Assembly: GCA_037481655.1 (NCBI GenBank)
Contig: JBBFLF010000004.1
Location: 62,001 to 126,000 of the forward strand
Reading direction: 5' to 3'
DNA length: 64,000 nucleotides
From: Desulfobaccales bacterium
GTDB taxonomy: Bacteria; Desulfobacterota; Desulfobaccia; Desulfobaccales; 0-14-0-80-60-11
Under the pieces are notes generated by a model that was given only the letters and a program-made list of their open reading frames with translations, searched no databases and was not told the origin of the DNA. Position numbers and translations under genes: made by a program. Numbering within the stretch: position 1 is the first letter of the stretch; every line of letters starts with the position of its first letter. Positions 1 through 64,000 of this stretch are shown here, piece by piece.

Positions 1-97
1 AATAGGCGCCATGGAATTTAGGCGATCTGCGTGGCTCTCCCCGGCAGTTTTTCGGGCCGTCGGCCCCGCCGGATCCGGCCCGCGTCTGTGAGGCCCC

Positions 98-727
98 ATG
101 ACCCCCTATGCCGCCTTGGCCTTTGATCTGGGCAACGTCCTCATCCGGGTGGATCACGGCCTTTTCTGCCGCCGCCTGGCAGCAGCAGCCGGCCTGGAGC
201 CCGATGAGGTTTATACCCGCATCTTTGAGCGCGGCCTGGAGCCGGCCTTTGACTGCGGCCTGCTCAGCCCCCAGGAGTTTTATCAGCAGGTGCTGGCCGT
301 GGTCCCAGCCCCCCTCCCCTACCCCGCCTTCTGCCGGGCCTGGTGCGACATCTTCGCACCGCTGCCGGCGATGGAGGAGCTTCTGGCCCGCCTGAAAAAC
401 CGCCTCCCCCTCTTTCTGGTCTCCAACACCAACGCCCTGCATTTCCCTTATATTTGGGAGCGCTTCCCCCTGATTCACGGCTTTCAGGGCTATATCCTCT
501 CCTACCGGGTGGGCAGCCGCAAGCCGGAGCCCGGCTTCTACCAGGCCCTTCTCCGGGAGATTCCCTGCGCGCCCGAAGCCTGCCTTTTTATCGACGATAA
601 GCTCCCCTTTGTGGAGGCGGCCCGCCACCACGGCCTGGCGGCCTGGCATTTCCAGGCACCGGCAGCCCTGGCTCGGCATCTGGAGGAGGTGGGGGTATTG
701 CCCCCTTCGGAAAACTCACCCAGGTGA
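98..727 (+). CDS. HAD-superfamily phosphatase, YihX-like
   Basis: Probably a cytoplasmic sugar-phosphate or nucleotide phosphatase of HAD subfamily IA. All HAD motifs are visible in 209 residues: FDLGNVLI at residues 9-16 (nucleophile Asp10; the D-x-G-N-V form is typical of YihX-like enzymes), motif II LVSNTN near 108, the motif III lysine in SRKPEPGFY near 146, and motif IV FIDDK near 168. A helical cap lies between motifs I and II. The 3' end overlaps the end of ribF by about 12 bp, tail to tail. The substrate cannot be read from sequence. Confidence 0.85.
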   Translation: MTPYAALAFDLGNVLIRVDHGLFCRRLAAAAGLEPDEVYTRIFERGLEPAFDCGLLSPQEFYQQVLAVVPAPLPYPAFCRAWCDIFAPLPAMEELLARLKNRLPLFLVSNTNALHFPYIWERFPLIHGFQGYILSYRVGSRKPEPGFYQALLREIPCAPEACLFIDDKLPFVEAARHHGLAAWHFQAPAALARHLEEVGVLPPSENSPR

Positions 728-1660
728 GGCGGCCGCCTGCTGTTGGAGAAGTTCCCGAGCCTGGGCGATGTCCGCCCGGATCTGGGCCGCCAGGTCCCCC
801 AGGGAGGGGAAGCGCCGCTCCTCCCGGAGCCGGGCCACAAAATCCACCTCCAGCCGCTCGCCGTAGAGGTCCCCGGCAAAATCCAGCAGGTGCACTTCCA
901 GGGTCAGCTCCTGATTGTCAAAGGTGGGGCAGGTGCCGATATTGGCCACCGCCTGGTGGGCGCGGCCCTGCCAGTGGGTCAGGACCGCATAAATGCCCGA
1001 GGCGGGGAGGATATCGTTGTCCGGCTCCAGATTGGCGGTGGCGATCCCCAGGAGCTTGGCCCCCCGGCCCTTGCCCGGCACCACCCGGCCCTCCACCCGG
1101 TAAGGGCGCCCCAGGAGCTGGGCGGCCTCTTTGACCTTGCCCAGCCGCAGCATGGCCCGGATGAGCGAGCTGGAGACCACCGCGCCGTTCACCTCCACGG
1201 CCCAGACCACCTGCACGGTGAAGCCCAGGGTGCGGCCCATTTCTTTCAAGAGCTCGAGGTTGCCCTCCCGGTCCTTGCCGAAGCGGTAGTCGTAGCCCAC
1301 CACCACCTCCCGGGCGCTGAGGCGCTCCCAGAAATACTGGCGCACAAACTCCCGGGCCGACAGCTCGGCAAATTCCCGGGTAAAAGGGAGGACCACCACC
1401 CCGGCCATGCCGGCCTCCTCCAGGAGGCGGCATTTTTGGGCCGGCGTGGTGAGAAGCGGCAGCTCCAGCTCCGGGCGGAGCACCCGCAGCGGGTGGGGAT
1501 CAAAGGTCACGGCCACGGGCTGGCAGTCCAGCTCCCGGGCCCGCTTCACCACCCGGGAGAGGATGGCCCGGTGGCCCAGGTGCACGCCGTCGAAATTGCC
1601 GATGGTGAGCACGGTGCGGGAAAACGGCCCCTTGCCCGGGGGAAGATCATAAAGGACCAT
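716..1660 (-). CDS. ribF: bifunctional riboflavin kinase / FAD synthetase
   Basis: Converts riboflavin to FMN and FMN to FAD. At 314 residues it has the usual RibF length. The N-terminal nucleotidyltransferase domain shows TIGNFDGVHLGH at residues 19-30. The C-terminal kinase domain, roughly residues 185-305, contains the G-IATAN motif, where most homologues have PTAN, followed by GIYAV. FAD and FMN supply is relevant to the flavin-rich HdrA further along, but the gene is not linked to it in an operon. The start is the ATG whose complement lies at 1658-1660. Confidence 0.95.
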   Translation of the reverse strand: MVLYDLPPGKGPFSRTVLTIGNFDGVHLGHRAILSRVVKRARELDCQPVAVTFDPHPLRVLRPELELPLLTTPAQKCRLLEEAGMAGVVVLPFTREFAELSAREFVRQYFWERLSAREVVVGYDYRFGKDREGNLELLKEMGRTLGFTVQVVWAVEVNGAVVSSSLIRAMLRLGKVKEAAQLLGRPYRVEGRVVPGKGRGAKLLGIATANLEPDNDILPASGIYAVLTHWQGRAHQAVANIGTCPTFDNQELTLEVHLLDFAGDLYGERLEVDFVARLREERRFPSLGDLAAQIRADIAQARELLQQQAAASPG

Positions 1661-1679
1661 GAAAGTGCGTCACCGCCTC

Positions 1680-1706
1680 TTGACGAATGTACTCCCGTAT
1701 TATAAT
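1680..1706 (+). promoter_or_regulatory. sigma-70-type promoter for tRNA-Leu
   Basis: TTGACG (1680-1685) and TATAAT (1701-1706) are separated by 15 bp. The boxes are strong but the spacer is shorter than the preferred 17. The predicted start, near 1713, lies about 43 bp before the mature tRNA. Confidence 0.6.
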
Positions 1707-1755
1707 GTGTATGTGTGGAATTTGCCAGGGCGGCAGCCGGCGGATTCCTCTCCCG

Positions 1756-1842
1756 GCCGAAGTGGCGGAACTGGTAGACGCGCTAGGTTCAGGGTCTAGT
1801 GGGCGCAGGCCTGTCCGGGTTCGAGTCCCGGCTTCGGCACCA
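1756..1842 (+). tRNA. tRNA-Leu(CAG)
   Basis: A class II tRNA of 87 nt with a long variable arm. The acceptor GCCGAAG pairs with CTTCGGC, the discriminator is A, and CCA is encoded at 1840-1842. The anticodon loop TTCAGGG gives CAG, which reads CUG. The 3' half is overlapped on the other strand by the end of an integrase remnant, so this gene is the likely attachment site of the element that follows. Confidence 0.95.
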
Positions 1843-2215
1843 ACGGCATAAAAAGAGGCGCATTCTCACGGGGTTGCGCCTCTTGATTTTTGGCCGGTTG
1901 CGGATAGGTTGCGGCCGGTGGCGCATCCAGCAGGTTCACCTGGTCCCGGTTGCTGCCGGGGATCAGGTGGCCATAAATGTCCACCGTCATCTGGATGCTG
2001 GCGTGTCCCAGCTGTTCCTTGACATAAACCGGGCTGACCCCGGCAGTCAGCAGGAGGCTGGCATAGGTATGGCGGATATCATGGAACCTGATATCCCTCA
2101 GGCCTGCCTTGCGAAGCACCCGCTTAACGCCCTGGTGGAAGCCCCTTTTAAGGCGTATTTGCAGGCCCTGCGCCAGGCCCTGGCCGCGGGGGATGCCACC
2201 GAACACACCCGCCAC
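1796..2215 (-). pseudogene. tyrosine integrase, C-terminal remnant at tRNA-Leu
   Basis: Only the C-terminal half of the catalytic domain survives. RFHDIRHTYASLLL supplies the His-x-x-Arg pair, LGHAS the second His, and DIYGHL the tyrosine nucleophile. The SAM-like N-terminal domain and the first catalytic Arg are missing. Recognisable integrase sequence stops near 2152, exactly where the N-terminus of a type ISP enzyme begins on the other strand, and a stop at 2222-2224 closes the frame. The last 15 or so codons read antisense through the 3' half of tRNA-Leu, as expected at an attachment-site junction. It cannot be an active recombinase. Confidence 0.85.
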
Positions 2216-3407
2216 CCTGCCTTAAAGACCCTCATTGAAGCCTTGGGACCGGGAATCATCGCCACTAATGAGCCCCGCCAAGTCACCGATTGTGGCAAGC
2301 CTGACATGGAGGCGATGAAAGGCGCCGTGCCCTTGGGGTATCTTGAAACCAAGGAGATAGGGAAAAACTGGACGCAGAGGAACGGGGAAAGCTAGTCAGG
2401 CGCTATCTCCGGGGCCTGCCCAATTTTATCCTACCCGATTATCTGGCTGGACACCGGAAGAGGTATGGCAAACGGTGCAGGATTTTGTCGCCCTGAATGA
2501 GGAAGAGGCCCCGGAGAGGTATCACCTGGGCAGGGACGTGCGGGATCGGCCCTTTGATGTGCGCTTCACTTATTACACCGGAAAGTCCCGGGGCTTTCTC
2601 TCCATGCCCCGGCCTGAGGTCATGGGGCATATGCTGGCAGGTGGGAATTTAGGCCTCATCACTACTCGCCAAAGCCGTGATGATTGGGCCGTGCTGATAA
2701 CAAGTCACCTCATAGGTCACAAATCCCTTGCAGCTTTTGACATAAACTATCTGTTTCCGCGTTATCTTTACCCACAACGCATGTTTGCCGGGGGCGACAG
2801 GACCACGAATTTCAGCCCTAAATTCCTGGAGGACTTATCCCAGAAGCTGGGTTTGACCTTTTTGCCTGAAGGCAGGGGCGACCTCACCGCCACCTTTGGC
2901 CCGGAAGACGTGTTTTATTATGCCTATGCGGTTTTTCACTCCCCTACTTACCGGAGCCACTATGCCGAGTTTCTCAGGGTGGATTTCCCCCGCCTGCCCC
3001 TGACCCGCCACCGTGATCTTTTCGCCGCCCCGGTGAAGCTGGGGGCGGAGCTGGCCGCCCTGCACCTCATGGAGTCCCCGGTTCTGGAGCAGCTCATCAC
3101 CTCCTTTCCCGTGTCCGGCTCCAACCGGGTGGACCGGGTGCACTATGATGAGCCCCGCCGCCGGGTCTATATTAATGCCGAACAATATTTCGAGGGCGCT
3201 CCAGCGGAGGTCTGGGCCTTTCAGGTGGGGGGCTACCAGGTGTGCCACAAGTGGCTGAAAGACCGCAAAGGCCGCACTCCAAGCTTTGATGACCTCACCC
3301 ATTACCAGAAGATCGTGAAGGCCCTGGCCGAAACCCTCCGCCTCATGGCTGAGATTGATGACGTGATTGACGCCCACGGCGGTTGGCCACTGGACCGGGG
3401 GGAATAA
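2140..3407 (+). pseudogene. type ISP restriction-modification enzyme, deleted and frameshifted
   Basis: Type ISP enzymes are single chains of about 1000 or more residues with nuclease, helicase, methyltransferase and target-recognition domains. Here the first ~90 residues are present (KAYLQALRQAL near 2152, ALGPGIIATNEP, PLGYLETKEIGK). The frame then shifts at an A-run near 2362-2367, after which RRYLRGLPNFILPDYL follows in another frame. Near 2445 a third frame resumes with TPEEVWQTVQDFV and continues to TAA at 3407 through the C-terminal specificity region (FYYAYAVFHSPTYRSHYAEF, GGYQVCHKWLKDRKGRT). The helicase and methyltransferase core is gone. A second gap of perhaps 30 residues appears at GRDVRD|RPFDVRF, about 2546. 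Dead gene; the comparison rests on remembered family sequence. Confidence 0.8.
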
Positions 3408-3481
3408 TCGCGTTTTTTTGTTTTGCCTACTGTCTTCCGTGGGGAAAATGATGTTTCTCTAAAAAAATAAGGAGAGGAGCC

Positions 3482-3892
3482 ATGGCAACTAAACAATTTT
3501 TTACTGGCATGACCGGGGTATTTTGGGTGGCGGCGGAGTTATCCCAACGCAATTTCATTGTCTCCCCCACCTCCCGCGGCGCAATGGGGGCTGATTTATT
3601 AGTGACAGACAGTGGTTGCAAAAAGGCTTATTCTGTGCAAGTTAAGACGGATACCACTACAAATAGTTTTTGGCTTTTAAATAAGAAAGCTAAAAACTTG
3701 GTGTCTCCTTCACATTATTATGTATTAGTTAGTCTTAAGAAAAATGGCGAAAAAGATTTCTATGTAATGCCCAGCAAAGTAGTCGCTCAAAAAGTAAGAT
3801 ATGATAAAAATGATGAAACAAGCAATTTTCCTTACATAACATATAAAGATGCTGAACCCTATCGGGATGCCTGGCACTTATTCGAAGAATAG
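3482..3892 (+). CDS. PD-(D/E)xK nuclease-like small protein
   Basis: A 136-residue protein preceded by a clear ribosome site (AAGGAGAGG) ending six bases before the ATG. Residues 36-57 contain GADLLVTD followed by YSVQVKTD, the spacing and Q-V-K core of a PD-(D/E)xK nuclease fold such as DUF4365-like or Holliday-resolvase-like proteins. It is markedly AT-richer than its neighbours, which suggests transfer. It sits in the decayed element beside restriction and helicase remnants, so a defence or mobile-element role is plausible but not shown. It appears intact. Confidence 0.55.
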   Translation: MATKQFFTGMTGVFWVAAELSQRNFIVSPTSRGAMGADLLVTDSGCKKAYSVQVKTDTTTNSFWLLNKKAKNLVSPSHYYVLVSLKKNGEKDFYVMPSKVVAQKVRYDKNDETSNFPYITYKDAEPYRDAWHLFEE

Positions 3893-3928
3893 GGAGAGAC
3901 AATGTCATAAGTTACTATCGTTCTTTGC

Positions 3929-4957
3929 TCAATGTAACCATACGGGCAGATTATCCACCGCCACGCGGTAGGCCCGGGCCTTGATCTGAGCTCCTTCCCC
4001 AAACCAGATAGAATTCAGACGCCGGTCGTCATTCTGGGGGGACTTGCGTTTGCGGCAGTGGTCCACATATTCGGTGATGCCGTTATAGGCGGCCCAGAGG
4101 GTCCCCTGGACGCCGGGTTTGTCGTTGCCCTTCCCATTGGTAAAAAAGTATTTCGCCCAATCCCGGTGCTCTTTGGCTTTCAATGCTCCGTCCCGGTCTT
4201 GCCGGTCTCTGGGATTGGGAAACACTTGCTGGAGATATGCATGGAGACGGTCCTCACCCATCTCCACCCGAGCCATGTTTTGAAAGGCTTCCTCGATCTC
4301 CTCATAGCCTCGCTGAATGAGGCCCAGGGTGTATTTCGCCTGCTCCAGACGCTTATGGACATCCTTAGTATGGAAGACCCGCAATGCGGGCGGCCCCTCG
4401 CGCAGGGCCAGAGTCAGGGTATTGTTGCACACCACCCGGATGGGGGTGAACTTGATCTGCACGGCGCTGTTGCCGTCATGGCTGTTGCTTAACAGCAGGT
4501 ATTTATCGGTGATGTCGGTCCCAGCTACTTTGATGGCATCCGGCAGCTTGGCCAAAATCCAAACCCGCTCCCCTTGGCCCAGGGCGCCAGCGGTGTGGTA
4601 AATGGCCGCTCTTTCTCCTACGATGCTGTCGAAGAAAGCGAAGGCCTCCCGGTTTTGCAAGGGCGTGTACTCCTCGCCCACGATGCCGAAGATGGGGCAA
4701 GTGGGACTGCCGAATGGATCCTGACTTTTACCCCACAAGTCTTTCCTGACCACCGCATATTTGCCGGTGGGCTGCATTACCGTGCCCCCCACGGCAATTA
4801 ACAGCTTCTTTTCCACCTCCCAATCCAGGTTGGCTGCCTTGATGGCCTCAGCAGAGGTGGCCGGGCGGTCAAGTCTTATGCCGAGCCCATGCCAGGGCAC
4901 CTCCCCTACATACATCATCGAGGCCCGGCCATCTTGAATATAAATTTCATGGGCCAT
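3929..4957 (-). CDS. DUF932 phage/plasmid-like protein
   Basis: A protein of 342 residues from the ATG at 4957, which has GGGAGGAA about eight bases upstream; an upstream extension of the frame is possible but has no better signal. It matches the phage/plasmid-like DUF932 family: an N-terminal HGLG segment (WHGLGIRLDRPATSAEA), central SNSHDGNSAVQIKFTPIRVV followed by CNNTL, and a helical C-terminus. Members are carried by phages, plasmids and integrated elements, and their biochemical role is not established. It is one of the few intact genes of this island, and is transcribed in the same direction as the neighbouring HerA-like fragment. Confidence 0.85.
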   Translation of the reverse strand: MAHEIYIQDGRASMMYVGEVPWHGLGIRLDRPATSAEAIKAANLDWEVEKKLLIAVGGTVMQPTGKYAVVRKDLWGKSQDPFGSPTCPIFGIVGEEYTPLQNREAFAFFDSIVGERAAIYHTAGALGQGERVWILAKLPDAIKVAGTDITDKYLLLSNSHDGNSAVQIKFTPIRVVCNNTLTLALREGPPALRVFHTKDVHKRLEQAKYTLGLIQRGYEEIEEAFQNMARVEMGEDRLHAYLQQVFPNPRDRQDRDGALKAKEHRDWAKYFFTNGKGNDKPGVQGTLWAAYNGITEYVDHCRKRKSPQNDDRRLNSIWFGEGAQIKARAYRVAVDNLPVWLH

Positions 4958-5121
4958 GTCTGCTTCCTCCCGCTGTATATTATCGGCTGAAAAACACAGA
5001 AGATAAATTTCCCCAATTCTTGTACCCAGATCCTGATTACTATATTTGCAAAGGAGAAAGGGAAATAAAATGGGGGTTTTCTTTTTCCCTCGCAAAAATA
5101 GAGAGATTTAAAGCGTTCTAT

Positions 5122-6963
5122 TTATTTGATTTTGTCGATCAATAACCTTTCTTGATCAGAACTGGCCACATTTCGTACTAAGGCCTTGGCATCGACTTCA
5201 TTGAGTCGAAGAACGAGATAATTTGCTACCGCCGAACAGAGGGAGGTATCAAAATCCTTCGCTTCCTGCAAGGCTAATATAAGAGAAATGCCGTATTTTC
5301 GACATTCTTTGGCCATCGTGGGAATTAGTTTCAGTTTGGCAGCGTGATGAGCTTCATCAAAAACCACCGCATGCGTTATGCGACTCTGGATCCCCCGACG
5401 AAACATATCTTTGTAGAGACCGTAAAAGATGAGGGAGGCAAAGGCTTTTTGTAAATTTTGGTTTTGGGTGGCGTGGATTTGGAGGACTATGGGTCTATCA
5501 CTCTCCCACAGGCTTTCCTGAGTGTCGTTTAAATCGAAAAATCCATAGTCAGCCAACTCCTCGAGACGCGCCAAGAGGGTTTGCAGACCGCGGTCCGGCT
5601 TGGGAGTGGCCCGTAGAATTTCCAGAAAGCGGCCGAAATGGGGCTCCGGAAGTTGATTATGGTCCACAGTCGGATCACCCCACCCTTGCTCAACAAAGCT
5701 TTCTTTTATGGCGGTGCGAAGACGTTCCCCCTGGATGTCGCCCAACTCAGGGTAAATGGCCAGGAAAATATCACGTAAAGCCCCTGCAACATCAAGATAT
5801 GTTAAACGTGCTTCACGATTAAAGACCCGAAGGGGATTAAAAGTCAAGCGCTGAAAAGTGATAAATTGAATTGGAATAGAAAGTCGTCCGAGCTGCTCAT
5901 CGATATCCTGATGATATGAAAATATTATGGGAAGGATGCCAACGTGATATATCTGTTTACAAATGTTCAGTAGACAAGTTGTCTTCCCCATTCCGGGTAG
6001 TCCCGCCACAAGAAGGTGTGGGTTCCCTTTAATGTTTACTGACCAGCTCACCTCCGTGCCGGAAAAGAAGTCAGTGCCGAGGATGACCGACGGCGGAGCG
6101 GGTTTTTCCTGACCGATTTCGGGCAAACGTGTTTCGCCCGAAGTCGATGATGAACCGGAGGGTGATGCAATATGAGCCGGTTGGGACCTGCGGTATTTAA
6201 CCTCAATGAACTGAAAATACAATCCCCGGCGTGGAGCAAACGAGACATAGATGAGATCGGGACGTGCTGCTTTGGCATCAGACTGATGGTTATCCTGTCC
6301 TTCCGCCGCAGTCAGTGGGGGGAGCAAATCGCGCACATCATCTACCGGAATAAGAAAGCCATGGCGTAACGAGGTCCAGCAGTCGTCGTTTTCTTTAGCG
6401 TGGAAACAACTGGCATGGGAGAGGGCAAGAGCAATGAGTTCAGAAGTCGGTGCTTTTTGGCCGTTAAAACGAATCGCGAGACGACCACTCAGCGCCTTGA
6501 GATGCTTCATGAGAAACTCGGCATTGCGGCGGCTCCGGCTGAGCCCCATTTGATCTAAAGCCCCGTCAAGCAGGTTTCTGACTTCTTCGAGATTGCTGGC
6601 GGACGTAATCAGTTGCAGACAGCCCAGGTCTTCACGCTCCGGTACGCAATCAATGACGCAAGCGTCATAGATTTCCCGGTTATCCCGCGGCGAATCAAAG
6701 TACTCGATGCCTGCATTTCGGTCGAGAGTAATAACCCAATCGCACAATCGGTGTAATTCGCGTAAACCATGCGCCTTTTCGGGGGAAATCTCAGTTTTTA
6801 ACAAGATAGCTTTCCCCTTTGAATTCAAACTTCGCAACACACATCCCTGGATTGCTCTTTGCAGGCGCACCAGACGTTCGGTGTGGAACCGGTCTGAAGG
6901 GTATTTTTCCCCCTCCTTCGGCTCAAAAATAAAGCTACGCCAAACAGGAAAGGGAAGGCTCGA
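5122..6963 (-). pseudogene. HerA/FtsK-type ATPase, truncated (DptH-like?)
   Basis: An open frame of about 614 codons with no credible start: it opens directly after a TGA at 6964-6966 with sequence that looks internal (PFPVWRSFIFEPKEGEKYP). The first ATG/GTG candidate, GTG at 6870, has no ribosome site. Visible parts are a nuclease-like segment RPDLIYVSFAPRRGLYFQF followed by IEVKYRR, Walker A GLPGMGKTTC, and Walker B VVFDEAHH. The frame stops at LLIDKIK, where such ATPases usually continue, so both ends may be lost. The layout recalls the C-terminal part of large ATPases such as DptH of phosphorothioate-linked restriction, but the family is tentative. GC is lower than in the surroundings. 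Confidence 0.6.
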
Positions 6964-6982
6964 TCAGCCGGGGGGGCCAGCC

Positions 6983-7015
6983 GATAGGCGACTTAGATAG
7001 GGTGACTTGGATAGG
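6983..7015 (+). repeat. three short direct repeats at an element junction
   Basis: GATAGG occurs at 6983, 6996 and 7010 within the degenerate unit GATAGG-(G)-(T/C)GACTT, with a period of 13-14 bp. The array lies exactly between the truncated 5' end of the HerA-like gene and the truncated 5' end of the primase-like gene, so it may mark the recombination scar or a plasmid iteron remnant. Confidence 0.4.
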
Positions 7016-7808
7016 TAGGGTTGCCACCATGTTATTTGATTCCGACGCCCACGACAACGCCCATGTGCGCCTGGTAGCCTTCCGTCTGGCCCGGGAGCTA
7101 AGCCGCCAGGGTGCCCAGGTGGGCATCCTTTTCCTGCTCCCCGGCCTTGGCGGGGAGAAAGTGGGACCGGGCGACTATCTGGTGGCCCACGGCCCAGCGG
7201 CCCTCCGGGAGCTTTTGAAAACCGCCCTGACTTTTAATGCCGCCTGGACTGACCAGGAGGCGGAGGGTTGGTGGCAGACCCGGGACCTGGCCCCGGATAC
7301 CCCCGGCCCCGAGAAGCTGAAGCGCCTGGCCGCCCTGGTACCTGTCCTGGCCCGTCTGTCCCAGAGTGAGGCGGCGGCCCTCCTGGAGGAGCTGCGCCAG
7401 CGATTGAAGCTACAAGCGGCAGACCTGACGGCATTAAAGGGCGACCTAAAGCAGGTCCGGAAAGAGGGCAGGCGGCGCCGCAAGGGGGCGGAGCCGGCGG
7501 CATCCGAGCCGGAGTTTTCGGCCTCTTTCCCCGGTCTGGTGGACATCGTGGCCACGGATGACGGCCCTGCCTTCTTGGTGCTGACCCCGGATGGGCCGGT
7601 GGTGGCCCCCACCTGGGAAGTGGACGGAAAAGAGGTGCAGCCGCCGCCGGTTGATAAGCTTCCTTGGCTTGTGCCCAGAGCATCCGAAGTCATGCGGATG
7701 ATCACGGACCCGGAGCCGCCGGCTAAGCTATGGGCTGATCTGGTGCAATGGTTTAGCGGCGTCTCCGAACTGCCCTCTCCGGGGTATCATCTGCTGCAGG
7801 CCGCCTGA
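7002..7808 (+). pseudogene. DUF3854/TOPRIM-like primase fragment
   Basis: About 268 codons opening near 7002 without a ribosome site. FDSDAHDNAHVRLVAF, followed by ELSRQGAQVGILFL and VGPGDYLVAHGPAALREL, is the second half of the TOPRIM-like DUF3854 domain of phage and plasmid primase/helicase proteins; the first half is missing. A charged helical linker (ELRQRLKLQAADL, then RKEGRRRRKG) leads to a second segment, FPGLVDIVATDDGPAFLVL, followed by TWEVDGKEVQPPP, that resembles the start of a helicase-type module. Stops appear before any ATPase motif. Read as a broken replication protein of the integrated element. Confidence 0.55.
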
Positions 7809-7814
7809 ACCTTT

Positions 7815-8154
7815 CATACCTACCTATTGGAGCCCGCGCATTATTCCCCCGAGGTTTGCCTTTACGCCGTCCCGAAGTGGGGTAAGACCCGGATGGGGAA
7901 AGGGATGATCTACGTGGCCCGGCGGGGCGTCCACGTGGAAAGTCTGAGGGACGCATATCTGGTGCGGCTGGCGCATAACTGCCAGGGGGCTCTTTTTTTG
8001 ATTGCCTGGACCTTTGGCGCAAAGCGGAGAAAGCCGGCAGGAACATGACCCCCAGGTGGCGGAGGAGGCCTTGGCGGACACTCTCATAGACCTGGCGGCG
8101 TATGGGGTGCTGGCCTACCTGGAAGTGACCCGGGACGGCCACCCAAAGGAGTGA
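7815..8154 (+). pseudogene. ATPase-like scraps with frameshift
   Basis: Residual coding sequence following the primase fragment. VPKWGKTRMGKG (about 7870-7905) resembles a P-loop. The text continues MIYVARRGVHVESLRDAYLV to CQGALF and then loses frame at a seven-T run near 7990; one added T would give FFDCLDLWRKAEKAG. A separate frame ends at 8154 with EEALADTLIDLAAYGVLAYL, like the tail of a DUF1599 (nucleotide-modification-associated) protein. None of this is a functional gene. Confidence 0.4.
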
Positions 8155-8334
8155 GCCCCACCTGCCCCTGCCTTGGGCGGCCCCCCTTGGGGCATTCCCC
8201 CTGTCCCTTTTCTCCCTTCACGAGACCCCCTGCCGGCCCTTCCCCACCTGCCCTTTCACGCCACGACAAGGGCGCAAGGTGGCCCTTTGCATCCCCCTTT
8301 TCCGCACTGTGGTTATCCCTGGTTATCCCTGACC

Positions 8335-8364
8335 AAAAAAGGGTTACGGGAGGATCCGTAACCC
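8335..8364 (-). terminator. intrinsic terminator of tRNA-Lys
   Basis: Perfect 9-bp arms GGGTTACGG / CCGTAACCC with a 6-nt loop. On the minus strand they are followed by six T (8340-8335). It lies about 12 bp beyond the 3' end of tRNA-Lys. Confidence 0.85.
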
Positions 8365-8375
8365 CTGGATTTTCC

Positions 8376-8451
8376 TGGTGGGCCGTCAGGGTCTCGAACC
8401 CCGAACCTAGTGATTAAGAGTCACTTGCTCTACCAATTGAGCTAACGGCCC
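8376..8451 (-). tRNA. tRNA-Lys(CTT)
   Basis: A 76-nt cloverleaf on the minus strand. The acceptor GGGCCGT pairs with ACGGCCC, the discriminator is A, and CCA is encoded at 8378-8376. The anticodon loop CTCTTAA gives CTT, which reads AAG. A terminator follows directly. It marks the far side of the element-rich stretch that begins at tRNA-Leu, but no copy of an attachment sequence was found here. Confidence 0.95.
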
Positions 8452-9045
8452 CGGACATCCATATTTTATGTCCACCGCCGAAAAATGCAAGCCCAAAATC
8501 GCCGGGGAGGGGATGCAACCCCTGCCCCACTGCGGCGGGGAAATGTCTCAGCCTGCAGAGGCGGGCTTTGGGCGAGCACGCAATCCGCCAAGAAGGCGGA
8601 AAAAGCTTTTCCCTCACTCCCGGCAACCCCTGTAAAATGGCGATGAAGGCAATCACCGGCTCTCCCCGGGGGAAAACCACGGGAGGGGATTCCCCCCATG
8701 CTGTTTCCTGACTGTCCCTGTGGGGGGAGGCGCAGAAGGCCGGAGAGAGAGGAACAGGAGAGTGCAACCCACGTCCCGGCCGCTGACCAGGAGAAAGATC
8801 CCGCCTCCGGGCAGAGCGTCGGCCTCCGTCTCTGGGTGGTGCCGGTCCAGCCGGGCTCGGGGATTGAGACCTTATCTCCGGTCTGGCAGGGAGGGATGCG
8901 ACGGGGAGAGGTCTTCCCCGCCCGGAAGATCGCCCCGAAGGCCGAAGAGGCGGCCACCCTTAGGCTTGCCAGGAGGCGGCGCCTTGGAGACCCACCCGGC
9001 AGAACCGCGGGACGCACAGCAATCAGGGGAAAAAGGAGGAAGAGG
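8452..9045. other. 594-bp stretch without a supported gene
   Basis: Lies between tRNA-Lys and the DUF3617 gene. Long open frames exist on both strands, but none has a ribosome site, a signal sequence or recognisable motifs, and they look like chance openings in GC-rich DNA. The last 20 bp supply the ribosome site of the next gene. No other structure seen. Confidence 0.5.
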
Positions 9046-9456
9046 ATGCTGAACGCCATCGGTGCAATTCTTTTGCTGGTGCTGACCAACGCCGGGGGGC
9101 ACGCCGCCGATCTCCACCTTAAAGAGGGCTTGTGGGAACTCACCCTGGTCATGGAGATGCCGGGCATGCCTATAACCCTGCCGCCGCAGAAATTCACCCA
9201 ATGCCTCACCCGGGACAACACTCTCCCCAAACCACCGGAAGGCTTCCAGGAGTGTCGGGTGAGCCGCATGGAGGTCCAGGGTTCCCGGGTCGTGTGGGAA
9301 TGGGTCTGCGACACCGGCGAGGGCCCGGCCACCGTGGGCGGGGAGATGAACTACCAGGGGGAGAAGATGACCGGCGTGCTCAAGGTCCGCCAGGAGGAGA
9401 TGGAAGTGGTGCAGAAATTATCCGGCCGATGGCTGCGGGAGTGCGGCACGCCGTAA
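9046..9456 (+). CDS. DUF3617-like periplasmic protein
   Basis: A 136-residue protein. The ATG at 9046 is preceded by AAAAGGAGGAAG, and residues 1-20 form a signal peptide (hydrophobic core then GGHAAD). The mature part begins LKEGLWELTLVMEMPGMPI and continues to KFTQCLT, the W-E-x-T and C-x-T pattern of DUF3617 proteins, which are periplasmic and of unknown role. Three further cysteines (EC, VC, EC) could form disulfides. It is the first of three small secreted proteins on this strand. Confidence 0.7.
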   Translation: MLNAIGAILLLVLTNAGGHAADLHLKEGLWELTLVMEMPGMPITLPPQKFTQCLTRDNTLPKPPEGFQECRVSRMEVQGSRVVWEWVCDTGEGPATVGGEMNYQGEKMTGVLKVRQEEMEVVQKLSGRWLRECGTP

Positions 9457-9503
9457 GCTGAAGAGGCAAGGCCCACAGGATTCCGGGATATGGGAGAGTG
9501 AGC

Positions 9504-10004
9504 ATGAGTCGCTTCCTCGGCCTCATCGGACTGATGGTGACTTTGGCGGGGCCGGCCGCAGCGGCCGAAGCCCCGAAGCTGGCGGGCACCCTGGAGTTCT
9601 ACGTCCACCAGCCGGGCCCCTGCGGCATCGAGCTGGCCCATGCAAAGCCCCCTCTGTTCCTCTATGTGGACAAGAGAGGAGAAATTTACCACGACCCCGA
9701 TTTCAAGCTGATTCCCGCCATCGTCCCGTTCACCTACCGCTGCGGCGATTGCACCGCCCAGGGGGAGGTCTTTTTCCGGCTCAGGAAGGCTTTCTTCAAA
9801 AGGGTGGGCCCCAAAAAGACGTTGTATGTGAAAGTGGAGGTGGACAATACCGCCGTTTTGAGGTGCCATCCCATGAACCCTCTCAACCACCAGAAATTCT
9901 CCCCCGCGCCCTTTGAGGCCGAGTTCGTGATTCCCTGGGAGGACGGCTATGTCTTCACCCGACCGGGGATGTGGTATCACTTTGCCCTGCGCCTGGAGAA
10001 ATGA
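9504..10004 (+). CDS. secreted CGDC-motif protein, copy 1
   Basis: A 166-residue protein with a clear signal peptide (MSRFLGLIGLMVTLAGPAAA). Family unknown. The mature part carries GTLEFYVH, a proline-cysteine stretch (QPGPCGIEL), YVDKRGE, YRCGDC near residue 74, a KKTLYVKVEVDNT strand and an FVIPWEDGY motif near the C-terminus. The same landmarks recur in order in the next gene, so the two are tandem paralogues. The beta-rich pattern suggests a small extracytoplasmic domain. The GTG at 9498 is an alternative start with the same ribosome site (GGGAGAG). Confidence 0.65.
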   Translation: MSRFLGLIGLMVTLAGPAAAAEAPKLAGTLEFYVHQPGPCGIELAHAKPPLFLYVDKRGEIYHDPDFKLIPAIVPFTYRCGDCTAQGEVFFRLRKAFFKRVGPKKTLYVKVEVDNTAVLRCHPMNPLNHQKFSPAPFEAEFVIPWEDGYVFTRPGMWYHFALRLEK

Positions 10005-10115
10005 CCGGGGGGACAGTCAGGGGGAGGCCCGGAAGACAGAAAGCCACCGGTCATAGCCTAACCAAAGTTTGACCGGCCGGTGCCTTCGGGTCATGGTGGG
10101 AAGGAGGGAGCGACA

Positions 10116-10619
10116 ATGAAAATAATAACGCGATTTCTGGCCCTGGGGCTGATCCTGGGGCTGGCCTGTCCGGCGCGTGCCGATTGGGGCAAGACGGTGG
10201 GCCGTCTGGAGGTCTATCTTCATCATGAATACTTCCCGGAGTGCAGATTCCCCTTGACCAGAGGCGAACCGGATCTCCTCATCACCGTGGATAAAAGCGG
10301 GAAATTGATGGGGCCCATTCTTCCTTCCAGGATTCCGCTGAATATCCAATGTGGGGACTGCCGGATCACCGGTTTGTTGGTAGTGTATCTGGTGGAAGCC
10401 ACCCTCAAACAGGTGCATGGCAAAAAAATGCTGGATTTTGCCTTCACGGTCGATGCCCGGGAGGCCAGGTGGGAATGCCCGGGAGGCTTTTCCTTCCCCT
10501 TACAGACGGGCGGTTCCCTGCAGGATAAATGCCCCTTTACCATCCCCTGGGAAAATGACCATATCCTGGCCGTGCCCGGCATGATGGTTCATTTCATTCT
10601 GCGGGTGGGCGAGAAATAG
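10116..10619 (+). CDS. secreted CGDC-motif protein, copy 2
   Basis: A 167-residue paralogue of the preceding gene, starting at the ATG behind AAGGAGGGAG. Signal peptide MKIITRFLALGLILGLACPA. Shared landmarks are GRLEVYLHHE, a PEC cysteine, VDKSGK, IQCGDC, the GKKMLDFAFTVD strand, a CP-x-G segment and FTIPWENDH followed by HFILRVGEK. The conserved CGDC pair and the upstream cysteine suggest disulfides or metal binding. The family is not recognised. The 112-bp gap after copy 1 contains no terminator, so co-transcription is possible. Confidence 0.65.
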   Translation: MKIITRFLALGLILGLACPARADWGKTVGRLEVYLHHEYFPECRFPLTRGEPDLLITVDKSGKLMGPILPSRIPLNIQCGDCRITGLLVVYLVEATLKQVHGKKMLDFAFTVDAREARWECPGGFSFPLQTGGSLQDKCPFTIPWENDHILAVPGMMVHFILRVGEK

Positions 10620-10683
10620 GACCGGGGGGACGGTTATTATGGCGGGGAGGGCTGGGGAAAGGGAGACCCCCCAGCCTGGCCAC

Positions 10684-10752
10684 CGTTAAGGGGTGGGGGG
10701 AGAGGGTCCGGGAGAGGGGGTAGGGGTCCATGATCCCTGGCCCCCTCTTCCG
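10684..10752 (-). repeat. intergenic palindromic repeat, copy A
   Basis: Read on the minus strand, this follows the consensus of the dispersed element: GAGGGGGCCAGGGATCATGG, CCCCCTCTCCC, ACCCTCTCCCCCCACCCCTT. It matches copies at 13532 and 43729 over about 65 bp. It sits between the convergent CGDC gene and clpB. Confidence 0.7.
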
Positions 10753-10756
10753 AAAC

Positions 10757-10783
10757 AAAAGGGCGGGGTGTCCCGCCCTTTTT
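10757..10783. terminator. bidirectional terminator between CGDC gene and clpB
   Basis: AAAAGGGCGGG and CCCGCCCTTTT form an 11-bp stem with a 4-nt loop and flanking T-runs on both strands. It lies between convergent genes and serves clpB and probably the upstream plus-strand pair. Confidence 0.85.
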
Positions 10784-10797
10784 GACCACAATGCGCC

Positions 10798-13383
10798 TTA
10801 CTCGCCCTTTTTCTGGAAGGTGAGGCCGCCGTCGGCGGCGTCCACCACGATGACATCCCCCTCCTTGAACTCCCCCGCCAGGATCATGGGCGCCAGCTTG
10901 TCCTGCAGGTGGCGCTGAATGGCCCGCCGAAGAGGCCGGGCGCCGTAAACCGGGTCATAGCCCGCCTCGGCCAGGAAGTCCTTGGCCTTGGGGGTGAGCT
11001 CCAGTTTGATATGATGCTCATCCAGGAGCTTCTGCAGCTTGGCGATCTGCAGGTCCACGATCTTGTGGAGGTGCTCCAGGGTGAGGCGGTGGAAGATGAG
11101 GATATCGTCCACCCGGTTGAGGAACTCCGGCCGGAAGTGATGCCGCAGGGCCTCCATCACCCGCTCCCGCATCTGGGCCTCGTTCAGCGCCTCGGCGATG
11201 TACTGGCTGCCGATGTTGCTGGTCATGATGATGATGGTGTTGCGGAAGTCCACCGTGCGGCCGTGGCCGTCGGTGAGGCGGCCGTCGTCCAGGATCTGCA
11301 GGAGCGCATTGAAGACCTCCGGGTGGGCCTTCTCGATCTCATCGAAGAGCACCACGGAATAGGGCCGGCGGCGCACCGCCTCGGTGAGCTGGCCTCCCTC
11401 CTCATAGCCCACATAGCCCGGGGGCGCGCCGATGAGGCGGGAGACGGTGTGCTTCTCCATGTATTCGCTCATGTCCAGGCGCACCATGGCCTGCTCCGAG
11501 TCAAAGAGGAACTCGGCCAGGGCCTTGGCCAGCTCGGTTTTGCCCACGCCGGTAGGGCCCAGGAAGATGAAGGAGCCCAGCGGCCGGTTGGGGTCCTGCA
11601 GGCCGCTTCTGGCCCGGCGCACGGCGTTGGCCACCGCCCGGATGGCCTCTTCCTGGCCCACCACCCGGGCGCTTAAGCGCTCCTCCATGTGCAGGAGCTT
11701 CTGCTTTTCCCCCTCCAGCAGGCGGGAGACGGGGATGCCGGTCCATTTGGCCACCACCTCGGCCACGTCCTCGGCGTCCACCTCCTCCTTGAGCATGGCC
11801 CCTTCCTGCTTCTGGAGCTCGCTTAAGCGGGCGTTTTCCGCCTCCAGCTCCTTTTGCAGGTTGAGGAGCTTGCCGTATTTGAGCTCCGCCGCCTTGGCCA
11901 GGTCGCCGGCCCGCTCCGCCTGGGCCTCCTCGATCTTGGTCTTCTCAATCTCCTCTTTGAGGGCCCGGATGCGGCTGATGATCTCCTTTTCCTGATTCCA
12001 GCGGGCGGTGAGGGCGGCCAGCTTCTCCCGCAACTCCGCCAGGGTCTTTTCCACCTTGGCCAGGCGCTCCTGGGAGGCGGGGTCGGTCTCCCGTTTCAAG
12101 GCCTCCCGCTCAATCTCCTCCTGGGTGATCTTGCGCTCCACCTCATCGATCTCCGCCGGCCGGCTGTCGATCTCCATGCGCAGCTTGCTGGCCGCTTCGT
12201 CAATGAGGTCCACCGCCTTGTCGGGCAGGTGCCGGTCGGTGATGTAGCGATGGGAGAGCGTGGCCGCAGCCACGATGGCTGAATCCTTGATGCGCACCCC
12301 GTGGTGCACCTCATAGCGCTCCTTCAGGCCCCTTAAGATGGCGATGGTGTCCTCCACGCTGGGCTCGGCCACGTAAATGGGCTGGAAGCGCCGCTCTAGG
12401 GCCGCATCCTTCTCGATATATTTGCGGTATTCGTTGATGGTGGTGGCGCCCACACAGCGGAGCTCCCCCCGGGCCAGGGCCGGCTTGAGCATGTTGGAGG
12501 CGTCCACCGCGCCTTCCGCCGCACCCGCGCCCACCAGGGTGTGCAGCTCGTCAATGAACAGGATGATCTGGCCCTCGGACTCGGTGACTTCCTTGAGCAC
12601 CGCCTTCAGGCGATCCTCAAACTCGCCCCGGTATTTGGTGCCGGCGATGAGGGCCCCCAGGTCCAGGGCCACCAGGCGCTTGTCCTTGAGGGATTCGGGC
12701 ACATCGCCGTTGACGATGCGCTGGGCCAGCCCCTCCACGATGGCGGTCTTGCCCACCCCGGCCTCGCCGATGAGCACCGGGTTGTTCTTGGTGCGCCGGG
12801 AGAGCACCTGGATGATGCGCCGGATTTCGCTGTCCCGGCCGATGACCGGGTCCAGCTTCCCTGCCCGGGCCATGGCGGTGAGGTCTTTGCCGTACTTCTC
12901 CAGGGGCTGGAACTTCTCCTCCGGCGCCTGGTCGGTGATGCGGGTGGAGCCCCGAAGCTCCGCCAGCACTTTCAGGATGGCCTCCGGGGTGAGCCCCAGC
13001 CCGGCCAGGAGCCGGCCGGTGTCGCTCTCCTTGTCCACCGCCAGCCCGTAGAACAGGTGCTCGGTGGAGACATATTCATCTTTCATGGCCGCGGCCTGCT
13101 TGAAGGCCTCGTCCAGCACCTTATTGAGACCGGGGGAGATATAGACCTGGACATCGCCGCTCACCCGGGGCAGGCGGGTGAGGATGTCCTCCGTCCCCTG
13201 GATGACCTTTTTCGGGTCCACTTCCAGCTTTTTCAGAAGGGGGCGGATGAGCCCCTCTTCCTGGGCCAGGAGGGTGCGCAGCAGGTGCGCCGGTTCGATC
13301 TGTGGATGGTTCATCGTCCGGGCCAACTCATGGGCGCCCTGCAGGGCCTCCTGGGCTTTGTAAGTCAACTTGTCCAATCGCAT
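10798..13383 (-). CDS. clpB: ClpB disaggregase
   Basis: A hexameric AAA+ chaperone that works with DnaK to dissolve protein aggregates. At 861 residues it is full length. It has an N-domain (1-145), nucleotide-binding domain 1 with Walker A GEAGVGKT near 205 and the [13 protein letters not shown] Walker B, a coiled-coil middle domain near 405-530 that separates ClpB from ClpA/C, and nucleotide-binding domain 2 with [16 protein letters not shown] and [14 protein letters not shown]. There is no P-element for ClpP binding. A sigma-70-like promoter lies just upstream and a terminator follows. It is monocistronic. Confidence 0.98.
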
Positions 13384-13431
13384 AAGAATGCCTCACGCTA
13401 TGATAAGGGTAACTTCTCAATATCTCTACGA

Positions 13432-13459
13432 AATATAAGCCCCCTGCCCGGCAAGTCAA
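13432..13459 (-). promoter_or_regulatory. promoter of clpB
   Basis: On the minus strand TTGACT (13459-13454) and TATATT (13437-13432) are 16 bp apart, about 50 bp upstream of the clpB start. No CIRCE element was seen, and the CCCCAT part of a heat-shock sigma-32 -10 box is not present. Confidence 0.55.
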
Positions 13460-13531
13460 GGCGAGGGGGGAAATTATTCCGTAATAACCGGCCAGATTCC
13501 GCCGTGTCCGGTGGAAGCTGGTATAATATCC

Positions 13532-13602
13532 GGGAGAGGGAGCCAGGGAGCAATGGCCCCCTGCCCCCTCTCCCAGACCCTCTCCCCCAACCCCTTAAAG
13601 GC
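13532..13602 (+). repeat. intergenic palindromic repeat, copy B
   Basis: GGGAGAGGGAGCCAGGGAGC, then CCCCCTGCCCCCTCTCCC, ACCCTCTCCCCCAACCCCTT. It is nearly identical to copy D at 43729. The first and last arms can pair to form a long GC hairpin. It lies between divergent clpB and kdsB, just downstream of a TATAAT (13522-13527). Confidence 0.75.
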
Positions 13603-13681
13603 GGTGGGGAGGGGAGTATGAGGGGAAAGGGGGGAGCCACTGCTCCCCCGGGCCTCCCCTCACAGAAAAGGATGTCAACCC

Positions 13682-14431
13682 GTGCGCTGCGTTGCGCTGA
13701 TCCCGGCCCGCTACGGCTCCACTCGCCTGCCGGGCAAGGCTTTGGCACAGGTGGCGGGGAGGCCCCTGATTCAGCGGGTCTGGGAGCAGGCAAAGGAGAT
13801 TCCCGGCCTGGACGGGATCTGGGTGGCCACCGATGACGAGCGCATCCGGGACTGTGTAACGGCCTTTGGCGGCCAGGTGCTCATGACCCGCCCGGATCAC
13901 CCCTCCGGCACCGATCGCCTGGCCGAAGCCGCGGGCCTCCTGGGCCTGGGCCCCTTCGACCTGGTGGTGAACATCCAGGGCGATCAGCCCCTGTTTCCCC
14001 CTCAGGTGGTCACGGCCCTGGTGGCCCTCTTCGAGCAGGACTGCAGCCTGGTGATGGCCACCCCGGCCCGGCGCTTCACCGACCCGGCCCTGGCCGCCGA
14101 CCCCAACGTGGTCAAGGTGGTGTGGGACTACCGGGGCCGAGCCCTTTACTTTTCCCGCAGCCCCATCCCCTGCTGGCGGGACGGCGAGCGCCCGGTCTAC
14201 TTCCGCCATCTCGGCATCTATGTCTATCGGGTGGGGTTTCTGCAGGATTTCGTCAGCCTTCCCCCCGGCCGGCTGGAGCAGGCGGAAAAGCTGGAGCAGC
14301 TCCGGGCCCTGGAGTATGGCTACCCCATCCGGGTCCTGGAGACGGAGGGGGAGACCCTGGAGGTGGACACCCCGGCGGATTTGGAGCGGGCCGCGGCCTG
14401 GTTCCGGGCCCGGGAGGCGGCTGAGACATGA
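13682..14431 (+). CDS. kdsB: CMP-KDO synthetase
   Basis: 3-deoxy-manno-octulosonate cytidylyltransferase, which activates KDO with CTP for lipopolysaccharide inner core synthesis, so the cell has a Gram-negative outer membrane. At 249 residues it has family length. The N-terminal VALIPARYGSTRLPGKAL motif binds CTP. VVNIQGDQPLF holds the metal-binding Asp, and FRHLGIYVYRVGFL is also characteristic. The start is a GTG with AAAAGGA upstream. The stop overlaps the next start as ATGA, so the two genes are translationally coupled. Confidence 0.97.
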   Translation: MRCVALIPARYGSTRLPGKALAQVAGRPLIQRVWEQAKEIPGLDGIWVATDDERIRDCVTAFGGQVLMTRPDHPSGTDRLAEAAGLLGLGPFDLVVNIQGDQPLFPPQVVTALVALFEQDCSLVMATPARRFTDPALAADPNVVKVVWDYRGRALYFSRSPIPCWRDGERPVYFRHLGIYVYRVGFLQDFVSLPPGRLEQAEKLEQLRALEYGYPIRVLETEGETLEVDTPADLERAAAWFRAREAAET

Positions 14432-15381
14432 GTCCAGGAGAAGGGGCAGCGCCGCCGGTGAGCCGCATCTGCCTCTCCACCGCTTTGGGGGGTGCCGGCC
14501 GGGGGATTTTCCCCTATACGCTGCTTCCCTCCTATCGTCAGTTGCTCCAGGCGGTCCGGGAGACCGGCGCCACGGTCTTCGCCAAATCTGCCACCCGCCA
14601 CCCCCGGCGGGGGAATTTTGTGCCCCAAAACCCCTTCACCTGGCGCTACATCCGGCGCCTCCCCGGCGTGGGCATGCTCAATGCCTACGGCCTCACCAAC
14701 GCCGGAGTGGAGAAAATAGCTCCGGACCTTCGCCGCTCCTGGGAGCTGGGCTTCCGGGTCATCCCCAATTTTTACCCGGAATTCGCCAAGGGCCTGGAGG
14801 TGGCCATCCACGAGACGCTGGAGGCGGTGGCCATCTACCGGCAGGCCCTGGGCCCCCACGTTCAGGCCCTGGAGCTCAATTACTCCTGCCCCAACGCCGC
14901 CGAGGCCATCCGGGAAAACGTCACCCAGGCCCTGGCCTGCACCCGGGCGTTGCGGGAGAAGGTCCCGGAGCTCAGGCTCATCGCCAAGGTGAGCATCTGC
15001 CACCCCTTTGAGTTCTGCCAGGAGCTGGAACACTTAGGCGTGGCGGCCATCCACGCGGTCAACACCATCCCCTATGACCTGCTTTACCCTTTAGGGCCGC
15101 CGTCGCCTTTGGCGGAGGTGGGGGGTGGGGGGGTCTCCGGCGGCCCGGCCTTTGACTTGGCCTTCGCCTATAACCGTGAACTGCGCCCCAAACTGCGGGG
15201 CTTTCTCATCATGGGCTGCGGGGTGGCGGGCCGGGAGCAGGTGGCGCGCTACTTCGACATCGGCGCCGACGCCGTGAGTCTCTGCACCCTGGCCCTGCGC
15301 CGGCCCCGGGAGGCCGCCTGGATTGTCAGGCATTTTTGCGACCATCGCCCCGCAAGCCGGGAGGAAACTTCCGCCCGTTGA
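14428..15381 (+). CDS. dihydroorotate dehydrogenase-like FMN enzyme
   Basis: A 317-residue TIM-barrel flavoprotein of the PyrD/DHOD class. ELNYSCPNA near residue 150 is the N-x-SCPN signature, where the cysteine is the catalytic base in class 1 enzymes. LIAKVSI supplies the FMN-contacting lysine, and FLIMGCGVAGREQVARYFD followed by ADAVSLCTLALRRP matches the phosphate-binding region. It departs from true PyrD in its N-terminus and in a glycine run (GGGGVSGGPAFDLA). With no pyrimidine genes nearby, a different dehydrogenase substrate is possible. It is coupled to kdsB by an ATGA overlap. Confidence 0.75.
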   Translation: MSPGEGAAPPVSRICLSTALGGAGRGIFPYTLLPSYRQLLQAVRETGATVFAKSATRHPRRGNFVPQNPFTWRYIRRLPGVGMLNAYGLTNAGVEKIAPDLRRSWELGFRVIPNFYPEFAKGLEVAIHETLEAVAIYRQALGPHVQALELNYSCPNAAEAIRENVTQALACTRALREKVPELRLIAKVSICHPFEFCQELEHLGVAAIHAVNTIPYDLLYPLGPPSPLAEVGGGGVSGGPAFDLAFAYNRELRPKLRGFLIMGCGVAGREQVARYFDIGADAVSLCTLALRRPREAAWIVRHFCDHRPASREETSAR

Positions 15382-15421
15382 GGCCGAAGGCAATGGGGCT
15401 TGAATGCGGGAGGTTTCGCTC

Positions 15422-16772
15422 TCAGCGCTCGGGGACCGGTGCCACGATGAGCCGGTAATAAAAGGCGAAGGTCAGGCAGATCAGGGTCGGAAAGGTGGGC
15501 AGGGCAAAGCGGCCTTCACCCCCTTCAATGAAAGCGATGGCCAGGGATTTCCCTAAAATAAAAACCCATAGCACCAGCAAGCTGATCATGAGCTCGCGGC
15601 CGCTCCGGGCCCGGCAGGCTGTCCACGCCAGGCCCAGGGGAGCGGCCAGAAAGAGCAGTTTCACGAGACCCAGAAATTTCCGCTGGGCCACGGTGAGGGT
15701 CTTGATGGCTCCGACCAGGACGCGGCCCAATCCGGCGACGGGCCCCGAAAAAAATCCCCATAGGGGTGGAGCATCCGCTGGCCTGGGGGCAGCCAGAAGC
15801 GCCACCAGGACAATGCCACCTGTTTCAAATAATCCCCGGGCCGCTCCTTGATGATTCCCACCGCCATGGTCCAGGTGTGGTCCGAAAGCTGTTTCACGGA
15901 CAGGCCGGTGGCCTCCCTGAGTTCCCCCAACACCTCCCAGATAATATCCTCATGGGGGCGGCCGGCGGCGAGATTGCGCTCCCGGGCGGCCAGATAGAGG
16001 CGGCTCCGGCTCCTGGGCTGCCGGGGTTTGCAGGTAATCCCCCACTACTTCCAGAAGGCCAAAACCGCGGCCAGTGGCGTAAGTGAACCCCCGGCCATAA
16101 GCCGCATTGACGAGACACCAGCTCCCTGCCAGGATCACCACCGGGGCCAGACCCACAACGCTAAAGCGGATGGCCTGCCTCCAGCTGGTATTCCAGGCTC
16201 CGGGCAGAAACAGATGGGTCATGAGAAGAAGATACCCGGGCAGCAGCAGGTAGATGGGCCGGGTCCAGGCGGCCAGGGCGGCGAGCAGCATCACCAAAAA
16301 GACGCGCCCCCAGGTGCGGGCCACCTCGCTCGTCAACATCTCCATAAAAAGCCACAATGCCGTTGTTACCAGAAAGATGGCCAGGGCCTCAGACATGAGG
16401 AAAAATTCAAAGACCACAAACTGGACAAAGAAAGCGTAAACCGCGGCGGCGGCCAGATTCCAGCGGAGCGGCAGCCCAGGCGCTCCCCCAGGTTCAGCAT
16501 CAGCCAGATGATGGCAAGCCCCAGAATAACTTGATAGGCCACCACGACCCTGGGGGTGAGGAATCCCAACAGCAGAAATAAAGAGTAACCCGGAGTGCGC
16601 AGGCCGTCGATGCCCGCCAGATCGCCTTGAACCAATTTCTGGGCCAGATCCACGTAGGAGGCGGTATCCGGCTCCACAATGGCTTCACCAGCCCAAAAAG
16701 CAAGAGCCGGACCCCCGCGGCCACTGCCAGCATGACCAGAAACGGTCGCCGCCCGGCCTGTAGGATCATCAT
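15422..16772 (-). pseudogene. GT39/ArnT-like membrane glycosyltransferase, four frameshifts
   Basis: Pieces in three frames join into one multi-membrane protein of about 450 residues: MMILQAGRRPFLVMLAVAAG, then IVEPDTASYVDLAQKL and DGLRTPGYSLFLLLGF, then LMSEALAIFLVTTALWLFME and ARTWGRVFLVMLLAA, then RLYLAARERNLAAG and HEDIIWEVLGELREATG, then GPVAGLGRVLVGAIKTL. E-P-D-T and R-T-P-G-Y-S are typical of GT39/PMT-type enzymes. Frameshifts fall near 16670, 16475, 16015 and 15750, the last in a seven-T run. The original start overlaps the stop of the GT4 gene. Four lesions in one gene argue for decay rather than isolated sequencing error. Confidence 0.8.
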
Positions 16773-18097
16773 TGCCGGCCCATCGGTGAGATTTTTTGCA
16801 CGGGGCTCAGGAGAGCAGGAGGGCTGCCCTGGAGAACTGCGGCATACACCGCCGCTAGCCTCTCCCCCTGGCGCTCCCAGGATAATTCCGCCGCCCGGGC
16901 CAAGGCACCTTGGGAGAGGACCGCCAGGCGGTCGGGACTGCCGGAAAACTCCAGGAGCACTCGCCGCATTGTCGTCATCACCCGCGCCGGAGTGGTCACC
17001 GGGATCTTCACCCCGCAGGAGGGGGTCACCATGTCCCCCGCGCCCTGATGATCCAGGCACAGGACTGGCACCCCCCGGCTTAAGGCCTCCAGCACCACAT
17101 TGCCGGAGGTGTCCCTAAGGCTTGTGAAGACAAACAGATGGGCCCAATCATACCAGCGCCGGGCCTCCTCCCGGGAGAGCCATCCCGCCCAGTGGAGGCA
17201 GTTCTCCAGCCCCAGGCGCCGGGCCAGCCGCCGCCAGCGTCGCTCTTCGGGCCCCGCGCCCAGGATGGTGAGGGAAAAGAGCTCCTGAGGCAGGCCGGCC
17301 AAAGCGTTGAGGAGCAGAGGCAGGCCTTTGTGCGGCCCGAACTTGCCGCTCCACAGCAAACGCAAGGGTGGCGGTGCCGGCCGGAGGGGCACCTCCTTGG
17401 CCGCCTCTCCCACCCCCGTATCCAGGAGCAGCTGCACGGAGCGGCGGGAGATGCGAGCCAGATCCCGTTGCCCCTGGGAATTGGCCGCCAGCAGCACTGT
17501 CGCCCGGCGGGCCGCCCGCCTGACCCAAGGGCTGAAATGAAGCTGGAGGAGATTCAAGACATTTCGCAGCAATTCTTTTCCTCCCCCCCACAGCCCGGCC
17601 AGACTTAGGAAACGCCAGGGGTAATTCTGGGTGCCGCCCACCGGGCCCCAGATGAAGGGCAGCGGCAGCCGCCAGAGAAAACCAGGAACACGAAAGGTAT
17701 TGATGGTGACATGGTGGGTCAGATCAAAGGGGTGATCGGCCGCCAGCCGGGAGGCCACCCGGAAGGCCCGGCGCTGCCACAGGTAGTAGGAAAAATAGTT
17801 CAGTTCGAAGAAGGGTCGGCGCCGTTTCAGCCATCGTTCCAGCCGACTTTCCTCCACAAAGACAAAGCGCAATCCGGGAAAGTCCCCTTGGGTGGCCAGA
17901 TAGCGCTCCACCCCCTCCCGGTCCCAGGCGCCGCACAAGACCACCCCGTCGGCGAAGCGGGCGAGCTGGCGCACCCAGCCCCAGCCGGCGGCATAATCCG
18001 AGGGCTTGTCCGGGTTGCAGGCGGCAGCCAGCATCAGCACCCGGGGGCGGCGGCAAGCCGCCACGGGTCCTGGGTCGGCATCAGAGGGAAGGCTCAT
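16769..18097 (-). CDS. GT4-family glycosyltransferase
   Basis: A cytoplasmic GT-B glycosyltransferase of 442 residues. The C-terminal Rossmann domain has LLWSGKFGPHKGLPLLLNAL, GAGPEERRWRR and the E-x7-E region NVVLEALSRGVPVLCLDH. The N-terminal domain is less conserved and contains LPFIWGPVGGTQNYPW, common in GT4 proteins that act on surface polysaccharides. It lies between manC and the broken membrane glycosyltransferase, all on the minus strand, which points to mannose-containing glycan assembly. The stop TGA overlaps the original start of the next gene. Confidence 0.88.
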   Translation of the reverse strand: MSLPSDADPGPVAACRRPRVLMLAAACNPDKPSDYAAGWGWVRQLARFADGVVLCGAWDREGVERYLATQGDFPGLRFVFVEESRLERWLKRRRPFFELNYFSYYLWQRRAFRVASRLAADHPFDLTHHVTINTFRVPGFLWRLPLPFIWGPVGGTQNYPWRFLSLAGLWGGGKELLRNVLNLLQLHFSPWVRRAARRATVLLAANSQGQRDLARISRRSVQLLLDTGVGEAAKEVPLRPAPPPLRLLWSGKFGPHKGLPLLLNALAGLPQELFSLTILGAGPEERRWRRLARRLGLENCLHWAGWLSREEARRWYDWAHLFVFTSLRDTSGNVVLEALSRGVPVLCLDHQGAGDMVTPSCGVKIPVTTPARVMTTMRRVLLEFSGSPDRLAVLSQGALARAAELSWERQGERLAAVYAAVLQGSPPALLSPVQKISPMGRQ

Positions 18098-18151
18098 GTC
18101 GGCGCAACGTGGGGCCAGAGCCCGTGAGATGGCAAGCCCCCCTGGTCATGG

Positions 18152-19585
18152 TCAGGAGGCCGGCTCTCCCGGCTGGCGCCAGAAATCATCCGCCAGCCGC
18201 ACGATGTCGTCCTCCCCCAGATAGGAGCCGGTCTGCACCTCGATGAGGCGCAGGAGCTCCGGACCGGGGTTTTCCAGGCGGTGCGGGGTCTCCACCGGCA
18301 CATAGACGCTCTCGTTGGCCCGGAGCTGCCGCATCTCAGTGCCGATGGTCACCAGGGCCACTCCCTGCACTATTACCCAGTGCTCGGCCCGGTAGCGGTG
18401 AAACTGCAGGCTGAGGCGCTTCCCCGGGAGTACCTCCACCTGTTTTACCTGAAAGCCGGGGCCGCCGGTGAGCACTGTATAACGCCCCCAGGGACGCTCC
18501 ACCGTGAGGTGCTGCTGGGATTCCACCAGGTTCTGGCGGGCCAAGTCCGCCACCAGGTCCTTGACTTCCTGAACCCGGTCCCGGTGGCAGACGAGGGTGG
18601 CGTCGGGGGTGTCCACCACCACCACGTCCCTGAGACCCAAGGTGGCCACCAGCCGCTCCTGAGCGAAGACCAGGGAGCCTTCGCTGTCCCGGTCGTGGAC
18701 TCGGCCCACCCGCACATTGCCCCGGGCATCCGCCGGCAGGAGGTCATAGAGGGCGCTCCAGCTCCCCACGTCACTCCAGCCCAGGTCCGCAGGCACCACC
18801 GCCACATTGGGGGCTTGCTCCATGACTCCGTGATCCAAAGAGACGGCGGGCAGGCCGGCATAGACCTCCTCCAGAGTGGGGGACCCTTCCCTCTCTGTCA
18901 GGCGGGAGAGACCGGCATACATCTCTGGCAGGTACCGGGCCAGCGCCTCCAGAAACACTTCCCGGCGGAAGAGGAAGATGCCGCTGTTCCAATAATAGCC
19001 GCCTTCCTCCAGGAACCTCCGGGCCTGCTCCCGGGGCGGCTTTTCCACAAAGCGTGCCGCCGCATACGCCTGCCCCTCCAGGAGGGGGCGGCCGGCTTTG
19101 ATGTAGCCGTAGCCGGTTTCCGGGCGGCTGGGGGTGATGCCGAAAGTGACCAGGTAGCCTTCTTGGGCCAGGGCGGCGCCCACATTGAGGGCCGCATGCA
19201 GAGCGGCCTGATTCCGGATGAAATGATCGGCGGGAAAGACGGCCAGAGTGTCCGCCTCCGGCTCCCCGGCCAGCAATACCGCCGCCAGACCCACGGCCGC
19301 GGCGGTGTTTTTGGGCTCCGGTTCCAGCCATAGCCTGATCCCCTCCCGGCCATGGCGAAAGAGGTCCAGCCGGATAACCTCCGCCTGGGCGGCGCTGGTC
19401 ACCACCCCCAGGCGGTTCACGGGAATGCGGGGCAACAGCCGGGAGATGGTGGCCTCCAGCATGGACTGGGAGCCCAAAAGCCTGAGCACCTGCTTGGGAT
19501 AGAGATGGCGGCTCACCGGCCAGAAGCGGGTGCCGGAGCCTCCCGCCAGAATCACGCCGAAAAGGGGAATGTCGGCTCCATGCAT
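18152..19585 (-). CDS. manC: mannose-1-phosphate guanylyltransferase / mannose-6-phosphate isomerase
   Basis: A type II bifunctional enzyme of 477 residues that makes GDP-mannose (C-terminal domain: fructose-6-P to mannose-6-P). The N-terminal nucleotidyltransferase shows VILAGGSGTRFWPVSR at residues 10-25, FVEKPPREQA, and WSDVGSWSALYDLLP. The C-terminal cupin (about 360-470) shows VLPGKRLSLQFHRYRAEHW. It works with the phosphomannomutase encoded at 21405-22766. A consensus promoter abuts the start codon so closely that the mRNA may be leaderless. Confidence 0.97.
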   Translation of the reverse strand: MHGADIPLFGVILAGGSGTRFWPVSRHLYPKQVLRLLGSQSMLEATISRLLPRIPVNRLGVVTSAAQAEVIRLDLFRHGREGIRLWLEPEPKNTAAAVGLAAVLLAGEPEADTLAVFPADHFIRNQAALHAALNVGAALAQEGYLVTFGITPSRPETGYGYIKAGRPLLEGQAYAAARFVEKPPREQARRFLEEGGYYWNSGIFLFRREVFLEALARYLPEMYAGLSRLTEREGSPTLEEVYAGLPAVSLDHGVMEQAPNVAVVPADLGWSDVGSWSALYDLLPADARGNVRVGRVHDRDSEGSLVFAQERLVATLGLRDVVVVDTPDATLVCHRDRVQEVKDLVADLARQNLVESQQHLTVERPWGRYTVLTGGPGFQVKQVEVLPGKRLSLQFHRYRAEHWVIVQGVALVTIGTEMRQLRANESVYVPVETPHRLENPGPELLRLIEVQTGSYLGEDDIVRLADDFWRQPGEPAS

Positions 19586-19591
19586 AGCCCC

Positions 19592-19620
19592 ATTATACCC
19601 CCAAAATTGCGGACTTCCAA
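19592..19620 (-). promoter_or_regulatory. manC promoter, predicted leaderless
   Basis: On the minus strand TTGGAA, a 17-bp spacer and TATAAT (19597-19592). Only six bases separate the -10 box from the ATG of manC, so transcription should begin at or beside the start codon. No ribosome site is present. Confidence 0.65.
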
Positions 19621-19722
19621 AAGAGAGATGTTTGGAACATATTTCAAAATGGGGGTGTTTTGCCCCGTCTTGTCCGGCACCGGGGTTTCTGATAGAGTGC
19701 CGCCTAAGCGTCTTGGGGTGCC

Positions 19723-20679
19723 ATGTCAGAAGGTGGCGAGGTTTACGATATCGAGGCCCGAGGGTTGAAAAAGGCCTTCGGACCCCGGATGGCGTTAAGG
19801 GGGGTGACGCTCGCGGTCCGGCGGGGGGAGGCCTTTGGCCTGGTGGGGCCCGACGGCGCCGGCAAGACCACCCTCATGCGCCTGCTGGTGGGCATCATGG
19901 ACCCGGATGCCGGGGAGGCCCGGGTGTTGGGGTATCACACAGTGTCCCAGGCCGAGGAGCTCAAGGAGCATATCGGTTACATGCCCCAGCGCTTCGGGTT
20001 GTATGACGACCTGACGGTCCGGGAGAATCTGTTGTTTTATTTCGACCTGTATGGGGTGCCCCGGAGGGTGCGGGAAGAGCGCCTGCCGGGACTGTTGGCT
20101 TTTGCCGGCCTGGCCCCCTTCCAGGAGCGCCTGGCGGGGCAGCTCTCCGGGGGGATGCGCCAGAAGCTGGGGCTGATCTGCGCCCTGTGCCATCGGCCCC
20201 GGGTCCTGTTTCTGGATGAGCCCACCTTCGGGGTGGACCCGGTCTCCCGGCGGGAGTTTTGGGAGATCTTGCAGCGCCTGCTGCAGGAAGGGGTCACCAT
20301 CTTTCTCTCCACCGCCTACCTGGACGAAGCGGAGCGGGCCCATCGGGTGGGATTGCTGCATGACGGCCGCCTCCTGGCGGTGGACACCCCGGAGGGCCTC
20401 AAAGCCGCTTTTGTGGGGGAACTCCTGGAGGTCCGGGCAGGAAATCTCAGGCAGGCCCGGGAGCTCCTCACTCAGGCCCCGGGGGTCCAGCAGGTGCTGA
20501 CGCGGGGGGACCATCTGACCGTCACGGTGCCCCGGGCGCAGGAGGCGGCCCCCGCCTTGCATCGTCTCCTGGAAACTGCCGGGCTGGGGCCGGTGGCAGT
20601 CAATCCCACGGAGCCCGCCCTGGAAGACTGCTTCGTGCAACTGGTGCGGCGGCAGGGCAAAGACGCTGAGGAAGGATAA
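19723..20679 (+). CDS. ABC transporter ATP-binding protein (orphan)
   Basis: A single nucleotide-binding domain of 318 residues. Walker A is GPDGAGKTT near 46, the signature is LSGGMRQKLG near 141, and Walker B is RVLFLDEPTFGVDP. The switch region reads STAYLDEAERA instead of the usual STH, as in YbhF/CcmA-like exporter ATPases. A C-terminal regulatory tail of about 90 residues follows. No permease gene is near; the next gene is a degenerate phosphopantetheinyl-transferase-like protein with a 5-bp gap. The start is the ATG at 19723. Confidence 0.9.
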   Translation: MSEGGEVYDIEARGLKKAFGPRMALRGVTLAVRRGEAFGLVGPDGAGKTTLMRLLVGIMDPDAGEARVLGYHTVSQAEELKEHIGYMPQRFGLYDDLTVRENLLFYFDLYGVPRRVREERLPGLLAFAGLAPFQERLAGQLSGGMRQKLGLICALCHRPRVLFLDEPTFGVDPVSRREFWEILQRLLQEGVTIFLSTAYLDEAERAHRVGLLHDGRLLAVDTPEGLKAAFVGELLEVRAGNLRQARELLTQAPGVQQVLTRGDHLTVTVPRAQEAAPALHRLLETAGLGPVAVNPTEPALEDCFVQLVRRQGKDAEEG

Positions 20680-20684
20680 CGAAG

Positions 20685-21311
20685 GTGCCGGAAAGCCTCT
20701 CTGAACTGGAGGAATTGGGCCCGGGCGGCCCCTTGGTCTATGGTTCGCTTCCTTATGAACCCGGAGCCCGTCTCCGGCTGGCAGCCCTGCTCCTCAAGCG
20801 CCTGGGGGAACTCATCCCCCGCTGGCGCGACGCCGCCACCGGCCGGATTTCGCTGACTTTCACTTATCTCGGGCAGCCGAAGCTCCTCGTCGACGGCCGT
20901 CCGGGGCCGGGGGTCTCCTTCAGCCAGGCCGGTGACCGTCTCTGGGGGGCGGTGGCGGCGCGCGGCCGGGTGGGGCTGGAACTGGTGCCCCGGACCTGGC
21001 GCCCTGCGGAGCCGCTTTCGCCCTCCCCTGAACTTCAGGAAGCGGCCCGGCTGCTGGCCCGGCTAGGGGGGGACCCCCGGGAGGCCCCGGCTCTCCTTCG
21101 GGCCCTGGGCAGCGCCGCCCTGAAGGCGATAGGGGTGGGCTGCCGGTATACCTCCCCGGACCAGCTATCCATCAGCGCCCCTACCCTGTGGCCCGGCGGC
21201 CTCCGCTGCGCGGTGCGGGCCGGGGGCCTGGTGCCGGCTTTCGCCCGCCGGGAAGGGGCCTTCTGGTTGGCCTTGGCCCTGAGGGCGGGCTTTGAAGATC
21301 TGGCCCGCTGA
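20685..21311 (+). CDS. degenerate phosphopantetheinyl-transferase-like protein
   Basis: A 208-residue protein with the pseudo-duplicated layout of Sfp-type 4'-phosphopantetheinyl transferases: DGRPGPGVSFSQAGDRLWGA parallels the G-x-x-x-FN-x-SHS strand, GRVGLELV the VG-(I/V)-D-(I/V)-E strand, and LGSAALKAIGVG the W-x-x-KEA-x-x-K helix. The magnesium-binding Asp and the KEA lysine/glutamate are absent, so ordinary carrier-protein loading is unlikely. The GTG start lies 5 bp after the ABC gene, suggesting one operon. The fold call rests on pattern only, and the function is unknown. Confidence 0.5.
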   Translation: MPESLSELEELGPGGPLVYGSLPYEPGARLRLAALLLKRLGELIPRWRDAATGRISLTFTYLGQPKLLVDGRPGPGVSFSQAGDRLWGAVAARGRVGLELVPRTWRPAEPLSPSPELQEAARLLARLGGDPREAPALLRALGSAALKAIGVGCRYTSPDQLSISAPTLWPGGLRCAVRAGGLVPAFARREGAFWLALALRAGFEDLAR

Positions 21312-21322
21312 CGCCTTTTCCC

Positions 21323-21393
21323 ATGAGGGCCGGGGGGGGAGAGGGTTTGGGAGAGGAGGTAGGGACCCACTGCTCCCTGGCCCCCTCTCCCGC
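21323..21393 (-). repeat. intergenic palindromic repeat, copy C
   Basis: On the minus strand it reads GGGAGAGGGGGCCAGGGAGC, then a variable centre, CTCCTCTCCCAAACCCTCTC and CCCC. It sits between the convergent PPTase-like gene and manB. Confidence 0.7.
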
Positions 21394-21404
21394 CCTTTTG
21401 ATAA

Positions 21405-22766
21405 CTAAACTCCCAGGGCCGTCAGCTCCGCGGTCAGCAGGCCCTCCATCAGCTCCTGCAACTCCCGCAGTTTTTCCTGGCTGTGGGCCTCAAAGCGCAG
21501 TACTAAAACCGGCTGGGTGTTGGAGGCCCGGATGAGCCCCCAGCCCGCAGGGGTGACCAAACGCACCCCGTCCAGGTCCAGGAAGTGGGCCCCTTGCTGG
21601 CGCAGGCGCTCCTTGAGGCGCTCCACCACCACGAATTTCATGGCTTCGGGGCATTCCCGGCGGATCTCCGGGGTGGCATAGGCCGGGGGCAGGTCCGCCA
21701 AGAGCTCAGGGAGAGGTCGTCCGGCTGCGGCCAGGATCTCCAGCAGGCGGCCGGTGGCGTAGATGGCATCGTCATAACCGAAGTAGCGGTCGGCAAAGAA
21801 GAGGTGGCCGCTCATCTCCCCGGCCAACAACGCCCCTTCCTCCACCATCTTTTGCTTGATGAGGGAGTGCCCGGTCTTCCACATCAGGGGCCGGCCGCCG
21901 TGGCGGGCCACGTCGTCGTAAAGGCGCTGGGAGCATTTCACCTCGCCGATGACCGTGGCCCCGGGATGCCTCGTGAGAATGTCCCGGGCAAAGAGGATGA
22001 GGAGCTCATCCCCCCAGATGACCCGGCCGTCCGGCCCCACCACTCCCAGGCGGTCGCCGTCGCCGTCGTAGGCCACCCCCACCTCCAGGCGTTCTCTGGC
22101 CACCAGATCTCTCAGGTAAGTGAGGTTGGCCTCCACCACCGGATCCGGCTCATGCACCGGGAAGCGGCCGTCCATCTCGCAAAAGAGGGGAAAGACCTCA
22201 CAACCCAGGCGCTCCAGGAGCGCCACTGCCACCGGGCCGGCGGTGCCGTGCCCGCCGTCCACCCCCACGCGCAGGGGCCGGGACACCCGCAGATGCCGGT
22301 TGAGGTAATCCAGGTAGGCCGGGAGAATCTCCTGGTGCGTCAGGGAGCCTGTGCCGGAGACCGTCTCCCCGGCCTCGGCCAGGCGGCGGAGCTTTTGGAT
22401 CTCCTCCCCGAAGATGGTGTGCGGCCCGGCGCAGATCTTAAAACCGTTGAACTCCGGCGGGTTGTGGCTGGCGGTGATGACGATGCCGCCGTCGGTGTCG
22501 AGATGACGCACGGCAAAATAGAGCACCGGGGTGGGCACCACCCCCACATCGATGAGCTGAAGGCCGCTGTCCAGCAGGGCCCGGACCAAGGCCGCCCGCC
22601 AGGCGGGGGAGGACTCCCGGCAGTCCCTGCCGATGGCCAGGCGGCGCCGGCCCTGGCGGGTGTAATACACCCCCAAGGCGCGGCCCAGGCGATAGACCCC
22701 GGCCTCGTCCAAATCCGTGTCTACCCGGGCCCGGATGTCGTATTCCCGGAAGATGTGCGGCTGCAC
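21405..22766 (-). CDS. manB: phosphomannomutase / phosphoglucomutase
   Basis: A 453-residue alpha-D-phosphohexomutase of the AlgC type that interconverts mannose-6-P and mannose-1-P (or the glucose forms). GIVITASHNPPEFNGFK holds the phosphorylated serine, VAYDGDGDRLGVVG is the metal loop, LAGEMSGHLFF the sugar-binding loop, and RASNTQPVLVLRFEA the phosphate-binding loop. The start is a GTG behind GGGAGG; an ATG is not available. Together with manC it gives a complete route from fructose-6-P to GDP-mannose. The two genes face the same way but are separated by two plus-strand genes. Confidence 0.95.
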   Translation of the reverse strand: MQPHIFREYDIRARVDTDLDEAGVYRLGRALGVYYTRQGRRRLAIGRDCRESSPAWRAALVRALLDSGLQLIDVGVVPTPVLYFAVRHLDTDGGIVITASHNPPEFNGFKICAGPHTIFGEEIQKLRRLAEAGETVSGTGSLTHQEILPAYLDYLNRHLRVSRPLRVGVDGGHGTAGPVAVALLERLGCEVFPLFCEMDGRFPVHEPDPVVEANLTYLRDLVARERLEVGVAYDGDGDRLGVVGPDGRVIWGDELLILFARDILTRHPGATVIGEVKCSQRLYDDVARHGGRPLMWKTGHSLIKQKMVEEGALLAGEMSGHLFFADRYFGYDDAIYATGRLLEILAAAGRPLPELLADLPPAYATPEIRRECPEAMKFVVVERLKERLRQQGAHFLDLDGVRLVTPAGWGLIRASNTQPVLVLRFEAHSQEKLRELQELMEGLLTAELTALGV

Positions 22767-22859
22767 GGCGGCCTCCCGGCGCCGGCCGAGAGGTCCGGCC
22801 GGCCATGGGCAAAATAAAACGGGATCCCTCTGTTGACCAGGACCCCGTGTGATTTACTG

Positions 22860-22937
22860 GCGGGGACGACGAGATTTGAACTCGCGACCTCCGGCGTGAC
22901 AGGCCGGCGTTCTCACCATGCTGAACTACGCCCCCGC
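22860..22937 (-). tRNA. tRNA-Asp(GTC)
   Basis: A cloverleaf of about 78 nt on the minus strand. The acceptor GCGGGGG pairs with TCCCCGC. The anticodon loop CTGTCAC between CCGGC and GCCGG gives GTC. CCA is not encoded in full. It lies 13 bp downstream of tRNA-Val on the same strand and is probably co-transcribed with it. Confidence 0.92.
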
Positions 22938-22950
22938 ATCCACCCGCGTC

Positions 22951-23026
22951 TGGTAGGCGGAACAGGATTCGAACCTGTGACCCCCGGCTTGTAAGGCCGA
23001 TGCTCTCCCGACTGAGCTACCCGCCC
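22951..23026 (-). tRNA. tRNA-Val(TAC)
   Basis: A 76-nt cloverleaf on the minus strand with CCA encoded at 22953-22951. The anticodon loop CTTACAA gives TAC. The acceptor GGGCGGG pairs with TCCGCCT, with G-U pairs at both ends. Confidence 0.93.
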
Positions 23027-23410
23027 GACGCGCCCTTACACTGTCTCACAGGTCTTCCGCTCTGTCAAGGCAGAAGAAGACCTGGCCAGGAAGGCGCCAG
23101 TATGCGGGTGGAGCGGCGGCTGGTCATTTTCAGCCCCCTTTAACCCATAACCCTATGTTATTCATGCTTTTTCTCCGGGGGGGGCGGCCCTTTGGCCTGA
23201 CCCGGCGGCCAGCTTTCTTTCGGGGTCAGAGGCGAGGCGGTAATTTTGCGGCCCCGGCCGACAGCCTCTTCTATGGCTTGCTATCCTCATCTTGGTTGAG
23301 CGCCCTTGGCCCAGAGGACGCATCCTGTTGTTGATTTTTGCCACTGTCGTTTTTTCAGACATAAAATTTTAATTGTATTTTCAAATAGTTAACTGTAGGA
23401 CACCCGATGC

Positions 23411-23443
23411 TGTCGGATTTCCCGGCAGAGGAAAAATCCGACA
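23411..23443. promoter_or_regulatory. inverted repeat, possible activator site
   Basis: Perfect 10-bp arms TGTCGGATTT / AAATCCGACA separated by 13 bp, centred about 65 bp upstream of the sigma-54 promoter's -24 box. The position suits an enhancer site for an NtrC-type activator such as the one encoded at 33390. It could also be a hairpin from an upstream transcript. Confidence 0.5.
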
Positions 23444-23491
23444 CCCTTCCCTTTCAGCCCCAAAGCGCCGTGTCAGGCGGATTTTCGGCTC

Positions 23492-23506
23492 TGGCACGCC
23501 CCTTGC
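23492..23506 (+). promoter_or_regulatory. sigma-54 promoter of the GcvH-like/hdrA/mvhD/fdhA operon
   Basis: TGGCACG followed by TTGCT with exactly 10 bp between the GG and GC dinucleotides, a near-perfect -24/-12 element. The predicted start near 23518 leaves a 44-nt leader before the ATG at 23562. An NtrC-type activator is encoded at the end of the same gene cluster. Confidence 0.85.
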
Positions 23507-23561
23507 TCCTTACTTGGGCAAAACCCAACCAGAGCAATCATTCCGAAAAGGAGACAAGGCC

Positions 23562-24452
23562 ATGTCGCAGAGTCAGAAAAACACGGCACGGGAAGGCCCG
23601 GAGATGCAAGAGGTTTTCGGCTTCCGGGTGCCCACCCAGGGCTATTATCTCCATCGCGGCCACACCTGGATCCGGGTCGAGGCGCCAGATCGGGTGAAGG
23701 TGGGGGTGGACGATTTCTCCCAGAAGATCCTGGGGCCGGCGGACGCCGTGAAGCTCCCCGAGGTCGGCCGGGAATACTTCCAGGATCACATCTGCCTGGC
23801 TCTCATCCGCCAGGGCCACAAGGCGCCGTTTTTGGCCCCGGTGGACGGGCAGGTGGCGGTCATCAACGCGGCCGCGGCCCGGGAGCCTCGGCTCATCCAT
23901 GACGACCCGTATGGAGAGGGCTGGATCCTGGAGGTCAGACCCACCAACCTGCAGAAAAACCTGGAAAACCTCCTCACCGGCGAGGCCGCGGTGGACTACA
24001 TCAGCGAGGAGGCCCACCGGCTGCTCCACCTCATGGAGGCCAAGGTGGGGGTGACGCTGCCCACCGGTGGCACGGTGGTGGACGACGTTTACGGCCACTA
24101 CCCGCAGCTGGGCTGGCGTCCCCTGGTGCAGGACCTCTTCCTGCCCAACCTCTCCCGCACCTGGCGCAAACGGGTGGGGGACATGGACGAAGAGACCCTG
24201 CGCCGGGAAGTCTTCCGCATCCTCACCCGGGCTCTGGAAGACCCGGCCTTCGCCCAGGCGCTGCGTAACCTGCGGGCCGAGGTCCTGGAGGGCTACCGCC
24301 TGCCGGAGGAGGCCAAGATCGCCCTCCTGGCCGGGGATGTGGCTTGGCTCAACGAACACATCGGCGAGCTCACCCAGAAGCAGCTGCGCTTCATCCGCTC
24401 CTGCCTGATGCCCAACCGCATCGGCACGGCCCGGCGGCGGGCGGTGAGCTGA
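23562..24452 (+). CDS. GcvH-like lipoyl-domain protein A
   Basis: A 296-residue protein. Residues 22-180 match glycine-cleavage H-protein-like domains (HRGHTWIRVE, VKVGVDDFSQKILGPADAV, LIRQGHKAPFLAPVDGQVA, DDPYGEGWILEV). Lys in QGHKAPF occupies the lipoylation position. A C-terminal helical extension (EETLRREVFRILTRALEDPA, LLAGDVAWLNEHIGELT) is absent from ordinary GcvH. There are no glycine-cleavage genes nearby, and it heads the HdrA/MvhD/Fdh operon behind a sigma-54 promoter. A lipoamide electron or thiol carrier for the Hdr complex is a reasonable inference, in the manner of lipoate-binding proteins in sulfur-oxidising sHdr systems. Ribosome site AAAAGGAGA. Confidence 0.8.
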   Translation: MSQSQKNTAREGPEMQEVFGFRVPTQGYYLHRGHTWIRVEAPDRVKVGVDDFSQKILGPADAVKLPEVGREYFQDHICLALIRQGHKAPFLAPVDGQVAVINAAAAREPRLIHDDPYGEGWILEVRPTNLQKNLENLLTGEAAVDYISEEAHRLLHLMEAKVGVTLPTGGTVVDDVYGHYPQLGWRPLVQDLFLPNLSRTWRKRVGDMDEETLRREVFRILTRALEDPAFAQALRNLRAEVLEGYRLPEEAKIALLAGDVAWLNEHIGELTQKQLRFIRSCLMPNRIGTARRRAVS

Positions 24453-24582
24453 CACCCTGCCTAAGAGAGGGTAGCGGCAGCATCGGACCTTGACAGCGGA
24501 AATGGCCAACAACACCACACAGCAGGGCTTTAGGGACGGGGCCTTGGGGCTCCGGCCCTCGGCCCGCGGCCAGGAGGCGGGT

Positions 24583-27500
24583 ATGACTCCGGAAAAACAC
24601 GGTGCGGTATTGGTGGTGGGTGGCGGCATCGCCGGCATGCAAGCGGCCCTGGATCTGGCCGAAGCCGGCTTCTTTGTCCATCTGGTGGAAAAAAGCCCCG
24701 GCATCGGCGGGGTCATGGCCCAACTGGACAAGACCTTCCCCACCAACGACTGCTCCATGTGAATTATTTCGCCCAAGTTGGTCGAGTGCGGTCGGCACTT
24801 GAACATTGAGCTTCTGACGTTGACGGAGCTGGTGAGCCTGGAGGGGGAGGAGGGCAATTTCACCGCTACCTTAAGGCAACAGCCCCGGTATGTGGACCTG
24901 GACAAATGCATCGGCTGCGGCCTGTGCGCCGAGAAATGCCCCAAAAAGGTCCCGGATGAATACAATGCGGGCTTGGCCAAGCGTAAGGCGGTGTACGTCA
25001 AGTTCAGCCAGACGGTCCCGCTGAAGTACGCTATCGACCGGGATGCCTGCATCTACTTCAAAAAGGGCACCTGCAAGGCCTGCGAGAAGCACTGCCCCGC
25101 CGGCGCCATCAAGCTGGACGACGAAGAAAAGCTCCTCACCCGGCAGGTGGGTGCGGTGGTCCTGGCTGCGGGCTTCAAGCCCTACGATCCCCGGGTGCTG
25201 GCCGGGTTCGGCTACGGCCGCCATCCGGCGGTGGTCACCGGGCTGGAATTCGAGCGCATCTTGAGCGCCTCCGGCCCCTTCGCCGGGCATCTGGTGCGGC
25301 CGGCGGACCACGCCGAGCCCCGGCGCATCGCCTGGCTGCAGTGCGTGGGCTCCCGGGATACCCATCCCGATTCTCACACCTACTGCTCCGGGGTGTGCTG
25401 CATGTATGCCATCAAGCAGGCGGTCATTGCCAAGGAGCACGCCGGGGCGGGCCTGGAGACCACCATCTTCTTCATGGACATGCGCACCTACGGCAAGGAC
25501 TTCGAGCGCTATTACGACAACGCCCGGGACCGGCTGGGGGTGCGCTTTGTGCGCTCCCGGGTGCATTCGGTGGACCCGCTGGCCGGAGACGGCCGCCAGG
25601 TGCAGCTCACTTACGTGGATGAGCAGGGTCAGCCTCACAAGGAAGCCTTTGACCTGGTGGTCCTCTCCATCGGCCTGGAGGCGCCGCCGGACTTCAAGGA
25701 TCTGGCCCAACGCCTGGGGGTGGAGCTGGACCGGCACGGCTTTGCCGCCGCCAGTTCCTTCGCGCCGGTGGCCACCTCCCGGCCCGGAGTGTATGTCTGC
25801 GGCGCCCTGGCGGGCCCCAAGGACATCCCCTATTCCGTCATGGAGGCCTCGGCGGCCGCGGGTGCTGCGGCCAGCCGCTTGAGCGAGGTGCGCTTCACCC
25901 AGGTCAAGGAAAAGACCTTCCCGCCGGAGCGGGACGTCAGTTTGGAGGAGCCCCGCATCGGGGTCTTTGTGTGCAACTGCGGCATCAACATCGCCGGCGT
26001 GGTCAATGTGCCGGAGGTGGCGGCCTACGCCCGCACCCTGCCCCACGTGGTGCATGTGGAGGAGAATCTCTACTCCTGCTCCCAGGACACCCAGGACCGC
26101 ATGAGCGAGATCATCCGGGAGCACGGCCTCAACCGGGTGGTGGTGGCGGCCTGCTCGCCCCGGACCCATGAGTCCCTCTTCCAGGAGACCCTCATCAATG
26201 CGGGCCTGAACAAGTATCTCTTTGAAATGGCCAACATCCGCAACCAGGACTCCTGGGTGCATGCCCAGACTCCGGAGCTGGCCACCCAGAAGGCCAAGGA
26301 CCTGGTGCGCATGGCGGTGGCCAAGGCGTCATTGCTGCAGCCCCTGGCTGAAACCGAGCTGCCGGTGACCCAGAGCGCCCTGGTGGTGGGAGGGGGAGTG
26401 GCGGGCATGAGCGCCGCCCTCACTTTGGCCCGCCAGGGCTACCCGGTGCACCTGGTGGAGCGGGAAGCCGAACTCGGAGGCGTGGCCCGGCGACTGTTCG
26501 CCACCTACCAGGGCGAGGACGTGGGCGAGTTCGTCCGCCGGCTGGCCGCCGAAGTTCAGGCCGAGCCGAACATTAGCGTCCATCTTCAGAGCACCCTCTC
26601 CCAGGTCTCCGGGTTTGTGGGCAATTTCATCACCCGCCTGGAGACGCCCACGGGCCCCCAGAACGTGGAACACGGAGTCACCGTCATCGCCAGCGGGGCC
26701 AAGGAATATCGGCCCACTGAGTACCTCTACGGCGAGCACCCCGCGGTGGTGACGCAGTTGGAGCTGGATGAACTCCTCAAAGGCAATGACCCGCGGCTCA
26801 CGACGCTGGAGAGCCTGGCCTTCATCCAGTGCGTGGGTTCCCGGGATGAGCAGCACCCTTACTGCTCCAAGGTCTGCTGCACCCACACGGTGAAGGCGGC
26901 CCTGGAAGTGAAGCGCCGCCGGCCCGAGGCCCAGGTGACCGTGCTCTATCGGGATATGCGCACCTACGGCCCCCGGGAGGACCTGTATCTGGCCGCCCGG
27001 GAGCAGGGAGTGCTCTTCGTGCGCTATTCCCGGGACCGCAAGCCGGAAGTGACCGCGGCGGACGGCCGTCTGCAGGTGAAATTCGTGGATCCCATCTTAG
27101 GGCTGCCGGTGAAGCTGCCGGTGGACCTCCTCTGTCTGGCCGCGGCTATTGAATCCCATCGGGACCAGACCCTGGCCCAGATGTTCCGGGTGCCCCAGGA
27201 CGGTGACGGCTGGTTTTTGGAGGCGCACCAGAAGCTCCGCCCGGTGGATTTCGCCACCGACGGCATCTTTCTGTGCGGCCTGGCCCATTACCCCAAACCC
27301 CTGGAGGAGAGCATCGCCCAGGCCCAGGCCGCCGCGGCCCGGGCCGCCACGGTGCTGGCCAAACCCAGTATTAGGGTAAGCGGCCTCATTTCCCGGGTGG
27401 CGCCGGAGCTCTGCTGCGGCTGCCAGATGTGCATCAATGTCTGTCCTTATCAGGCCATCAGCTTTGACGAAGCCCAAGGCGTGGCGGTGGTGAACGAGGC

Positions 27501-27615
27501 CCTGTGCAAGGGCTGCGGCGCCTGCGCCGCCACCTGCCCCAGCGAGGCAGTGATCCTGTTGGGCTTCACCCCGAAGCAACTGATGGCTCAGATCAAAACC
27601 GCCCTGGCCGCCTGA
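24583..27615 (+). CDS. hdrA: HdrA-type flavoprotein, selenocysteine-containing, fused double form
   Basis: The electron-bifurcating subunit of a heterodisulfide-reductase-like complex. About 1010 residues when TGA at 24760-24762 is read as selenocysteine 60, in [15 protein letters not shown], where most HdrA have Cys. FAD domain 1 begins [14 protein letters not shown]. Ferredoxin-type clusters follow ([12 protein letters not shown], with CKACEKHCP close by). A second FAD half begins at [14 protein letters not shown], and two [4Fe-4S] motifs close the protein ([24 protein letters not shown]). The two halves are homologous, so this is a tandem HdrA as in HdrA2/QmoB-like proteins. The start follows AGGAGGCGGGT. 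A hairpin with a GGUCG loop lies 20 nt after the UGA. Confidence 0.92.
24783..24801 (+). promoter_or_regulatory. putative bacterial SECIS of hdrA
   Basis: A 7-bp stem CGAGTGC / GCACTTG around the loop GGTCG, beginning 20 nt after the UGA at 24762. A GGUC-type apical loop is what SelB binds in known bacterial SECIS elements. It lies within the coding sequence. Confidence 0.7.
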
Positions 27616-27633
27616 GGCGGGGAAGGAGAGAGT

Positions 27634-28155
27634 ATGGACACGGCCTTTGAACCCAGAATCCTGGCCTTTGTCTGCAACTGGTGCGCCTACGGCGCGGCGG
27701 ACCTCGCCGGGGTGAGCCGCCTGCAGTATCCGGCCAATACCCGGCTCATTCGGGTGATGTGCTCCGCCACGGTGTCCCCTCACCATATCCTAAGGGCCCT
27801 GCAAAGCGGCGCCGACGGGGTGCTGGTGGGCGGCTGACACCTGGGGGACTGCCATTACCTGTATGGTAATCACCTCACTCAGAAGCGGCTAGGGTTCCTG
27901 CAGGAATTTGTCAAACTCTTCGGCTTGGAGGGACGGCTCAGACTGGAGTGGATCTCCTCCGCCGAGGCCACCAAATTCGTGCAGGTGATGACGGACTTCA
28001 CCGAGCAGATCCGCCGGCTGGGCCCCAGCCCCTTGCGGCAGCTGGGCCAGGACTGGACCGCCTTTAGCCTGCCGCCGGTGACGGAGGCGGAGGCCCGGGC
28101 GGCCTGCACCTGCGGCCACCGGGGTGCGGACCTGCCCCCCACGGCGCCCGCCTGA
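27634..28155 (+). CDS. mvhD: MvhD-type [2Fe-2S] adaptor, selenocysteine-containing
   Basis: Transfers electrons between the hydrogenase or formate dehydrogenase module and HdrA. 173 residues with TGA at 27835-27837 read as selenocysteine 68, in LVGG-U-HLGDCHY, the position that is Cys or Sec in MvhD/VhuD. Other conserved ligands are FVCNWCAYG at residues 14-22, VMCSATV, and GDCHYLYGN. The C-terminus is longer than usual and ends in a CTCGH segment. The gene begins 18 bp after hdrA with GGAAGGAGAG as ribosome site. Read without Sec, the gene would stop at 67 residues and lose half of the domain. Confidence 0.92.
27854..27870 (+). promoter_or_regulatory. putative bacterial SECIS of mvhD
   Basis: A 6-bp stem ATTACC / GGTAAT with a TGTAT loop, beginning 16 nt after the UGA. 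The spacing fits; the loop lacks the GGUC motif seen in the other two, so this call is weaker. Confidence 0.5.
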
Positions 28156-28165
28156 AGGAGGCTCT

Positions 28166-28981
28166 ATGGCTGAGCTGAAAGATACCGTGCGCCACTGGCT
28201 GGAAAGCGGCCGGGTGGACCTCTTCCTGGGCTATAAGGAAGTGGCCGGCCACCCTCTGCCGTACGCCTTCAGCAAAGACAACCTGGAGGAGGTGGCGGAG
28301 CTGGTGGTCAGCCCCGCCCGTTATTCCCTGGAGAAGCTGGCGGCCAGCCTCCTGAAGGAGCGGCCAGACCTGAAGATCGGGCTCCTGGCCCGGGACTGCA
28401 CCCGCCGGGCCGTCAATGTGCTGGCCATTTACAACCAGGTGGAGCCTGACCAGGTGGAACTCCTGGACCTGACCTGCTGCCCCTCCCGGCCCCAGGCGAG
28501 CTGCAGCGCCCTGACCCCGCCGGAGGTGGGGGAGGTAAAACGGGCCGTAGGCATCGACAACCGCCTTACCCCGGAGCAGTTCGAGGCCATTCCCGCCGGG
28601 GAGCGCCTCGGCCGCTGGCTCTATGAATTCCAGAAGTGCCTCAAGTGCTACGGCTGCCGGGACATCTGCCCGGTGTGCTTCTGCCGGGAGTGCTCCCTGG
28701 AGCACGGCGAGCTGGTGGAGCCCCGGGACCTGCCGCCGGAGGTGCCCATGTTCCATTGGGTGCGGGCGGTGCACATGGCGGGCCGCTGCATCGACTGCGG
28801 CCTGTGCGAGGAGGCCTGCCCGGTGGACATCCCCTTGAGGCTCCTCTACCGCCAGACCAACAAAATCGTCCGGGAGCTCTTCGGCTATGACACCGGCCTT
28901 ACCCTGGCCCAGCCGCCCTTCAGCGTCCTGGGCGTGGGCCCCGCCGAACCCAAAGAAGCCGTCGCCGGTGGGGGGAAATGA
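28166..28981 (+). CDS. iron-sulfur subunit linking formate dehydrogenase to MvhD/HdrA
   Basis: 271 residues, soluble. Two ferredoxin-like clusters stand near the C-terminus: KCLKCYGCRDICPVCFCREC (seven cysteines in a row of 20) and CIDCGLCEEACPVDIP. Upstream lie a DLTCCPSRP cysteine pair and an N-terminal domain reminiscent of FrhB/FdhB proteins (GLLARDCTRRAVNVLA). The gene sits between mvhD and fdhA with 10-bp and ATGA junctions, so it is expected to carry electrons from the formate dehydrogenase catalytic subunit. Exact family naming varies (FdhB-like), so no symbol is given. Ribosome site AAGGAGG. Confidence 0.8.
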   Translation: MAELKDTVRHWLESGRVDLFLGYKEVAGHPLPYAFSKDNLEEVAELVVSPARYSLEKLAASLLKERPDLKIGLLARDCTRRAVNVLAIYNQVEPDQVELLDLTCCPSRPQASCSALTPPEVGEVKRAVGIDNRLTPEQFEAIPAGERLGRWLYEFQKCLKCYGCRDICPVCFCRECSLEHGELVEPRDLPPEVPMFHWVRAVHMAGRCIDCGLCEEACPVDIPLRLLYRQTNKIVRELFGYDTGLTLAQPPFSVLGVGPAEPKEAVAGGGK

Positions 28982-31026
28982 CCATGTACAAACTCGTGCC
29001 ATCTATCTGTTCTTATTGCGGCTGCGGCTGCGGCGTGCTCTTCGAGGTGCTGGACAACCGTATCCTAAGCACCCTGCCCCTCAAGACCCATCCGGTCAAT
29101 GAGGGCCGGCTGTGCATCAAGGGCTGGAGCCTGCATGAGTATGTGGAAAGCGACATGCGCCTCACCGGACCGTATCTGAGGCTCAACGGCCGACTGCACC
29201 AGGTGACCTGGGACCGGGCCATCGGCTTTGCGGCCCAGCGCCTGCAGGAGATCGTGGCCAAATACGGCCCGGACAGCGTGGGGGTGCTGGCTTCGGCCAA
29301 AATCAGCAACGAGGAGAATTATCTCCTGCAGAAATTCGCCCGGGCGGTGGTGGGCACCAACAACGTGGACCACTGCGCCCGTCTCTGACACTCCTCCACG
29401 GTGGTCGGTCTGACCGCCGCTTTCGGGAGTGGGGCGATGACCAACTCCATCGCCGAAATTGAAGACGCGGCCTGCATCTTCGTCACCGGCTCCAACACCA
29501 CCGCCTGCCATCCCCTGGTGGCCCGGCGCATCTTCCGGGCCAAGGAGAAGGGCGCGGTGCTGCTGGTGGCCGATCCCCGGCGCATCCAGCTCAGCATGTA
29601 CGCCGACGTGGCGGTGCAGCAGCGGGTGGGGAGCGATGTGGCCCTCCTGAACGGCATCATGCACCTCATCCTGAAAAACGGCTGGGAGGATAGAGATTAC
29701 ATCGCCCAGCGCACCGAGGGCTTTGAGGAGCTGGAGGCCCTGCTTAAGGACTACACGCCGGAGCGGGTGGCCGCCCTCACCGGAGTGGCGCCCGAAGATC
29801 TGGCCCGCATGGCGGAGCTCTACGCCACCCGCAAGCCTGCGGCCATCCTCTACACCATGGGCATCACCCAGCACACCACCGGGGTGGACAACGTCAAGGC
29901 CATCTGCAACCTGGCCATGCTCACCGGCAACGTGGGCTTCGCCAGTGCCGGGGTCAATCCCCTCAGGGGCCAAAACAACGTCCAGGGGGCCTGCGACATG
30001 GGGGGCCTCCCCAACGTCTTTCCCGGCTATCAGGCGGTGAACGTGCCGGAGAACAACGCCAAGTTCTCTAAGGCCTGGGGCCGGCCCCTGTCGGACAAGC
30101 CGGGACTCACCATCATGGAGATGGTCCATGCCATGGAGGAGGGCCGGCTCAAGGCGCTCTATGTGGTGGGGGAAAACCCCAAGCTCAGCGACCCGGACAT
30201 GAACCACCTGCGCCATGCCATGAAGAACCTGGAGCTCCTCATCGTCCAGGACCTCTTCCTCTCCGAGACGGCCCAGGGCGCGGATGTGGTCTTTGCCGCC
30301 GCCTCCACCGCCGAGAAGGACGGCACCGTCACCAACACCGAGCGCCGCTGCCTGCGCTTCTTCAAGGCCATCGAGCCCATCGGCCAGAGCCTCCCGGATT
30401 GGGAGATCATCTGCCGTCTGGCCACCGCCATGGGCTACCCCATGAGCTACAGCGGCCCGGAGGAGATTTTCCGGGAAATCACTACCCTCACCCCTAGCTA
30501 CGCCGGCATGAGTTACGAGCGTCTGGGGCTCACGGGCCTGCAGTGGCCCTGCCCCACCCCGGAGCACCCGGGCACGCCTTACCTGCACCGGGACCGCTTC
30601 ACCCGGGGCAAGGGCAAGTTCCACGCCGTGCCGTATCTGGACCCGGCGGAGCTCCCTGATGCGGAGTATCCGTATTTCCTCACCACCGGGCGCATGTTTG
30701 CCCATTACCACACCGGCACCATGACCCGGGTGTCGCCGCACCTGGACCGGGAGCAGCCCACCGGCTATGTGGAGATCAACCCGGAAGACGCCGGGCGCCT
30801 GGGGATTGCCGAGGGGGAGACGGTGGCGGTGGCCTCTCCCCGGGGACGCATTGAAGCGCCGGCCCGGATCTGCCGCACAGTGAGGCCGGGGAACCTCTTT
30901 CTCCCCATCCACTTCGGGGAGAACCCCACCAACGTGCTCACCAGCGCCGAGGCCCTGGACCCCCTGGCCAAGATCCCGGAGTTCAAGGTGAGCAAGGCCC
31001 GGCTGGAAAAAGTGCAGCTATCATGA
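28978..31026 (+). CDS. fdhA: formate dehydrogenase catalytic subunit, selenocysteine-containing
   Basis: A molybdenum/tungsten bis-MGD enzyme that oxidises formate to CO2 or works in reverse. 682 residues with TGA at 29386-29388 read as selenocysteine 137, in VDHCARL-U-HSSTVVGL, the canonical FdhA metal ligand. The N-terminal [4Fe-4S] site is CSYCGCGCGVLFE followed by EGRLCIKG. MGD-binding motifs include GSNTTACHPLV, TGNVGFASAGVNPLRGQNNV and the C-terminal dinucleotide-binding domain (FLTTGRMFAHYHTGTMTR). There is no Tat signal, so it is cytoplasmic. The start overlaps the previous stop as ATGA. The absence of a membrane subunit and the neighbouring hdrA/mvhD indicate an Hdr-coupled formate dehydrogenase. 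Confidence 0.95.
29399..29419 (+). promoter_or_regulatory. putative bacterial SECIS of fdhA
   Basis: An 8-bp stem CGGTGGTC / GACCGCCG around the loop GGTCT, beginning 10 nt after the UGA. The GGUCU apical loop is the one known from the E. coli fdhF SECIS, and its distance from the UGA (18 nt) also fits. Confidence 0.85.
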
Positions 31027-31055
31027 TAGGATATCCCTGACGGGGACTGAAATGA

Positions 31056-31094
31056 CACCGGGGGAAAAGGGCCACGGCACCGTTTCCCCCGGTG
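31056..31094 (+). terminator. strong hairpin after fdhA
   Basis: Perfect 12-bp arms CACCGGGGGAAA / TTTCCCCCGGTG with a 15-nt loop, 30 bp after the fdhA stop and 15 bp before the preferred kinase start. It lacks a T-run, so it may act as a partial terminator or an mRNA-stabilising element that sets kinase levels below those of the enzyme genes. Confidence 0.6.
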
Positions 31095-31108
31095 GGTGGA
31101 CATGGACG

Positions 31109-33403
31109 ATGAGTCCCGGCAGACAGTCATATAACCTGGCCATTGTGGGGGGCGGGCGCCAGGGTCTGGCGCTTCTGGAGGCCCTGACCACCACCCGCCG
31201 GGAGGGGACCCCCCTCAAGGTGGTGGCGGTGGCGGACAAGGACCCGGAGGCCCCCGGGGTGCGGTTCGCCCGGGAACACCAGCTTCTCACCACCTCCGAC
31301 GCCGCCGAGCTCCTGAAATTGCCGGAAGTGGACATCATCGTCAACGCCACCGGCGACCCGGAGCTCTCCCGCACCCTGGAAGCCCAGGTGCCGGAGCGCT
31401 GCCTGGTGCTCAATCTGGACCGCCCGGTGGCCGGGGAGGACTTCTTTGACCTCATCTCCATGGATCTGGCGCCCCTGCCGGAAGACCACCCCCTGAAGGT
31501 GGGCATTGTGGGAGGGGGCAAGGCGGGCTATGAGATCCTGGAACACTTGGCCCGGGATGATCGCTATCGGGGCCGTCTGCAGATCATCGGGGTGGCCGAT
31601 CCCAATCCGGAGGCGCCGGGCCTCGCCTTGGCCCGGGAGCTGGGCCTCCCCACCTACCCCAACTGCTACCCCCTGCTGTCCCAAGAACCGGACCTGATCC
31701 TGGAGCTCACCGGCGACCCCGAGGTCAGGGAGCGCATCCTGCAAATCAAAGGGCCCGCCACCCAGATCATCGATCACATCCGGGCCCGGCTCTTTTGGGA
31801 CCTGCTGAAGCGGGAGGAGGACCGCCTCCGCCAGAAGGTGGCCCAGGAACTGCGTCTGGCCAGCCAGCGCAGCCGCTTCCAGCGCATCTTCGATCACCTG
31901 CCGGACCCGGTCATTGTCCTGCGCTCCGATTATGTGGTGGAGGAGGCCAACCGGCCCTTCCTGCAACGTTTCCAGAAATCCCCGGAGGAGGTCATCGGCC
32001 GCCCCTGCTACGAGGTTTTCCATCAATTTGATGAGCCGTGCGACCGCAAGGGCATGATCTGCCCCCTGCACCGGGTGCTGGAGACCAACGAGCCCGCTCA
32101 GGTGCTGCAATCCTCCCGCAATCCCGACGGCACGGTGCGCTACGATGAGATCAGCATGTCGCTCCTCACCGCCCCGGAGTGGCGCCGGCCCCGGGTCATC
32201 GAGGTCATCAAGGACGTCACGGAGCGCAAAAGGCTGGAGGCGGAACTGAGGCACTCGGAGAAGCGGGCCCGGGACCTCTTGCTTAGGACCATCAAGGACA
32301 AGGTGTTTCTCGAGACCATCGTCAACGGCATCGCCGACCACATGATGGTCATCGATCTGGATTACCGCATCATCGAGGTCAACCGGGCGCTTCTGGAGAT
32401 GGTGGGCATGAAAAAGGAGCAGGTGGTGGGGCGCCACTGCTATGAAATCTCCCATCACCTGCATGAACCCTGCCAGTTGCCGGATCACCCCTGCCCCCTG
32501 AACGAAGCGGTGCAGACCGGCAAGGCCGCCTCCGCCACCCACGTGCACTTCGACAAGGAAGGCCGGGAACGCTACTACCATGTGGTCTGCCATCCCCTGA
32601 AGGATGAATCCGGCCAGGTGGTGCAGGTGGTGGACCTCTCCCGGGACATCACCCAGGAAGTGATGGGGCGCATGCGCACCCTGCACGAAGACAAGATGGC
32701 CTCCCTGGGGAAACTGGCCGCCAGCGTGGTGCATGAGATCAACAATCCCCTGACCGGGATCCTCAATTTCATCAAGCTGATGCAGGCCATCATGGACCAG
32801 GGCACGCCCACGGAGGCGGACCTGGCCGAGTTTCGCCGCTATCTGGATACGGTCTATCAGGAGACCCAGCGGGTGAGCCGCACTTTGGCCAATCTTCTGA
32901 CCTTCTCCCGCAAAACCAAGCCCGAGGCCAAACCCCTGGACCTCAACGCGGTGCTGGAGGCCGCCTTGTCGTTGGTGAGCTATCAACTGCGTCTCCAGGG
33001 GATTACGGTGGAACGGCGCTATGCCCCCGATCTGGCTCCGGTGTTGGCGGACAAAGGCCAGATGACCCAGGTCTTTCTCAACCTGTTCCTGAACGCCATC
33101 GACGCCATGCCCGAGGGCGGTACCCTGACCCTGACCACCAGAAACACCCGGCGCCGGGAGGTGGAGGTGAAGGTGACCGACACCGGCAAGGGCATCCCCA
33201 AAGAACACCTCTCCCAGATCTTTGAACCCTTCTTCACCACCAAGAAGACCGCCTCCGGCGCCGGCCTGGGGCTGTCGGTGGTGTACGGCATCATCCGGGA
33301 TCACAAGGGCGTTATCAAAGTGGACAGCGTGGTGGGCAAGGGCAGCACCTTCTCCATCCGCCTGCCCGCCTATGTCGCAAAGGACGAGCATGTTGCCGCA
33401 TAA
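31109..33403 (+). CDS. histidine kinase with two Rossmann and two Cys-PAS domains
   Basis: A soluble kinase of about 764 residues. Two Rossmann-like domains come first: AIVGGGRQGLALLEAL with VVAVADKDPEAPG, then GIVGGGKAGYEILEHL with IIGVADPNPEAPG. Each has a G-x-G-x-x-G-type loop and an acidic end to strand 2, as in NAD-binding proteins. Two PAS domains follow, each with the same three-cysteine pattern (GRPCYEVF..EPC..ICPL and GRHCYEIS..EPC..PCPL). HisKA has VVHEINNPLTG, and the ATPase domain has GLGLSVVYGI. There are no membrane segments. The start at 31109 is preferred over 31052, which would place the hairpin inside the gene. It overlaps the response regulator by 14 bp. Confidence 0.85.
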   Translation: MSPGRQSYNLAIVGGGRQGLALLEALTTTRREGTPLKVVAVADKDPEAPGVRFAREHQLLTTSDAAELLKLPEVDIIVNATGDPELSRTLEAQVPERCLVLNLDRPVAGEDFFDLISMDLAPLPEDHPLKVGIVGGGKAGYEILEHLARDDRYRGRLQIIGVADPNPEAPGLALARELGLPTYPNCYPLLSQEPDLILELTGDPEVRERILQIKGPATQIIDHIRARLFWDLLKREEDRLRQKVAQELRLASQRSRFQRIFDHLPDPVIVLRSDYVVEEANRPFLQRFQKSPEEVIGRPCYEVFHQFDEPCDRKGMICPLHRVLETNEPAQVLQSSRNPDGTVRYDEISMSLLTAPEWRRPRVIEVIKDVTERKRLEAELRHSEKRARDLLLRTIKDKVFLETIVNGIADHMMVIDLDYRIIEVNRALLEMVGMKKEQVVGRHCYEISHHLHEPCQLPDHPCPLNEAVQTGKAASATHVHFDKEGRERYYHVVCHPLKDESGQVVQVVDLSRDITQEVMGRMRTLHEDKMASLGKLAASVVHEINNPLTGILNFIKLMQAIMDQGTPTEADLAEFRRYLDTVYQETQRVSRTLANLLTFSRKTKPEAKPLDLNAVLEAALSLVSYQLRLQGITVERRYAPDLAPVLADKGQMTQVFLNLFLNAIDAMPEGGTLTLTTRNTRRREVEVKVTDTGKGIPKEHLSQIFEPFFTTKKTASGAGLGLSVVYGIIRDHKGVIKVDSVVGKGSTFSIRLPAYVAKDEHVAA

Positions 33404-34739
33404 GAAGATCCGCATTCTGGTGGTGGATGACGAGCCCAGCATCCGGGAATCCTTGAGCGGCTGGCTGAAGCGCTCCGGCTACGAGGTGGATACCGCCCCG
33501 GACGGGCCCACGGCCTTGGCCAAATGCGAGGAGAGCCACTTCGACATCGCCCTCATCGACGTCAAGATGCCGGAGATGGACGGCATCACCCTCCTCAAAA
33601 AACTGAAGGAGCTGGACCCGGACACCTCCGTGCTCATGATGACCGCCCACGGGGACATTCAGGACGCGGTGCAGGCCATCAAGGCGGGAGCCTACGACTA
33701 CCTCCTCAAGCCCTTCGAGCTGGAGGAGCTCACCTTCACCATCAACAAGATGGTGGAGATGCAGACCCTGGCCATGGAGAACCTCATCCTCAAGGACCGC
33801 CTGGCCTCCATGACCCGCTTTGAGAACCTGGTGGGCCAGTCCCCGCCCATGCTCAAGCTGTATGAGACCATCCTGGATGTGGCCAAGACCGACGTCACCG
33901 TGCTCATCACCGGAGAGACGGGCACCGGCAAAGAGCTGGTGGCCCGGGCCATCCACGCCCAGAGTCCCCGCTGTTATTCGCCCTTCATCGCCATCAACTG
34001 CGGCGCCTTCACCGAGCATCTGCTGGAAAGCGAACTCTTCGGCCATGAGAAGGGCGCCTTCACCGACGCCAAATACACCAAGAAAGGCCGCCTGGAGATG
34101 GCCAACGGCGGCACCCTCTTCCTGGATGAAGTGGGCGACATCTCCATGAAGATGCAGATTGACCTCCTGCGTGTCCTGGAGACCCACGAGTTCACCCGGG
34201 TGGGGGGCACCACCGTCTTAAAAAGCGACTTTCGGGTCATCGCCGCCACCAACCAGGACCTGCAGGAGGCCATTAAGCGCAAGACCTTCCGCCAGGACCT
34301 CTACTACCGCCTCAACGTGGTGCACATCCATGTGCCGCCCTTAAGGGAGCGGGTGGAGGACATTCCGCTTTTGGCCCAGCATTTCCTGAGGCGCTACGCC
34401 ACGGAGATGAAAAAGAAGATCGATTCCATCCACCCCAAGGCCCTGGAGGCCATGCAGCGCTATCCCTGGCCGGGGAACGTCAGGGAGCTGGAAAACGCCA
34501 TCGAGCGGGCGGTGGTCATCGGCAAGGGCCGGCAGATCAAGCTCTCGGACCTGCCTTTCCTCGAAGCGGGGGAAGAGGGACCGGATTACACCGACCTGTC
34601 CCTGGAGGAGATGGAACGGCGCCACATCGCCCGGGTGCTGGCCGCCAAGGGCAGGAATCTCTCCCATGTCGCCCGGGTCCTGCGCATCAACCGCTCCACC
34701 TTATACGAAAAAATTAAGAAATACGGCCTCTCCACCTAA
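33390..34739 (+). CDS. NtrC-family sigma-54 response regulator
   Basis: 449 residues. The receiver domain (1-120) has VVDDEP, the phosphoacceptor Asp in LIDVKMPEMDG, and LKPFELEEL. The AAA+ domain (about 140-370) has GETGTGKELVARAIH and GTLFLDEVGDISMKMQ. The sigma-54 contact loop reads GAFTDA rather than GAFTGA, a known natural variant. A Fis-type helix-turn-helix (HVARVLRINRSTLYEKIKKY) ends the protein. It is translationally coupled to the kinase. The likely targets are the sigma-54 promoters at 23492 and perhaps 36722 and 54363; this is inference from proximity. Confidence 0.95.
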   Translation: MLPHKKIRILVVDDEPSIRESLSGWLKRSGYEVDTAPDGPTALAKCEESHFDIALIDVKMPEMDGITLLKKLKELDPDTSVLMMTAHGDIQDAVQAIKAGAYDYLLKPFELEELTFTINKMVEMQTLAMENLILKDRLASMTRFENLVGQSPPMLKLYETILDVAKTDVTVLITGETGTGKELVARAIHAQSPRCYSPFIAINCGAFTEHLLESELFGHEKGAFTDAKYTKKGRLEMANGGTLFLDEVGDISMKMQIDLLRVLETHEFTRVGGTTVLKSDFRVIAATNQDLQEAIKRKTFRQDLYYRLNVVHIHVPPLRERVEDIPLLAQHFLRRYATEMKKKIDSIHPKALEAMQRYPWPGNVRELENAIERAVVIGKGRQIKLSDLPFLEAGEEGPDYTDLSLEEMERRHIARVLAAKGRNLSHVARVLRINRSTLYEKIKKYGLST

Positions 34740-35103
34740 TGGGCAGGCGAGGGGCGGCTGACGAGGCGGAGAGAGAGGGTCAGGGTCGGTGCTTTTCTTG
34801 GTTTACTGACGGCTTGAAAGGCGGCCGCAAGCCGCTCCTGCCCGGTGGCCGAGGGGGCAGCCCTGATCTCTTGCCGAGGCGGTCCGGTTCGGGCGCACCG
34901 GGTTGGCCTTGTCATCCCCCCTGGAGCGGAGGAGTTTGCTCCCGTCCTTTGCCGGGCCAGCCCGGGGGGTAACCACTACCTCTCCTGCGAAGGGGACGCC
35001 GTGACCCAAAAGCCCCCGGGGTCACCCCCGAGAACCGCTCCCGCCCTTGGATTCTCCTTACCGACCTCCAGCACCCTTTGCCGTCACCGGCATCCTGCCC
35101 CGC
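34740..35103. other. 364-bp convergent intergenic region
   Basis: Lies between the activator gene and the minus-strand GcvH-like gene C. No gene, T-run terminator or repeat was recognised. Confidence 0.5.
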
Positions 35104-35964
35104 TCACTTGCTGTGGAGGAACTCCTTGACTAGGCGGTCCCAGCCCAGCTGGGGATAGTTGCCGATGAGGTCATCCACCAGGGTGCCCCCGGAGGGCAGG
35201 GTGAGCCCCGCCTCGGACTGCAGCAGGTTGAGAAGCCGGTGGGTCTCGTGCTCAATCCAGGCCACGTTGCATTGCCCGAAGAGCATCTTCTCCAGGTCGG
35301 TCTTGAGATCCGAGGGGGAGACGAGGAAGAGCCAGCCGGCGCCGTAGGGGTCGTCGTGCACCAGGGCGGGGTGTTCCTTAACCGCCGGGTTGACCGCCTC
35401 GATGAAGCCGCAGATAGGGGAGAGGATGGGGGCTTCCTTTCCCTGGCGCACCAGGGTAAAGAGGGGATGGTCGGCCCTGACCTGGTCCCCCACCTCGGGG
35501 AGGCGCAGCTCTTCGGGGACGCCGAAGAGGTGCACGCAGAAATCATCCAGGCCCACCCGCACCCGGCCGGCGTTCTCCAGGGCCACCCAGGTGTGGCCCC
35601 GGTGGAGGAAGCTGGAAGTGGGCACCGCCACCCCCATAATCTCCTGCACCCGGGGGCGCTCCGGCGCCAGGAAGAATTCAAACTGCTCCTCCAGAAGCTC
35701 ATCGAAGGAGCACTCATGGCAGAGACGGGTCATCATCAGGCGGCACTGCTGCTCCCCGAAGCGCTGGCGCATCTTCTCCTCCCAGGAGGACACCGGTTTG
35801 GGATGCCCCTTGCGCTTGGCGATCTGGGCGGCGGCCGCGGCGGTGAGAGCCCGGTCCAGCTCACAGTGCTCGCACTCAAAATCCTTGTCGCAGATCTTGT
35901 AATCGATGACGCCGGCCTCCATCCAGATGCACGGCTTCTTTTCGTCGAGGATGCCCTGAGTCAT
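35104..35964 (-). CDS. GcvH-like protein C with N-terminal cysteine domain
   Basis: 286 residues. The first 50 contain a cysteine-rich motif (PCIWMEAGVIDYKICDKDF, then CEHCELDRAL), and a helical region with CHECSFDELL follows. Residues 108-286 are the GcvH-like domain (HRGHTWVALE, VGLDDFCVHLFG, DDPYGAGWLFLV, LPSGGTLVDDLIGNYPQLGW). At the lipoylation site the sequence is RQGKEAPI, where paralogues A and B have RQGHKAP, so the lysine is displaced by one residue. Lipoylation is therefore doubtful. It follows paralogue B in the same direction after 77 bp and is probably co-transcribed from the sigma-54 promoter at 36722. Confidence 0.75.
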   Translation of the reverse strand: MTQGILDEKKPCIWMEAGVIDYKICDKDFECEHCELDRALTAAAAAQIAKRKGHPKPVSSWEEKMRQRFGEQQCRLMMTRLCHECSFDELLEEQFEFFLAPERPRVQEIMGVAVPTSSFLHRGHTWVALENAGRVRVGLDDFCVHLFGVPEELRLPEVGDQVRADHPLFTLVRQGKEAPILSPICGFIEAVNPAVKEHPALVHDDPYGAGWLFLVSPSDLKTDLEKMLFGQCNVAWIEHETHRLLNLLQSEAGLTLPSGGTLVDDLIGNYPQLGWDRLVKEFLHSK

Positions 35965-36041
35965 GGGAGTACCCTGCCTTTCTTAACGGGGTGGGACGGG
36001 GCGGAAGGCGGCGGCCCCCCGCCCCCAGGGAGGACCAGAGG

Positions 36042-36683
36042 TCATTGGCCGGCCCTCCAGGTGCGTTTGTCCCACTGCTCCCAGCCCTCGAAGCCCCGGC
36101 GGGAGGAGGGCGCCTGCAGGTGCCGGGTGAAAAAGCCCCGCACCAGCCGCCGCCAGCCCAGCACCGGGAAGTGGCCGTAGACATCGTCCACGATGCTGCC
36201 GCCGGAGGGCAGGGTGTAACCGGCCTTGTCGCTCAGCATCTCCAGGAGGCGGTGGGTCTCGTCCTCGATCCAGGCGACGGTCTCAGGCCCGGTCACCAGG
36301 TTCTCCAGGTTGTGCTTCAGGTTGGTGGGTTCCATGAGATAGAGCCAGCCCTCGCCATAAGGGTCATCATGGATGAGGCGGGGGTTCTTCATGGCCTTCT
36401 CGTTCATCGCCACCACCGTGCCATCCACCGGCGCCACAAAGGAGGCTTTGTGCCCCTGGCGCAGCAGGGCCATAAAGATGTGGTCCTGGTAGTAGACCTT
36501 GCCCGGCTCCGGGGGCTGGAGGGCCTCCGCCGGCCCCAGGATCTTCTGGGAGAAGTCGTCCAACCCCACCCGGACCTGGTCCGGTTTCTCCAGCTTTACC
36601 CAGGCGTGGCCCCGATGCAGGTAGTAATCTTCGGTGGGCACCGTGAACCCGAAGACCTGGGCCATTTTGGTCTGGCTTTTCAT
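36042..36683 (-). CDS. GcvH-like lipoyl-domain protein B
   Basis: 213 residues. The ATG at 36683 follows AAGGAGG by eight bases. The domain is the same as in protein A: YYLHRGHAWVKLEKPDQVRV, GLDDFSQKILGPAEAL, ALLRQGHKASFVAPVDG with a candidate lipoyl lysine, HDDPYGEGWLYLMEPTNL, LPSGGSIVDDVYGHFPVLGW. The C-terminal tail is short and basic/aromatic. It lacks the helical extension of A and the cysteine domain of C. It is transcribed away from hmcA behind its own sigma-54 promoter, so it is likely to be controlled with the Hdr/Fdh operon. Confidence 0.8.
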   Translation of the reverse strand: MKSQTKMAQVFGFTVPTEDYYLHRGHAWVKLEKPDQVRVGLDDFSQKILGPAEALQPPEPGKVYYQDHIFMALLRQGHKASFVAPVDGTVVAMNEKAMKNPRLIHDDPYGEGWLYLMEPTNLKHNLENLVTGPETVAWIEDETHRLLEMLSDKAGYTLPSGGSIVDDVYGHFPVLGWRRLVRGFFTRHLQAPSSRRGFEGWEQWDKRTWRAGQ

Positions 36684-37267
36684 GGCTGTGGTCCTCCTTG
36701 TGTGAGTTGCCTGTCTAAGAAGCAATGAGCGTGCCAAGGGTGCATAAATATAACTATTTGATATTATTAATAAAAAAATTGGTCTCTCCCGACGCCGCCG
36801 GCGCCTGTGGGAAAAGCCCACAGCCCCCAGGTGCTCTCAGGGTAACCTCTTTAAATTATTTATTATTTTGGCTGGCCCCTTGGCGTTGCAAATTCCCACG
36901 CCCCGCCGGCCCTCGGCCGCGGCCTCCCCTGCGGCCCGCTCCCGGGGTCCTGCTTCTAGCTGTGTGCACTTGTTCCGCAAGGGATTCCCTGCCGGCCTCC
37001 TGCCGGTTAACTGGAGTGTACAGATATCCGACACAATCGCAGGGATCATAATTTTTATAACCTGCTTATTTCATTATAAATTTATATATATTTGGCGGAG
37101 AAAACCGACATCTCGCCTTCCTTCCCCTAAAAATTTTTTTGGACATGGGCTGGATTTTGACATAAGATTGATTGTGCATCTTTTCACAGAAAGCCATTGT
37201 TCATTAGGCGGCAGGGGACCGAGCCAGGTGCGCTGCCGCCCGAGACCCGTGCCAAGGACCTGAGACC
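36684..37267. other. 584-bp divergent control region between GcvH-like B and hmcA
   Basis: Contains the sigma-54 promoter of the minus-strand pair (36722-36736), an AT-rich segment (37045-37145), and the sequence TTGACATAAGAT near 37159 that could serve as a -35 box for hmcA, although no good -10 follows. Two half-sites resembling the inverted repeat before the Hdr/Fdh operon (ATCCGACA near 37026, ACCGACA near 37104) are present. No gene seen. Confidence 0.5.
36722..36736 (-). promoter_or_regulatory. sigma-54 promoter of GcvH-like B and C
   Basis: On the minus strand TTGGCACG, then CTCA, then TTGCT, with 10 bp between the GG (36735-36734) and GC (36723-36722). The predicted start near 36710 leaves about 27 nt before the ATG, including the ribosome site. 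Confidence 0.85.
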
Positions 37268-38926
37268 ATGGAGCGAGCCACACCCTTGCTGCGCCGGGCC
37301 GGATTGCTGCTGTTGGCCGCGGCGGCCTTCTTTGTCTGCGCCGCCGCCCAGGGGGGTGAGAGCACCCCCGCCGCCGGCAAAACCCCGGCCTCCCCACGGA
37401 CGGACCGCATCATCATCGACACCCTGGCAGCCTACGGCAAACTGGAGCTGCCGCCGGTGGCCTATTTCCATGACAAGCACACCGAGGCCCTGGCCAAGGA
37501 GAAGAAGGACTGCTCTACCTGCCACCTGACGGAGAATGGCCGCCTGTCCTTCGCCTACCGGCGCACCTCTGCCACCCGGCCGGAGGAGATCCAGGGCATC
37601 TATCACGCCGGCTGCATCGGCTGCCATATGGACATGGCGGCCCAAAACAAGAAAACCGGGCCCCTGGACGGCTTTTGCCGCTCCTGTCACAATGCCGCTC
37701 CCCCTCCGGCGAAGCCTCTCGAGGCCGGCCTGGACAAAGTGCTGCATTACCGGCACGTGGCCTCCCCGGACATCTCCGCCCCCAAAGACAAGGACAACTG
37801 CGGTGTGTGCCACCATCAGGCGGACCCCCAGACCGCAAAACTCATTTATGTCAAAGGGAAGGAAGACGGCTGCCGCACCTGCCATGGTAAGAAGGCCGTG
37901 GGCCGGGTGGCTTCATTAAAGACCGCCTCCCATGAGCAGTGCGTCCGCTGCCACCTGGAGCTGGGGGCCAAGGGGGTGAAGAAAAACGGCCCCTATGAGA
38001 GCTGCGCTGCCTGCCACAGCGCCGCCGGCCAGGCGCTGATTGCCAAAAACAATCAGGCCGTCCTGGAGAAGCTGCCCAACGGCCAGGTGCCGCGGCTCAT
38101 GCGGGGCCAGCCCGATGCGGTGCTCCTGGCCTGGCTGGAGAAGAAGGCCCCCGCCGAGCCCGCCGCCCGCATGAACCCGGTGCCCTTTGATCACAAGGCC
38201 CACGAGGCCTACGCCGATTCCTGCCGGACCTGCCACCACACCGGCATCACTTCCTGCACCGGCTGCCACACCCTCCTGGGGGACAAGGCTGGCGCCGGGG
38301 TGACCTACGAGCAGGCCATGCACTCCCCCACCAGCCGCCACAGCTGCATCGGCTGCCACGCGGCCCGCACCCGCCAGGCCGACTGCGCCGGTTGCCACGC
38401 CACCATGGCCAAAAAGGACGCCCCGGACGGCTGCCGCCTCTGCCACCAGCCCCTCCCCAAGGGCACCCTGCCCATGCAGGAGCTGGCCAGCCTGACTCCG
38501 GAGCAGCGCCTGGCGGTGGCAGAGGTCATGCTGAAGAGCCGCCCGGCCCAGCCGGCGCCCCTCCCGGCCGGCCAGCTGCCCGGCAAGGTCATCATCCGGG
38601 AATTGAGCGACCAGTATGAGCCGGTGGCCTTTGACCATGCCGACCACCTGGCCAAGCTGGAAAAGGCGGTCAAGGGGAGCCGACTGGCCCAGTATTTCCA
38701 CGGCGAGGCCTTGACCCTGTGCCAGGGCTGCCACCACAACAGCCCGGCCTCCATGACCCCGCCTCGCTGCAGCAGCTGCCATGCCCGGGACTTCGACCCC
38801 CGGCAGCCGACCCGTCCGGGGTTGCAGGCGGCCTATCACGGCCAGTGCATGAGCTGCCACAAAGAGATGCAGGTGAAACTGGCGGCCACCGCCTGCCAGG
38901 AGTGCCACGCGCCCAAGAAGAAATAA
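37268..38926 (+). CDS. hmcA: sixteen-haem cytochrome c HmcA
   Basis: The periplasmic high-molecular-weight cytochrome c of the Hmc complex; it accepts electrons from type I cytochrome c3 and passes them to the membrane subunits. 552 residues with a signal peptide (hydrophobic core [15 protein letters not shown] at residues 13-27). Sixteen C-x-x-C-H motifs can be counted (first CSTCH near residue 81, last CQECH near 544), the number known for Desulfovibrio vulgaris HmcA. Most sites should be bis-His. Gene order after it is the canonical hmcBCDEF. The leader is AT-rich. Confidence 0.97.
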
Positions 38927-38960
38927 CGGCTGCGGCCATGAGATCGTGAGGAGTGTCTCC

Positions 38961-40010
38961 ATGCAACGACGTCAATTTCTTGGCCTGCTGGGTGCCACCG
39001 CCGCCACCGCGGTGCTGGGGAAGCCGGCCCAGGCCGGGCCGAAACACTTCACCGGCTATCCCGACAGCTACGGGGTGCTCTTCGACGCCACCCGCTGCAT
39101 CGGCTGCCGGCGTTGCGAAGCCGGCTGCAACCGGGTGAATCATCTCCCCGCCCCGGCGAGGCCCTTTGATGATTTAAGCGTCCTCGACACCAAGCGGCGC
39201 ACCGACGGCCGCACCTTCACGGTGGTGAACCGCTACGAGACCGCTAAGGGGATCGTCTACCGCAAGAATCAGTGCCAGCACTGCCTGGAGCCGGCCTGCG
39301 CCTCTTCGTGCTTTGTGGCGGCCTACGACAAAACCCCCCAGGGCGCGGTGACCTGGAATGAAAAGGTGTGCGTGGGCTGCCGCTATTGCATGATCGCCTG
39401 CCCCTTTGACATCCCTACCTTCGAGTACTGGGATCCGCTGGCTCCCAAGATCATGAAGTGCCATCTGTGCTATCCCCATATCACCGCCGGAAAGCTTCGG
39501 GTCCCGGGCTGCGTGGGGGCCTGCCCCACCGAGGCCTTGGTCTATGGCCGCCGGGCGGACCTCATCCGGGAGGCCCGCCAGCGCTTCCACCTCTTCCCGG
39601 GGCGCTACCTGGACCACATCTACGGCGAGCACGAGATGGGGGGCACCAACTGGCTCTACATCTCCGGCGTCCCCTTCAGCCAGATCGGCCTGCGGGAGGA
39701 CCTGGGCGTCACCCCCGCGCCGGAATTCACCTCCGGCGCCCTGGCGGCCGTGCCCATCATCGCCGCGGCCTGGCCGGCCCTGCTCCTGGGGATTTATGCC
39801 ATCTCCCAGGCCAAGGACAAGGCGGCCCGCCAGGAGAAGCGGGAGGCTCTCAAAGAGGCCCTGGCCAAGGCCAAGGCGGAGTGCGACGCCGAGCTGGCCA
39901 AGGTCAAGGCCAAGGCGGAAGCCGACAAAAAGGCCGCCATCGAGCGGGAAGTGAAGAAAGCTCTGGAAGAGGCCGCCAAAGCCCAGGCGGCCAAGGAAGA
40001 GGGCGAATAA
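38961..40010 (+). CDS. hmcB: Hmc periplasmic ferredoxin subunit HmcB
   Basis: 349 residues. The N-terminus [20 protein letters not shown] is a twin-arginine signal. Four cysteine clusters bind [4Fe-4S] centres: [36 protein letters not shown], and CHLC with CVGACP. A transmembrane helix ([20 protein letters not shown]) anchors it. Beyond that lies an unusual ~75-residue Lys/Ala/Glu-rich tail that should be a charged coiled coil on the cytoplasmic side. Passes electrons from HmcA to the NrfD-like HmcC. The ATG at 38961 has GTGAGGAGTG upstream. Confidence 0.95.
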
Positions 40011-40011
40011 C

Positions 40012-41262
40012 ATGTCCGGCGAACATGCACCTTCCACCCCTGTGGCCGCGGAGCGCGCGTCCCTGCTGACGCCGTTCAATATCGTCACCGGCCTCATCGT
40101 CTTTGTGGGGTTGATCCTCACCATCCTGCGCTTCACCAAGGGCCTGGCCGGGGTCACCAACCTCTCGGACAACAACCCCTGGGGCATCTGGATCTCCTTT
40201 GACCTTTTGTGCGGCGTGGCCTTGGCCGCCGGCGGCTACACCACCTCCGCCGCCTGCTACGTCTTCGGCCTGAAGCGCTACCACTCGGCGGTCCGGCCCG
40301 CCATCCTGACGGCGTTTCTGGGCTACGCTCTGGTGGTCTTTGCCCTGCATTACGATGTGGGCCGCCCCTGGCGTCTGCCCTACCCTATCTTCTACTCCCC
40401 CGGCCCCACCTCGGTGCTCTTCGAAGTGGGCTTGTGCGTCTTTCTCTATCTCAACGTGCTCTTCCTCGAGTGGACCCCCAGCGCCCTGGAGTGGCTGGGC
40501 CTGAAGAAATGGCGCAACGTCATGGTGAAGATGACCCTGGCCCTCACCATCTTCGGGGTGGTCCTCTCCACCATGCACCAAAGCTCTTTGGGCGCCCTCT
40601 TTCTCATTGCGCCCTCCAAGCTGCACCCGCTGTGGTACTCCAGCTACCTGCCGGTCTTCTTCTTCATTTCCAGCATCGCCGCAGGGCTGTCCATGGTGAT
40701 CTTTGAGGGGACCCTCTCCCACCGCTACCTCCATGACAAGATGGATGACCATTACCTTTCCACCCATGATCAGGTGCATCTGGGCTTCGCTCGGGGCGCC
40801 GCCGTGGTTCTGGTCATCTACTTCTTCCTCAAGCTGGTGGGCCTGGCCCTGGACAACAACTGGCACTACCTCCTCACCGGCTACGGCGCCATGTATTCCC
40901 TGGAGCTTTTGGGCTTTGTGGCCCTGCCGGCCCTGATGTATGCCGTGGGCGTGCGGGAGAAGAACCTGAAGATCATCCGCTGGGCGGCGGTCATCACTGT
41001 CCTGGGCATCGTCCTCAACCGCTTCAACGTCTCCTGGTTCGCCTTCAACTGGCAGCTGCCGGCGGCGGAGCGTTACTTCCCCAGCTGGATGGAAGTGGCG
41101 GTCTCCATTTACATCGTCACCGTGGGCCTGCTGGTCTTCCGCTTCATCGCCACCCGCATGCCCATCTTCTATGAGCATCCGGATTTCAAGGAGGCGGAGC
41201 TGGAGGAGGAGGAACCCCACGAACACGAGACCCGGCCGCATCCCCAGAGCTTCGGGCATTGA
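40012..41262 (+). CDS. hmcC: Hmc NrfD-like membrane subunit HmcC
   Basis: 416 residues of NrfD/PsrC-type integral membrane protein with about ten helices (for example GLIVFVGLILTILRF, AILTAFLGYALVVFALHYDV, AVITVLGIVLNRFNVSW). It partners HmcB in quinone-type or proton-coupled electron transfer. Conserved features include NNPWGIWISFDLLCGVALAA near 50-70, typical of DsrP/HmcC. A charged C-terminal tail (EEEEPHEHETRPHP) faces the cytoplasm. It starts one base after the hmcB stop. Confidence 0.95.
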   Translation: MSGEHAPSTPVAAERASLLTPFNIVTGLIVFVGLILTILRFTKGLAGVTNLSDNNPWGIWISFDLLCGVALAAGGYTTSAACYVFGLKRYHSAVRPAILTAFLGYALVVFALHYDVGRPWRLPYPIFYSPGPTSVLFEVGLCVFLYLNVLFLEWTPSALEWLGLKKWRNVMVKMTLALTIFGVVLSTMHQSSLGALFLIAPSKLHPLWYSSYLPVFFFISSIAAGLSMVIFEGTLSHRYLHDKMDDHYLSTHDQVHLGFARGAAVVLVIYFFLKLVGLALDNNWHYLLTGYGAMYSLELLGFVALPALMYAVGVREKNLKIIRWAAVITVLGIVLNRFNVSWFAFNWQLPAAERYFPSWMEVAVSIYIVTVGLLVFRFIATRMPIFYEHPDFKEAELEEEEPHEHETRPHPQSFGH

Positions 41263-41273
41263 GGAGGAGCGCC

Positions 41274-41411
41274 ATGGAATTCTTCACCTACCACGACTTC
41301 ACCATGTATACCAAAGGGGCGGCCTATATCCTGATGGCCGTCACCTTGCTGGGTATTTTGGGCTTCTGGCTGTTCCTCACCGAGCGGGACGAGGACAAGC
41401 TCATCAAGTAG
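41274..41411 (+). CDS. hmcD: Hmc small membrane subunit HmcD
   Basis: A 45-residue protein with one transmembrane helix (AAYILMAVTLLGILGFWLFL) flanked by a short N-terminus and a charged end (TERDEDKLIK). Size, position and single helix match HmcD of D. vulgaris. The ribosome site GAGGAGGAG lies five bases before the ATG. Probably a structural subunit of the membrane part. Confidence 0.85.
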   Translation: MEFFTYHDFTMYTKGAAYILMAVTLLGILGFWLFLTERDEDKLIK

Positions 41412-41450
41412 GCAAGCGGGCCGGCGGCCGGCCCGGTGGAGGAGCGTTAC

Positions 41451-42131
41451 ATGTATCAATTCATCACCGGACCCCTTCTCTGGCTGACCTTCATCATCTT
41501 CTTCGGCGGCCTCACCTTCCGGGTGGTATGGTATATCCGGGGGCTGGACTGGAAGCTGGACCGGGTGGCCTACCGGGCCTATCCCGCCCAGGGCCTCAAA
41601 GGGGCCTTGCAGTCCATCATCCACTGGCTCATCCCTTACGGCTCCTACGGCTGGCGCTCCAAGCCCTTCTATACCCTGGTCTTTTTCATCTTCCACGCCG
41701 GGCTGGTGATCGTACCCCTGTTTCTGGCCGGCCACGCGGTGCTCCTGGACGAGCGCTGGGGCATCTCCTGGTGGCCCACCATCTCCATGGCCCTGGCCGA
41801 CACCCTCACCATCGGGGTCATGGTGACCGCGGTCATCATCCTCGTCCGCCGGCTGGTGCTGCCGGAGGTGCGCATCCTCACCACCTTCTATGACATCTTC
41901 CTCATCCTGGTGAGCGTGGCGCCCTTCGTCACCGGTTTTCTGGTGGTGCATCAGGTGCAGGATTACACCTTCTGGCTCTATGCCCACATCCTGAGCGGGG
42001 AGCTGCTGCTCGTGCTCATCCCCTTCACCAAGCTCTTCCATGTGGTGGGCTTCTTCCTCTCCCGGGGCCAGCTGGGCATGGATTTTGGCATCAAACGGGC
42101 CTGGAAGAGCCGCAAAGGGTTTGCATGGTAA
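41451..42131 (+). CDS. hmcE: Hmc cytochrome-b-like subunit HmcE
   Basis: 226 residues, the length of the D. vulgaris protein. Five or so transmembrane helices of the NarI/DsrM type (LLWLTFIIFFGGLTFRVVWY, FYTLVFFIFHAGLVIVPLFL, IFLILVSVAPFVTGFLVVHQ). Histidines in FHAGLV, GHAVLL, VHQVQD and AHILSGE are haem b ligand candidates. It should deliver electrons to the cytoplasmic HmcF. The ATG at 41451 follows GGAGGAGC. A 116-bp AT-rich gap separates it from hmcF, whereas the other junctions are tight. Confidence 0.95.
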   Translation: MYQFITGPLLWLTFIIFFGGLTFRVVWYIRGLDWKLDRVAYRAYPAQGLKGALQSIIHWLIPYGSYGWRSKPFYTLVFFIFHAGLVIVPLFLAGHAVLLDERWGISWWPTISMALADTLTIGVMVTAVIILVRRLVLPEVRILTTFYDIFLILVSVAPFVTGFLVVHQVQDYTFWLYAHILSGELLLVLIPFTKLFHVVGFFLSRGQLGMDFGIKRAWKSRKGFAW

Positions 42132-42247
42132 AAATTCTTTCTTATATTGAATGTATGAACGAGATAATTTCCAGGTTTTGCCTGGCGCCCTCCGGGGCGG
42201 GTGGCCACCCCTGAACCGGCAAGCCTGAGAAGAAGGAGCCTGTATTT

Positions 42248-43657
42248 ATGCCGGAAGGAACCCTGTGCAACAAACAACCCGTCACCACCAAGGAGCAGCT
42301 GGACGCCCTCCTCGCGGACAAGACCGGCAAGATTTACTACGAGGAGATGAAGCACCTGGACGTGGACACGGAGAAGCTGGCGGAGACCCTCCAGGCCACC
42401 TGCAAGTCCCGGATCCGCACCTGGCTGGAGATCTGCGCCCACTGCGGCCTGTGTGCCGACAGCTGCTTCTTTTATCTGGCCAACGGCAAGGACCCGACGC
42501 AGGTCCCGGCCTACAAGATCCAGTCCACCCTGGGGGAGATCGTCCGCAAAAACGGCCAGGTGGACAATGCCCACATGCGCTACTGCATGGATGTGGCTTG
42601 GGGCAAATGCACCTGCTGCAACCGCTGCGGCACCTTCTGCCCCTACGGCATTGACATGGGGGTGATGTTCAGTTACCTCAGGGGTCTGTGCTTCTCCCAG
42701 GGGTTTGTGCCCTGGGAGCTCAAGATCGGCTCCGGCATGCACCGCATCTTCCGGGCCCAGATGGACGTCACCCCGGAGGACTTCGTGGAGACCTGCGAGT
42801 GGATGTGTGAGGAGCAGCAGGAGGAATGGCCCGGCCTGGAGATCCCGGTGGACAAGGTGGGGGCCGACATCCTCTACACCTGCAACGCCCGGGAGCCCAA
42901 GCACTACCCCGAGGACATCGCCGAGGCCGCCATCCTCTTCCACATCGCCGGCGAGGACTGGACGGTGCCCAGCGAGGGCTGGGATCAGACCTCGCTTACC
43001 ATGTTCGCCGGCGACTGGGAGGGGGCCCGGCTGCAGGTGGAGGGCATCTACAAGGCCATTGAGCGCCTCAAGCCCAAGCGGGTGCTGGGGACCGAGTGCG
43101 GCCATGCCCATCGGGCCACGGTCATTGAAGGCCCCTACTGGGTGGGCCGGGAAGACGGCCGGCCGCCGGTGCCGTATCTCCATTACACCGAATGGGTGGC
43201 CGAGGCCCTGCGCACCGGCAAGCTGAAGATCGACCCGGCCAAGCGCATCAAAGAGCCCGTCACCCTGCAGGACTCCTGCAACTACATCCGCAACTATGGC
43301 TTGAAGGATGTCACCCGGGAGATCATGAGCTACATCGTGGAGCCCGGCTACTTCGTGGAGATGGAGCCTTGCAAGGAATACAACTTCTGCTGCGGCGGCG
43401 GCGGGGGCTTGAACGGCATCGGCCTTTACCGCCAGCAGCGGAACATCGGCTTCAAGGTGAAACGGGACCAGATCAAGGCCACCGGCGCCAAGCTGGTCAT
43501 CGCGCCCTGCCATAACTGCTGGGACGCCATCCGGGACATGGAGGAGATCTACGAGCTGGGCATCCGCTGGAGCTTCCTCAAGCCCCTGCTCCTCAAGATG
43601 GTCATTGTCCCGGAGCACCTGAAGCCCAAGGAAGAAGGCGAGGAAGAGGAAGAGTAA
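42248..43657 (+). CDS. hmcF: Hmc cytoplasmic iron-sulfur subunit HmcF
   Basis: 469 residues, related to HdrD and DsrK. Two [4Fe-4S] motifs come first ([11 protein letters not shown] near 63, [14 protein letters not shown] near 120). Two CCG-type cysteine modules follow, the second with [12 protein letters not shown] and APCHNCWD, the pattern that holds the non-cubane cluster in HdrB/HdrD. It is the cytoplasmic end of the Hmc complex and the likely exchange point with the Hdr/formate-dehydrogenase complex or with DsrC-like disulfides; the partner is inferred. An acidic tail EEGEEEEE closes it. A terminator follows. Confidence 0.95.
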
Positions 43658-43685
43658 GCTAAACGCCGGGGCTAAGCCCCCGGTG

Positions 43686-43726
43686 CACAAAAGAAAGGCG
43701 GGCTTATGCCCGCCTTTTCTTTTGTG
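43686..43726 (+). terminator. terminator of the hmc operon
   Basis: AAAAGAAAGGCGGGC and GCCCGCCTTTTCTTTT pair around a TTAT loop with one bulged T. A second GC hairpin (about 43667-43685) precedes it. Confidence 0.85.
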
Positions 43727-43728
43727 GT

Positions 43729-43800
43729 GGGAGAGGGGGCCAGGGAGCGTGCCCCCTGCCCCCTCTCCCACACCCCCTCCCCCAACCCCTTATGGGGGGG
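43729..43800 (+). repeat. intergenic palindromic repeat, copy D
   Basis: GGGAGAGGGGGCCAGGGAGC, then CCCCCTGCCCCCTCTCCC, then CCCCCTCCCCCAACCCCTTA. The arms GGGAGAGGGGGC and GCCCCCTCTCCC are perfect complements. It lies between convergent hmcF and the phosphofructokinase gene, next to the terminator. Confidence 0.75.
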
Positions 43801-43855
43801 TTGGGAGGGGAGTGTGAGGGGAGGGCGGGGGGCCTGTGGTCCCCCGGCCCTCCCC

Positions 43856-45547
43856 TCACCTTTCCAGACTGTTGAAGAGCAGGGTCAGGGGCTTGCTGTC
43901 CGCCGCGGCGCCGTGGAACTGGATGGGGCCGGGGAAGCGGTAATCGTCCTCAAGGGCCCACTTGGCCCGCTCCTCCTCCAGCACCCGGAAGGCCCGGGAT
44001 TCCAGGTCCACCTTCTGCTTGGCAATAACCAGTTCCAGGCGGCCCGCCCGCTCTTCCAGGTGCATAAGCGCCGCCAGGGGGACACCCACCGGCTGCCAAT
44101 CCTCCACCGGCCGGTGCAGGTGGCGGATGCCCGCCATGTAGCCGGTGAGGCCCTGGGAGAGAAGCGCAAAGGCCGCCGCCCCCAGGTTGTAGCCGTAGTC
44201 GCAGTCGAACTTGCTGGGGAAGGTGCCCCGGCCGTCGTAACCGTAGTAGTGGTTCTGGGTGCGGAAGGTGCCCTTATAAATCCCCTTGGCCCGCTGCTTG
44301 CGGAGATAGGTGGCCACCATCTCCTGGAGGATGCGCTCGGTGTTCACCTGGGCAAAGGGGAAGTTGCCGTGGCTGTCCCGGGGCAAGAGCAGGCCCCGCT
44401 GCAAGAGCGACGGAAAGCCCAAAAACACCCGGCTGTCATAGTCCCGCCAGATGTCGCTGTTGTCGATGAGCTGCACCTGGTCCTCAAAGGAGAGCTTATG
44501 GAAGGACTCCTCCTCATGAGCCTCCCGGTTGTAGGCGGCGATGATGTAGCTGATCTTGATGATGAGCACATTGATTTCGTGAATGAACTCGAGGATGCCC
44601 TCCGGGATGAGCACGGTGCCGTAATCCTTGCCTTGGCGGGAGCGCTCCACCACCACATCGGCAATGAGGCGCACCACGTTGTGGATGGTGAGCTCCTTTT
44701 CCTCGATCTCTTCGCCGATGAGAACCACATTGGGGTGGGTCTGCAGGGCCACCTCCAGCACGATGTGGGAGGCGCTGCGACCCATGAGGCGGTTGAAGTG
44801 CCAATATTTGCGGTCGGAGGTGCAGTCGGCGTTGAGGTTGCCCACCTCGGTGGCGAAGGCCAGGCAGGCGGAGTGAAACCCGAAGGGCACCTCCACCAGC
44901 CCCGGCACCTTGAGGTCGCCGTCAATGGTTTTGGGGATGCCGATGACCTGGACCCCCGCCTCCCGGAGGTGCTCCGCCAGGAAGGCGGCATTGGTATTGG
45001 AGTCGTCGCCGCCCACCACCACCAGGCCGTCCAGGTGCAGCTCGGCGCACGTGCCCCGGCATTGGGCCAGTTTCTCCGGGGTGTCGATCTTGTCCCGGCC
45101 GGTGCCCAGCATATGAAAGCCGCCGGTGTTGAAGTGCTTCTCCACCATCTCCCGGGTGATCTCCACCCACTTGCCCACCATGATGCCCTTGGGCCCGCCC
45201 AGAAACCCCAGCACCCGGGTCTCGGGGTGGGCCCGCACGGCGGCGTCAAACAGGCCGGCAATGACGTTGTGGCCACCGGGGGCCGGGCCCCCGGAGAGCA
45301 CCACCCCCAGTCGGCGGGGGCGAGGAGGCAGCGGCGCGTCCTGAGGCAAAAGCTCCACGAGGGCATTGCCGCTGACAAAGGGAAGCTGCTCCCGGGCCGC
45401 CTTGAGGACCTCCAGGGAGATATCCGGGACGGGCCTCGCGGTCACGGCCGGCGCTGCCAAGGCGGGACATAAGGGGGGCCGGTACTCCCGGCGCTCCCGT
45501 AAAAAAGGCGACTCAGAAGATAAAAGGTCACGCCAGACCTCGGTCAT
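43856..45547 (-). CDS. pfp: pyrophosphate-dependent 6-phosphofructokinase
   Basis: Phosphorylates fructose-6-P with PPi, reversibly, in glycolysis or gluconeogenesis. 563 residues, the long PFP form. SGGPAPGGHNVIAG and GGDDSNTNA are seen; Asp in GGDD marks PPi use, where ATP enzymes have Gly. KTIDGDL, MGRSASHIVLE and EELTIHN-like sequence follow. GYDGRGTFPSKFDCDYGYNL is typical of the C-terminus. The ATG at 45547 has AAGGAGCAGGAC upstream and is preferred over the one at 45562. Monocistronic; a sulfate-activating cell produces PPi, which suits this enzyme. Confidence 0.95.
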   Translation of the reverse strand: MTEVWRDLLSSESPFLRERREYRPPLCPALAAPAVTARPVPDISLEVLKAAREQLPFVSGNALVELLPQDAPLPPRPRRLGVVLSGGPAPGGHNVIAGLFDAAVRAHPETRVLGFLGGPKGIMVGKWVEITREMVEKHFNTGGFHMLGTGRDKIDTPEKLAQCRGTCAELHLDGLVVVGGDDSNTNAAFLAEHLREAGVQVIGIPKTIDGDLKVPGLVEVPFGFHSACLAFATEVGNLNADCTSDRKYWHFNRLMGRSASHIVLEVALQTHPNVVLIGEEIEEKELTIHNVVRLIADVVVERSRQGKDYGTVLIPEGILEFIHEINVLIIKISYIIAAYNREAHEEESFHKLSFEDQVQLIDNSDIWRDYDSRVFLGFPSLLQRGLLLPRDSHGNFPFAQVNTERILQEMVATYLRKQRAKGIYKGTFRTQNHYYGYDGRGTFPSKFDCDYGYNLGAAAFALLSQGLTGYMAGIRHLHRPVEDWQPVGVPLAALMHLEERAGRLELVIAKQKVDLESRAFRVLEEERAKWALEDDYRFPGPIQFHGAAADSKPLTLLFNSLER

Positions 45548-45930
45548 GTCCTGCTCCTTCATCTGTGGGGAATTGCTCTGTGCCAGCCCTCAAAGAACCC
45601 CATTTGTCCGGCAGAGTCAATGGAAAAATCCCCCGGGCTAGGGTTTTTGGCCCTCGAAGCCGACAAAGAAAAAAGCAAAGGCTGCCGGAGTTGAGTTAAC
45701 ATTGCCCTGCCGGCCGGTTCCTTATATGATGAGACTGTAAAGAGAATTTTCCGAGGATGAGACCGGGAAATTACCGAGCCTTTCCCCTCTCCTCATAACT
45801 CCCTCCCCCCTTTTTATTTAGGGGCGAGTGAGGCCCTGGGAGAGGACAGGCCCACCGGTCCCTGGTCCCCTCTCCTATAACCCTGGCCAGGGGGAGAGCC
45901 ACGATCCGCATCCGTCACGCCGCCGCCAGC
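45548..45930. other. 383-bp intergenic region with a repeat copy
   Basis: Contains repeat copy E near 45820-45885 and an AT-rich stretch (about 45715-45760) that may hold a promoter for one of the divergent genes. No gene seen. Confidence 0.5.
45820..45885 (-). repeat. intergenic palindromic repeat, copy E (diverged)
   Basis: CTGGGAGAGGACAGGCCCAC and GTCCCTGGTCCCCTCTCC align with copies A and C read in the same orientation, with more substitutions. Confidence 0.5.
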
Positions 45931-46290
45931 GTGCCTTCTGCCTCTGGCGGCCCGAGCCGAAGGACCCGCCGGACCGGGCGGGCTGTCAGGGGCAGCCTGC
46001 TGACGCTGGCGTTTGTTCTGCTCTTGGCCGCCTCCGGGCCCTCCCCGCAAAATGACCCCCACGGGACGACCCCCCGTCCACCGGCCGGCGCCTGGGAGAT
46101 CCACGTGCAGGTGGACCCCCAGGGGACCCGGGTTGAGGTGCAGGGGCGGGACACCAGCCTCAGTAATCCCCAAGGGGAAATTATCCTTAAACCGGGGGAG
46201 GCAGGGGTGGGCGTCCCCGGCCAGGCGCCGCGGAAATTCACTCCCCCGGAATTCCCCCCCGACTCCCCCTCCCCTGCTCCCGCCCCCTGA
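45931..46290 (+). CDS. small proline-rich exported protein (uncertain)
   Basis: 119 residues with a basic N-terminus and a hydrophobic segment (GSLLTLAFVLLLAASGPSP) that could be a signal peptide. The rest is proline-rich (PPEFPPDSPSPAPAP at the end) with one strand-like block EIHVQVDPQGTRVEVQGRD. No family recognised. There is no strong ribosome site, so it may be a chance frame. It faces the RNase gene tail to tail. Confidence 0.35.
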   Translation: MPSASGGPSRRTRRTGRAVRGSLLTLAFVLLLAASGPSPQNDPHGTTPRPPAGAWEIHVQVDPQGTRVEVQGRDTSLSNPQGEIILKPGEAGVGVPGQAPRKFTPPEFPPDSPSPAPAP

Positions 46291-46312
46291 GAGCCGCCTC
46301 GGCTTGCCAGAG

Positions 46313-47713
46313 TCAGCAAGCCACTGTCTGGTGCGGGGCCGGGATCTGCACCTGAGAGAGGCCCAGCTCCTGATTCAGGGCGCCGGCCAGGCTGCTCAAG
46401 GCCTCCGGTTCGCCATGCACCAAAAACAACTGCTCCGGGGGTGCCTCGAAGGCCTTCACCCAGCCCAGCAAATCCTCCCGGTCGGCGTGGCCGCTGAAGC
46501 CGTTCAAGGTCACCACCTGGGCCCGCAGGCGGTACTCCTCCCCGAAGATGCGCACCACCGGCTGCTTCTCCACCAGGCGGCGGCCCAGGGTGTTGGGGGC
46601 CTGCCAACCCACGATGAGGATGGTGTGGCGGTGATCCTCCACGGTGTTTTTCAGGTGGTGCTGGATGCGGCCGGCCTCACACATCCCCGAGGCGCTGATG
46701 ATGACGCAGGGCCCGGCCAGGAGGTTGAGGGCCTTGGAGTCCTCCACCTCCCGGATGTAGGTGAGCCGCCGGAAGCCGAAGACGTCCCGGTCCGGGTCCT
46801 GCCTGAGTTCCGCCAGGGTGGCCTCATCGAAGCATTCGGGGTGGCTGCGGAAGACCTGGGTGACGTCCACCGCCAGGGGACTGTCCACAAAGACGGGGAT
46901 CTCCGGCAGGTCGCCCTGATTGTAGAGGCGGTTGAGAAGCAGCACCAGGAGCTGGGTGCGCTCCACCGCGAAGGCCGGAATGATGACCTTGCCGCCCCGC
47001 CGGGCGGTGGCCCGGATCACCTCCCTTAAGGCCGCGGCGGACTCTTCCAAGGGGGGGTGGCGGCGGTCGCCGTAGGTGCCCTCCACAAGCAGGATATCCG
47101 CCCGCCCCGGATGGGCGGGGTCCCGCAATAGAGGCAGCCCCGGGCGCCCCAGATCGCCGGAAAACACCAATCGGCGTCGCCTTCCTCCCTCCTCCACCTC
47201 CAGCACCACGATGGCGGAGCCCAGCATGTGGCCGGCATCCAAAAACGTGAGAGTGACTCCCGGCAGGATGGGGTGGGGCCGGTCATAGGGGAGACCCACC
47301 ACCTGCCTGAGGGCCCGGGTGGCATCGGCCTCGGTGTAGATGGGCTCCACCGGGGGCTCCCCTTTTTGGAGCCGCTTCTTGTTGACGTACTCCACATCCC
47401 GCTCCTGCAGGCGGCCGCTGTCCAGGAGCATGGCGCCCAAAAGATCGGCGGTGGCCCGGGTGCAGTAGATGGGGCCGTCATAGCCGCTTTTTACCAGGTT
47501 GGGGAGATTGCCGGAGTGGTCGATGTGGGCGTGGGAGAGGACCGTGGCTTCCACCTCCCGGACCGGGAAAGGCAGGTGCCGGTTGCGCTCCCGGGATTCG
47601 TCCCGCTTGCCCTGATAAAGGCCGCAGTCCAGAAGCAGGCGGCGGCCGTTGAGGGTAAGCAGGTGCTGAGAGCCGGTCACGGTCTGGGCCGCGCCATGAA
47701 AGGTGATCTGCAT
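46313..47713 (-). CDS. beta-CASP metallo-beta-lactamase RNase
   Basis: A 466-residue zinc nuclease of the CPSF73/YSH1-like bacterial group that processes RNA. The metal motif is LSHAHIDHSGN near residue 58, followed by DAGHMLGSA, VFSGDLGRPG and the C-terminal GFSGHADREDLLGW. The beta-CASP insert has IIPAFAVERTQLLVLLLNRL and SGMCEAGRIQHHL. The ATG at 47713 follows AGGGGGGG. Stand-alone gene, with a divergent sensor kinase upstream. Confidence 0.92.
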   Translation of the reverse strand: MQITFHGAAQTVTGSQHLLTLNGRRLLLDCGLYQGKRDESRERNRHLPFPVREVEATVLSHAHIDHSGNLPNLVKSGYDGPIYCTRATADLLGAMLLDSGRLQERDVEYVNKKRLQKGEPPVEPIYTEADATRALRQVVGLPYDRPHPILPGVTLTFLDAGHMLGSAIVVLEVEEGGRRRRLVFSGDLGRPGLPLLRDPAHPGRADILLVEGTYGDRRHPPLEESAAALREVIRATARRGGKVIIPAFAVERTQLLVLLLNRLYNQGDLPEIPVFVDSPLAVDVTQVFRSHPECFDEATLAELRQDPDRDVFGFRRLTYIREVEDSKALNLLAGPCVIISASGMCEAGRIQHHLKNTVEDHRHTILIVGWQAPNTLGRRLVEKQPVVRIFGEEYRLRAQVVTLNGFSGHADREDLLGWVKAFEAPPEQLFLVHGEPEALSSLAGALNQELGLSQVQIPAPHQTVAC

Positions 47714-47875
47714 GCGTCCCCCCCTCACCTTGCCCGCCGCAGGCCCCCGTGCTTGGAGGACCGTCGGCGGGTCGCTCCATCATCGCGCCGGCTGCCCCGG
47801 CAGGCAAGGTTCTTGCATCAAATTTCGTTCAAAGACCGGAAAGCGGGCGGGCGGCCTGCAGAAGGAAAATCCGCC

Positions 47876-47905
47876 TTGACAGGCCTTTTGGCCTTCCCGT
47901 AGGAT
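47876..47905 (+). promoter_or_regulatory. sigma-70-type promoter of the kinase/receiver operon
   Basis: TTGACA (47876-47881) and TAGGAT (47900-47905) are 18 bp apart, about 95 bp before the kinase start. Confidence 0.55.
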
Positions 47906-48001
47906 GGTGATTGTTCTCACAAACCTCGGGCCGGCGGCGGCGACAATCCCACCTGCCGGGTGTGATTGCAGCCTCCCTGGCTGACCGGCCCAGCGGCTCA
48001 T

Positions 48002-49660
48002 ATGGACAAAGGTCACCTGCAGAAACTCCGGTGGGAGATCGTCGCCACCATCATCGGTTTTTCCGTGGTACCCCTGCTGCTGTTGGGGGCGGTGTTCTAC
48101 CACGAATTCAGCTCCTCCTACCATGCTAAGGTGCGGGAGAGCCTGCGCACCCTGGTGGACAACCGCCGGGGGGCGCTGGACCTGTTTCTGGAGGAGCGGG
48201 TTTCCCAGCTGGTCACCCTGGCCCACACCCACACCCTGGAGACCATCAGTGAGGAGAATTATCTCAACAAGGTCTTCAACATCATGCAAGCCCGCTCCCG
48301 CTCTTACATGGACCTGGGGGTCATCGACGAGGACGGCAACCACCTGGCCTATGTGGGACCTTATTACAGTCTTCTCAAGGGGGTGAATTACAAAGGGGAG
48401 GAGTGGTTCAACGCCGTCATGGCCCAAGGCATCCACATCAGCGATGTCTTTCTGGGCTTCCGCAAGGTGCCTCACTTCATCATTGCGGTCTTGGTCCGGG
48501 AACGGCAACGCATCTGGATCCTGAGGGCCACCATCGACTCCGACATCATCGAAAACATTGTCCGGGCTGCCTGGATCGGCAAGAAGGGGGACGCCTTCAT
48601 CATCAACCGGGAGAACATCCTGCAGACCTCCCCGCGGTTCAGCGGCACCCTTTTGGGCCCGCCCGCGACGCCGGACTTCTCCAAGGCCGTGGGCACCCTG
48701 GTGGAAGAGCTCAGCCACGCCGGGGAAAAATCCCTCTATGGGGCGGCACCCCTCTCCTCCCATCGCCGCTGGGTCATCGTGGTTCAGGAGGATCCCGCCG
48801 AACAGTTAAGCCCTCTTCTTAGCGCCCGCCTCCTGGGGCTGGTCATCGGCCTGTTTGGCATCGCCCTCATCGTCACCGGTGCCTGGTTCAGCAGCCAGGC
48901 CATGATGCGGGAACTCTTGGAGATGGAGCGCAAAAAAGCCGCCAGCGAGCATATGGCCATCCAAAGCAGCAAGATGGCGGCCTTGGGAAAGATGGCGGCC
49001 GGCATCGCCCACGAAATCAACAATCCCCTGGCGGTCATCGGGGAGAAGGCGGGCTGGATCAAGGACCTCCTCAAGGAGGAGGACATCTCCAAGAGCCCCA
49101 ATTTCCAGGAATTCGCCGACGCGGTGGCCAAAATCGAGTATCATGTGCTCCGGGCCAAGAAAATCACCCATCGCCTCTTAAGTTTCGGGCGGCGCATGGA
49201 GCCGGTCAAAGAGCAGGTGGACGTCAACCAGGTGCTGGATGAGACCATCGACTTCCTGGAAAATGAGGCCCGTTATCGCTCCATTGACATCCAGACGGAC
49301 CTGGCCCCGGATCTGCCCACCATTACCAGCGATGCCTCCCAGTTGCAGCAGGTGTTTTTGAACATCATCAACAATGCCATTGACGCCATCGGCAAAAACG
49401 GCCTCATTCAGATCAAGACCCGTTATATGCCCAAACATGCCCAGATCGCCATTGAAATCAGCGACAACGGTCCGGGCATTCCCAAGGAATATCTGGACAA
49501 AATCTTTGACCCCTTTTTCACCACCAAAGAGGTGGGCAAGGGCACGGGGTTGGGACTTTCCATCTCTTACAGCATCGTGGAGAATCTGGGGGGACGCATG
49601 ATGGTGGCCAGCCAGGAGGGCGAGGGCACCACCTTCACCATCTACCTCCCGGCAAAATGA
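48002..49660 (+). CDS. membrane sensor histidine kinase with Cache domain
   Basis: 552 residues. Transmembrane helix 1 ([20 protein letters not shown]) and helix 2 ([19 protein letters not shown] near 285) enclose a ~240-residue extracytoplasmic region of dCache type ([40 protein letters not shown]). The kinase core has [35 protein letters not shown] and [13 protein letters not shown]. The ligand is unknown. The ATG at 48002 is chosen; 47966 is an in-frame alternative. Its receiver follows at 49742. Confidence 0.9.
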
Positions 49661-49741
49661 GGCGGGCAGGTTCTCCGGTGGCATCTGGTGCCCCTGGAGG
49701 AGCAACCGGCCGGCCACGCCGGGCGGCAGGCGAGGCGGATC

Positions 49742-50131
49742 ATGGAAAGATTCAAGGTTCTGGTGGTGGATGATGAAGATGATTTCCGGGAGACCATCGT
49801 CAAGCGGCTCCGGGGCCGCAACCTGGACACCACCGGGGTTGCCAGCGGCGAAGAGGCGCTGAAAGTCATGGCTCAGGAGAGCTTCGATGTGGTGGTGCTG
49901 GATGTGCGCATGCCCGGCATGGACGGCATCGAGGCCTTGAAAGAAATGAAAAAGCGCTGGCCTTTGACCGAGGTCATCATGCTCACCGGCCACGCCTCGG
50001 TGGAGTCCGGCATCCAGGGCATGCAGTTGGGGGCCTTCGATTACGTCATGAAGCCGGTCCCCCTGGATGAACTGCTGGACAAGATGCGGCAGGCCTATGA
50101 GCGCAAGAAGATTCAGGAGGGGAAATTTTAA
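49742..50131 (+). CDS. single-domain response regulator (receiver 1)
   Basis: 129 residues, receiver only: VVDDEDDFRE, phosphoacceptor in VVLDVRMPGMDG, the conserved Thr in MLTGHAS and the Lys in VMKPVPLDE. There is no DNA-binding or enzymatic domain, so output must go through another protein or a phosphorelay. It lies 81 bp after the Cache kinase and 50 bp before the second kinase. Confidence 0.9.
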   Translation: MERFKVLVVDDEDDFRETIVKRLRGRNLDTTGVASGEEALKVMAQESFDVVVLDVRMPGMDGIEALKEMKKRWPLTEVIMLTGHASVESGIQGMQLGAFDYVMKPVPLDELLDKMRQAYERKKIQEGKF

Positions 50132-50181
50132 CCCCAGACGTCCCAGGGCCGGGAGGCCCTTGAGGACCCAGGACCGCACCC

Positions 50182-51123
50182 ATGTCGCCCAGCCGTTCCC
50201 CCGGGGCCGAGCGCTGGTGGCTGCCGTGGCTGGCGCCCACCCTGACCCTTTTGGCCGGGCTGCTCTGCTGGTGGGGGGGATATTGGCTCTGCGGGGTGGC
50301 CGCCGTGGGGCTCAGCGCCCTGGGATTCTATGGGGTCCACACCCTCAGCGTCCGGCTCACTCAGGCGGAAAATTCCCGCCAGCTCATGGACGAGCGCCTG
50401 CTCACCACCCAGAAGCTGGCGGCCATCGGGGAGCTGGCGGCGGGGATTTCCCATGAAATCAACAACCCCCTGGCCATCATCCGGCAGGAGGCGGAATGGC
50501 TGGAAGAACTCCTGAAAGGCGCCCGCTTCCAGGACCAGGCCCAGCTGCTGGAATTCCGGGAATCCCTTAAAGAAATTGTCCTGGCAGTGGAGCGGGCCCG
50601 GGAGGTCACCGGCAAGGTCCTGGAGCTGGCCCGGGAACGCCAGCCGGTCATCCAGAAGCTGGACCTCAACCGCCTCCTGGAGGATATGGCCCGGTTGGTG
50701 GAGCACGAAGCCAGAAAGAAAAATATCGTCATCGAGCGGCGGTTGGCGCCGGACCTGCCGCCCTTGGAGTCGGACGGGCCGCTCTTGCGCCAGGCGGTGC
50801 TCAACCTCCTCACCAATGCCTATCAGGCCATTGAGGGGGGCGGCACCATCACCATCACCAGCAGTTGGGCCGGCCCGGACCATGTGAAGATCGCCATCCG
50901 GGACACCGGCGTGGGCATTCCCCCGGAGATGCTGGACAAGATCTTTCTGCCTTTTTACACCACCAAACCGCCGGGCACCGGCACCGGCCTGGGCCTGGCC
51001 ATCACCCAGACCATCATCCACCGGCTGGGAGGCACCATCAGCGTGGCCAGCCAGCCGAAACACGGCACCACCTTTACCATCGTGCTCCCCTTGAGCTGGG
51101 AGCCGCAGGAACAGAAGGCATGA
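50182..51123 (+). CDS. histidine kinase with two N-terminal membrane helices
   Basis: 313 residues. Two adjacent helices (WLAPTLTLLAGLLCWWGGYW and LCGVAAVGLSALGFYGVHTL) have almost no loop between them, so there is no extracytoplasmic sensor domain. A coiled linker leads to HisKA ([20 protein letters not shown]) and the ATPase domain (NLLTNAYQAIEGGG, RDTGVGIPPEML, GTGLGLAITQTII). Close in sequence to the core of the upstream kinase. It overlaps the next receiver gene as ATGA. Confidence 0.9.
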   Translation: MSPSRSPGAERWWLPWLAPTLTLLAGLLCWWGGYWLCGVAAVGLSALGFYGVHTLSVRLTQAENSRQLMDERLLTTQKLAAIGELAAGISHEINNPLAIIRQEAEWLEELLKGARFQDQAQLLEFRESLKEIVLAVERAREVTGKVLELARERQPVIQKLDLNRLLEDMARLVEHEARKKNIVIERRLAPDLPPLESDGPLLRQAVLNLLTNAYQAIEGGGTITITSSWAGPDHVKIAIRDTGVGIPPEMLDKIFLPFYTTKPPGTGTGLGLAITQTIIHRLGGTISVASQPKHGTTFTIVLPLSWEPQEQKA

Positions 51124-51545
51124 ATAACGCAATCCGGGTCCTGGTGGTGGATGATGAGGCCCGCTTCCGCACCACGTTGGCCAAGATGCTGCGCTCCCGG
51201 GGGTTGGTGGTGGAGGCGGTGGGAAGCGGCGAGGAATGCCTGACGGAACTGGATGACCGCCCTTATGATGTGGTGCTCCTGGACATTCGCATGCCCGGCC
51301 TGGGCGGTCTCGAGACCCTGCGCCTCCTGAAGGAGCGGCATCCGGAGGTGGAGGTGGTGATGCTCAGCGGCCACGCCAATCTGGATACCGCCATTGAGCT
51401 TTTGAAACTGGGGGCTTACGACTATCTGGTGAAGCCCTGCCCCCTGGAAGAGGTCCTGCTGAAGATTGAGAACGCCTTTGAAAAGAAGCAGGAACTGGAG
51501 CGCATCAAGGCCCAGGCCGCCCGCCGGGGGGAGACCGGGGACTGA
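51120..51545 (+). CDS. single-domain response regulator (receiver 2)
   Basis: 141 residues: VVDDEARFRTTL, phosphoacceptor in VLLDIRMPGLGG, LSGHAN with Ser in place of the usual Thr, and LVKPCPLEEV. A C-terminal charged helix (EKKQELERIKAQAARRGE) follows and may mediate partner binding. No output domain. It ends six bases before the convergent PEP-synthase-like gene. Confidence 0.9.
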   Translation: MNNAIRVLVVDDEARFRTTLAKMLRSRGLVVEAVGSGEECLTELDDRPYDVVLLDIRMPGLGGLETLRLLKERHPEVEVVMLSGHANLDTAIELLKLGAYDYLVKPCPLEEVLLKIENAFEKKQELERIKAQAARRGETGD

Positions 51546-51551
51546 GCGGCT

Positions 51552-54179
51552 TCAGGTCTCCGGGCCGGTGGGGGCTTCCGTCGGAGGCCGGAAAAGCTCC
51601 GGCTCCAGAGAGTAATTGCCTGCCAGAAAATTGCTCGCCACCAGCTCCACGCTCGCCTCGCTGGCCATGAGCATGTCCATCTGCCGGGTGTAGATGAGCA
51701 GGCGGCCCAGCTCCTCCAGCTTTTCCTGAATTACGCTGCAGTCATACTTGGCCAGGCGGGCGTCCAGGCGGTCTCCCGTCACCTCCACGGTGAAATGCAG
51801 GGCCCTGAGGATGCGGGCGATGGCCCGGATGCGGCGCTGCCGGCGTTCCTCGTCCGCCGCCCCCCCTTTAAAAGCGAAGGTGATGTAGTTCTTGTTGAGG
51901 GTGGCCCCGCAGTAGGCGTCCAGGACGCTGAAGTGATACCCCACCCGGGAGCTGAAATTCATATACTTGTCGGAAATGATGGCGTAGGACTTTTCGCCGA
52001 AGCGGTCGTCCAGGGGCGGCGCCGACAGCCACTGCTCCCGCATCACCGACAGGAGCCCGGAGAACTCCACCGGACGGGGCTCCAGGGCCTTGAGGCGGGG
52101 ATCCAGCATGCCCCGGAGGAGGGCGGCGAAGGGCACGGAGATCACCTCCTCGGGGGTCACCCGATTGCTGGCGGTTTCCCGCCGGCGCAATCCCCCTCCC
52201 AGGTCGATGAGATACAGGTCCAAGGGCAGAGGCGCCTCCAGCTTCAGGGCGCCGGTGCCCCGTTCCGCCGCCAGATCGCTGATCTGGAACATCTCCCGAT
52301 AGGAGTATTCATGCACCAGCCGGGCTATATCGTGCAGGGTGCGACAGTGGGCCGGGGCAAAGGTCTCGGCCCGGGGATCCAACAGGTTCAGGGGCACGAT
52401 CAAGTCCGCCACCCGGCGCAGCACCTGGTAGATGGGGGTGTCCTGCATGTGGGGGCGGCGTTCCTCCCTAAGGGCGAGAAGCTCCGGCACCCGGCCTAGG
52501 TAGACCCGGCCGGTGAGGGCATCCACGGTGACCTCCTGGCCCGGCGGCAGGTCCCGGGTCGCGGTCTTGGTGTCCAGGAGACTGGGGACCCCGAATTCCC
52601 GGGCCACCACCGCCATATGGCCGGCCACACTGCCGTGGTCGGTGATCACCGCCTGGGCCCTGGCCATGACCACCACAAACTTGGGGGAGGACTGCCGGGC
52701 CACCAGCACCCCGCCCTCGGGGAAGTGCAGGAGGTCCTCGTCCGTCTCCACCCGGACCACCGGCCCCACCCCCACTCCAGGGCAGGCGATCTGGCCGCCC
52801 TCCAGGAGCACCGTGGCCCCTGGGATGGGCGGGCTCTCCGCCGCCGCCCCCACCCGGGCCTGCACCTTCAGGGGCCGGGTTTGCAGGATAAAGAGGCGCC
52901 CTTGCTCATCCAGGGCCCACTCAACATCCTGGGGCCCCTGGTAGTGCTCCTCCAGGCGGATGGCCCAGGAGGCCAGGGTGCGGACCTGCTCCTCGGTGAG
53001 GCAGGGGGCGGCCTGGCGCTCCGGCGGCACCGCCTCCTCCTTAAGCCCGCCCTCGGGCGCAGCCGCCAAAGCCACCGGTTTCACCGCGATCTCCTGCTTG
53101 ACCACCGGCAGCTCCGGCTCTTTGGCCACCACAAAGGTGTCGGGGGACAGGGTGCCGTCCACGGCATAGGGCCCCAGACCCCAGACCCCCACAATCACCA
53201 CCCGGTCCTGGAGGGGGTCAAAGGGGTGCCGGGAGTACATGACGCCGCTGGCCCGAGCCGGCACCATGGCCAGGCAGCACACCGCCATGGCCGCGTCCTC
53301 GTCCCGGATACCCTGATAGAGCCGATATGTGACGGCCCGAGGAGTGAAGAGGCTGGCCACCACCTCCCGCCAGGCCGCCGCCAGGCGCTCCGGAGGCTCA
53401 TTTAAGCAGGTGAGGTATTGGCCGGCAAAGGAGAGCTCGCTGTCCTCCCCCAGGGCGCTGGAGCGCAGGGAGACCCGGGGCTGCCCGCCCACCTCCCGGG
53501 CCAGTTCCCGGTAGGCCTCCTCCAGGGCGCCGGTGAGGTCGGCCGGGAGCGGCGCCGTCAGGAGGAGCTCCCGGATGGAGCGGCAGGCCTCTTCGATGCT
53601 TTCGGGGTCCTGGGGGTCAATCTCCATTTTGCGCTTGTTGATCTCATCCCACAGGTCCTGGTGCTCGAGGAAACGGTGAAAGGCCCGGGTGGTGATGGCA
53701 AACCCGGGGGGCACCGGCAGACCCACCCGGTTTTTCACCTCCCCCAGGTTGGCGCTTTTCCCCCCCACCCAATCCACCTGGTCCCGGGTGACGGCGGCCA
53801 AAGGCAGGGTGTAGGCCGGGGCCTCCTCTTCCCGGCTGGGCCCCAGCTCCGCCTTGATGGCTTCGTGGATCCGGTCCAGGATGGGATAGAGCATGGGATA
53901 CTTGTGGCCGGAGAGGACGTCCAGGCTCTTGATCATCCGAAAGGCGTGGAAGGCCGCCCGGCTGGCCCGGGAGCGGATGTAGGACATGCCAAAGACCTGG
54001 TGCCCTTTCAGCTTTTCCTCCAGGTCGGAGATGATGGCCAATATCTGGGAGTTGGAGTCCAGCAGGTCCCGAAAGCAGGTGTATTTGAAGCGAAAGACCT
54101 CGGAGACATCCCGGACCGGCTGGCGCCGGGCCTTCCACCAGCGGTAAATGTTGCGGAAGAGATTGAGAGTCTCCACCAT
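51552..54179 (-). CDS. PEP-synthase-like phosphotransferase without TIM barrel, copy 1
   Basis: 875 residues. A helical N-terminal region of about 130 residues precedes a PPDK/PEP-synthase ATP-grasp domain (VGGKSANLGEVKNRVGLPVP, RSSALGEDSELSFAGQY, LEEHYQGPQDVEWALDE) and a phosphohistidine domain with TDHGSVAGHMAVVAREFG, whose His is the expected phosphocarrier. The PEP/pyruvate TIM barrel is missing. In its place is an unassigned ~280-residue module (CRTLHDIARLVHEYSYREMF, NFSSRVGYHFSVLDA, TFAFKGGAADEERRQRR). It should therefore phosphorylate something other than pyruvate, as rifampicin phosphotransferase does. The same length and architecture occur at 57878. Confidence 0.8.
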   Translation of the reverse strand: MVETLNLFRNIYRWWKARRQPVRDVSEVFRFKYTCFRDLLDSNSQILAIISDLEEKLKGHQVFGMSYIRSRASRAAFHAFRMIKSLDVLSGHKYPMLYPILDRIHEAIKAELGPSREEEAPAYTLPLAAVTRDQVDWVGGKSANLGEVKNRVGLPVPPGFAITTRAFHRFLEHQDLWDEINKRKMEIDPQDPESIEEACRSIRELLLTAPLPADLTGALEEAYRELAREVGGQPRVSLRSSALGEDSELSFAGQYLTCLNEPPERLAAAWREVVASLFTPRAVTYRLYQGIRDEDAAMAVCCLAMVPARASGVMYSRHPFDPLQDRVVIVGVWGLGPYAVDGTLSPDTFVVAKEPELPVVKQEIAVKPVALAAAPEGGLKEEAVPPERQAAPCLTEEQVRTLASWAIRLEEHYQGPQDVEWALDEQGRLFILQTRPLKVQARVGAAAESPPIPGATVLLEGGQIACPGVGVGPVVRVETDEDLLHFPEGGVLVARQSSPKFVVVMARAQAVITDHGSVAGHMAVVAREFGVPSLLDTKTATRDLPPGQEVTVDALTGRVYLGRVPELLALREERRPHMQDTPIYQVLRRVADLIVPLNLLDPRAETFAPAHCRTLHDIARLVHEYSYREMFQISDLAAERGTGALKLEAPLPLDLYLIDLGGGLRRRETASNRVTPEEVISVPFAALLRGMLDPRLKALEPRPVEFSGLLSVMREQWLSAPPLDDRFGEKSYAIISDKYMNFSSRVGYHFSVLDAYCGATLNKNYITFAFKGGAADEERRQRRIRAIARILRALHFTVEVTGDRLDARLAKYDCSVIQEKLEELGRLLIYTRQMDMLMASEASVELVASNFLAGNYSLEPELFRPPTEAPTGPET

Positions 54180-54263
54180 GGCCACTCGCCTCTGCTTTCA
54201 CATTGTATACCATTTTTATCCTCACGGCTGGTGTCGCCTTGTCATCTGCCGCGCTCCCCAAAC

Positions 54264-54280
54264 TTTTACACCCTGTAAAA
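54264..54280. promoter_or_regulatory. 17-bp perfect palindrome between divergent genes
   Basis: TTTTACA-CCC-TGTAAAA, 84 bp upstream of PEP-synthase-like copy 1 and about 85 bp upstream of the -24 box of the uspA promoter. A good candidate operator or activator site; the protein is unknown. Confidence 0.5.
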
Positions 54281-54362
54281 AATCTTGACAGCTTTTCCCC
54301 CTCCAGCCGGAGACCCCGGCCCGGTTGCCCTTTTCTGGCCTGAGGTCTGGCCGGGCCGTCGC

Positions 54363-54377
54363 TGGCACGGCCATTGC
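54363..54377 (+). promoter_or_regulatory. sigma-54 promoter of the uspA/TSUP gene set
   Basis: TGGCACGGCCATTGC with 10 bp between GG (54364-54365) and GC (54376-54377). The predicted start near 54389 gives a 30-nt leader containing AAAAGGAGG. Confidence 0.85.
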
Positions 54378-54418
54378 CTTAGGAAGGAGCAGCAGGAATT
54401 TGCCAAAAGGAGGTGGGT

Positions 54419-54832
54419 ATGAAGGTCTTGGTTCCCGTGGACGGCTCGCAGGCGTCCCTGGATGCCGCCCGCCGGGCGGCGGAAATGGCGGAGAAGGAAG
54501 GCGCCCAGGTGACCCTGATGACCGTGGCTTATTTCGTCCAGGACATCCTCGCCGAGATGCCTCCCAACATCCAGGACAAGCTGGAGCGGGAGGGCCAAAG
54601 GATCCTGGAGCAGGCCAAGGAGGTCTTCACCGGCAAAAACCTTCCGGTGGAGACGGTGCTGGAGGTGGGCACCGTACCGGCCAACAACATCATCCGCAAA
54701 GCCCGGGAGGGCAATTTCGACCGCATCATCATGGGGGCCACCGGCAAGACCGGGCTGGACCAGACCCTGCTGGGCAGCACCGCCGCCAAGGTGGTGGCCC
54801 AGGCCCCCTGTGAAGTGGTGGTGGTGCGGTGA
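54419..54832 (+). CDS. universal stress protein UspA family
   Basis: 137 residues. MKVLVPVDGSQASLDAARRA at the N-terminus and GATGKTGLDQTLLGSTAAKV near the C-terminus form the ATP-binding type of Usp fold (G-x2-G-x9-G-S/T). Such proteins respond to nutrient, redox or energy stress. It is the first gene behind a sigma-54 promoter and precedes a membrane transport set. The ATG at 54419 is placed seven bases after AAAAGGAGG. Confidence 0.92.
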   Translation: MKVLVPVDGSQASLDAARRAAEMAEKEGAQVTLMTVAYFVQDILAEMPPNIQDKLEREGQRILEQAKEVFTGKNLPVETVLEVGTVPANNIIRKAREGNFDRIIMGATGKTGLDQTLLGSTAAKVVAQAPCEVVVVR

Positions 54833-54858
54833 TTTTCTGTGACAGGAGGAGAAAAGAC

Positions 54859-55152
54859 ATGCAGCGTCTGAGAAGGATTCTGGCCGGGGCGGCCCTGTGG
54901 GTGGGGCTGCTGCCGGGCTTGGCGTGGGCCGCGGGCGAAAAGGCCGCGCCCCTGGTGATTGTGGCCGACACCCGCAAACTCTCGGGCTGGGCCGCGTATT
55001 GGGCCAACCTATACAATGAAAGCCACTTCTACTTCACCTTGGCCACCGTCATCATCATCCCGGTTATCGGGCTGATCTTCGGAGTGCTGGCCGACCTCAT
55101 CATGGGCCACATCGGCATTGACCTGAAATCCCGGGAGCTGGCGGAGCATTGA
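54859..55152 (+). CDS. small membrane protein preceding TSUP transporter
   Basis: 97 residues. The signal-like N-terminus (ILAGAALWVGLLPGLAWAAG) is followed by a short extracytoplasmic region and one helix (FTLATVIIIPVIGLIFGVLA). The tail GHIGIDLKSRELAEH faces the cytoplasm. No named family recognised. It sits 31 bp before the TSUP gene, which suggests an accessory subunit. Ribosome site GGAGGAGAAAAG. Confidence 0.75.
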   Translation: MQRLRRILAGAALWVGLLPGLAWAAGEKAAPLVIVADTRKLSGWAAYWANLYNESHFYFTLATVIIIPVIGLIFGVLADLIMGHIGIDLKSRELAEH

Positions 55153-55183
55153 TCTTCGCTAAGGTCGTCAGGAGGAACATCAT

Positions 55184-56242
55184 ATGGATTTCTTTTATGT
55201 TCTCATGCCCATTGCAGGGGTGAAGATCTTCTGGCCGGGGCTCATCATCCTGGGTCTCGGCGTGGGGATCATCGGCGGCTTCTTCGGCATGGGGGGCGCC
55301 TGGATGGTGACCCCGGGCCTTAACATCCTGGGCTTCCCCATGGCCTTCGCCATCGGCACCGACATCGCCCACATGGCGGGCAAATCCCTCATCTCCACCA
55401 TGCGCCATGGCAAGTTCGGCAATGTGGATTACAAGCTGGGCATCGTCATGCTGGTGGGCACCGTGATCGGTTTTGAGGTGGGCGCCCAGATGGTCATGTG
55501 GCTGGAGCGCATCGGCCAGGTGGAGAAATATGTGCGCTATCTCTATCTCATCCTTCTGGCCCTCATCGCCTGGATGGTCTTTGCCGATGTGGCCAAGCGG
55601 AAGCGCAAGGAGCGGGAGGCGGCGGCCAAAGGCGTGACGGTGGACAAACTGGCCACCGGCATTGAGTGGCACAAGGCCATTCATCGCATCAAGATCCCGC
55701 CCATGGTGCATTTCAAAGAGGCCCAGATCTACATCTCCTTCTGGATGCCGGTCCTGGTGAGCTTCGCCACCGGCTGGCTGGCGGGGATTCTGGGCATCGG
55801 CGGCGGTCTCATCCGCATGCCCGCCCTCATCTACTTCATCGGCTGCCCCACCCACGTGGCGGTGGGCACCGACCTCTTTGAGGTGATGATCTCCGGCCTG
55901 TATGGCACCGCCACCTATACCTACAAGGGGCGCACGGAGCTGGTGGCCGCCATCATCATGCTCATCGGCGCCTCGGTGGGGGCCCAGATCGGCACCGTGG
56001 CCACCAAGTACATCAAAGGCTACGGCATCCGCATTGCCTTCGGCCTGGCGGTGGTGGGCTGCGGCATCTCCATCCTGTTGAAGCTCATGGCCAAGTGGTT
56101 CCCGAACCAGGCCGCCCTGTATGACAATGCCGCCACGGTGCTTATCCTCGGCCTGGTGGCAGCCATGTCTCTCTACATCTTTGTGCGCATGGTTCAGGGA
56201 GCCCGGCAGGAAATCGCCATGAAAAAGGCGGCCGGGAAGTGA
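55184..56242 (+). CDS. TSUP (TauE/SafE) family transporter
   Basis: 352 residues with eight or more helices. The duplicated TSUP motifs are GGFFGMGGAWMVTPGLNILG near 30 and GILGIGGGLIRMPALIYFIG near 205, each followed by an A-I/V-G-T-D segment (AIGTDIAHM, AVGTDLFEV). A cytoplasmic loop of about 60 charged residues separates the halves. TSUP proteins move sulfite, sulfonates or organic anions; in a sulfur-metabolising cell sulfite or sulfate is likely but not proven. AGGAGG lies eight bases before the ATG. Confidence 0.9.
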   Translation: MDFFYVLMPIAGVKIFWPGLIILGLGVGIIGGFFGMGGAWMVTPGLNILGFPMAFAIGTDIAHMAGKSLISTMRHGKFGNVDYKLGIVMLVGTVIGFEVGAQMVMWLERIGQVEKYVRYLYLILLALIAWMVFADVAKRKRKEREAAAKGVTVDKLATGIEWHKAIHRIKIPPMVHFKEAQIYISFWMPVLVSFATGWLAGILGIGGGLIRMPALIYFIGCPTHVAVGTDLFEVMISGLYGTATYTYKGRTELVAAIIMLIGASVGAQIGTVATKYIKGYGIRIAFGLAVVGCGISILLKLMAKWFPNQAALYDNAATVLILGLVAAMSLYIFVRMVQGARQEIAMKKAAGK

Positions 56243-56277
56243 TGAGATCCTTTCAGCTAGACAAGGAGAACAGTCCG

Positions 56278-56865
56278 ATGAGGAAACGCACGTACTGGTG
56301 GCTTCTGCCCGCCCTCCTTCTCATCCTGGTCTGCGGCTGTGAGCTGGGCCAGGTGGACCAGGGCCGGGTTATCGCCTTCGACCCGCAAAAAGGGATCGTC
56401 ACGCTCATTCAGGACAAGAGGGCAGAGCCGGGCAACCCGGACTACAACACTCTGCCGCCCCACACCTACAAGATCCCTGATGATCCGGCGGAAATGGGGC
56501 CGGTGCCGGTGGCCGGCAAACGACTCAAACTGGATGTCCAGGCCAAGGAGATCGTGATCTTTGACGACGCCACCCAAAACTTCAAGACCATCCCCTTCAC
56601 CATCATTGACATGCGGACGGGGATCGGCCGGGATCATCCCCTGGTGAAGGGCAAGACCTTCCCCATCATCGACCGGGAGAAGAAGACCATCACCGAATAC
56701 TCCTCCAGGCAACGGTTGCTCATCACCTTCACGGTGGCGGATGAATATTTCAATCTGCCCCCGGAGACCTGGGAGGCCGGAGACGAGGTGCGCATCTACT
56801 ACAAGGAGCCGGGCAAGGCTCTGAGGCTGATGAACATCACCCGCACCGACATCTACAAGAAGTAA
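56278..56865 (+). CDS. exported lipoprotein (DUF4881-like)
   Basis: 195 residues. The lipobox is LLLILVCGC with the lipidated Cys near residue 20. The mature protein is soluble and beta-rich with VDQGRVIAFDPQKGIVTLIQ at its start and DEVRIYYKEPGKALRLMNIT at its end. It resembles the lipoproteins annotated DUF4881 in Desulfobacterota, from memory only. It follows the TSUP gene by 36 bp. An imperfect hairpin with a TTTCA loop (about 56881-56910) comes after the stop. Confidence 0.7.
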   Translation: MRKRTYWWLLPALLLILVCGCELGQVDQGRVIAFDPQKGIVTLIQDKRAEPGNPDYNTLPPHTYKIPDDPAEMGPVPVAGKRLKLDVQAKEIVIFDDATQNFKTIPFTIIDMRTGIGRDHPLVKGKTFPIIDREKKTITEYSSRQRLLITFTVADEYFNLPPETWEAGDEVRIYYKEPGKALRLMNITRTDIYKK

Positions 56866-56988
56866 CCTCCTGACATGGTGGGGAGGGGGCACTTTCAGTG
56901 CCCTCCCCCGCCTCTCCTGTGCTACAATGTGTAACACCGCATTGCGGCGGCCACCTGAAATGGACGGCAAGAATCAGCAACGTCGCTC

Positions 56989-57825
56989 ATGACTCTGACC
57001 CAGGCCCACTTCCTGCGCACCTGGCTGGGACGGTTCGGCGCCCTGTGCTGCCTGCTGGCCCTGGCCGCGGTGCTGGACGGCATCATCACCAAGTTCCGGG
57101 AGCCCTTTAACGTCCTGGCAGTCCTCCCCGGCGAGTCCCCGGCCATCAACGGCCCCACCGCGGAGCAGGTGAAGACGCCGGCGGACCTGGAGTGGCTGGC
57201 GGACTCCCCGGAGATCACCCTCCAGGTGGAAAAGATCCACTCCGGTTATTTTCTGGGGGGGAGGATGTGGCAGGGCACCCTCCAGGTGGGCCGGGGGATT
57301 GCCCCGGGAAAGCACGTCCTGGCGGTGCGGCCCCGGCCTTTGGACCCGGCCACCCCTACGGAAGCGGTGCTTTTCCGCATCAATGTCTACGCCACGGAGG
57401 CGGACCGGGCCGCGGCCTCCCTGTCTATGGTGGAGCGGCTCCTGGGGATCTCGCCCTGGTGGGCGGCGCTCCTTCCCCTTCCCGGCATCCTGCTGGCCTT
57501 CGGCCTCACCTTCCTCCTCTCCTGGCGCATTGACAGCCTGATGGCAGAGGAGGGCAAGAGCGAAATCTACCGGGTGACCCGCAAAGAGGGGTATCTGGAA
57601 GTGGGTTTCGGCCTGGGCACGGCCCACGGGGTCCGCGCCGGGGATCTTCTGCCGGTGTATGACCTGGAGGGACGGCAGACCGCCACGGTGGAGGTCCAGG
57701 AGGCCACCGCCACCGATGCCGTGGGCCGGGTGGGAGCCGGGGAGTTGGTGCAGCCCGGCTTTGTGGTCCACCGGACCCGGCAGGCGCGGGAAAAACAGCC
57801 TCTGGGCCTGGCCTCCGCCTCGTGA
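56989..57825 (+). CDS. membrane protein with extracytoplasmic and C-terminal domains
   Basis: 278 residues, family not recognised. Helix 1 (FGALCCLLALAAVLDGIITK) and helix 2 (WAALLPLPGILLAFGLTFLL near 165-184) enclose a ~125-residue extracytoplasmic segment rich in beta strands (GTLQVGRGIAPGKHVLAV). The cytoplasmic C-terminus of ~95 residues (EIYRVTRKEGYLEVGFGLG, VEVQEATATDAVGRVGAGEL) looks like a small beta domain. It precedes the second PEP-synthase-like gene by 52 bp, so the two may function together. Confidence 0.65.
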   Translation: MTLTQAHFLRTWLGRFGALCCLLALAAVLDGIITKFREPFNVLAVLPGESPAINGPTAEQVKTPADLEWLADSPEITLQVEKIHSGYFLGGRMWQGTLQVGRGIAPGKHVLAVRPRPLDPATPTEAVLFRINVYATEADRAAASLSMVERLLGISPWWAALLPLPGILLAFGLTFLLSWRIDSLMAEEGKSEIYRVTRKEGYLEVGFGLGTAHGVRAGDLLPVYDLEGRQTATVEVQEATATDAVGRVGAGELVQPGFVVHRTRQAREKQPLGLASAS

Positions 57826-57877
57826 CCCCAGGCTTTTAACGGGCGCCCGCGGGCGGCGCCGCCGCAGAAAGGCAGCC

Positions 57878-60505
57878 ATGGGCGGCTTTCTGACACGCCT
57901 GAAAAAACTCTTCTCCCGCCCCCCGGCCAAGCCGCCGGCCGCCGCCATGGAGGACCTGCGGCGCCTCTTCCGGGCCAAGTTCCATGCCTTCAAGGTCCTT
58001 TTGAACGCCAACAACACCGCCCTGGCCCTGATGGCGGAGATGGAGACCACCCTCCACGGCCAGCGCAGTTTCGGCATGACCTTTGTCCGGGGCCATGCCA
58101 CCGCCGTCTGCGTCAACGTCTATAACATCATCCGCTCCCTCAATGATCTGGCCGGCAACAAATATGCCGCCTTGTACCCGGTGTTTGAGGATCTGCGGGA
58201 GAAGATCGAGGCAGTCCTGAACCGGGAAAGCCCCCCCGCCATCCAGGAGCTGGTGCTGCCCCTGGAGCAGGTGAGCAAGGAGATGGCTGATGGCGTGGGC
58301 AGCAAGATGGCCAACCTGGGGGAAATCACCCGGGCCCTGCCGGACGTGGCCGTGCCCCCGGGCTTTGTCATCACTGCCGCGGCCTATGATCTCTTCCTGC
58401 GGCACAACGGCCTCAAGGAGGAGATCAACCGGCGCCTTCAGGCCATGGAGCAGGAAGGCCTGGATGACCTCTACCGCCTGAGCTCCGAAATCCAGATGGA
58501 GATCATCCGGGGCGAGGTGCCCCCGGAGCTGGCCGCCGCCATCCAGGAGGCCTACGACAAGCTGGCGGCCCGCCTGGGACAGGCGCCCAAGGTGGCCATG
58601 CGCTCCAGCGCCATCGGGGAAGATGCGGTGGAGACCTCCTTTGCCGGCCAATACCGCTCGGAGCTCAATGTCAGCCCGGACAACCTGCTGTCGGCCTACA
58701 AAGAGATTCTGGCCAGCAAATACGCCCTCACCGCCCTCAATTACCGCCTGCACAAGGGCCTTAGGGACGAAGATGTGCCCATGTGCGTGGGCTGCATGGC
58801 CATGGTGGCGGCAGCGGCAGGGGGGGTGATGTACAGCCGGGACCCCACGGACATCCGCCGCCGGGTGGTCCTCATCAACAGCGTCCACGGGCTGGCCAAG
58901 GCGGTGGTGGACGGCACCGTCACCCCGGATGTCTGGGAGATCGACCCGGACACCTGGACCGTGCGGCGCCGGGAAATCGCCCATAAACCGAGGCGGGCGG
59001 TCAGCCTGCCGCAAGAGGGTGTGGTCCTGGAGGACAACCCCGCCGCGGATGAGCCTTCCCTCACTGAAGAGCAGGCCCTCAATCTGGCCCGCCTGGCAGT
59101 GCGGCTGGAAGAGTATTTTCAGGCCCCCCAGGACGTGGAGTGGTCCATCGATGCGGCGGGGCAGATTTTTATCCTGCAGAGCCGGCCGCTGCAACAGCTC
59201 ACGGCCGGCGGCAGCGAGCGGCCGGCCCCGGAAGGCATCACCCATCGGGTCCTCTTCCGGGGCGGGGAGCGCGCCAGCCCGGGGGTGGCTGCGGGTCCCG
59301 TCTGTCTCGTCAAAAATAACCTGGACGTGCTGCAGTTCCCGGAAGGGGGGGTGCTGGTGACCGCCTTCGCCCACCCGGCCTGGGCCACCCTCCTGCCCCG
59401 GGCGGTGGCGGTGGTCACCGACCGGGGGGGCATCACGGGGCATTTGGCCAATGTGGCCCGGGAATTCCGCATCCCCGCGCTCTTTAACACCTTTGAGGCC
59501 ACCCGCCTCCTGCCCCCGGGCCTGGAGGTGACGGTGGATGCCGACGGCCACACCATCTACGAAGGCCGGGTGGAGGAGCTCCTGGTCCATGCGGCCCCCA
59601 AGAAGGGGGTGATGACCGGCACCCCGGTCTATCAGACCCTGGAAGAGGTCATGACCTACATCACCCCTTTGTATCTCACCGACCCGGAAAGCCCCGCCTT
59701 CCGGCCGCAGAACTGCAAAACGCTCCATGACATCACCCGCTTCGCCCATGAAGTGGCGGTGCGGGAGATGTTTAGCATCGAGGAGGACCGGGCCCTCACC
59801 CGGCATTTCATCAAACGCCTGAAGACCGATCTGCCCATGGAGTGGCTGGTGCTTAACCTGGAGGACGGCTTCAAGGAGGAGGTGCCGGGCAAGGAGGTCA
59901 CCCTGGATCAGATCGCCTCCGTCCCCATGCTGGCCCTGTGGGAGGGGATCAGCGCCGTACCCTGGGAAGGCCCGCCCCCGGTGGATACCGGCGGCTTTCT
60001 CTCCATCGTCATGGGCGCGGCCACCGACCCCCACCTGGCCACCGCCGGAGAACAGACATTATATGGCAATGTGAACTATTTCATGATTTCTCGCTCTTTC
60101 TGCAACCTCACCTCCCGTTTGGGGTTCCACTTCTCCACCGTGGAGGCCCTCACCGGCGACGAGCCCTATGAAAATTACCTGCGCTTTACCTTCAAGGGCG
60201 GGGCCGCGGACCAGACCCGGCGGGTGCTTCGGGCCCAGTTTGTGGCCAAAATCTTGGAACATTACGACTTCAAGGTGGAGGTGCGGGAAGACGCCCTTTT
60301 TGCCCGCCTGGAGGGGGAGGCCCTGCCCTACATGCTCACCCGGCTCAAGGTCCTGGGCTATGTGACCATCCACACCCGGCAGCTGGACATGATCATGCTC
60401 AACCCCGACGAGGTGGCCCGCTACCGGGCCAAAATCCTGGCGGATCTGGAGAGACTCACCCACTCGGGCGCCTCCCTCCCGCAGGGCGGCAGTTCCTCGG
60501 ACTGA
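57878..60505 (+). CDS. PEP-synthase-like phosphotransferase without TIM barrel, copy 2
   Basis: 875 residues, the same length as the copy at 51552. Domains in order: a helical region (1-130), the ATP-grasp domain (GVGSKMANLGEITRALPDVA, RSSAIGEDAVETSFAGQYRS, QAPQDVEWSIDA-like sequence), a phosphohistidine domain (TDRGGITGHLANVAREF), then the unassigned C-terminal module (CKTLHDITRFAHEVAVREMF, NLTSRLGFHFSTVEAL, TFKGGAADQTRRVLR). The module motifs are shared with copy 1 and replace the PEP-binding TIM barrel. Part of the plus-strand set that starts with uspA, though hairpins and a gap upstream leave room for a separate promoter. Confidence 0.8.
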   Translation: MGGFLTRLKKLFSRPPAKPPAAAMEDLRRLFRAKFHAFKVLLNANNTALALMAEMETTLHGQRSFGMTFVRGHATAVCVNVYNIIRSLNDLAGNKYAALYPVFEDLREKIEAVLNRESPPAIQELVLPLEQVSKEMADGVGSKMANLGEITRALPDVAVPPGFVITAAAYDLFLRHNGLKEEINRRLQAMEQEGLDDLYRLSSEIQMEIIRGEVPPELAAAIQEAYDKLAARLGQAPKVAMRSSAIGEDAVETSFAGQYRSELNVSPDNLLSAYKEILASKYALTALNYRLHKGLRDEDVPMCVGCMAMVAAAAGGVMYSRDPTDIRRRVVLINSVHGLAKAVVDGTVTPDVWEIDPDTWTVRRREIAHKPRRAVSLPQEGVVLEDNPAADEPSLTEEQALNLARLAVRLEEYFQAPQDVEWSIDAAGQIFILQSRPLQQLTAGGSERPAPEGITHRVLFRGGERASPGVAAGPVCLVKNNLDVLQFPEGGVLVTAFAHPAWATLLPRAVAVVTDRGGITGHLANVAREFRIPALFNTFEATRLLPPGLEVTVDADGHTIYEGRVEELLVHAAPKKGVMTGTPVYQTLEEVMTYITPLYLTDPESPAFRPQNCKTLHDITRFAHEVAVREMFSIEEDRALTRHFIKRLKTDLPMEWLVLNLEDGFKEEVPGKEVTLDQIASVPMLALWEGISAVPWEGPPPVDTGGFLSIVMGAATDPHLATAGEQTLYGNVNYFMISRSFCNLTSRLGFHFSTVEALTGDEPYENYLRFTFKGGAADQTRRVLRAQFVAKILEHYDFKVEVREDALFARLEGEALPYMLTRLKVLGYVTIHTRQLDMIMLNPDEVARYRAKILADLERLTHSGASLPQGGSSSD

Positions 60506-60742
60506 CGTCGGATGCGGCTACCAGAAAAGGGGATGGGGGGAAAGGGCTCCAAGCGAGACTGTTGCAGATATCCTCGGGGAAAGGGGGGTAGGGGGAGTGG
60601 CTCCCCGCCTTTATCCCGGCCTTATATTTTTTCTTAATATAATCGATGCCTTATGATTCAACAAAGATAGAGGGGAGGATTTGGGTGGTGAGCCACTGCC
60701 CCTTTATCCCCTCACAAACCATTTTCGCAGCGGTCTCGAAAT

Positions 60743-60775
60743 AAAAAGCCGCGACCGGCGTCGCGGCTTTTTTTT
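60743..60775. terminator. bidirectional terminator, copy 2 / Tad operon
   Basis: AGCCGCGAC and GTCGCGGCT form a 9-bp stem with a 4-nt loop, with eight T on the plus side and five on the minus side. It ends the minus-strand pilus operon and probably the plus-strand gene as well. Confidence 0.85.
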
Positions 60776-60791
60776 CCTTCCAGAGTCCAGC

Positions 60792-63011
60792 TTAGGGACC
60801 CAGCCGGGCCAACAGGTCGGGGGAGGGCCCTGAGAGATCCTTCCCCAACACCACCTTCACCTCCAAACCATCGGCAAGCTGGGACTCCTGCAGACGGGCC
60901 CGGGGGAAGAAACGGGCGGCCAGTGCCTGGGCCACCCGGGAAGCCTCCGGCCGGTATAGGATCGTGGTCTGCACCATCCCGAAATCGATGTGATTGCCGA
61001 TGTCGGTGACGGTGAAGCCCTGCCGGGAGAGGAGGGCCCGATAGGCACGGGCGATATTCTTCGTGCCGTTGCCGTTTTTAAGGGAGATGCGGGTGGAGAT
61101 GAGGTCCGCCGAGGTGAGGGACACCGGCGTCGGCAGGGCCGGCGGTGAAGCTCCTTCAACCTTGGGTGTAGCAGCCACCACAGGGCTTGGGGTGGCGGCC
61201 GGCGGCTTCGTCCCTGATGGCTCCGGGGCGGCGGCCGGCGCACTGCTGGCCAGCTCCACGGCCATGGCCCGCAGTTTCGCCAAGCGCTGGTCCACCTTGG
61301 CTTCCCGGGCCAACTGATTGCGGCCCAGAATCACCAGCACCGCCGCGCTCCGCGGCAGACTGGCAGCCTCTTTCAGCTCCGCCTGGGGGTAGCAGGTCCG
61401 GGCAAGAAGCTGGGCCACCCGCCGGGCCCCGGGCAAATAACTGATGCTGGTCCGCGCCTGCCCGAAGTCCCGGTAGTTTCCCACCTCCGCCACCGTAAAA
61501 CCTTCCATCTCCAGCCACTCCTGGTGCTTCCGGGCGATCCCCTGACGGCCGTTGCCGTTCAGCAGCACCAGGCGATACTCCAGGAGTTCCTGGCTGGAAG
61601 GGGGCGCCTCCCGCTGAGGAGAGGCGGCTTGAACCGCGGTCTTCGGGGATGCGGGCTGAGCCTTCGCCGGGAGGGTTTTGGGCTGGGGCCCCTTTGACGC
61701 CACCGTAACTGGCGGGCGCGCCGCCGCCGGGGCTGGTGAGGTTTTCTGGACCGCTGCTGTGGCTTTGGCAGGGGTCGCAGGCAGCGTAGTTTGGGCCGCT
61801 TTGGCTTTGGCCTGGGTCACCTGGGGCGACGCCGGTTGAGGAGCAGGGCGAGCTGAGATCACCCGCGGCGCCGGGGCGGTTGTTCTTGTTGTGGACTCCG
61901 GCTTGGCTGCCACCTGCGGAGCGGGCTTCGGCAGCGGGGAAGTCGCCGCCGGGGCGGACGGAGCCGCGGCCTGGGCCGGGCTCCCGGAAGCCTCCGGAGT
62001 CGCTGTAGCCGGGACCTTGGTTGTCGCCGTCGCTGGAGCCGGGGGAACCGGCTGAGCAGCAGCCCTGGTAACCGCAGAGGTCCCGCCGCCCGGAGGTGGT
62101 GACGCGGCAGGCGCTGCCGCCTGCGGGGTTCTCGCCGGGGTGGGCTGAGCGGCCTGGGCCTCTTTTACCGGCGGGGACGCAGGCGGTGGGCTGACCTCGG
62201 GCGGGCGAGGCGCGGCGACCGGAGGCTGAACCTGAGGCTTCGGAGCCGCCACCGGAGCCGGCGGGACGGCCGGCGCTGAGGAGGAAGCAGCCGCCGGAGC
62301 CGGCGCAGAAGGTGCGGCTACCGGGGCCGGCGGCGATTCAGGCCGGCGGGCGGTCTGCACCGGGGCCTTCTCCCCCACCCCGGCCACGGCCTGGGCCAGA
62401 AGCTCCCGGGCCACCTGCTCCCCTTCCCTCTCCTGCCACAGGGTCAGGGCTTCAGCCTGGCGCCCTTGCCGCACCAGCAACAGGCCCAGATTGTTCCGGG
62501 CCTGACGGTTTGCCGGGTCCAGCTTCACCGCCTCCCTCAGGCAGGATTCGGCCTTATGCCACTGCCCGGACTGGTAATAGGAAAAACCCAGATTGTTCCT
62601 GAGGGCCGCATGCCGGGGATTTTTGGCCAGAGCCGCTTCATAGAGGGCCTGGGCCCGGGGATAATCCCCCAGATCCTCATAGCATTGGGCCAGGGCATCC
62701 ACTATCTTCAGATTGCCCGGGTCCCGCTGCAAGGCCTCTTCCAGTTCCTTGACCGCCAGGTGGCTGCGGCCCAGGCTCCTTAAGATGCTGGCATTGTTGA
62801 GCAGGCGGGAGGTTTCGGAGGACGGCGGCCGCACCGTCTGGGCGAATTGCCGCACCATTTTGGGGCCGGAGGACCTGCGACTCAGCGGCGAGCTGCTGCA
62901 GGCCACCACCAAGGCGGCCAAGGCCAGACATCCCAGGCTGAGGCACAGGACCGCCCGGCTTGGCCTTCCCCCTCGTGCCTGAGGCCTGGGAGCATGATCC
63001 TTGCGATTCAT
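60792..63011 (-). CDS. TPR protein with proline/alanine linker and two LytR_C domains
   Basis: 739 residues from the ATG at 63011, preceded by GGGAGGGAGAG. The N-terminus is lipoprotein-like (SLGCLALAALVVACSSS). About four TPR units follow (LKIVDALAQCYEDLGDYPRA, AALRNNLGFSYYQSGQWHKA), as in TadD. A ~250-residue linker is almost wholly Pro/Ala/Ser/Thr/Lys. Two homologous C-terminal domains of the LytR_C type follow: YRLVLLNGNGRQGIARKH and TRISLKNGNGTKNIARAY, each ending with a strand like VLVILGRN/KVVLGKDL. It sits downstream of the secretin and the lipoprotein gene, so a role in Tad pilus assembly across the periplasm is likely. Confidence 0.75.
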   Translation of the reverse strand: MNRKDHAPRPQARGGRPSRAVLCLSLGCLALAALVVACSSSPLSRRSSGPKMVRQFAQTVRPPSSETSRLLNNASILRSLGRSHLAVKELEEALQRDPGNLKIVDALAQCYEDLGDYPRAQALYEAALAKNPRHAALRNNLGFSYYQSGQWHKAESCLREAVKLDPANRQARNNLGLLLVRQGRQAEALTLWQEREGEQVARELLAQAVAGVGEKAPVQTARRPESPPAPVAAPSAPAPAAASSSAPAVPPAPVAAPKPQVQPPVAAPRPPEVSPPPASPPVKEAQAAQPTPARTPQAAAPAASPPPGGGTSAVTRAAAQPVPPAPATATTKVPATATPEASGSPAQAAAPSAPAATSPLPKPAPQVAAKPESTTRTTAPAPRVISARPAPQPASPQVTQAKAKAAQTTLPATPAKATAAVQKTSPAPAAARPPVTVASKGPQPKTLPAKAQPASPKTAVQAASPQREAPPSSQELLEYRLVLLNGNGRQGIARKHQEWLEMEGFTVAEVGNYRDFGQARTSISYLPGARRVAQLLARTCYPQAELKEAASLPRSAAVLVILGRNQLAREAKVDQRLAKLRAMAVELASSAPAAAPEPSGTKPPAATPSPVVAATPKVEGASPPALPTPVSLTSADLISTRISLKNGNGTKNIARAYRALLSRQGFTVTDIGNHIDFGMVQTTILYRPEASRVAQALAARFFPRARLQESQLADGLEVKVVLGKDLSGPSPDLLARLGP

Positions 63012-63139
63012 CTCTCCCTCCCTTTGGGGACCCTTTGCCCCCTCCACCAGGTCGGCGGGTGAGGGGCGGCCATCCACGGAGGCGGAGGCCTGAGGCCTGA
63101 ATCTCCGCCTCCGTCATCCCCGCCAGCACCGGTTTGTTA

Positions 63140-63424
63140 CTATCTCGCGGTGCCGGTGGTGAGCTGCATCACGGGTCGGCCTTCCTCCGCCTTGAAGCTC
63201 TTTTCGTATTTGCCCAGCAAATTGGCGCTGGAAGCCGGGTCCAGGCCTGCGGCAGGCGTATTCACCTGACCGGCCCGGGGGTTGACAAACTGGCCCACCA
63301 TGTTGTTGGTCACCGCGCGGCCGTAATCCTGCTCCAGGTATTCGGTGTTCACCGAGCAGGCGGACAAGAGCCCCAAGGCCACCAGGGCCACCAGACCTGC
63401 GAGTGTCAAGCGCCTGAGAGTCAT
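63140..63424 (-). CDS. Tad-locus lipoprotein
   Basis: 94 residues. Signal and lipobox GLVALVALGLLSAC with Cys23. The mature part is short and polar (NTEYLEQDYGRAVTNNMVGQ, LGKYEKSFKAEEGRPVMQL). Similar small lipoproteins occur between the secretin and TPR genes of Tad clusters in Desulfobacterota and Geobacter, where they may help the secretin insert or assemble. It lies 9 bp after the secretin stop. Named by context and size. Confidence 0.65.
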   Translation of the reverse strand: MTLRRLTLAGLVALVALGLLSACSVNTEYLEQDYGRAVTNNMVGQFVNPRAGQVNTPAAGLDPASSANLLGKYEKSFKAEEGRPVMQLTTGTAR

Positions 63425-63433
63425 GTTCTCCCC

Positions 63434-64000
63434 CTATTCCACCTGCTGCCGCCCAAAGCCCGGCGGTGTGGTCTGGCCGCCTGCGGCCGGTGCTTTCGCC
63501 TTGGACTCCCCTTGCTGCCACCCCAGGAGATAGAACTCCAGGTCGCTGGGTTCCACAAATTTTTCCGTGGGCAGCTTGGCCTGGGTGGTGATGGGCTTCA
63601 CCAGATGGGGCGTCACCAGGAAGACCAGCTCCGTCTCATTTTTCTGATATTCCTGGGAGCGGAAGAGCAGGCCCAGGATGGGGATCTCCCCCAGCACGGG
63701 GAAGCGGCTGGCCGCGGTGCGATGGGAATCGGAGATCAGCCCGGCGATGGCAAAGGTCTGGCCGTCCTGCACTTCCACATGGGAGGACAGCCGCCTGACC
63801 CGAATGCCCGGCACGGCAAAACCACCGGCGGTCAGGGCCACCCCGGCGGAGAAGTCCAGCTCGCTCACTTCCGGGGCCACCTTCAGGGCGATGCGGTTCT
63901 CCTCCAGCACCGTGGGCGTGAACACCAGCCCCACGCCGAACTTCTTCCATTCGATGGTGATGGTCTGGAACTGCTGGGGCACCGGCACCGGAAATTCGCC
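63434..64000 (-). CDS. cpaC: Tad/Flp pilus secretin CpaC/RcpA, 3' part
   Basis: The C-terminal ~188 residues of an outer-membrane secretin; the gene runs off the window, so the start is unseen. The core secretin signature is present: EWKKFGVGLVFTPTVLEENR, LKVAPEVSELDFSAGVALT, VEVQDGQTFAIAGLISDSHR, FPVLGEIPILGLLFRS and ETELVFLVTPHLVKPI. The C-terminal tail after residue ~150 is proline/glycine rich. Forms the pore through which the Flp pilus leaves the cell. Confidence 0.9.
   Translation of the reverse strand, partial: GEFPVPVPQQFQTITIEWKKFGVGLVFTPTVLEENRIALKVAPEVSELDFSAGVALTAGGFAVPGIRVRRLSSHVEVQDGQTFAIAGLISDSHRTAASRFPVLGEIPILGLLFRSQEYQKNETELVFLVTPHLVKPITTQAKLPTEKFVEPSDLEFYLLGWQQGESKAKAPAAGGQTTPPGFGRQQVE

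Follow-up and report, generated by a model that had tools for sequence, protein, structure and literature searches.

We consider it probable that the operon described here is a sigma-54-dependent transcription unit for an anion permease of the TSUP family and a small membrane partner protein (SML), and that it is switched by an NtrC-type regulator, encoded on contig C19 of the same genome, acting at a palindrome upstream of the promoter. The promoter, the palindrome, the spacing between them, gene linkage, protein families, and distribution were computed directly, with the operon located in the window (the whole 64,000-nucleotide stretch of DNA that was analyzed). The palindrome is new here and adds to what a first-pass annotation of this DNA had observed.

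In the mechanism that we propose, sigma-54 RNA polymerase would wait at positions 54363-54378 and the C19 kinase would sense an outside signal. The C19 NtrC-type regulator would trigger transcription by binding some nine helical turns farther upstream, at 54264-54280. SML and TSUP would then form a membrane unit in which TSUP carries the anion and SML stabilizes or regulates TSUP. Two PPDK-like proteins and the HK1-RR1-HK2-RR2 genes may be parts of this physiological module as well, and because the module belongs to organisms with dissimilatory sulfite reductase, the cargo would most likely be a sulfur oxyanion. What we infer is the identity of the binding regulator, the formation of a complex, the cargo and the direction in which it moves, and what Usp and the PPDK-like proteins do.

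Operon layout and protein families

The first-pass annotation had placed in this region a -24/-12 site followed by genes for a universal stress protein (Usp), a small membrane protein, a TSUP permease, and a lipoprotein. All of these elements can be read in the window sequence and its ORF translations, in the order Usp, SML (97 aa), TSUP, and DUF4881 lipoprotein, and the operon is thereby confirmed (Table 1). Intergenic gaps measure 26, 31, and 35 nt, with a strong GGAGG-like site at every gene. The ORF caller starts Usp at a GTG two codons upstream of the ATG used here.

Table 1. Features of the operon and its surroundings, with window positions except for the two genes on contig C19.
Feature	Position	Strand	Basis or remark
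Histidine kinase HK1, Cache sensor	47966..49660	+	Pfam
Receiver protein RR1	49688..50131	+	Receiver motif in translation; homologs in synteny
Histidine kinase HK2	50182..51123	+	Pfam
Receiver protein RR2, single receiver domain	51120..51545	+	Pfam
PPDK-like protein A, divergent from operon	51552..54185	-	His523 conserved
Candidate upstream activator site TTTTACACCCTGTAAAA, palindrome	54264..54280	.	98 bp before -24 box
Predicted sigma-54 promoter TGGCACGGCCATTGCC	54363..54378	+	GG and GC ten bases apart
Usp, 137 aa	54419..54832	+	PF00582, 98 bits; ATG start
SML, small membrane protein, 97 aa	54859..55152	+	NF040783 (DVU0150 family), hydropathy, alignment
TSUP (TauE/SafE) permease, 352 aa	55184..56242	+	PF01925, 149.5 bits
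DUF4881 lipoprotein, 195 aa	56278..56865	+	PF16222, 277 bits
Strong hairpin after lipoprotein gene, without U-tract	56877..56912	+	-32.3 kcal/mol, z -3.7
G5, conserved membrane protein, 278 aa, without Pfam family	56989..57825	+	Pfam search, synteny
PPDK-like protein B, ATP-grasp and phosphohistidine domain	57878..60505	+	Start inferred; ORF opens at 57659
NtrC-type regulator	G000:C19:5235-6674		Receiver, sigma-54 activator, and Fis domains
Partner kinase	G000:C19:6690-8168		Four-helix periplasmic sensor

The small protein had been described as lacking any known family, and this proved to be wrong. Residues 2-97 of SML match NCBIfam NF040783 (DVU0150 family) with 131 bits, above the curated cut-off of 70. 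According to Kyte-Doolittle hydropathy, its N-terminus is a hydrophobic stretch that resembles a signal peptide with an AXA motif, and there is one later membrane helix at residues 64-82. The periplasmic segment extends from VADTR to NLYNESH, and the C-terminal sequence is GIDLKSRELAEH.

The PF01925 score of TSUP lies above the gathering cut-off of 32.6 bits. The predicted model of the DUF4881 lipoprotein (pLDDT 92) is OB-fold-like and returned only weak fold matches, with a best Foldseek E of 0.22 and a best VIA Z of 7.9 to CusF over 71 residues; the CusF match may reflect just the common OB arrangement. Sequence searches revealed no convincing solved relatives of either the lipoprotein or TSUP. 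A scan of 54150-57100 likewise found no U-tailed intrinsic terminator, including after the lipoprotein gene, and the operon may continue into G5.

Promoter, palindrome, and candidate activator

A lone -24/-12 match means little in this window because the DNA is G+C-rich: five matches to TGGCAC-N5-TTGC at no more than one mismatch were found where 5.9 are expected. This expectation is what favors regarding the site as a chance match, with other promoters driving the genes. Conservation was therefore the more informative measure. For each locus with at least 400 nt of upstream sequence, we scored the best site ahead of Usp or SML with weights of our own setting on a -24/-12 consensus (maximum 22.5). 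The consensus printed in the excerpts of one published study (tGGcacg / tTGCt; PMC4641369) is similar to the one used for scoring.

Scores of at least 20 were reached in 20 of 21 window-type orthologous operons, the window's own included, and by 3% of 4700 random windows. A second sample was the named scan, which covered the best 80 of 179 confirmed relatives; there, 47 of 73 named loci reached this score, or 33 of 59 independent ones, since 14 of the 73 lie on the same contigs as the window-type set. The promoter is credible because its conservation in orthologous operons is far above that in random windows. No promoter reached a score of 20 in 26 of the 73 named loci (best 80 of 179), including several from Desulfobacterales and Nitrospirota.

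The first-pass claim of sigma-54 control is thus supported by the promoter scores together with a phased palindrome upstream, and the genome carries rpoN. With promoter and palindrome both conserved at phased spacing, the chance-match reading appears already nearly refuted, and we find it scarcely credible. The sequence immediately upstream of TSUP yielded no sigma-70-like promoter. The possibility that relatives have a separate promoter at that point, raised earlier as a refuting observation, was checked in part: the SML-TSUP gap there is 11-126 nt (median 30), and loci without Usp usually have a sigma-54 site before SML and not before TSUP.

The palindrome, TTTACA-N3-TGTAAA, emerged from a listing of all 7-bp inverted repeats upstream of the operon. 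It is the sole match in the window at no more than one mismatch, and 100 shuffles gave none. The looser pattern TTTAC-N5-GTAAA has one match in the entire genome, but this uniqueness alone proves little because the reversed control pattern gives two. At no more than one mismatch, the palindrome occurs upstream of 17 of 21 window-type loci within a 450-nt search, and in G027 it lies just outside that range, giving 18 of 21. The three loci that lack it (L077, L091, and L095) all come from outside the order of the window.

From palindrome to -24 box there are 98-100 bp in the window's genus, 109-110 bp in the sister family, and 120-123 bp in other relatives; over all the sites compared, the groups are 98-100, 109-111, and 118-124 bp. 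These distances step by about 11 bp, or roughly one helical turn. Among second-copy SML-TSUP operons, 11 of 17 loci have the palindrome 111-124 bp from the promoter, and the second operon of the window's genus (L056, L060) has neither palindrome nor promoter. In 12 genomes hand-picked from 59 relatives, TTTACA-N3-TGTAAA occurs at 27 sites versus one for the reversed control, and 14 of 18 fetched sites have a promoter scoring at least 20 at a distance of 109-123 bp. We found no printed account of this motif in the literature, where a text search cannot query a motif as such.

The locations of these sites offer clues to the activator. They adjoin an NtrC-type gene in six genomes (G006, G008, G009, G013, G022, and G024), and in several the palindrome is just behind it. 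One of these, G024, has no SML operon, and its sole palindrome site is the one adjoining NtrC. The HK1 operon of G009 (L205) has a palindrome upstream of it, 111 bp from a promoter. G023, a genome lacking any SML match, carries a site flanked by two TSUP genes, with the NtrC gene and one for a PPDK-like protein close by (L210). We read these sites as a regulon that would include TSUP, PPDK-like, and HK1 components.

In seven loci (L076, L078, L079, L081, L083, L089, and L094), G5 is followed by genes for a kinase and an NtrC-type regulator (477-478 aa, GAFTGA); similarity indicates the same arrangement in L105 and L121, whose contigs are those of L080 and L092. Among the genes of the window's genome, the one on C19 matches this G5-linked regulator best, at 758-778 bits, and the other EBPs of that genome, listed by Pfam domain only, give about 400 bits or less. 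The C19 kinase matches the linked kinase of the relatives with 579-622 bits. In the window's genome the C19 regulator gene is unlinked to the operon, and no palindrome was seen near the C19 region. From genomic association, we infer that the C19 regulator binds the palindrome, which at this operon is helically phased to the sigma-54 promoter as we propose for the NtrC-type regulon. An NtrC gene within the window itself (33222-34739, GAFTDA) was considered as the activator and is not favored, given these same bit scores.

Of the 29 genomes in the window's two families, 25 contain the NtrC gene; G047 has it as well, and G046 gives a weaker match. Because the gene is also present in six relatives that lack an SML match (G014, G017, G023, G024, G025, and G028), it must have other targets and is not exclusive to this operon.

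Alternatively, the operon could be switched by a DVU0151-type, one-component activator whose gene lies at another place in the genome. Of 73 named loci (best 80 of 179), 36 have a gene for such an activator divergent from SML, and L077 encodes GAFSEA, the motif printed for DVU0151 in the excerpted text of PMC4641369. Near the operon in the window's family, however, there is no such gene, the divergent gene being PPDK-like, and the palindrome is shared with sites that adjoin the NtrC-type gene. Moreover, G047 has both a DVU0151-type gene and the NtrC ortholog, and its SML promoter lacks the palindrome, which makes the two activator systems look distinct. We therefore regard DVU0151-type control as highly improbable here, and the switch is likely to be a two-component system instead.

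The SML-TSUP pair, its neighbors, and its cargo

Within the named scan (best 80 of 179 confirmed relatives), an SML ORF was identified at 77 loci; the other three (L138, L149, and L159) were left out for want of an SML call, and each of them has the TSUP gene. TSUP follows SML in all 77, and also in 17 of 17 second-copy loci. Co-occurrence of the small protein with this TSUP subfamily, which had been suggested as a check, is therefore borne out. Because duplication left the pair intact, SML and TSUP appear to be one unit. The earlier suggestion that the small protein may be a permease subunit gains from this constancy, which supports SML as a partner of the permease.

Further genes accompany the pair. 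In the named scan (best 80 of 179), DUF4881 comes next in 63 of 70 loci, G5 follows the lipoprotein gene in 54 of 59, and a PPDK-like gene is within reach in 37 of 42. G5 and both PPDK-like genes are thus part of a conserved neighborhood, and the set as a whole is conserved but largely unstudied.

Usp is a less regular companion. The ATP-binding subgroup of Usp proteins is marked by the motif G2xG9xG(S/T), and this motif is intact here as G2xG9xGS at residues 106-120 (GATGKTGLDQTLLGS). Of the 73 named loci (best 80 of 179), 32 have Usp directly upstream and 41 do not. As a general rule, an obligate Usp gate is ruled out by these counts, and gating of the permease by Usp, as put forward in the first-pass annotation, is unsupported in that form because Usp is optional. 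A milder version, in which Usp is an ATP- or stress-sensing gate where present, draws on retention of the motif by 52 of the 55 Usp ORFs that lie directly upstream and on the precedent of TeaD with the ectoine transporter TeaABC (excerpts of PMC5549992). Usp also accompanies SML-TSUP in three arrangements, each with its own clade: the upstream Usps form one clade (98/98), and the Solidesulfovibrio-type and second-copy Usps form separate ones. These clades do not prove separate recruitment because the tree holds no other Usps. Given that the permease works without Usp at the 41 loci, we consider a gating role doubtful.

Both flanking PPDK-like proteins contain PF01326 (PPDK_N) and PF00391 (PEP-utilizers mobile domain), and the phospho-accepting His is kept in 83 of 83 distinct proteins aligned. 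No Pfam match at E of 0.01 or below was found for the C-terminal PEP/pyruvate-binding barrel, and PDB sequence matches to PEP synthases end near residue 580. The C-terminal domain of about 300 aa gave a best Foldseek E of 0.018 and a best VIA Z of 7.6 over 78 residues; with neither method was there a confident fold match, and no family was assigned. The pairing of TSUP with PPDK-like genes recurs, as a third cluster in the same genome (L189, contig C13) again joins the two, close to genes for a kinase and a sigma-54 activator. It is conceivable, though improbable, that the PPDK-like proteins relay phosphate from ATP to the transport partner or to the imported anion. If this were true, a histidine-phosphate relay would energize or gate uptake through SML-TSUP, and the system would have an NtrC-type switch of its own.

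The distribution of the family bears on the cargo. NF040783 scores over its cut-off in 73 of 395 genomes of the phylum, and dsrA does so in 67 of these 73, with one more at 3.7e-106 (68 at E <1e-100); overall, dsrA is over cut-off in 188 of the 395. The association has a Fisher p of about 2e-18, a value that ignores kinship, and the two genome lists were matched by eye. The family genomes without dsrA are G069, G104, G119, and G187, which are 62-80% complete, and G314, which is 100% complete. A set of 14 genomes was also selected from the named loci: in 11 of them dsrA scores over cut-off, and in the other three it is split (G411), present as a fragment (G414), and absent (G412, which is labeled Acidobacteria and has the operon). 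The tie extends to genomes labeled Nitrospirota and Sterolibacterium.

Because 67 of 73 family genomes carry dsrA, a sulfur oxyanion is a plausible cargo for TSUP, and the sulfur anion transport suggested by the first-pass annotation gains some support from this tie. The link is confounded by phylogeny, since 121 dsrA genomes lack the family and the complete genome G314 has the family without a real dsrA. TSUP members carry varied cargoes. The cargo could instead be an organic acid or a sulfonate, for example, with the dsrA link reflecting shared ancestry and habitat. That is a quite possible reading, if not the favored one, in light of this variety, of the 121 genomes and G412, and of an operon in which Pfam reveals no sulfur gene. 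Against it stand the strong restriction of the family to dsrA genomes, with four of the five exceptions being incomplete assemblies, and the reach of the tie into the Nitrospirota- and Sterolibacterium-labeled genomes.

Excerpts of a published survey report more than 300 TSUP proteins in the genomes examined, with functions that could not be predicted (PMC5840216), and the movement of sulfur oxyanions in dissimilatory sulfate and sulfite reducers is still poorly assigned. The operon offers a testable target in this regard: its TSUP subfamily has an invariant small partner, regularly lies near PPDK-like genes, is almost confined to genomes with dsrA, and is predicted to have a switch dedicated to it.

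Comparison with known systems

The closest known system is that of Desulfovibrio vulgaris. DVU0150-DVU0146 is listed there as sigma-54 dependent, under transmembrane transport and with DVU0151 as activator, in the excerpts of PMC4641369, the only article we found that names DVU0150, DVU0151, DVU0146, Dde_0697, or DvMF_2340; none was found on DUF4881. Judging from L167, L168, and L174, the D. vulgaris order is SML-TSUP-DUF4881-G5-receiver. A sigma-54 promoter and the small protein are common to both systems, and the promoter precedes SML-TSUP here as well. Unlike the D. vulgaris operon, however, the one described here is led by Usp, and no divergent DVU0151-type activator was found. As far as the excerpted description goes, the Desulfovibrio activator is divergent and one-component, with GAFSEA and a winged-helix-like DNA-binding end. 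The predicted regulator here is an NtrC-type two-component protein with GAFTGA, encoded by an unlinked gene and assigned to the TTTACA-N3-TGTAAA site. With a divergent DVU0151-type gene in about half of the named loci (36 of 73, best 80 of 179) and the NtrC type here, the promoter appears to be shared between lineages while the activator differs. One operon would thus keep its sigma-54 promoter under activators of two kinds, one-component in Desulfovibrio and, as predicted, two-component here.

Other likenesses are more partial. TSUP belongs to the TauE/SafE family (PF01925), and in the loci examined it always occurs with a DVU0150-type small protein. In the TeaD-TeaABC system of Halomonas elongata, as excerpted from PMC5549992, a Usp gene is tied to transporter genes as it is here; that transporter is of another family, and Usp is optional in the present operon. 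The PPDK-like proteins resemble PEP synthase and PPDK in their nucleotide-binding and phosphohistidine domains and in the catalytic His, but differ from these enzymes in having, by Pfam, no PEP/pyruvate-binding barrel and in ending with a domain of about 300 aa for which no confident fold match was obtained.

SML operons under other taxonomic labels

The operon encoding the small membrane protein SML, the TSUP permease and the DUF4881 lipoprotein is present in a Sterolibacterium-labelled MAG (locus L176), a label that denotes a betaproteobacterium, and this occurrence may reflect contamination or transfer. The same MAG carries a match to dsrA, the dissimilatory sulfite reductase gene, over the cut-off. 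In an Acidobacteria-labelled MAG (L131), which has no dsrA match, two phosphohistidine (PPDK-like) genes flank the three genes.

Further TSUP clusters in the genome

Two PPDK-like genes also flank a second SML-TSUP operon, whose sigma-54 site and palindrome are absent in the window's genus and kept in most of the family. In the third TSUP cluster (permease, 130.6 bits), a kinase and an NtrC-type activator are followed by a small membrane protein unlike SML in sequence, the TSUP gene and a PPDK-like gene. A further TSUP cluster (L190) has no SML-like gene; its TSUP gene adjoins a kinase gene, a receiver gene and one for a signal-plus-helix protein of 265 aa.

Sigma-54-related features of the window

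An NtrC-type activator, preceded by a 783-aa ORF, has GAFTDA in place of GAFTGA. Two further exact TGGCAC-N5-TTGC matches were found: one lies within a GCV_H-like ORF, taken in its long form, which adjoins a second such ORF, and the other lies ~70 nt 5' of an ATG whose ribosome site is good.

Coordinates of the features (G000, the window's genome; C, its contigs; L coordinates count within the locus)
Feature	Location	Position	Strand
Second SML-TSUP operon with flanking genes	L056 (G000:C27:2000-20000)	4593-12455	
Third TSUP cluster	L189 (G000:C13:40000-56000)	1502-11490	
Further TSUP cluster	L190 (G000:C1:52000-66000)	6599-11849	
783-aa ORF	window	31052-33403	
NtrC-type activator	window	33222-34739	+
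-24/-12 match	window	23492-23506	+
ATG	window	23562	
-24/-12 match	window	36722-36736	-
GCV_H-like ORF, long form	window	36042-36821	
Second GCV_H-like ORF	window	35104-35964
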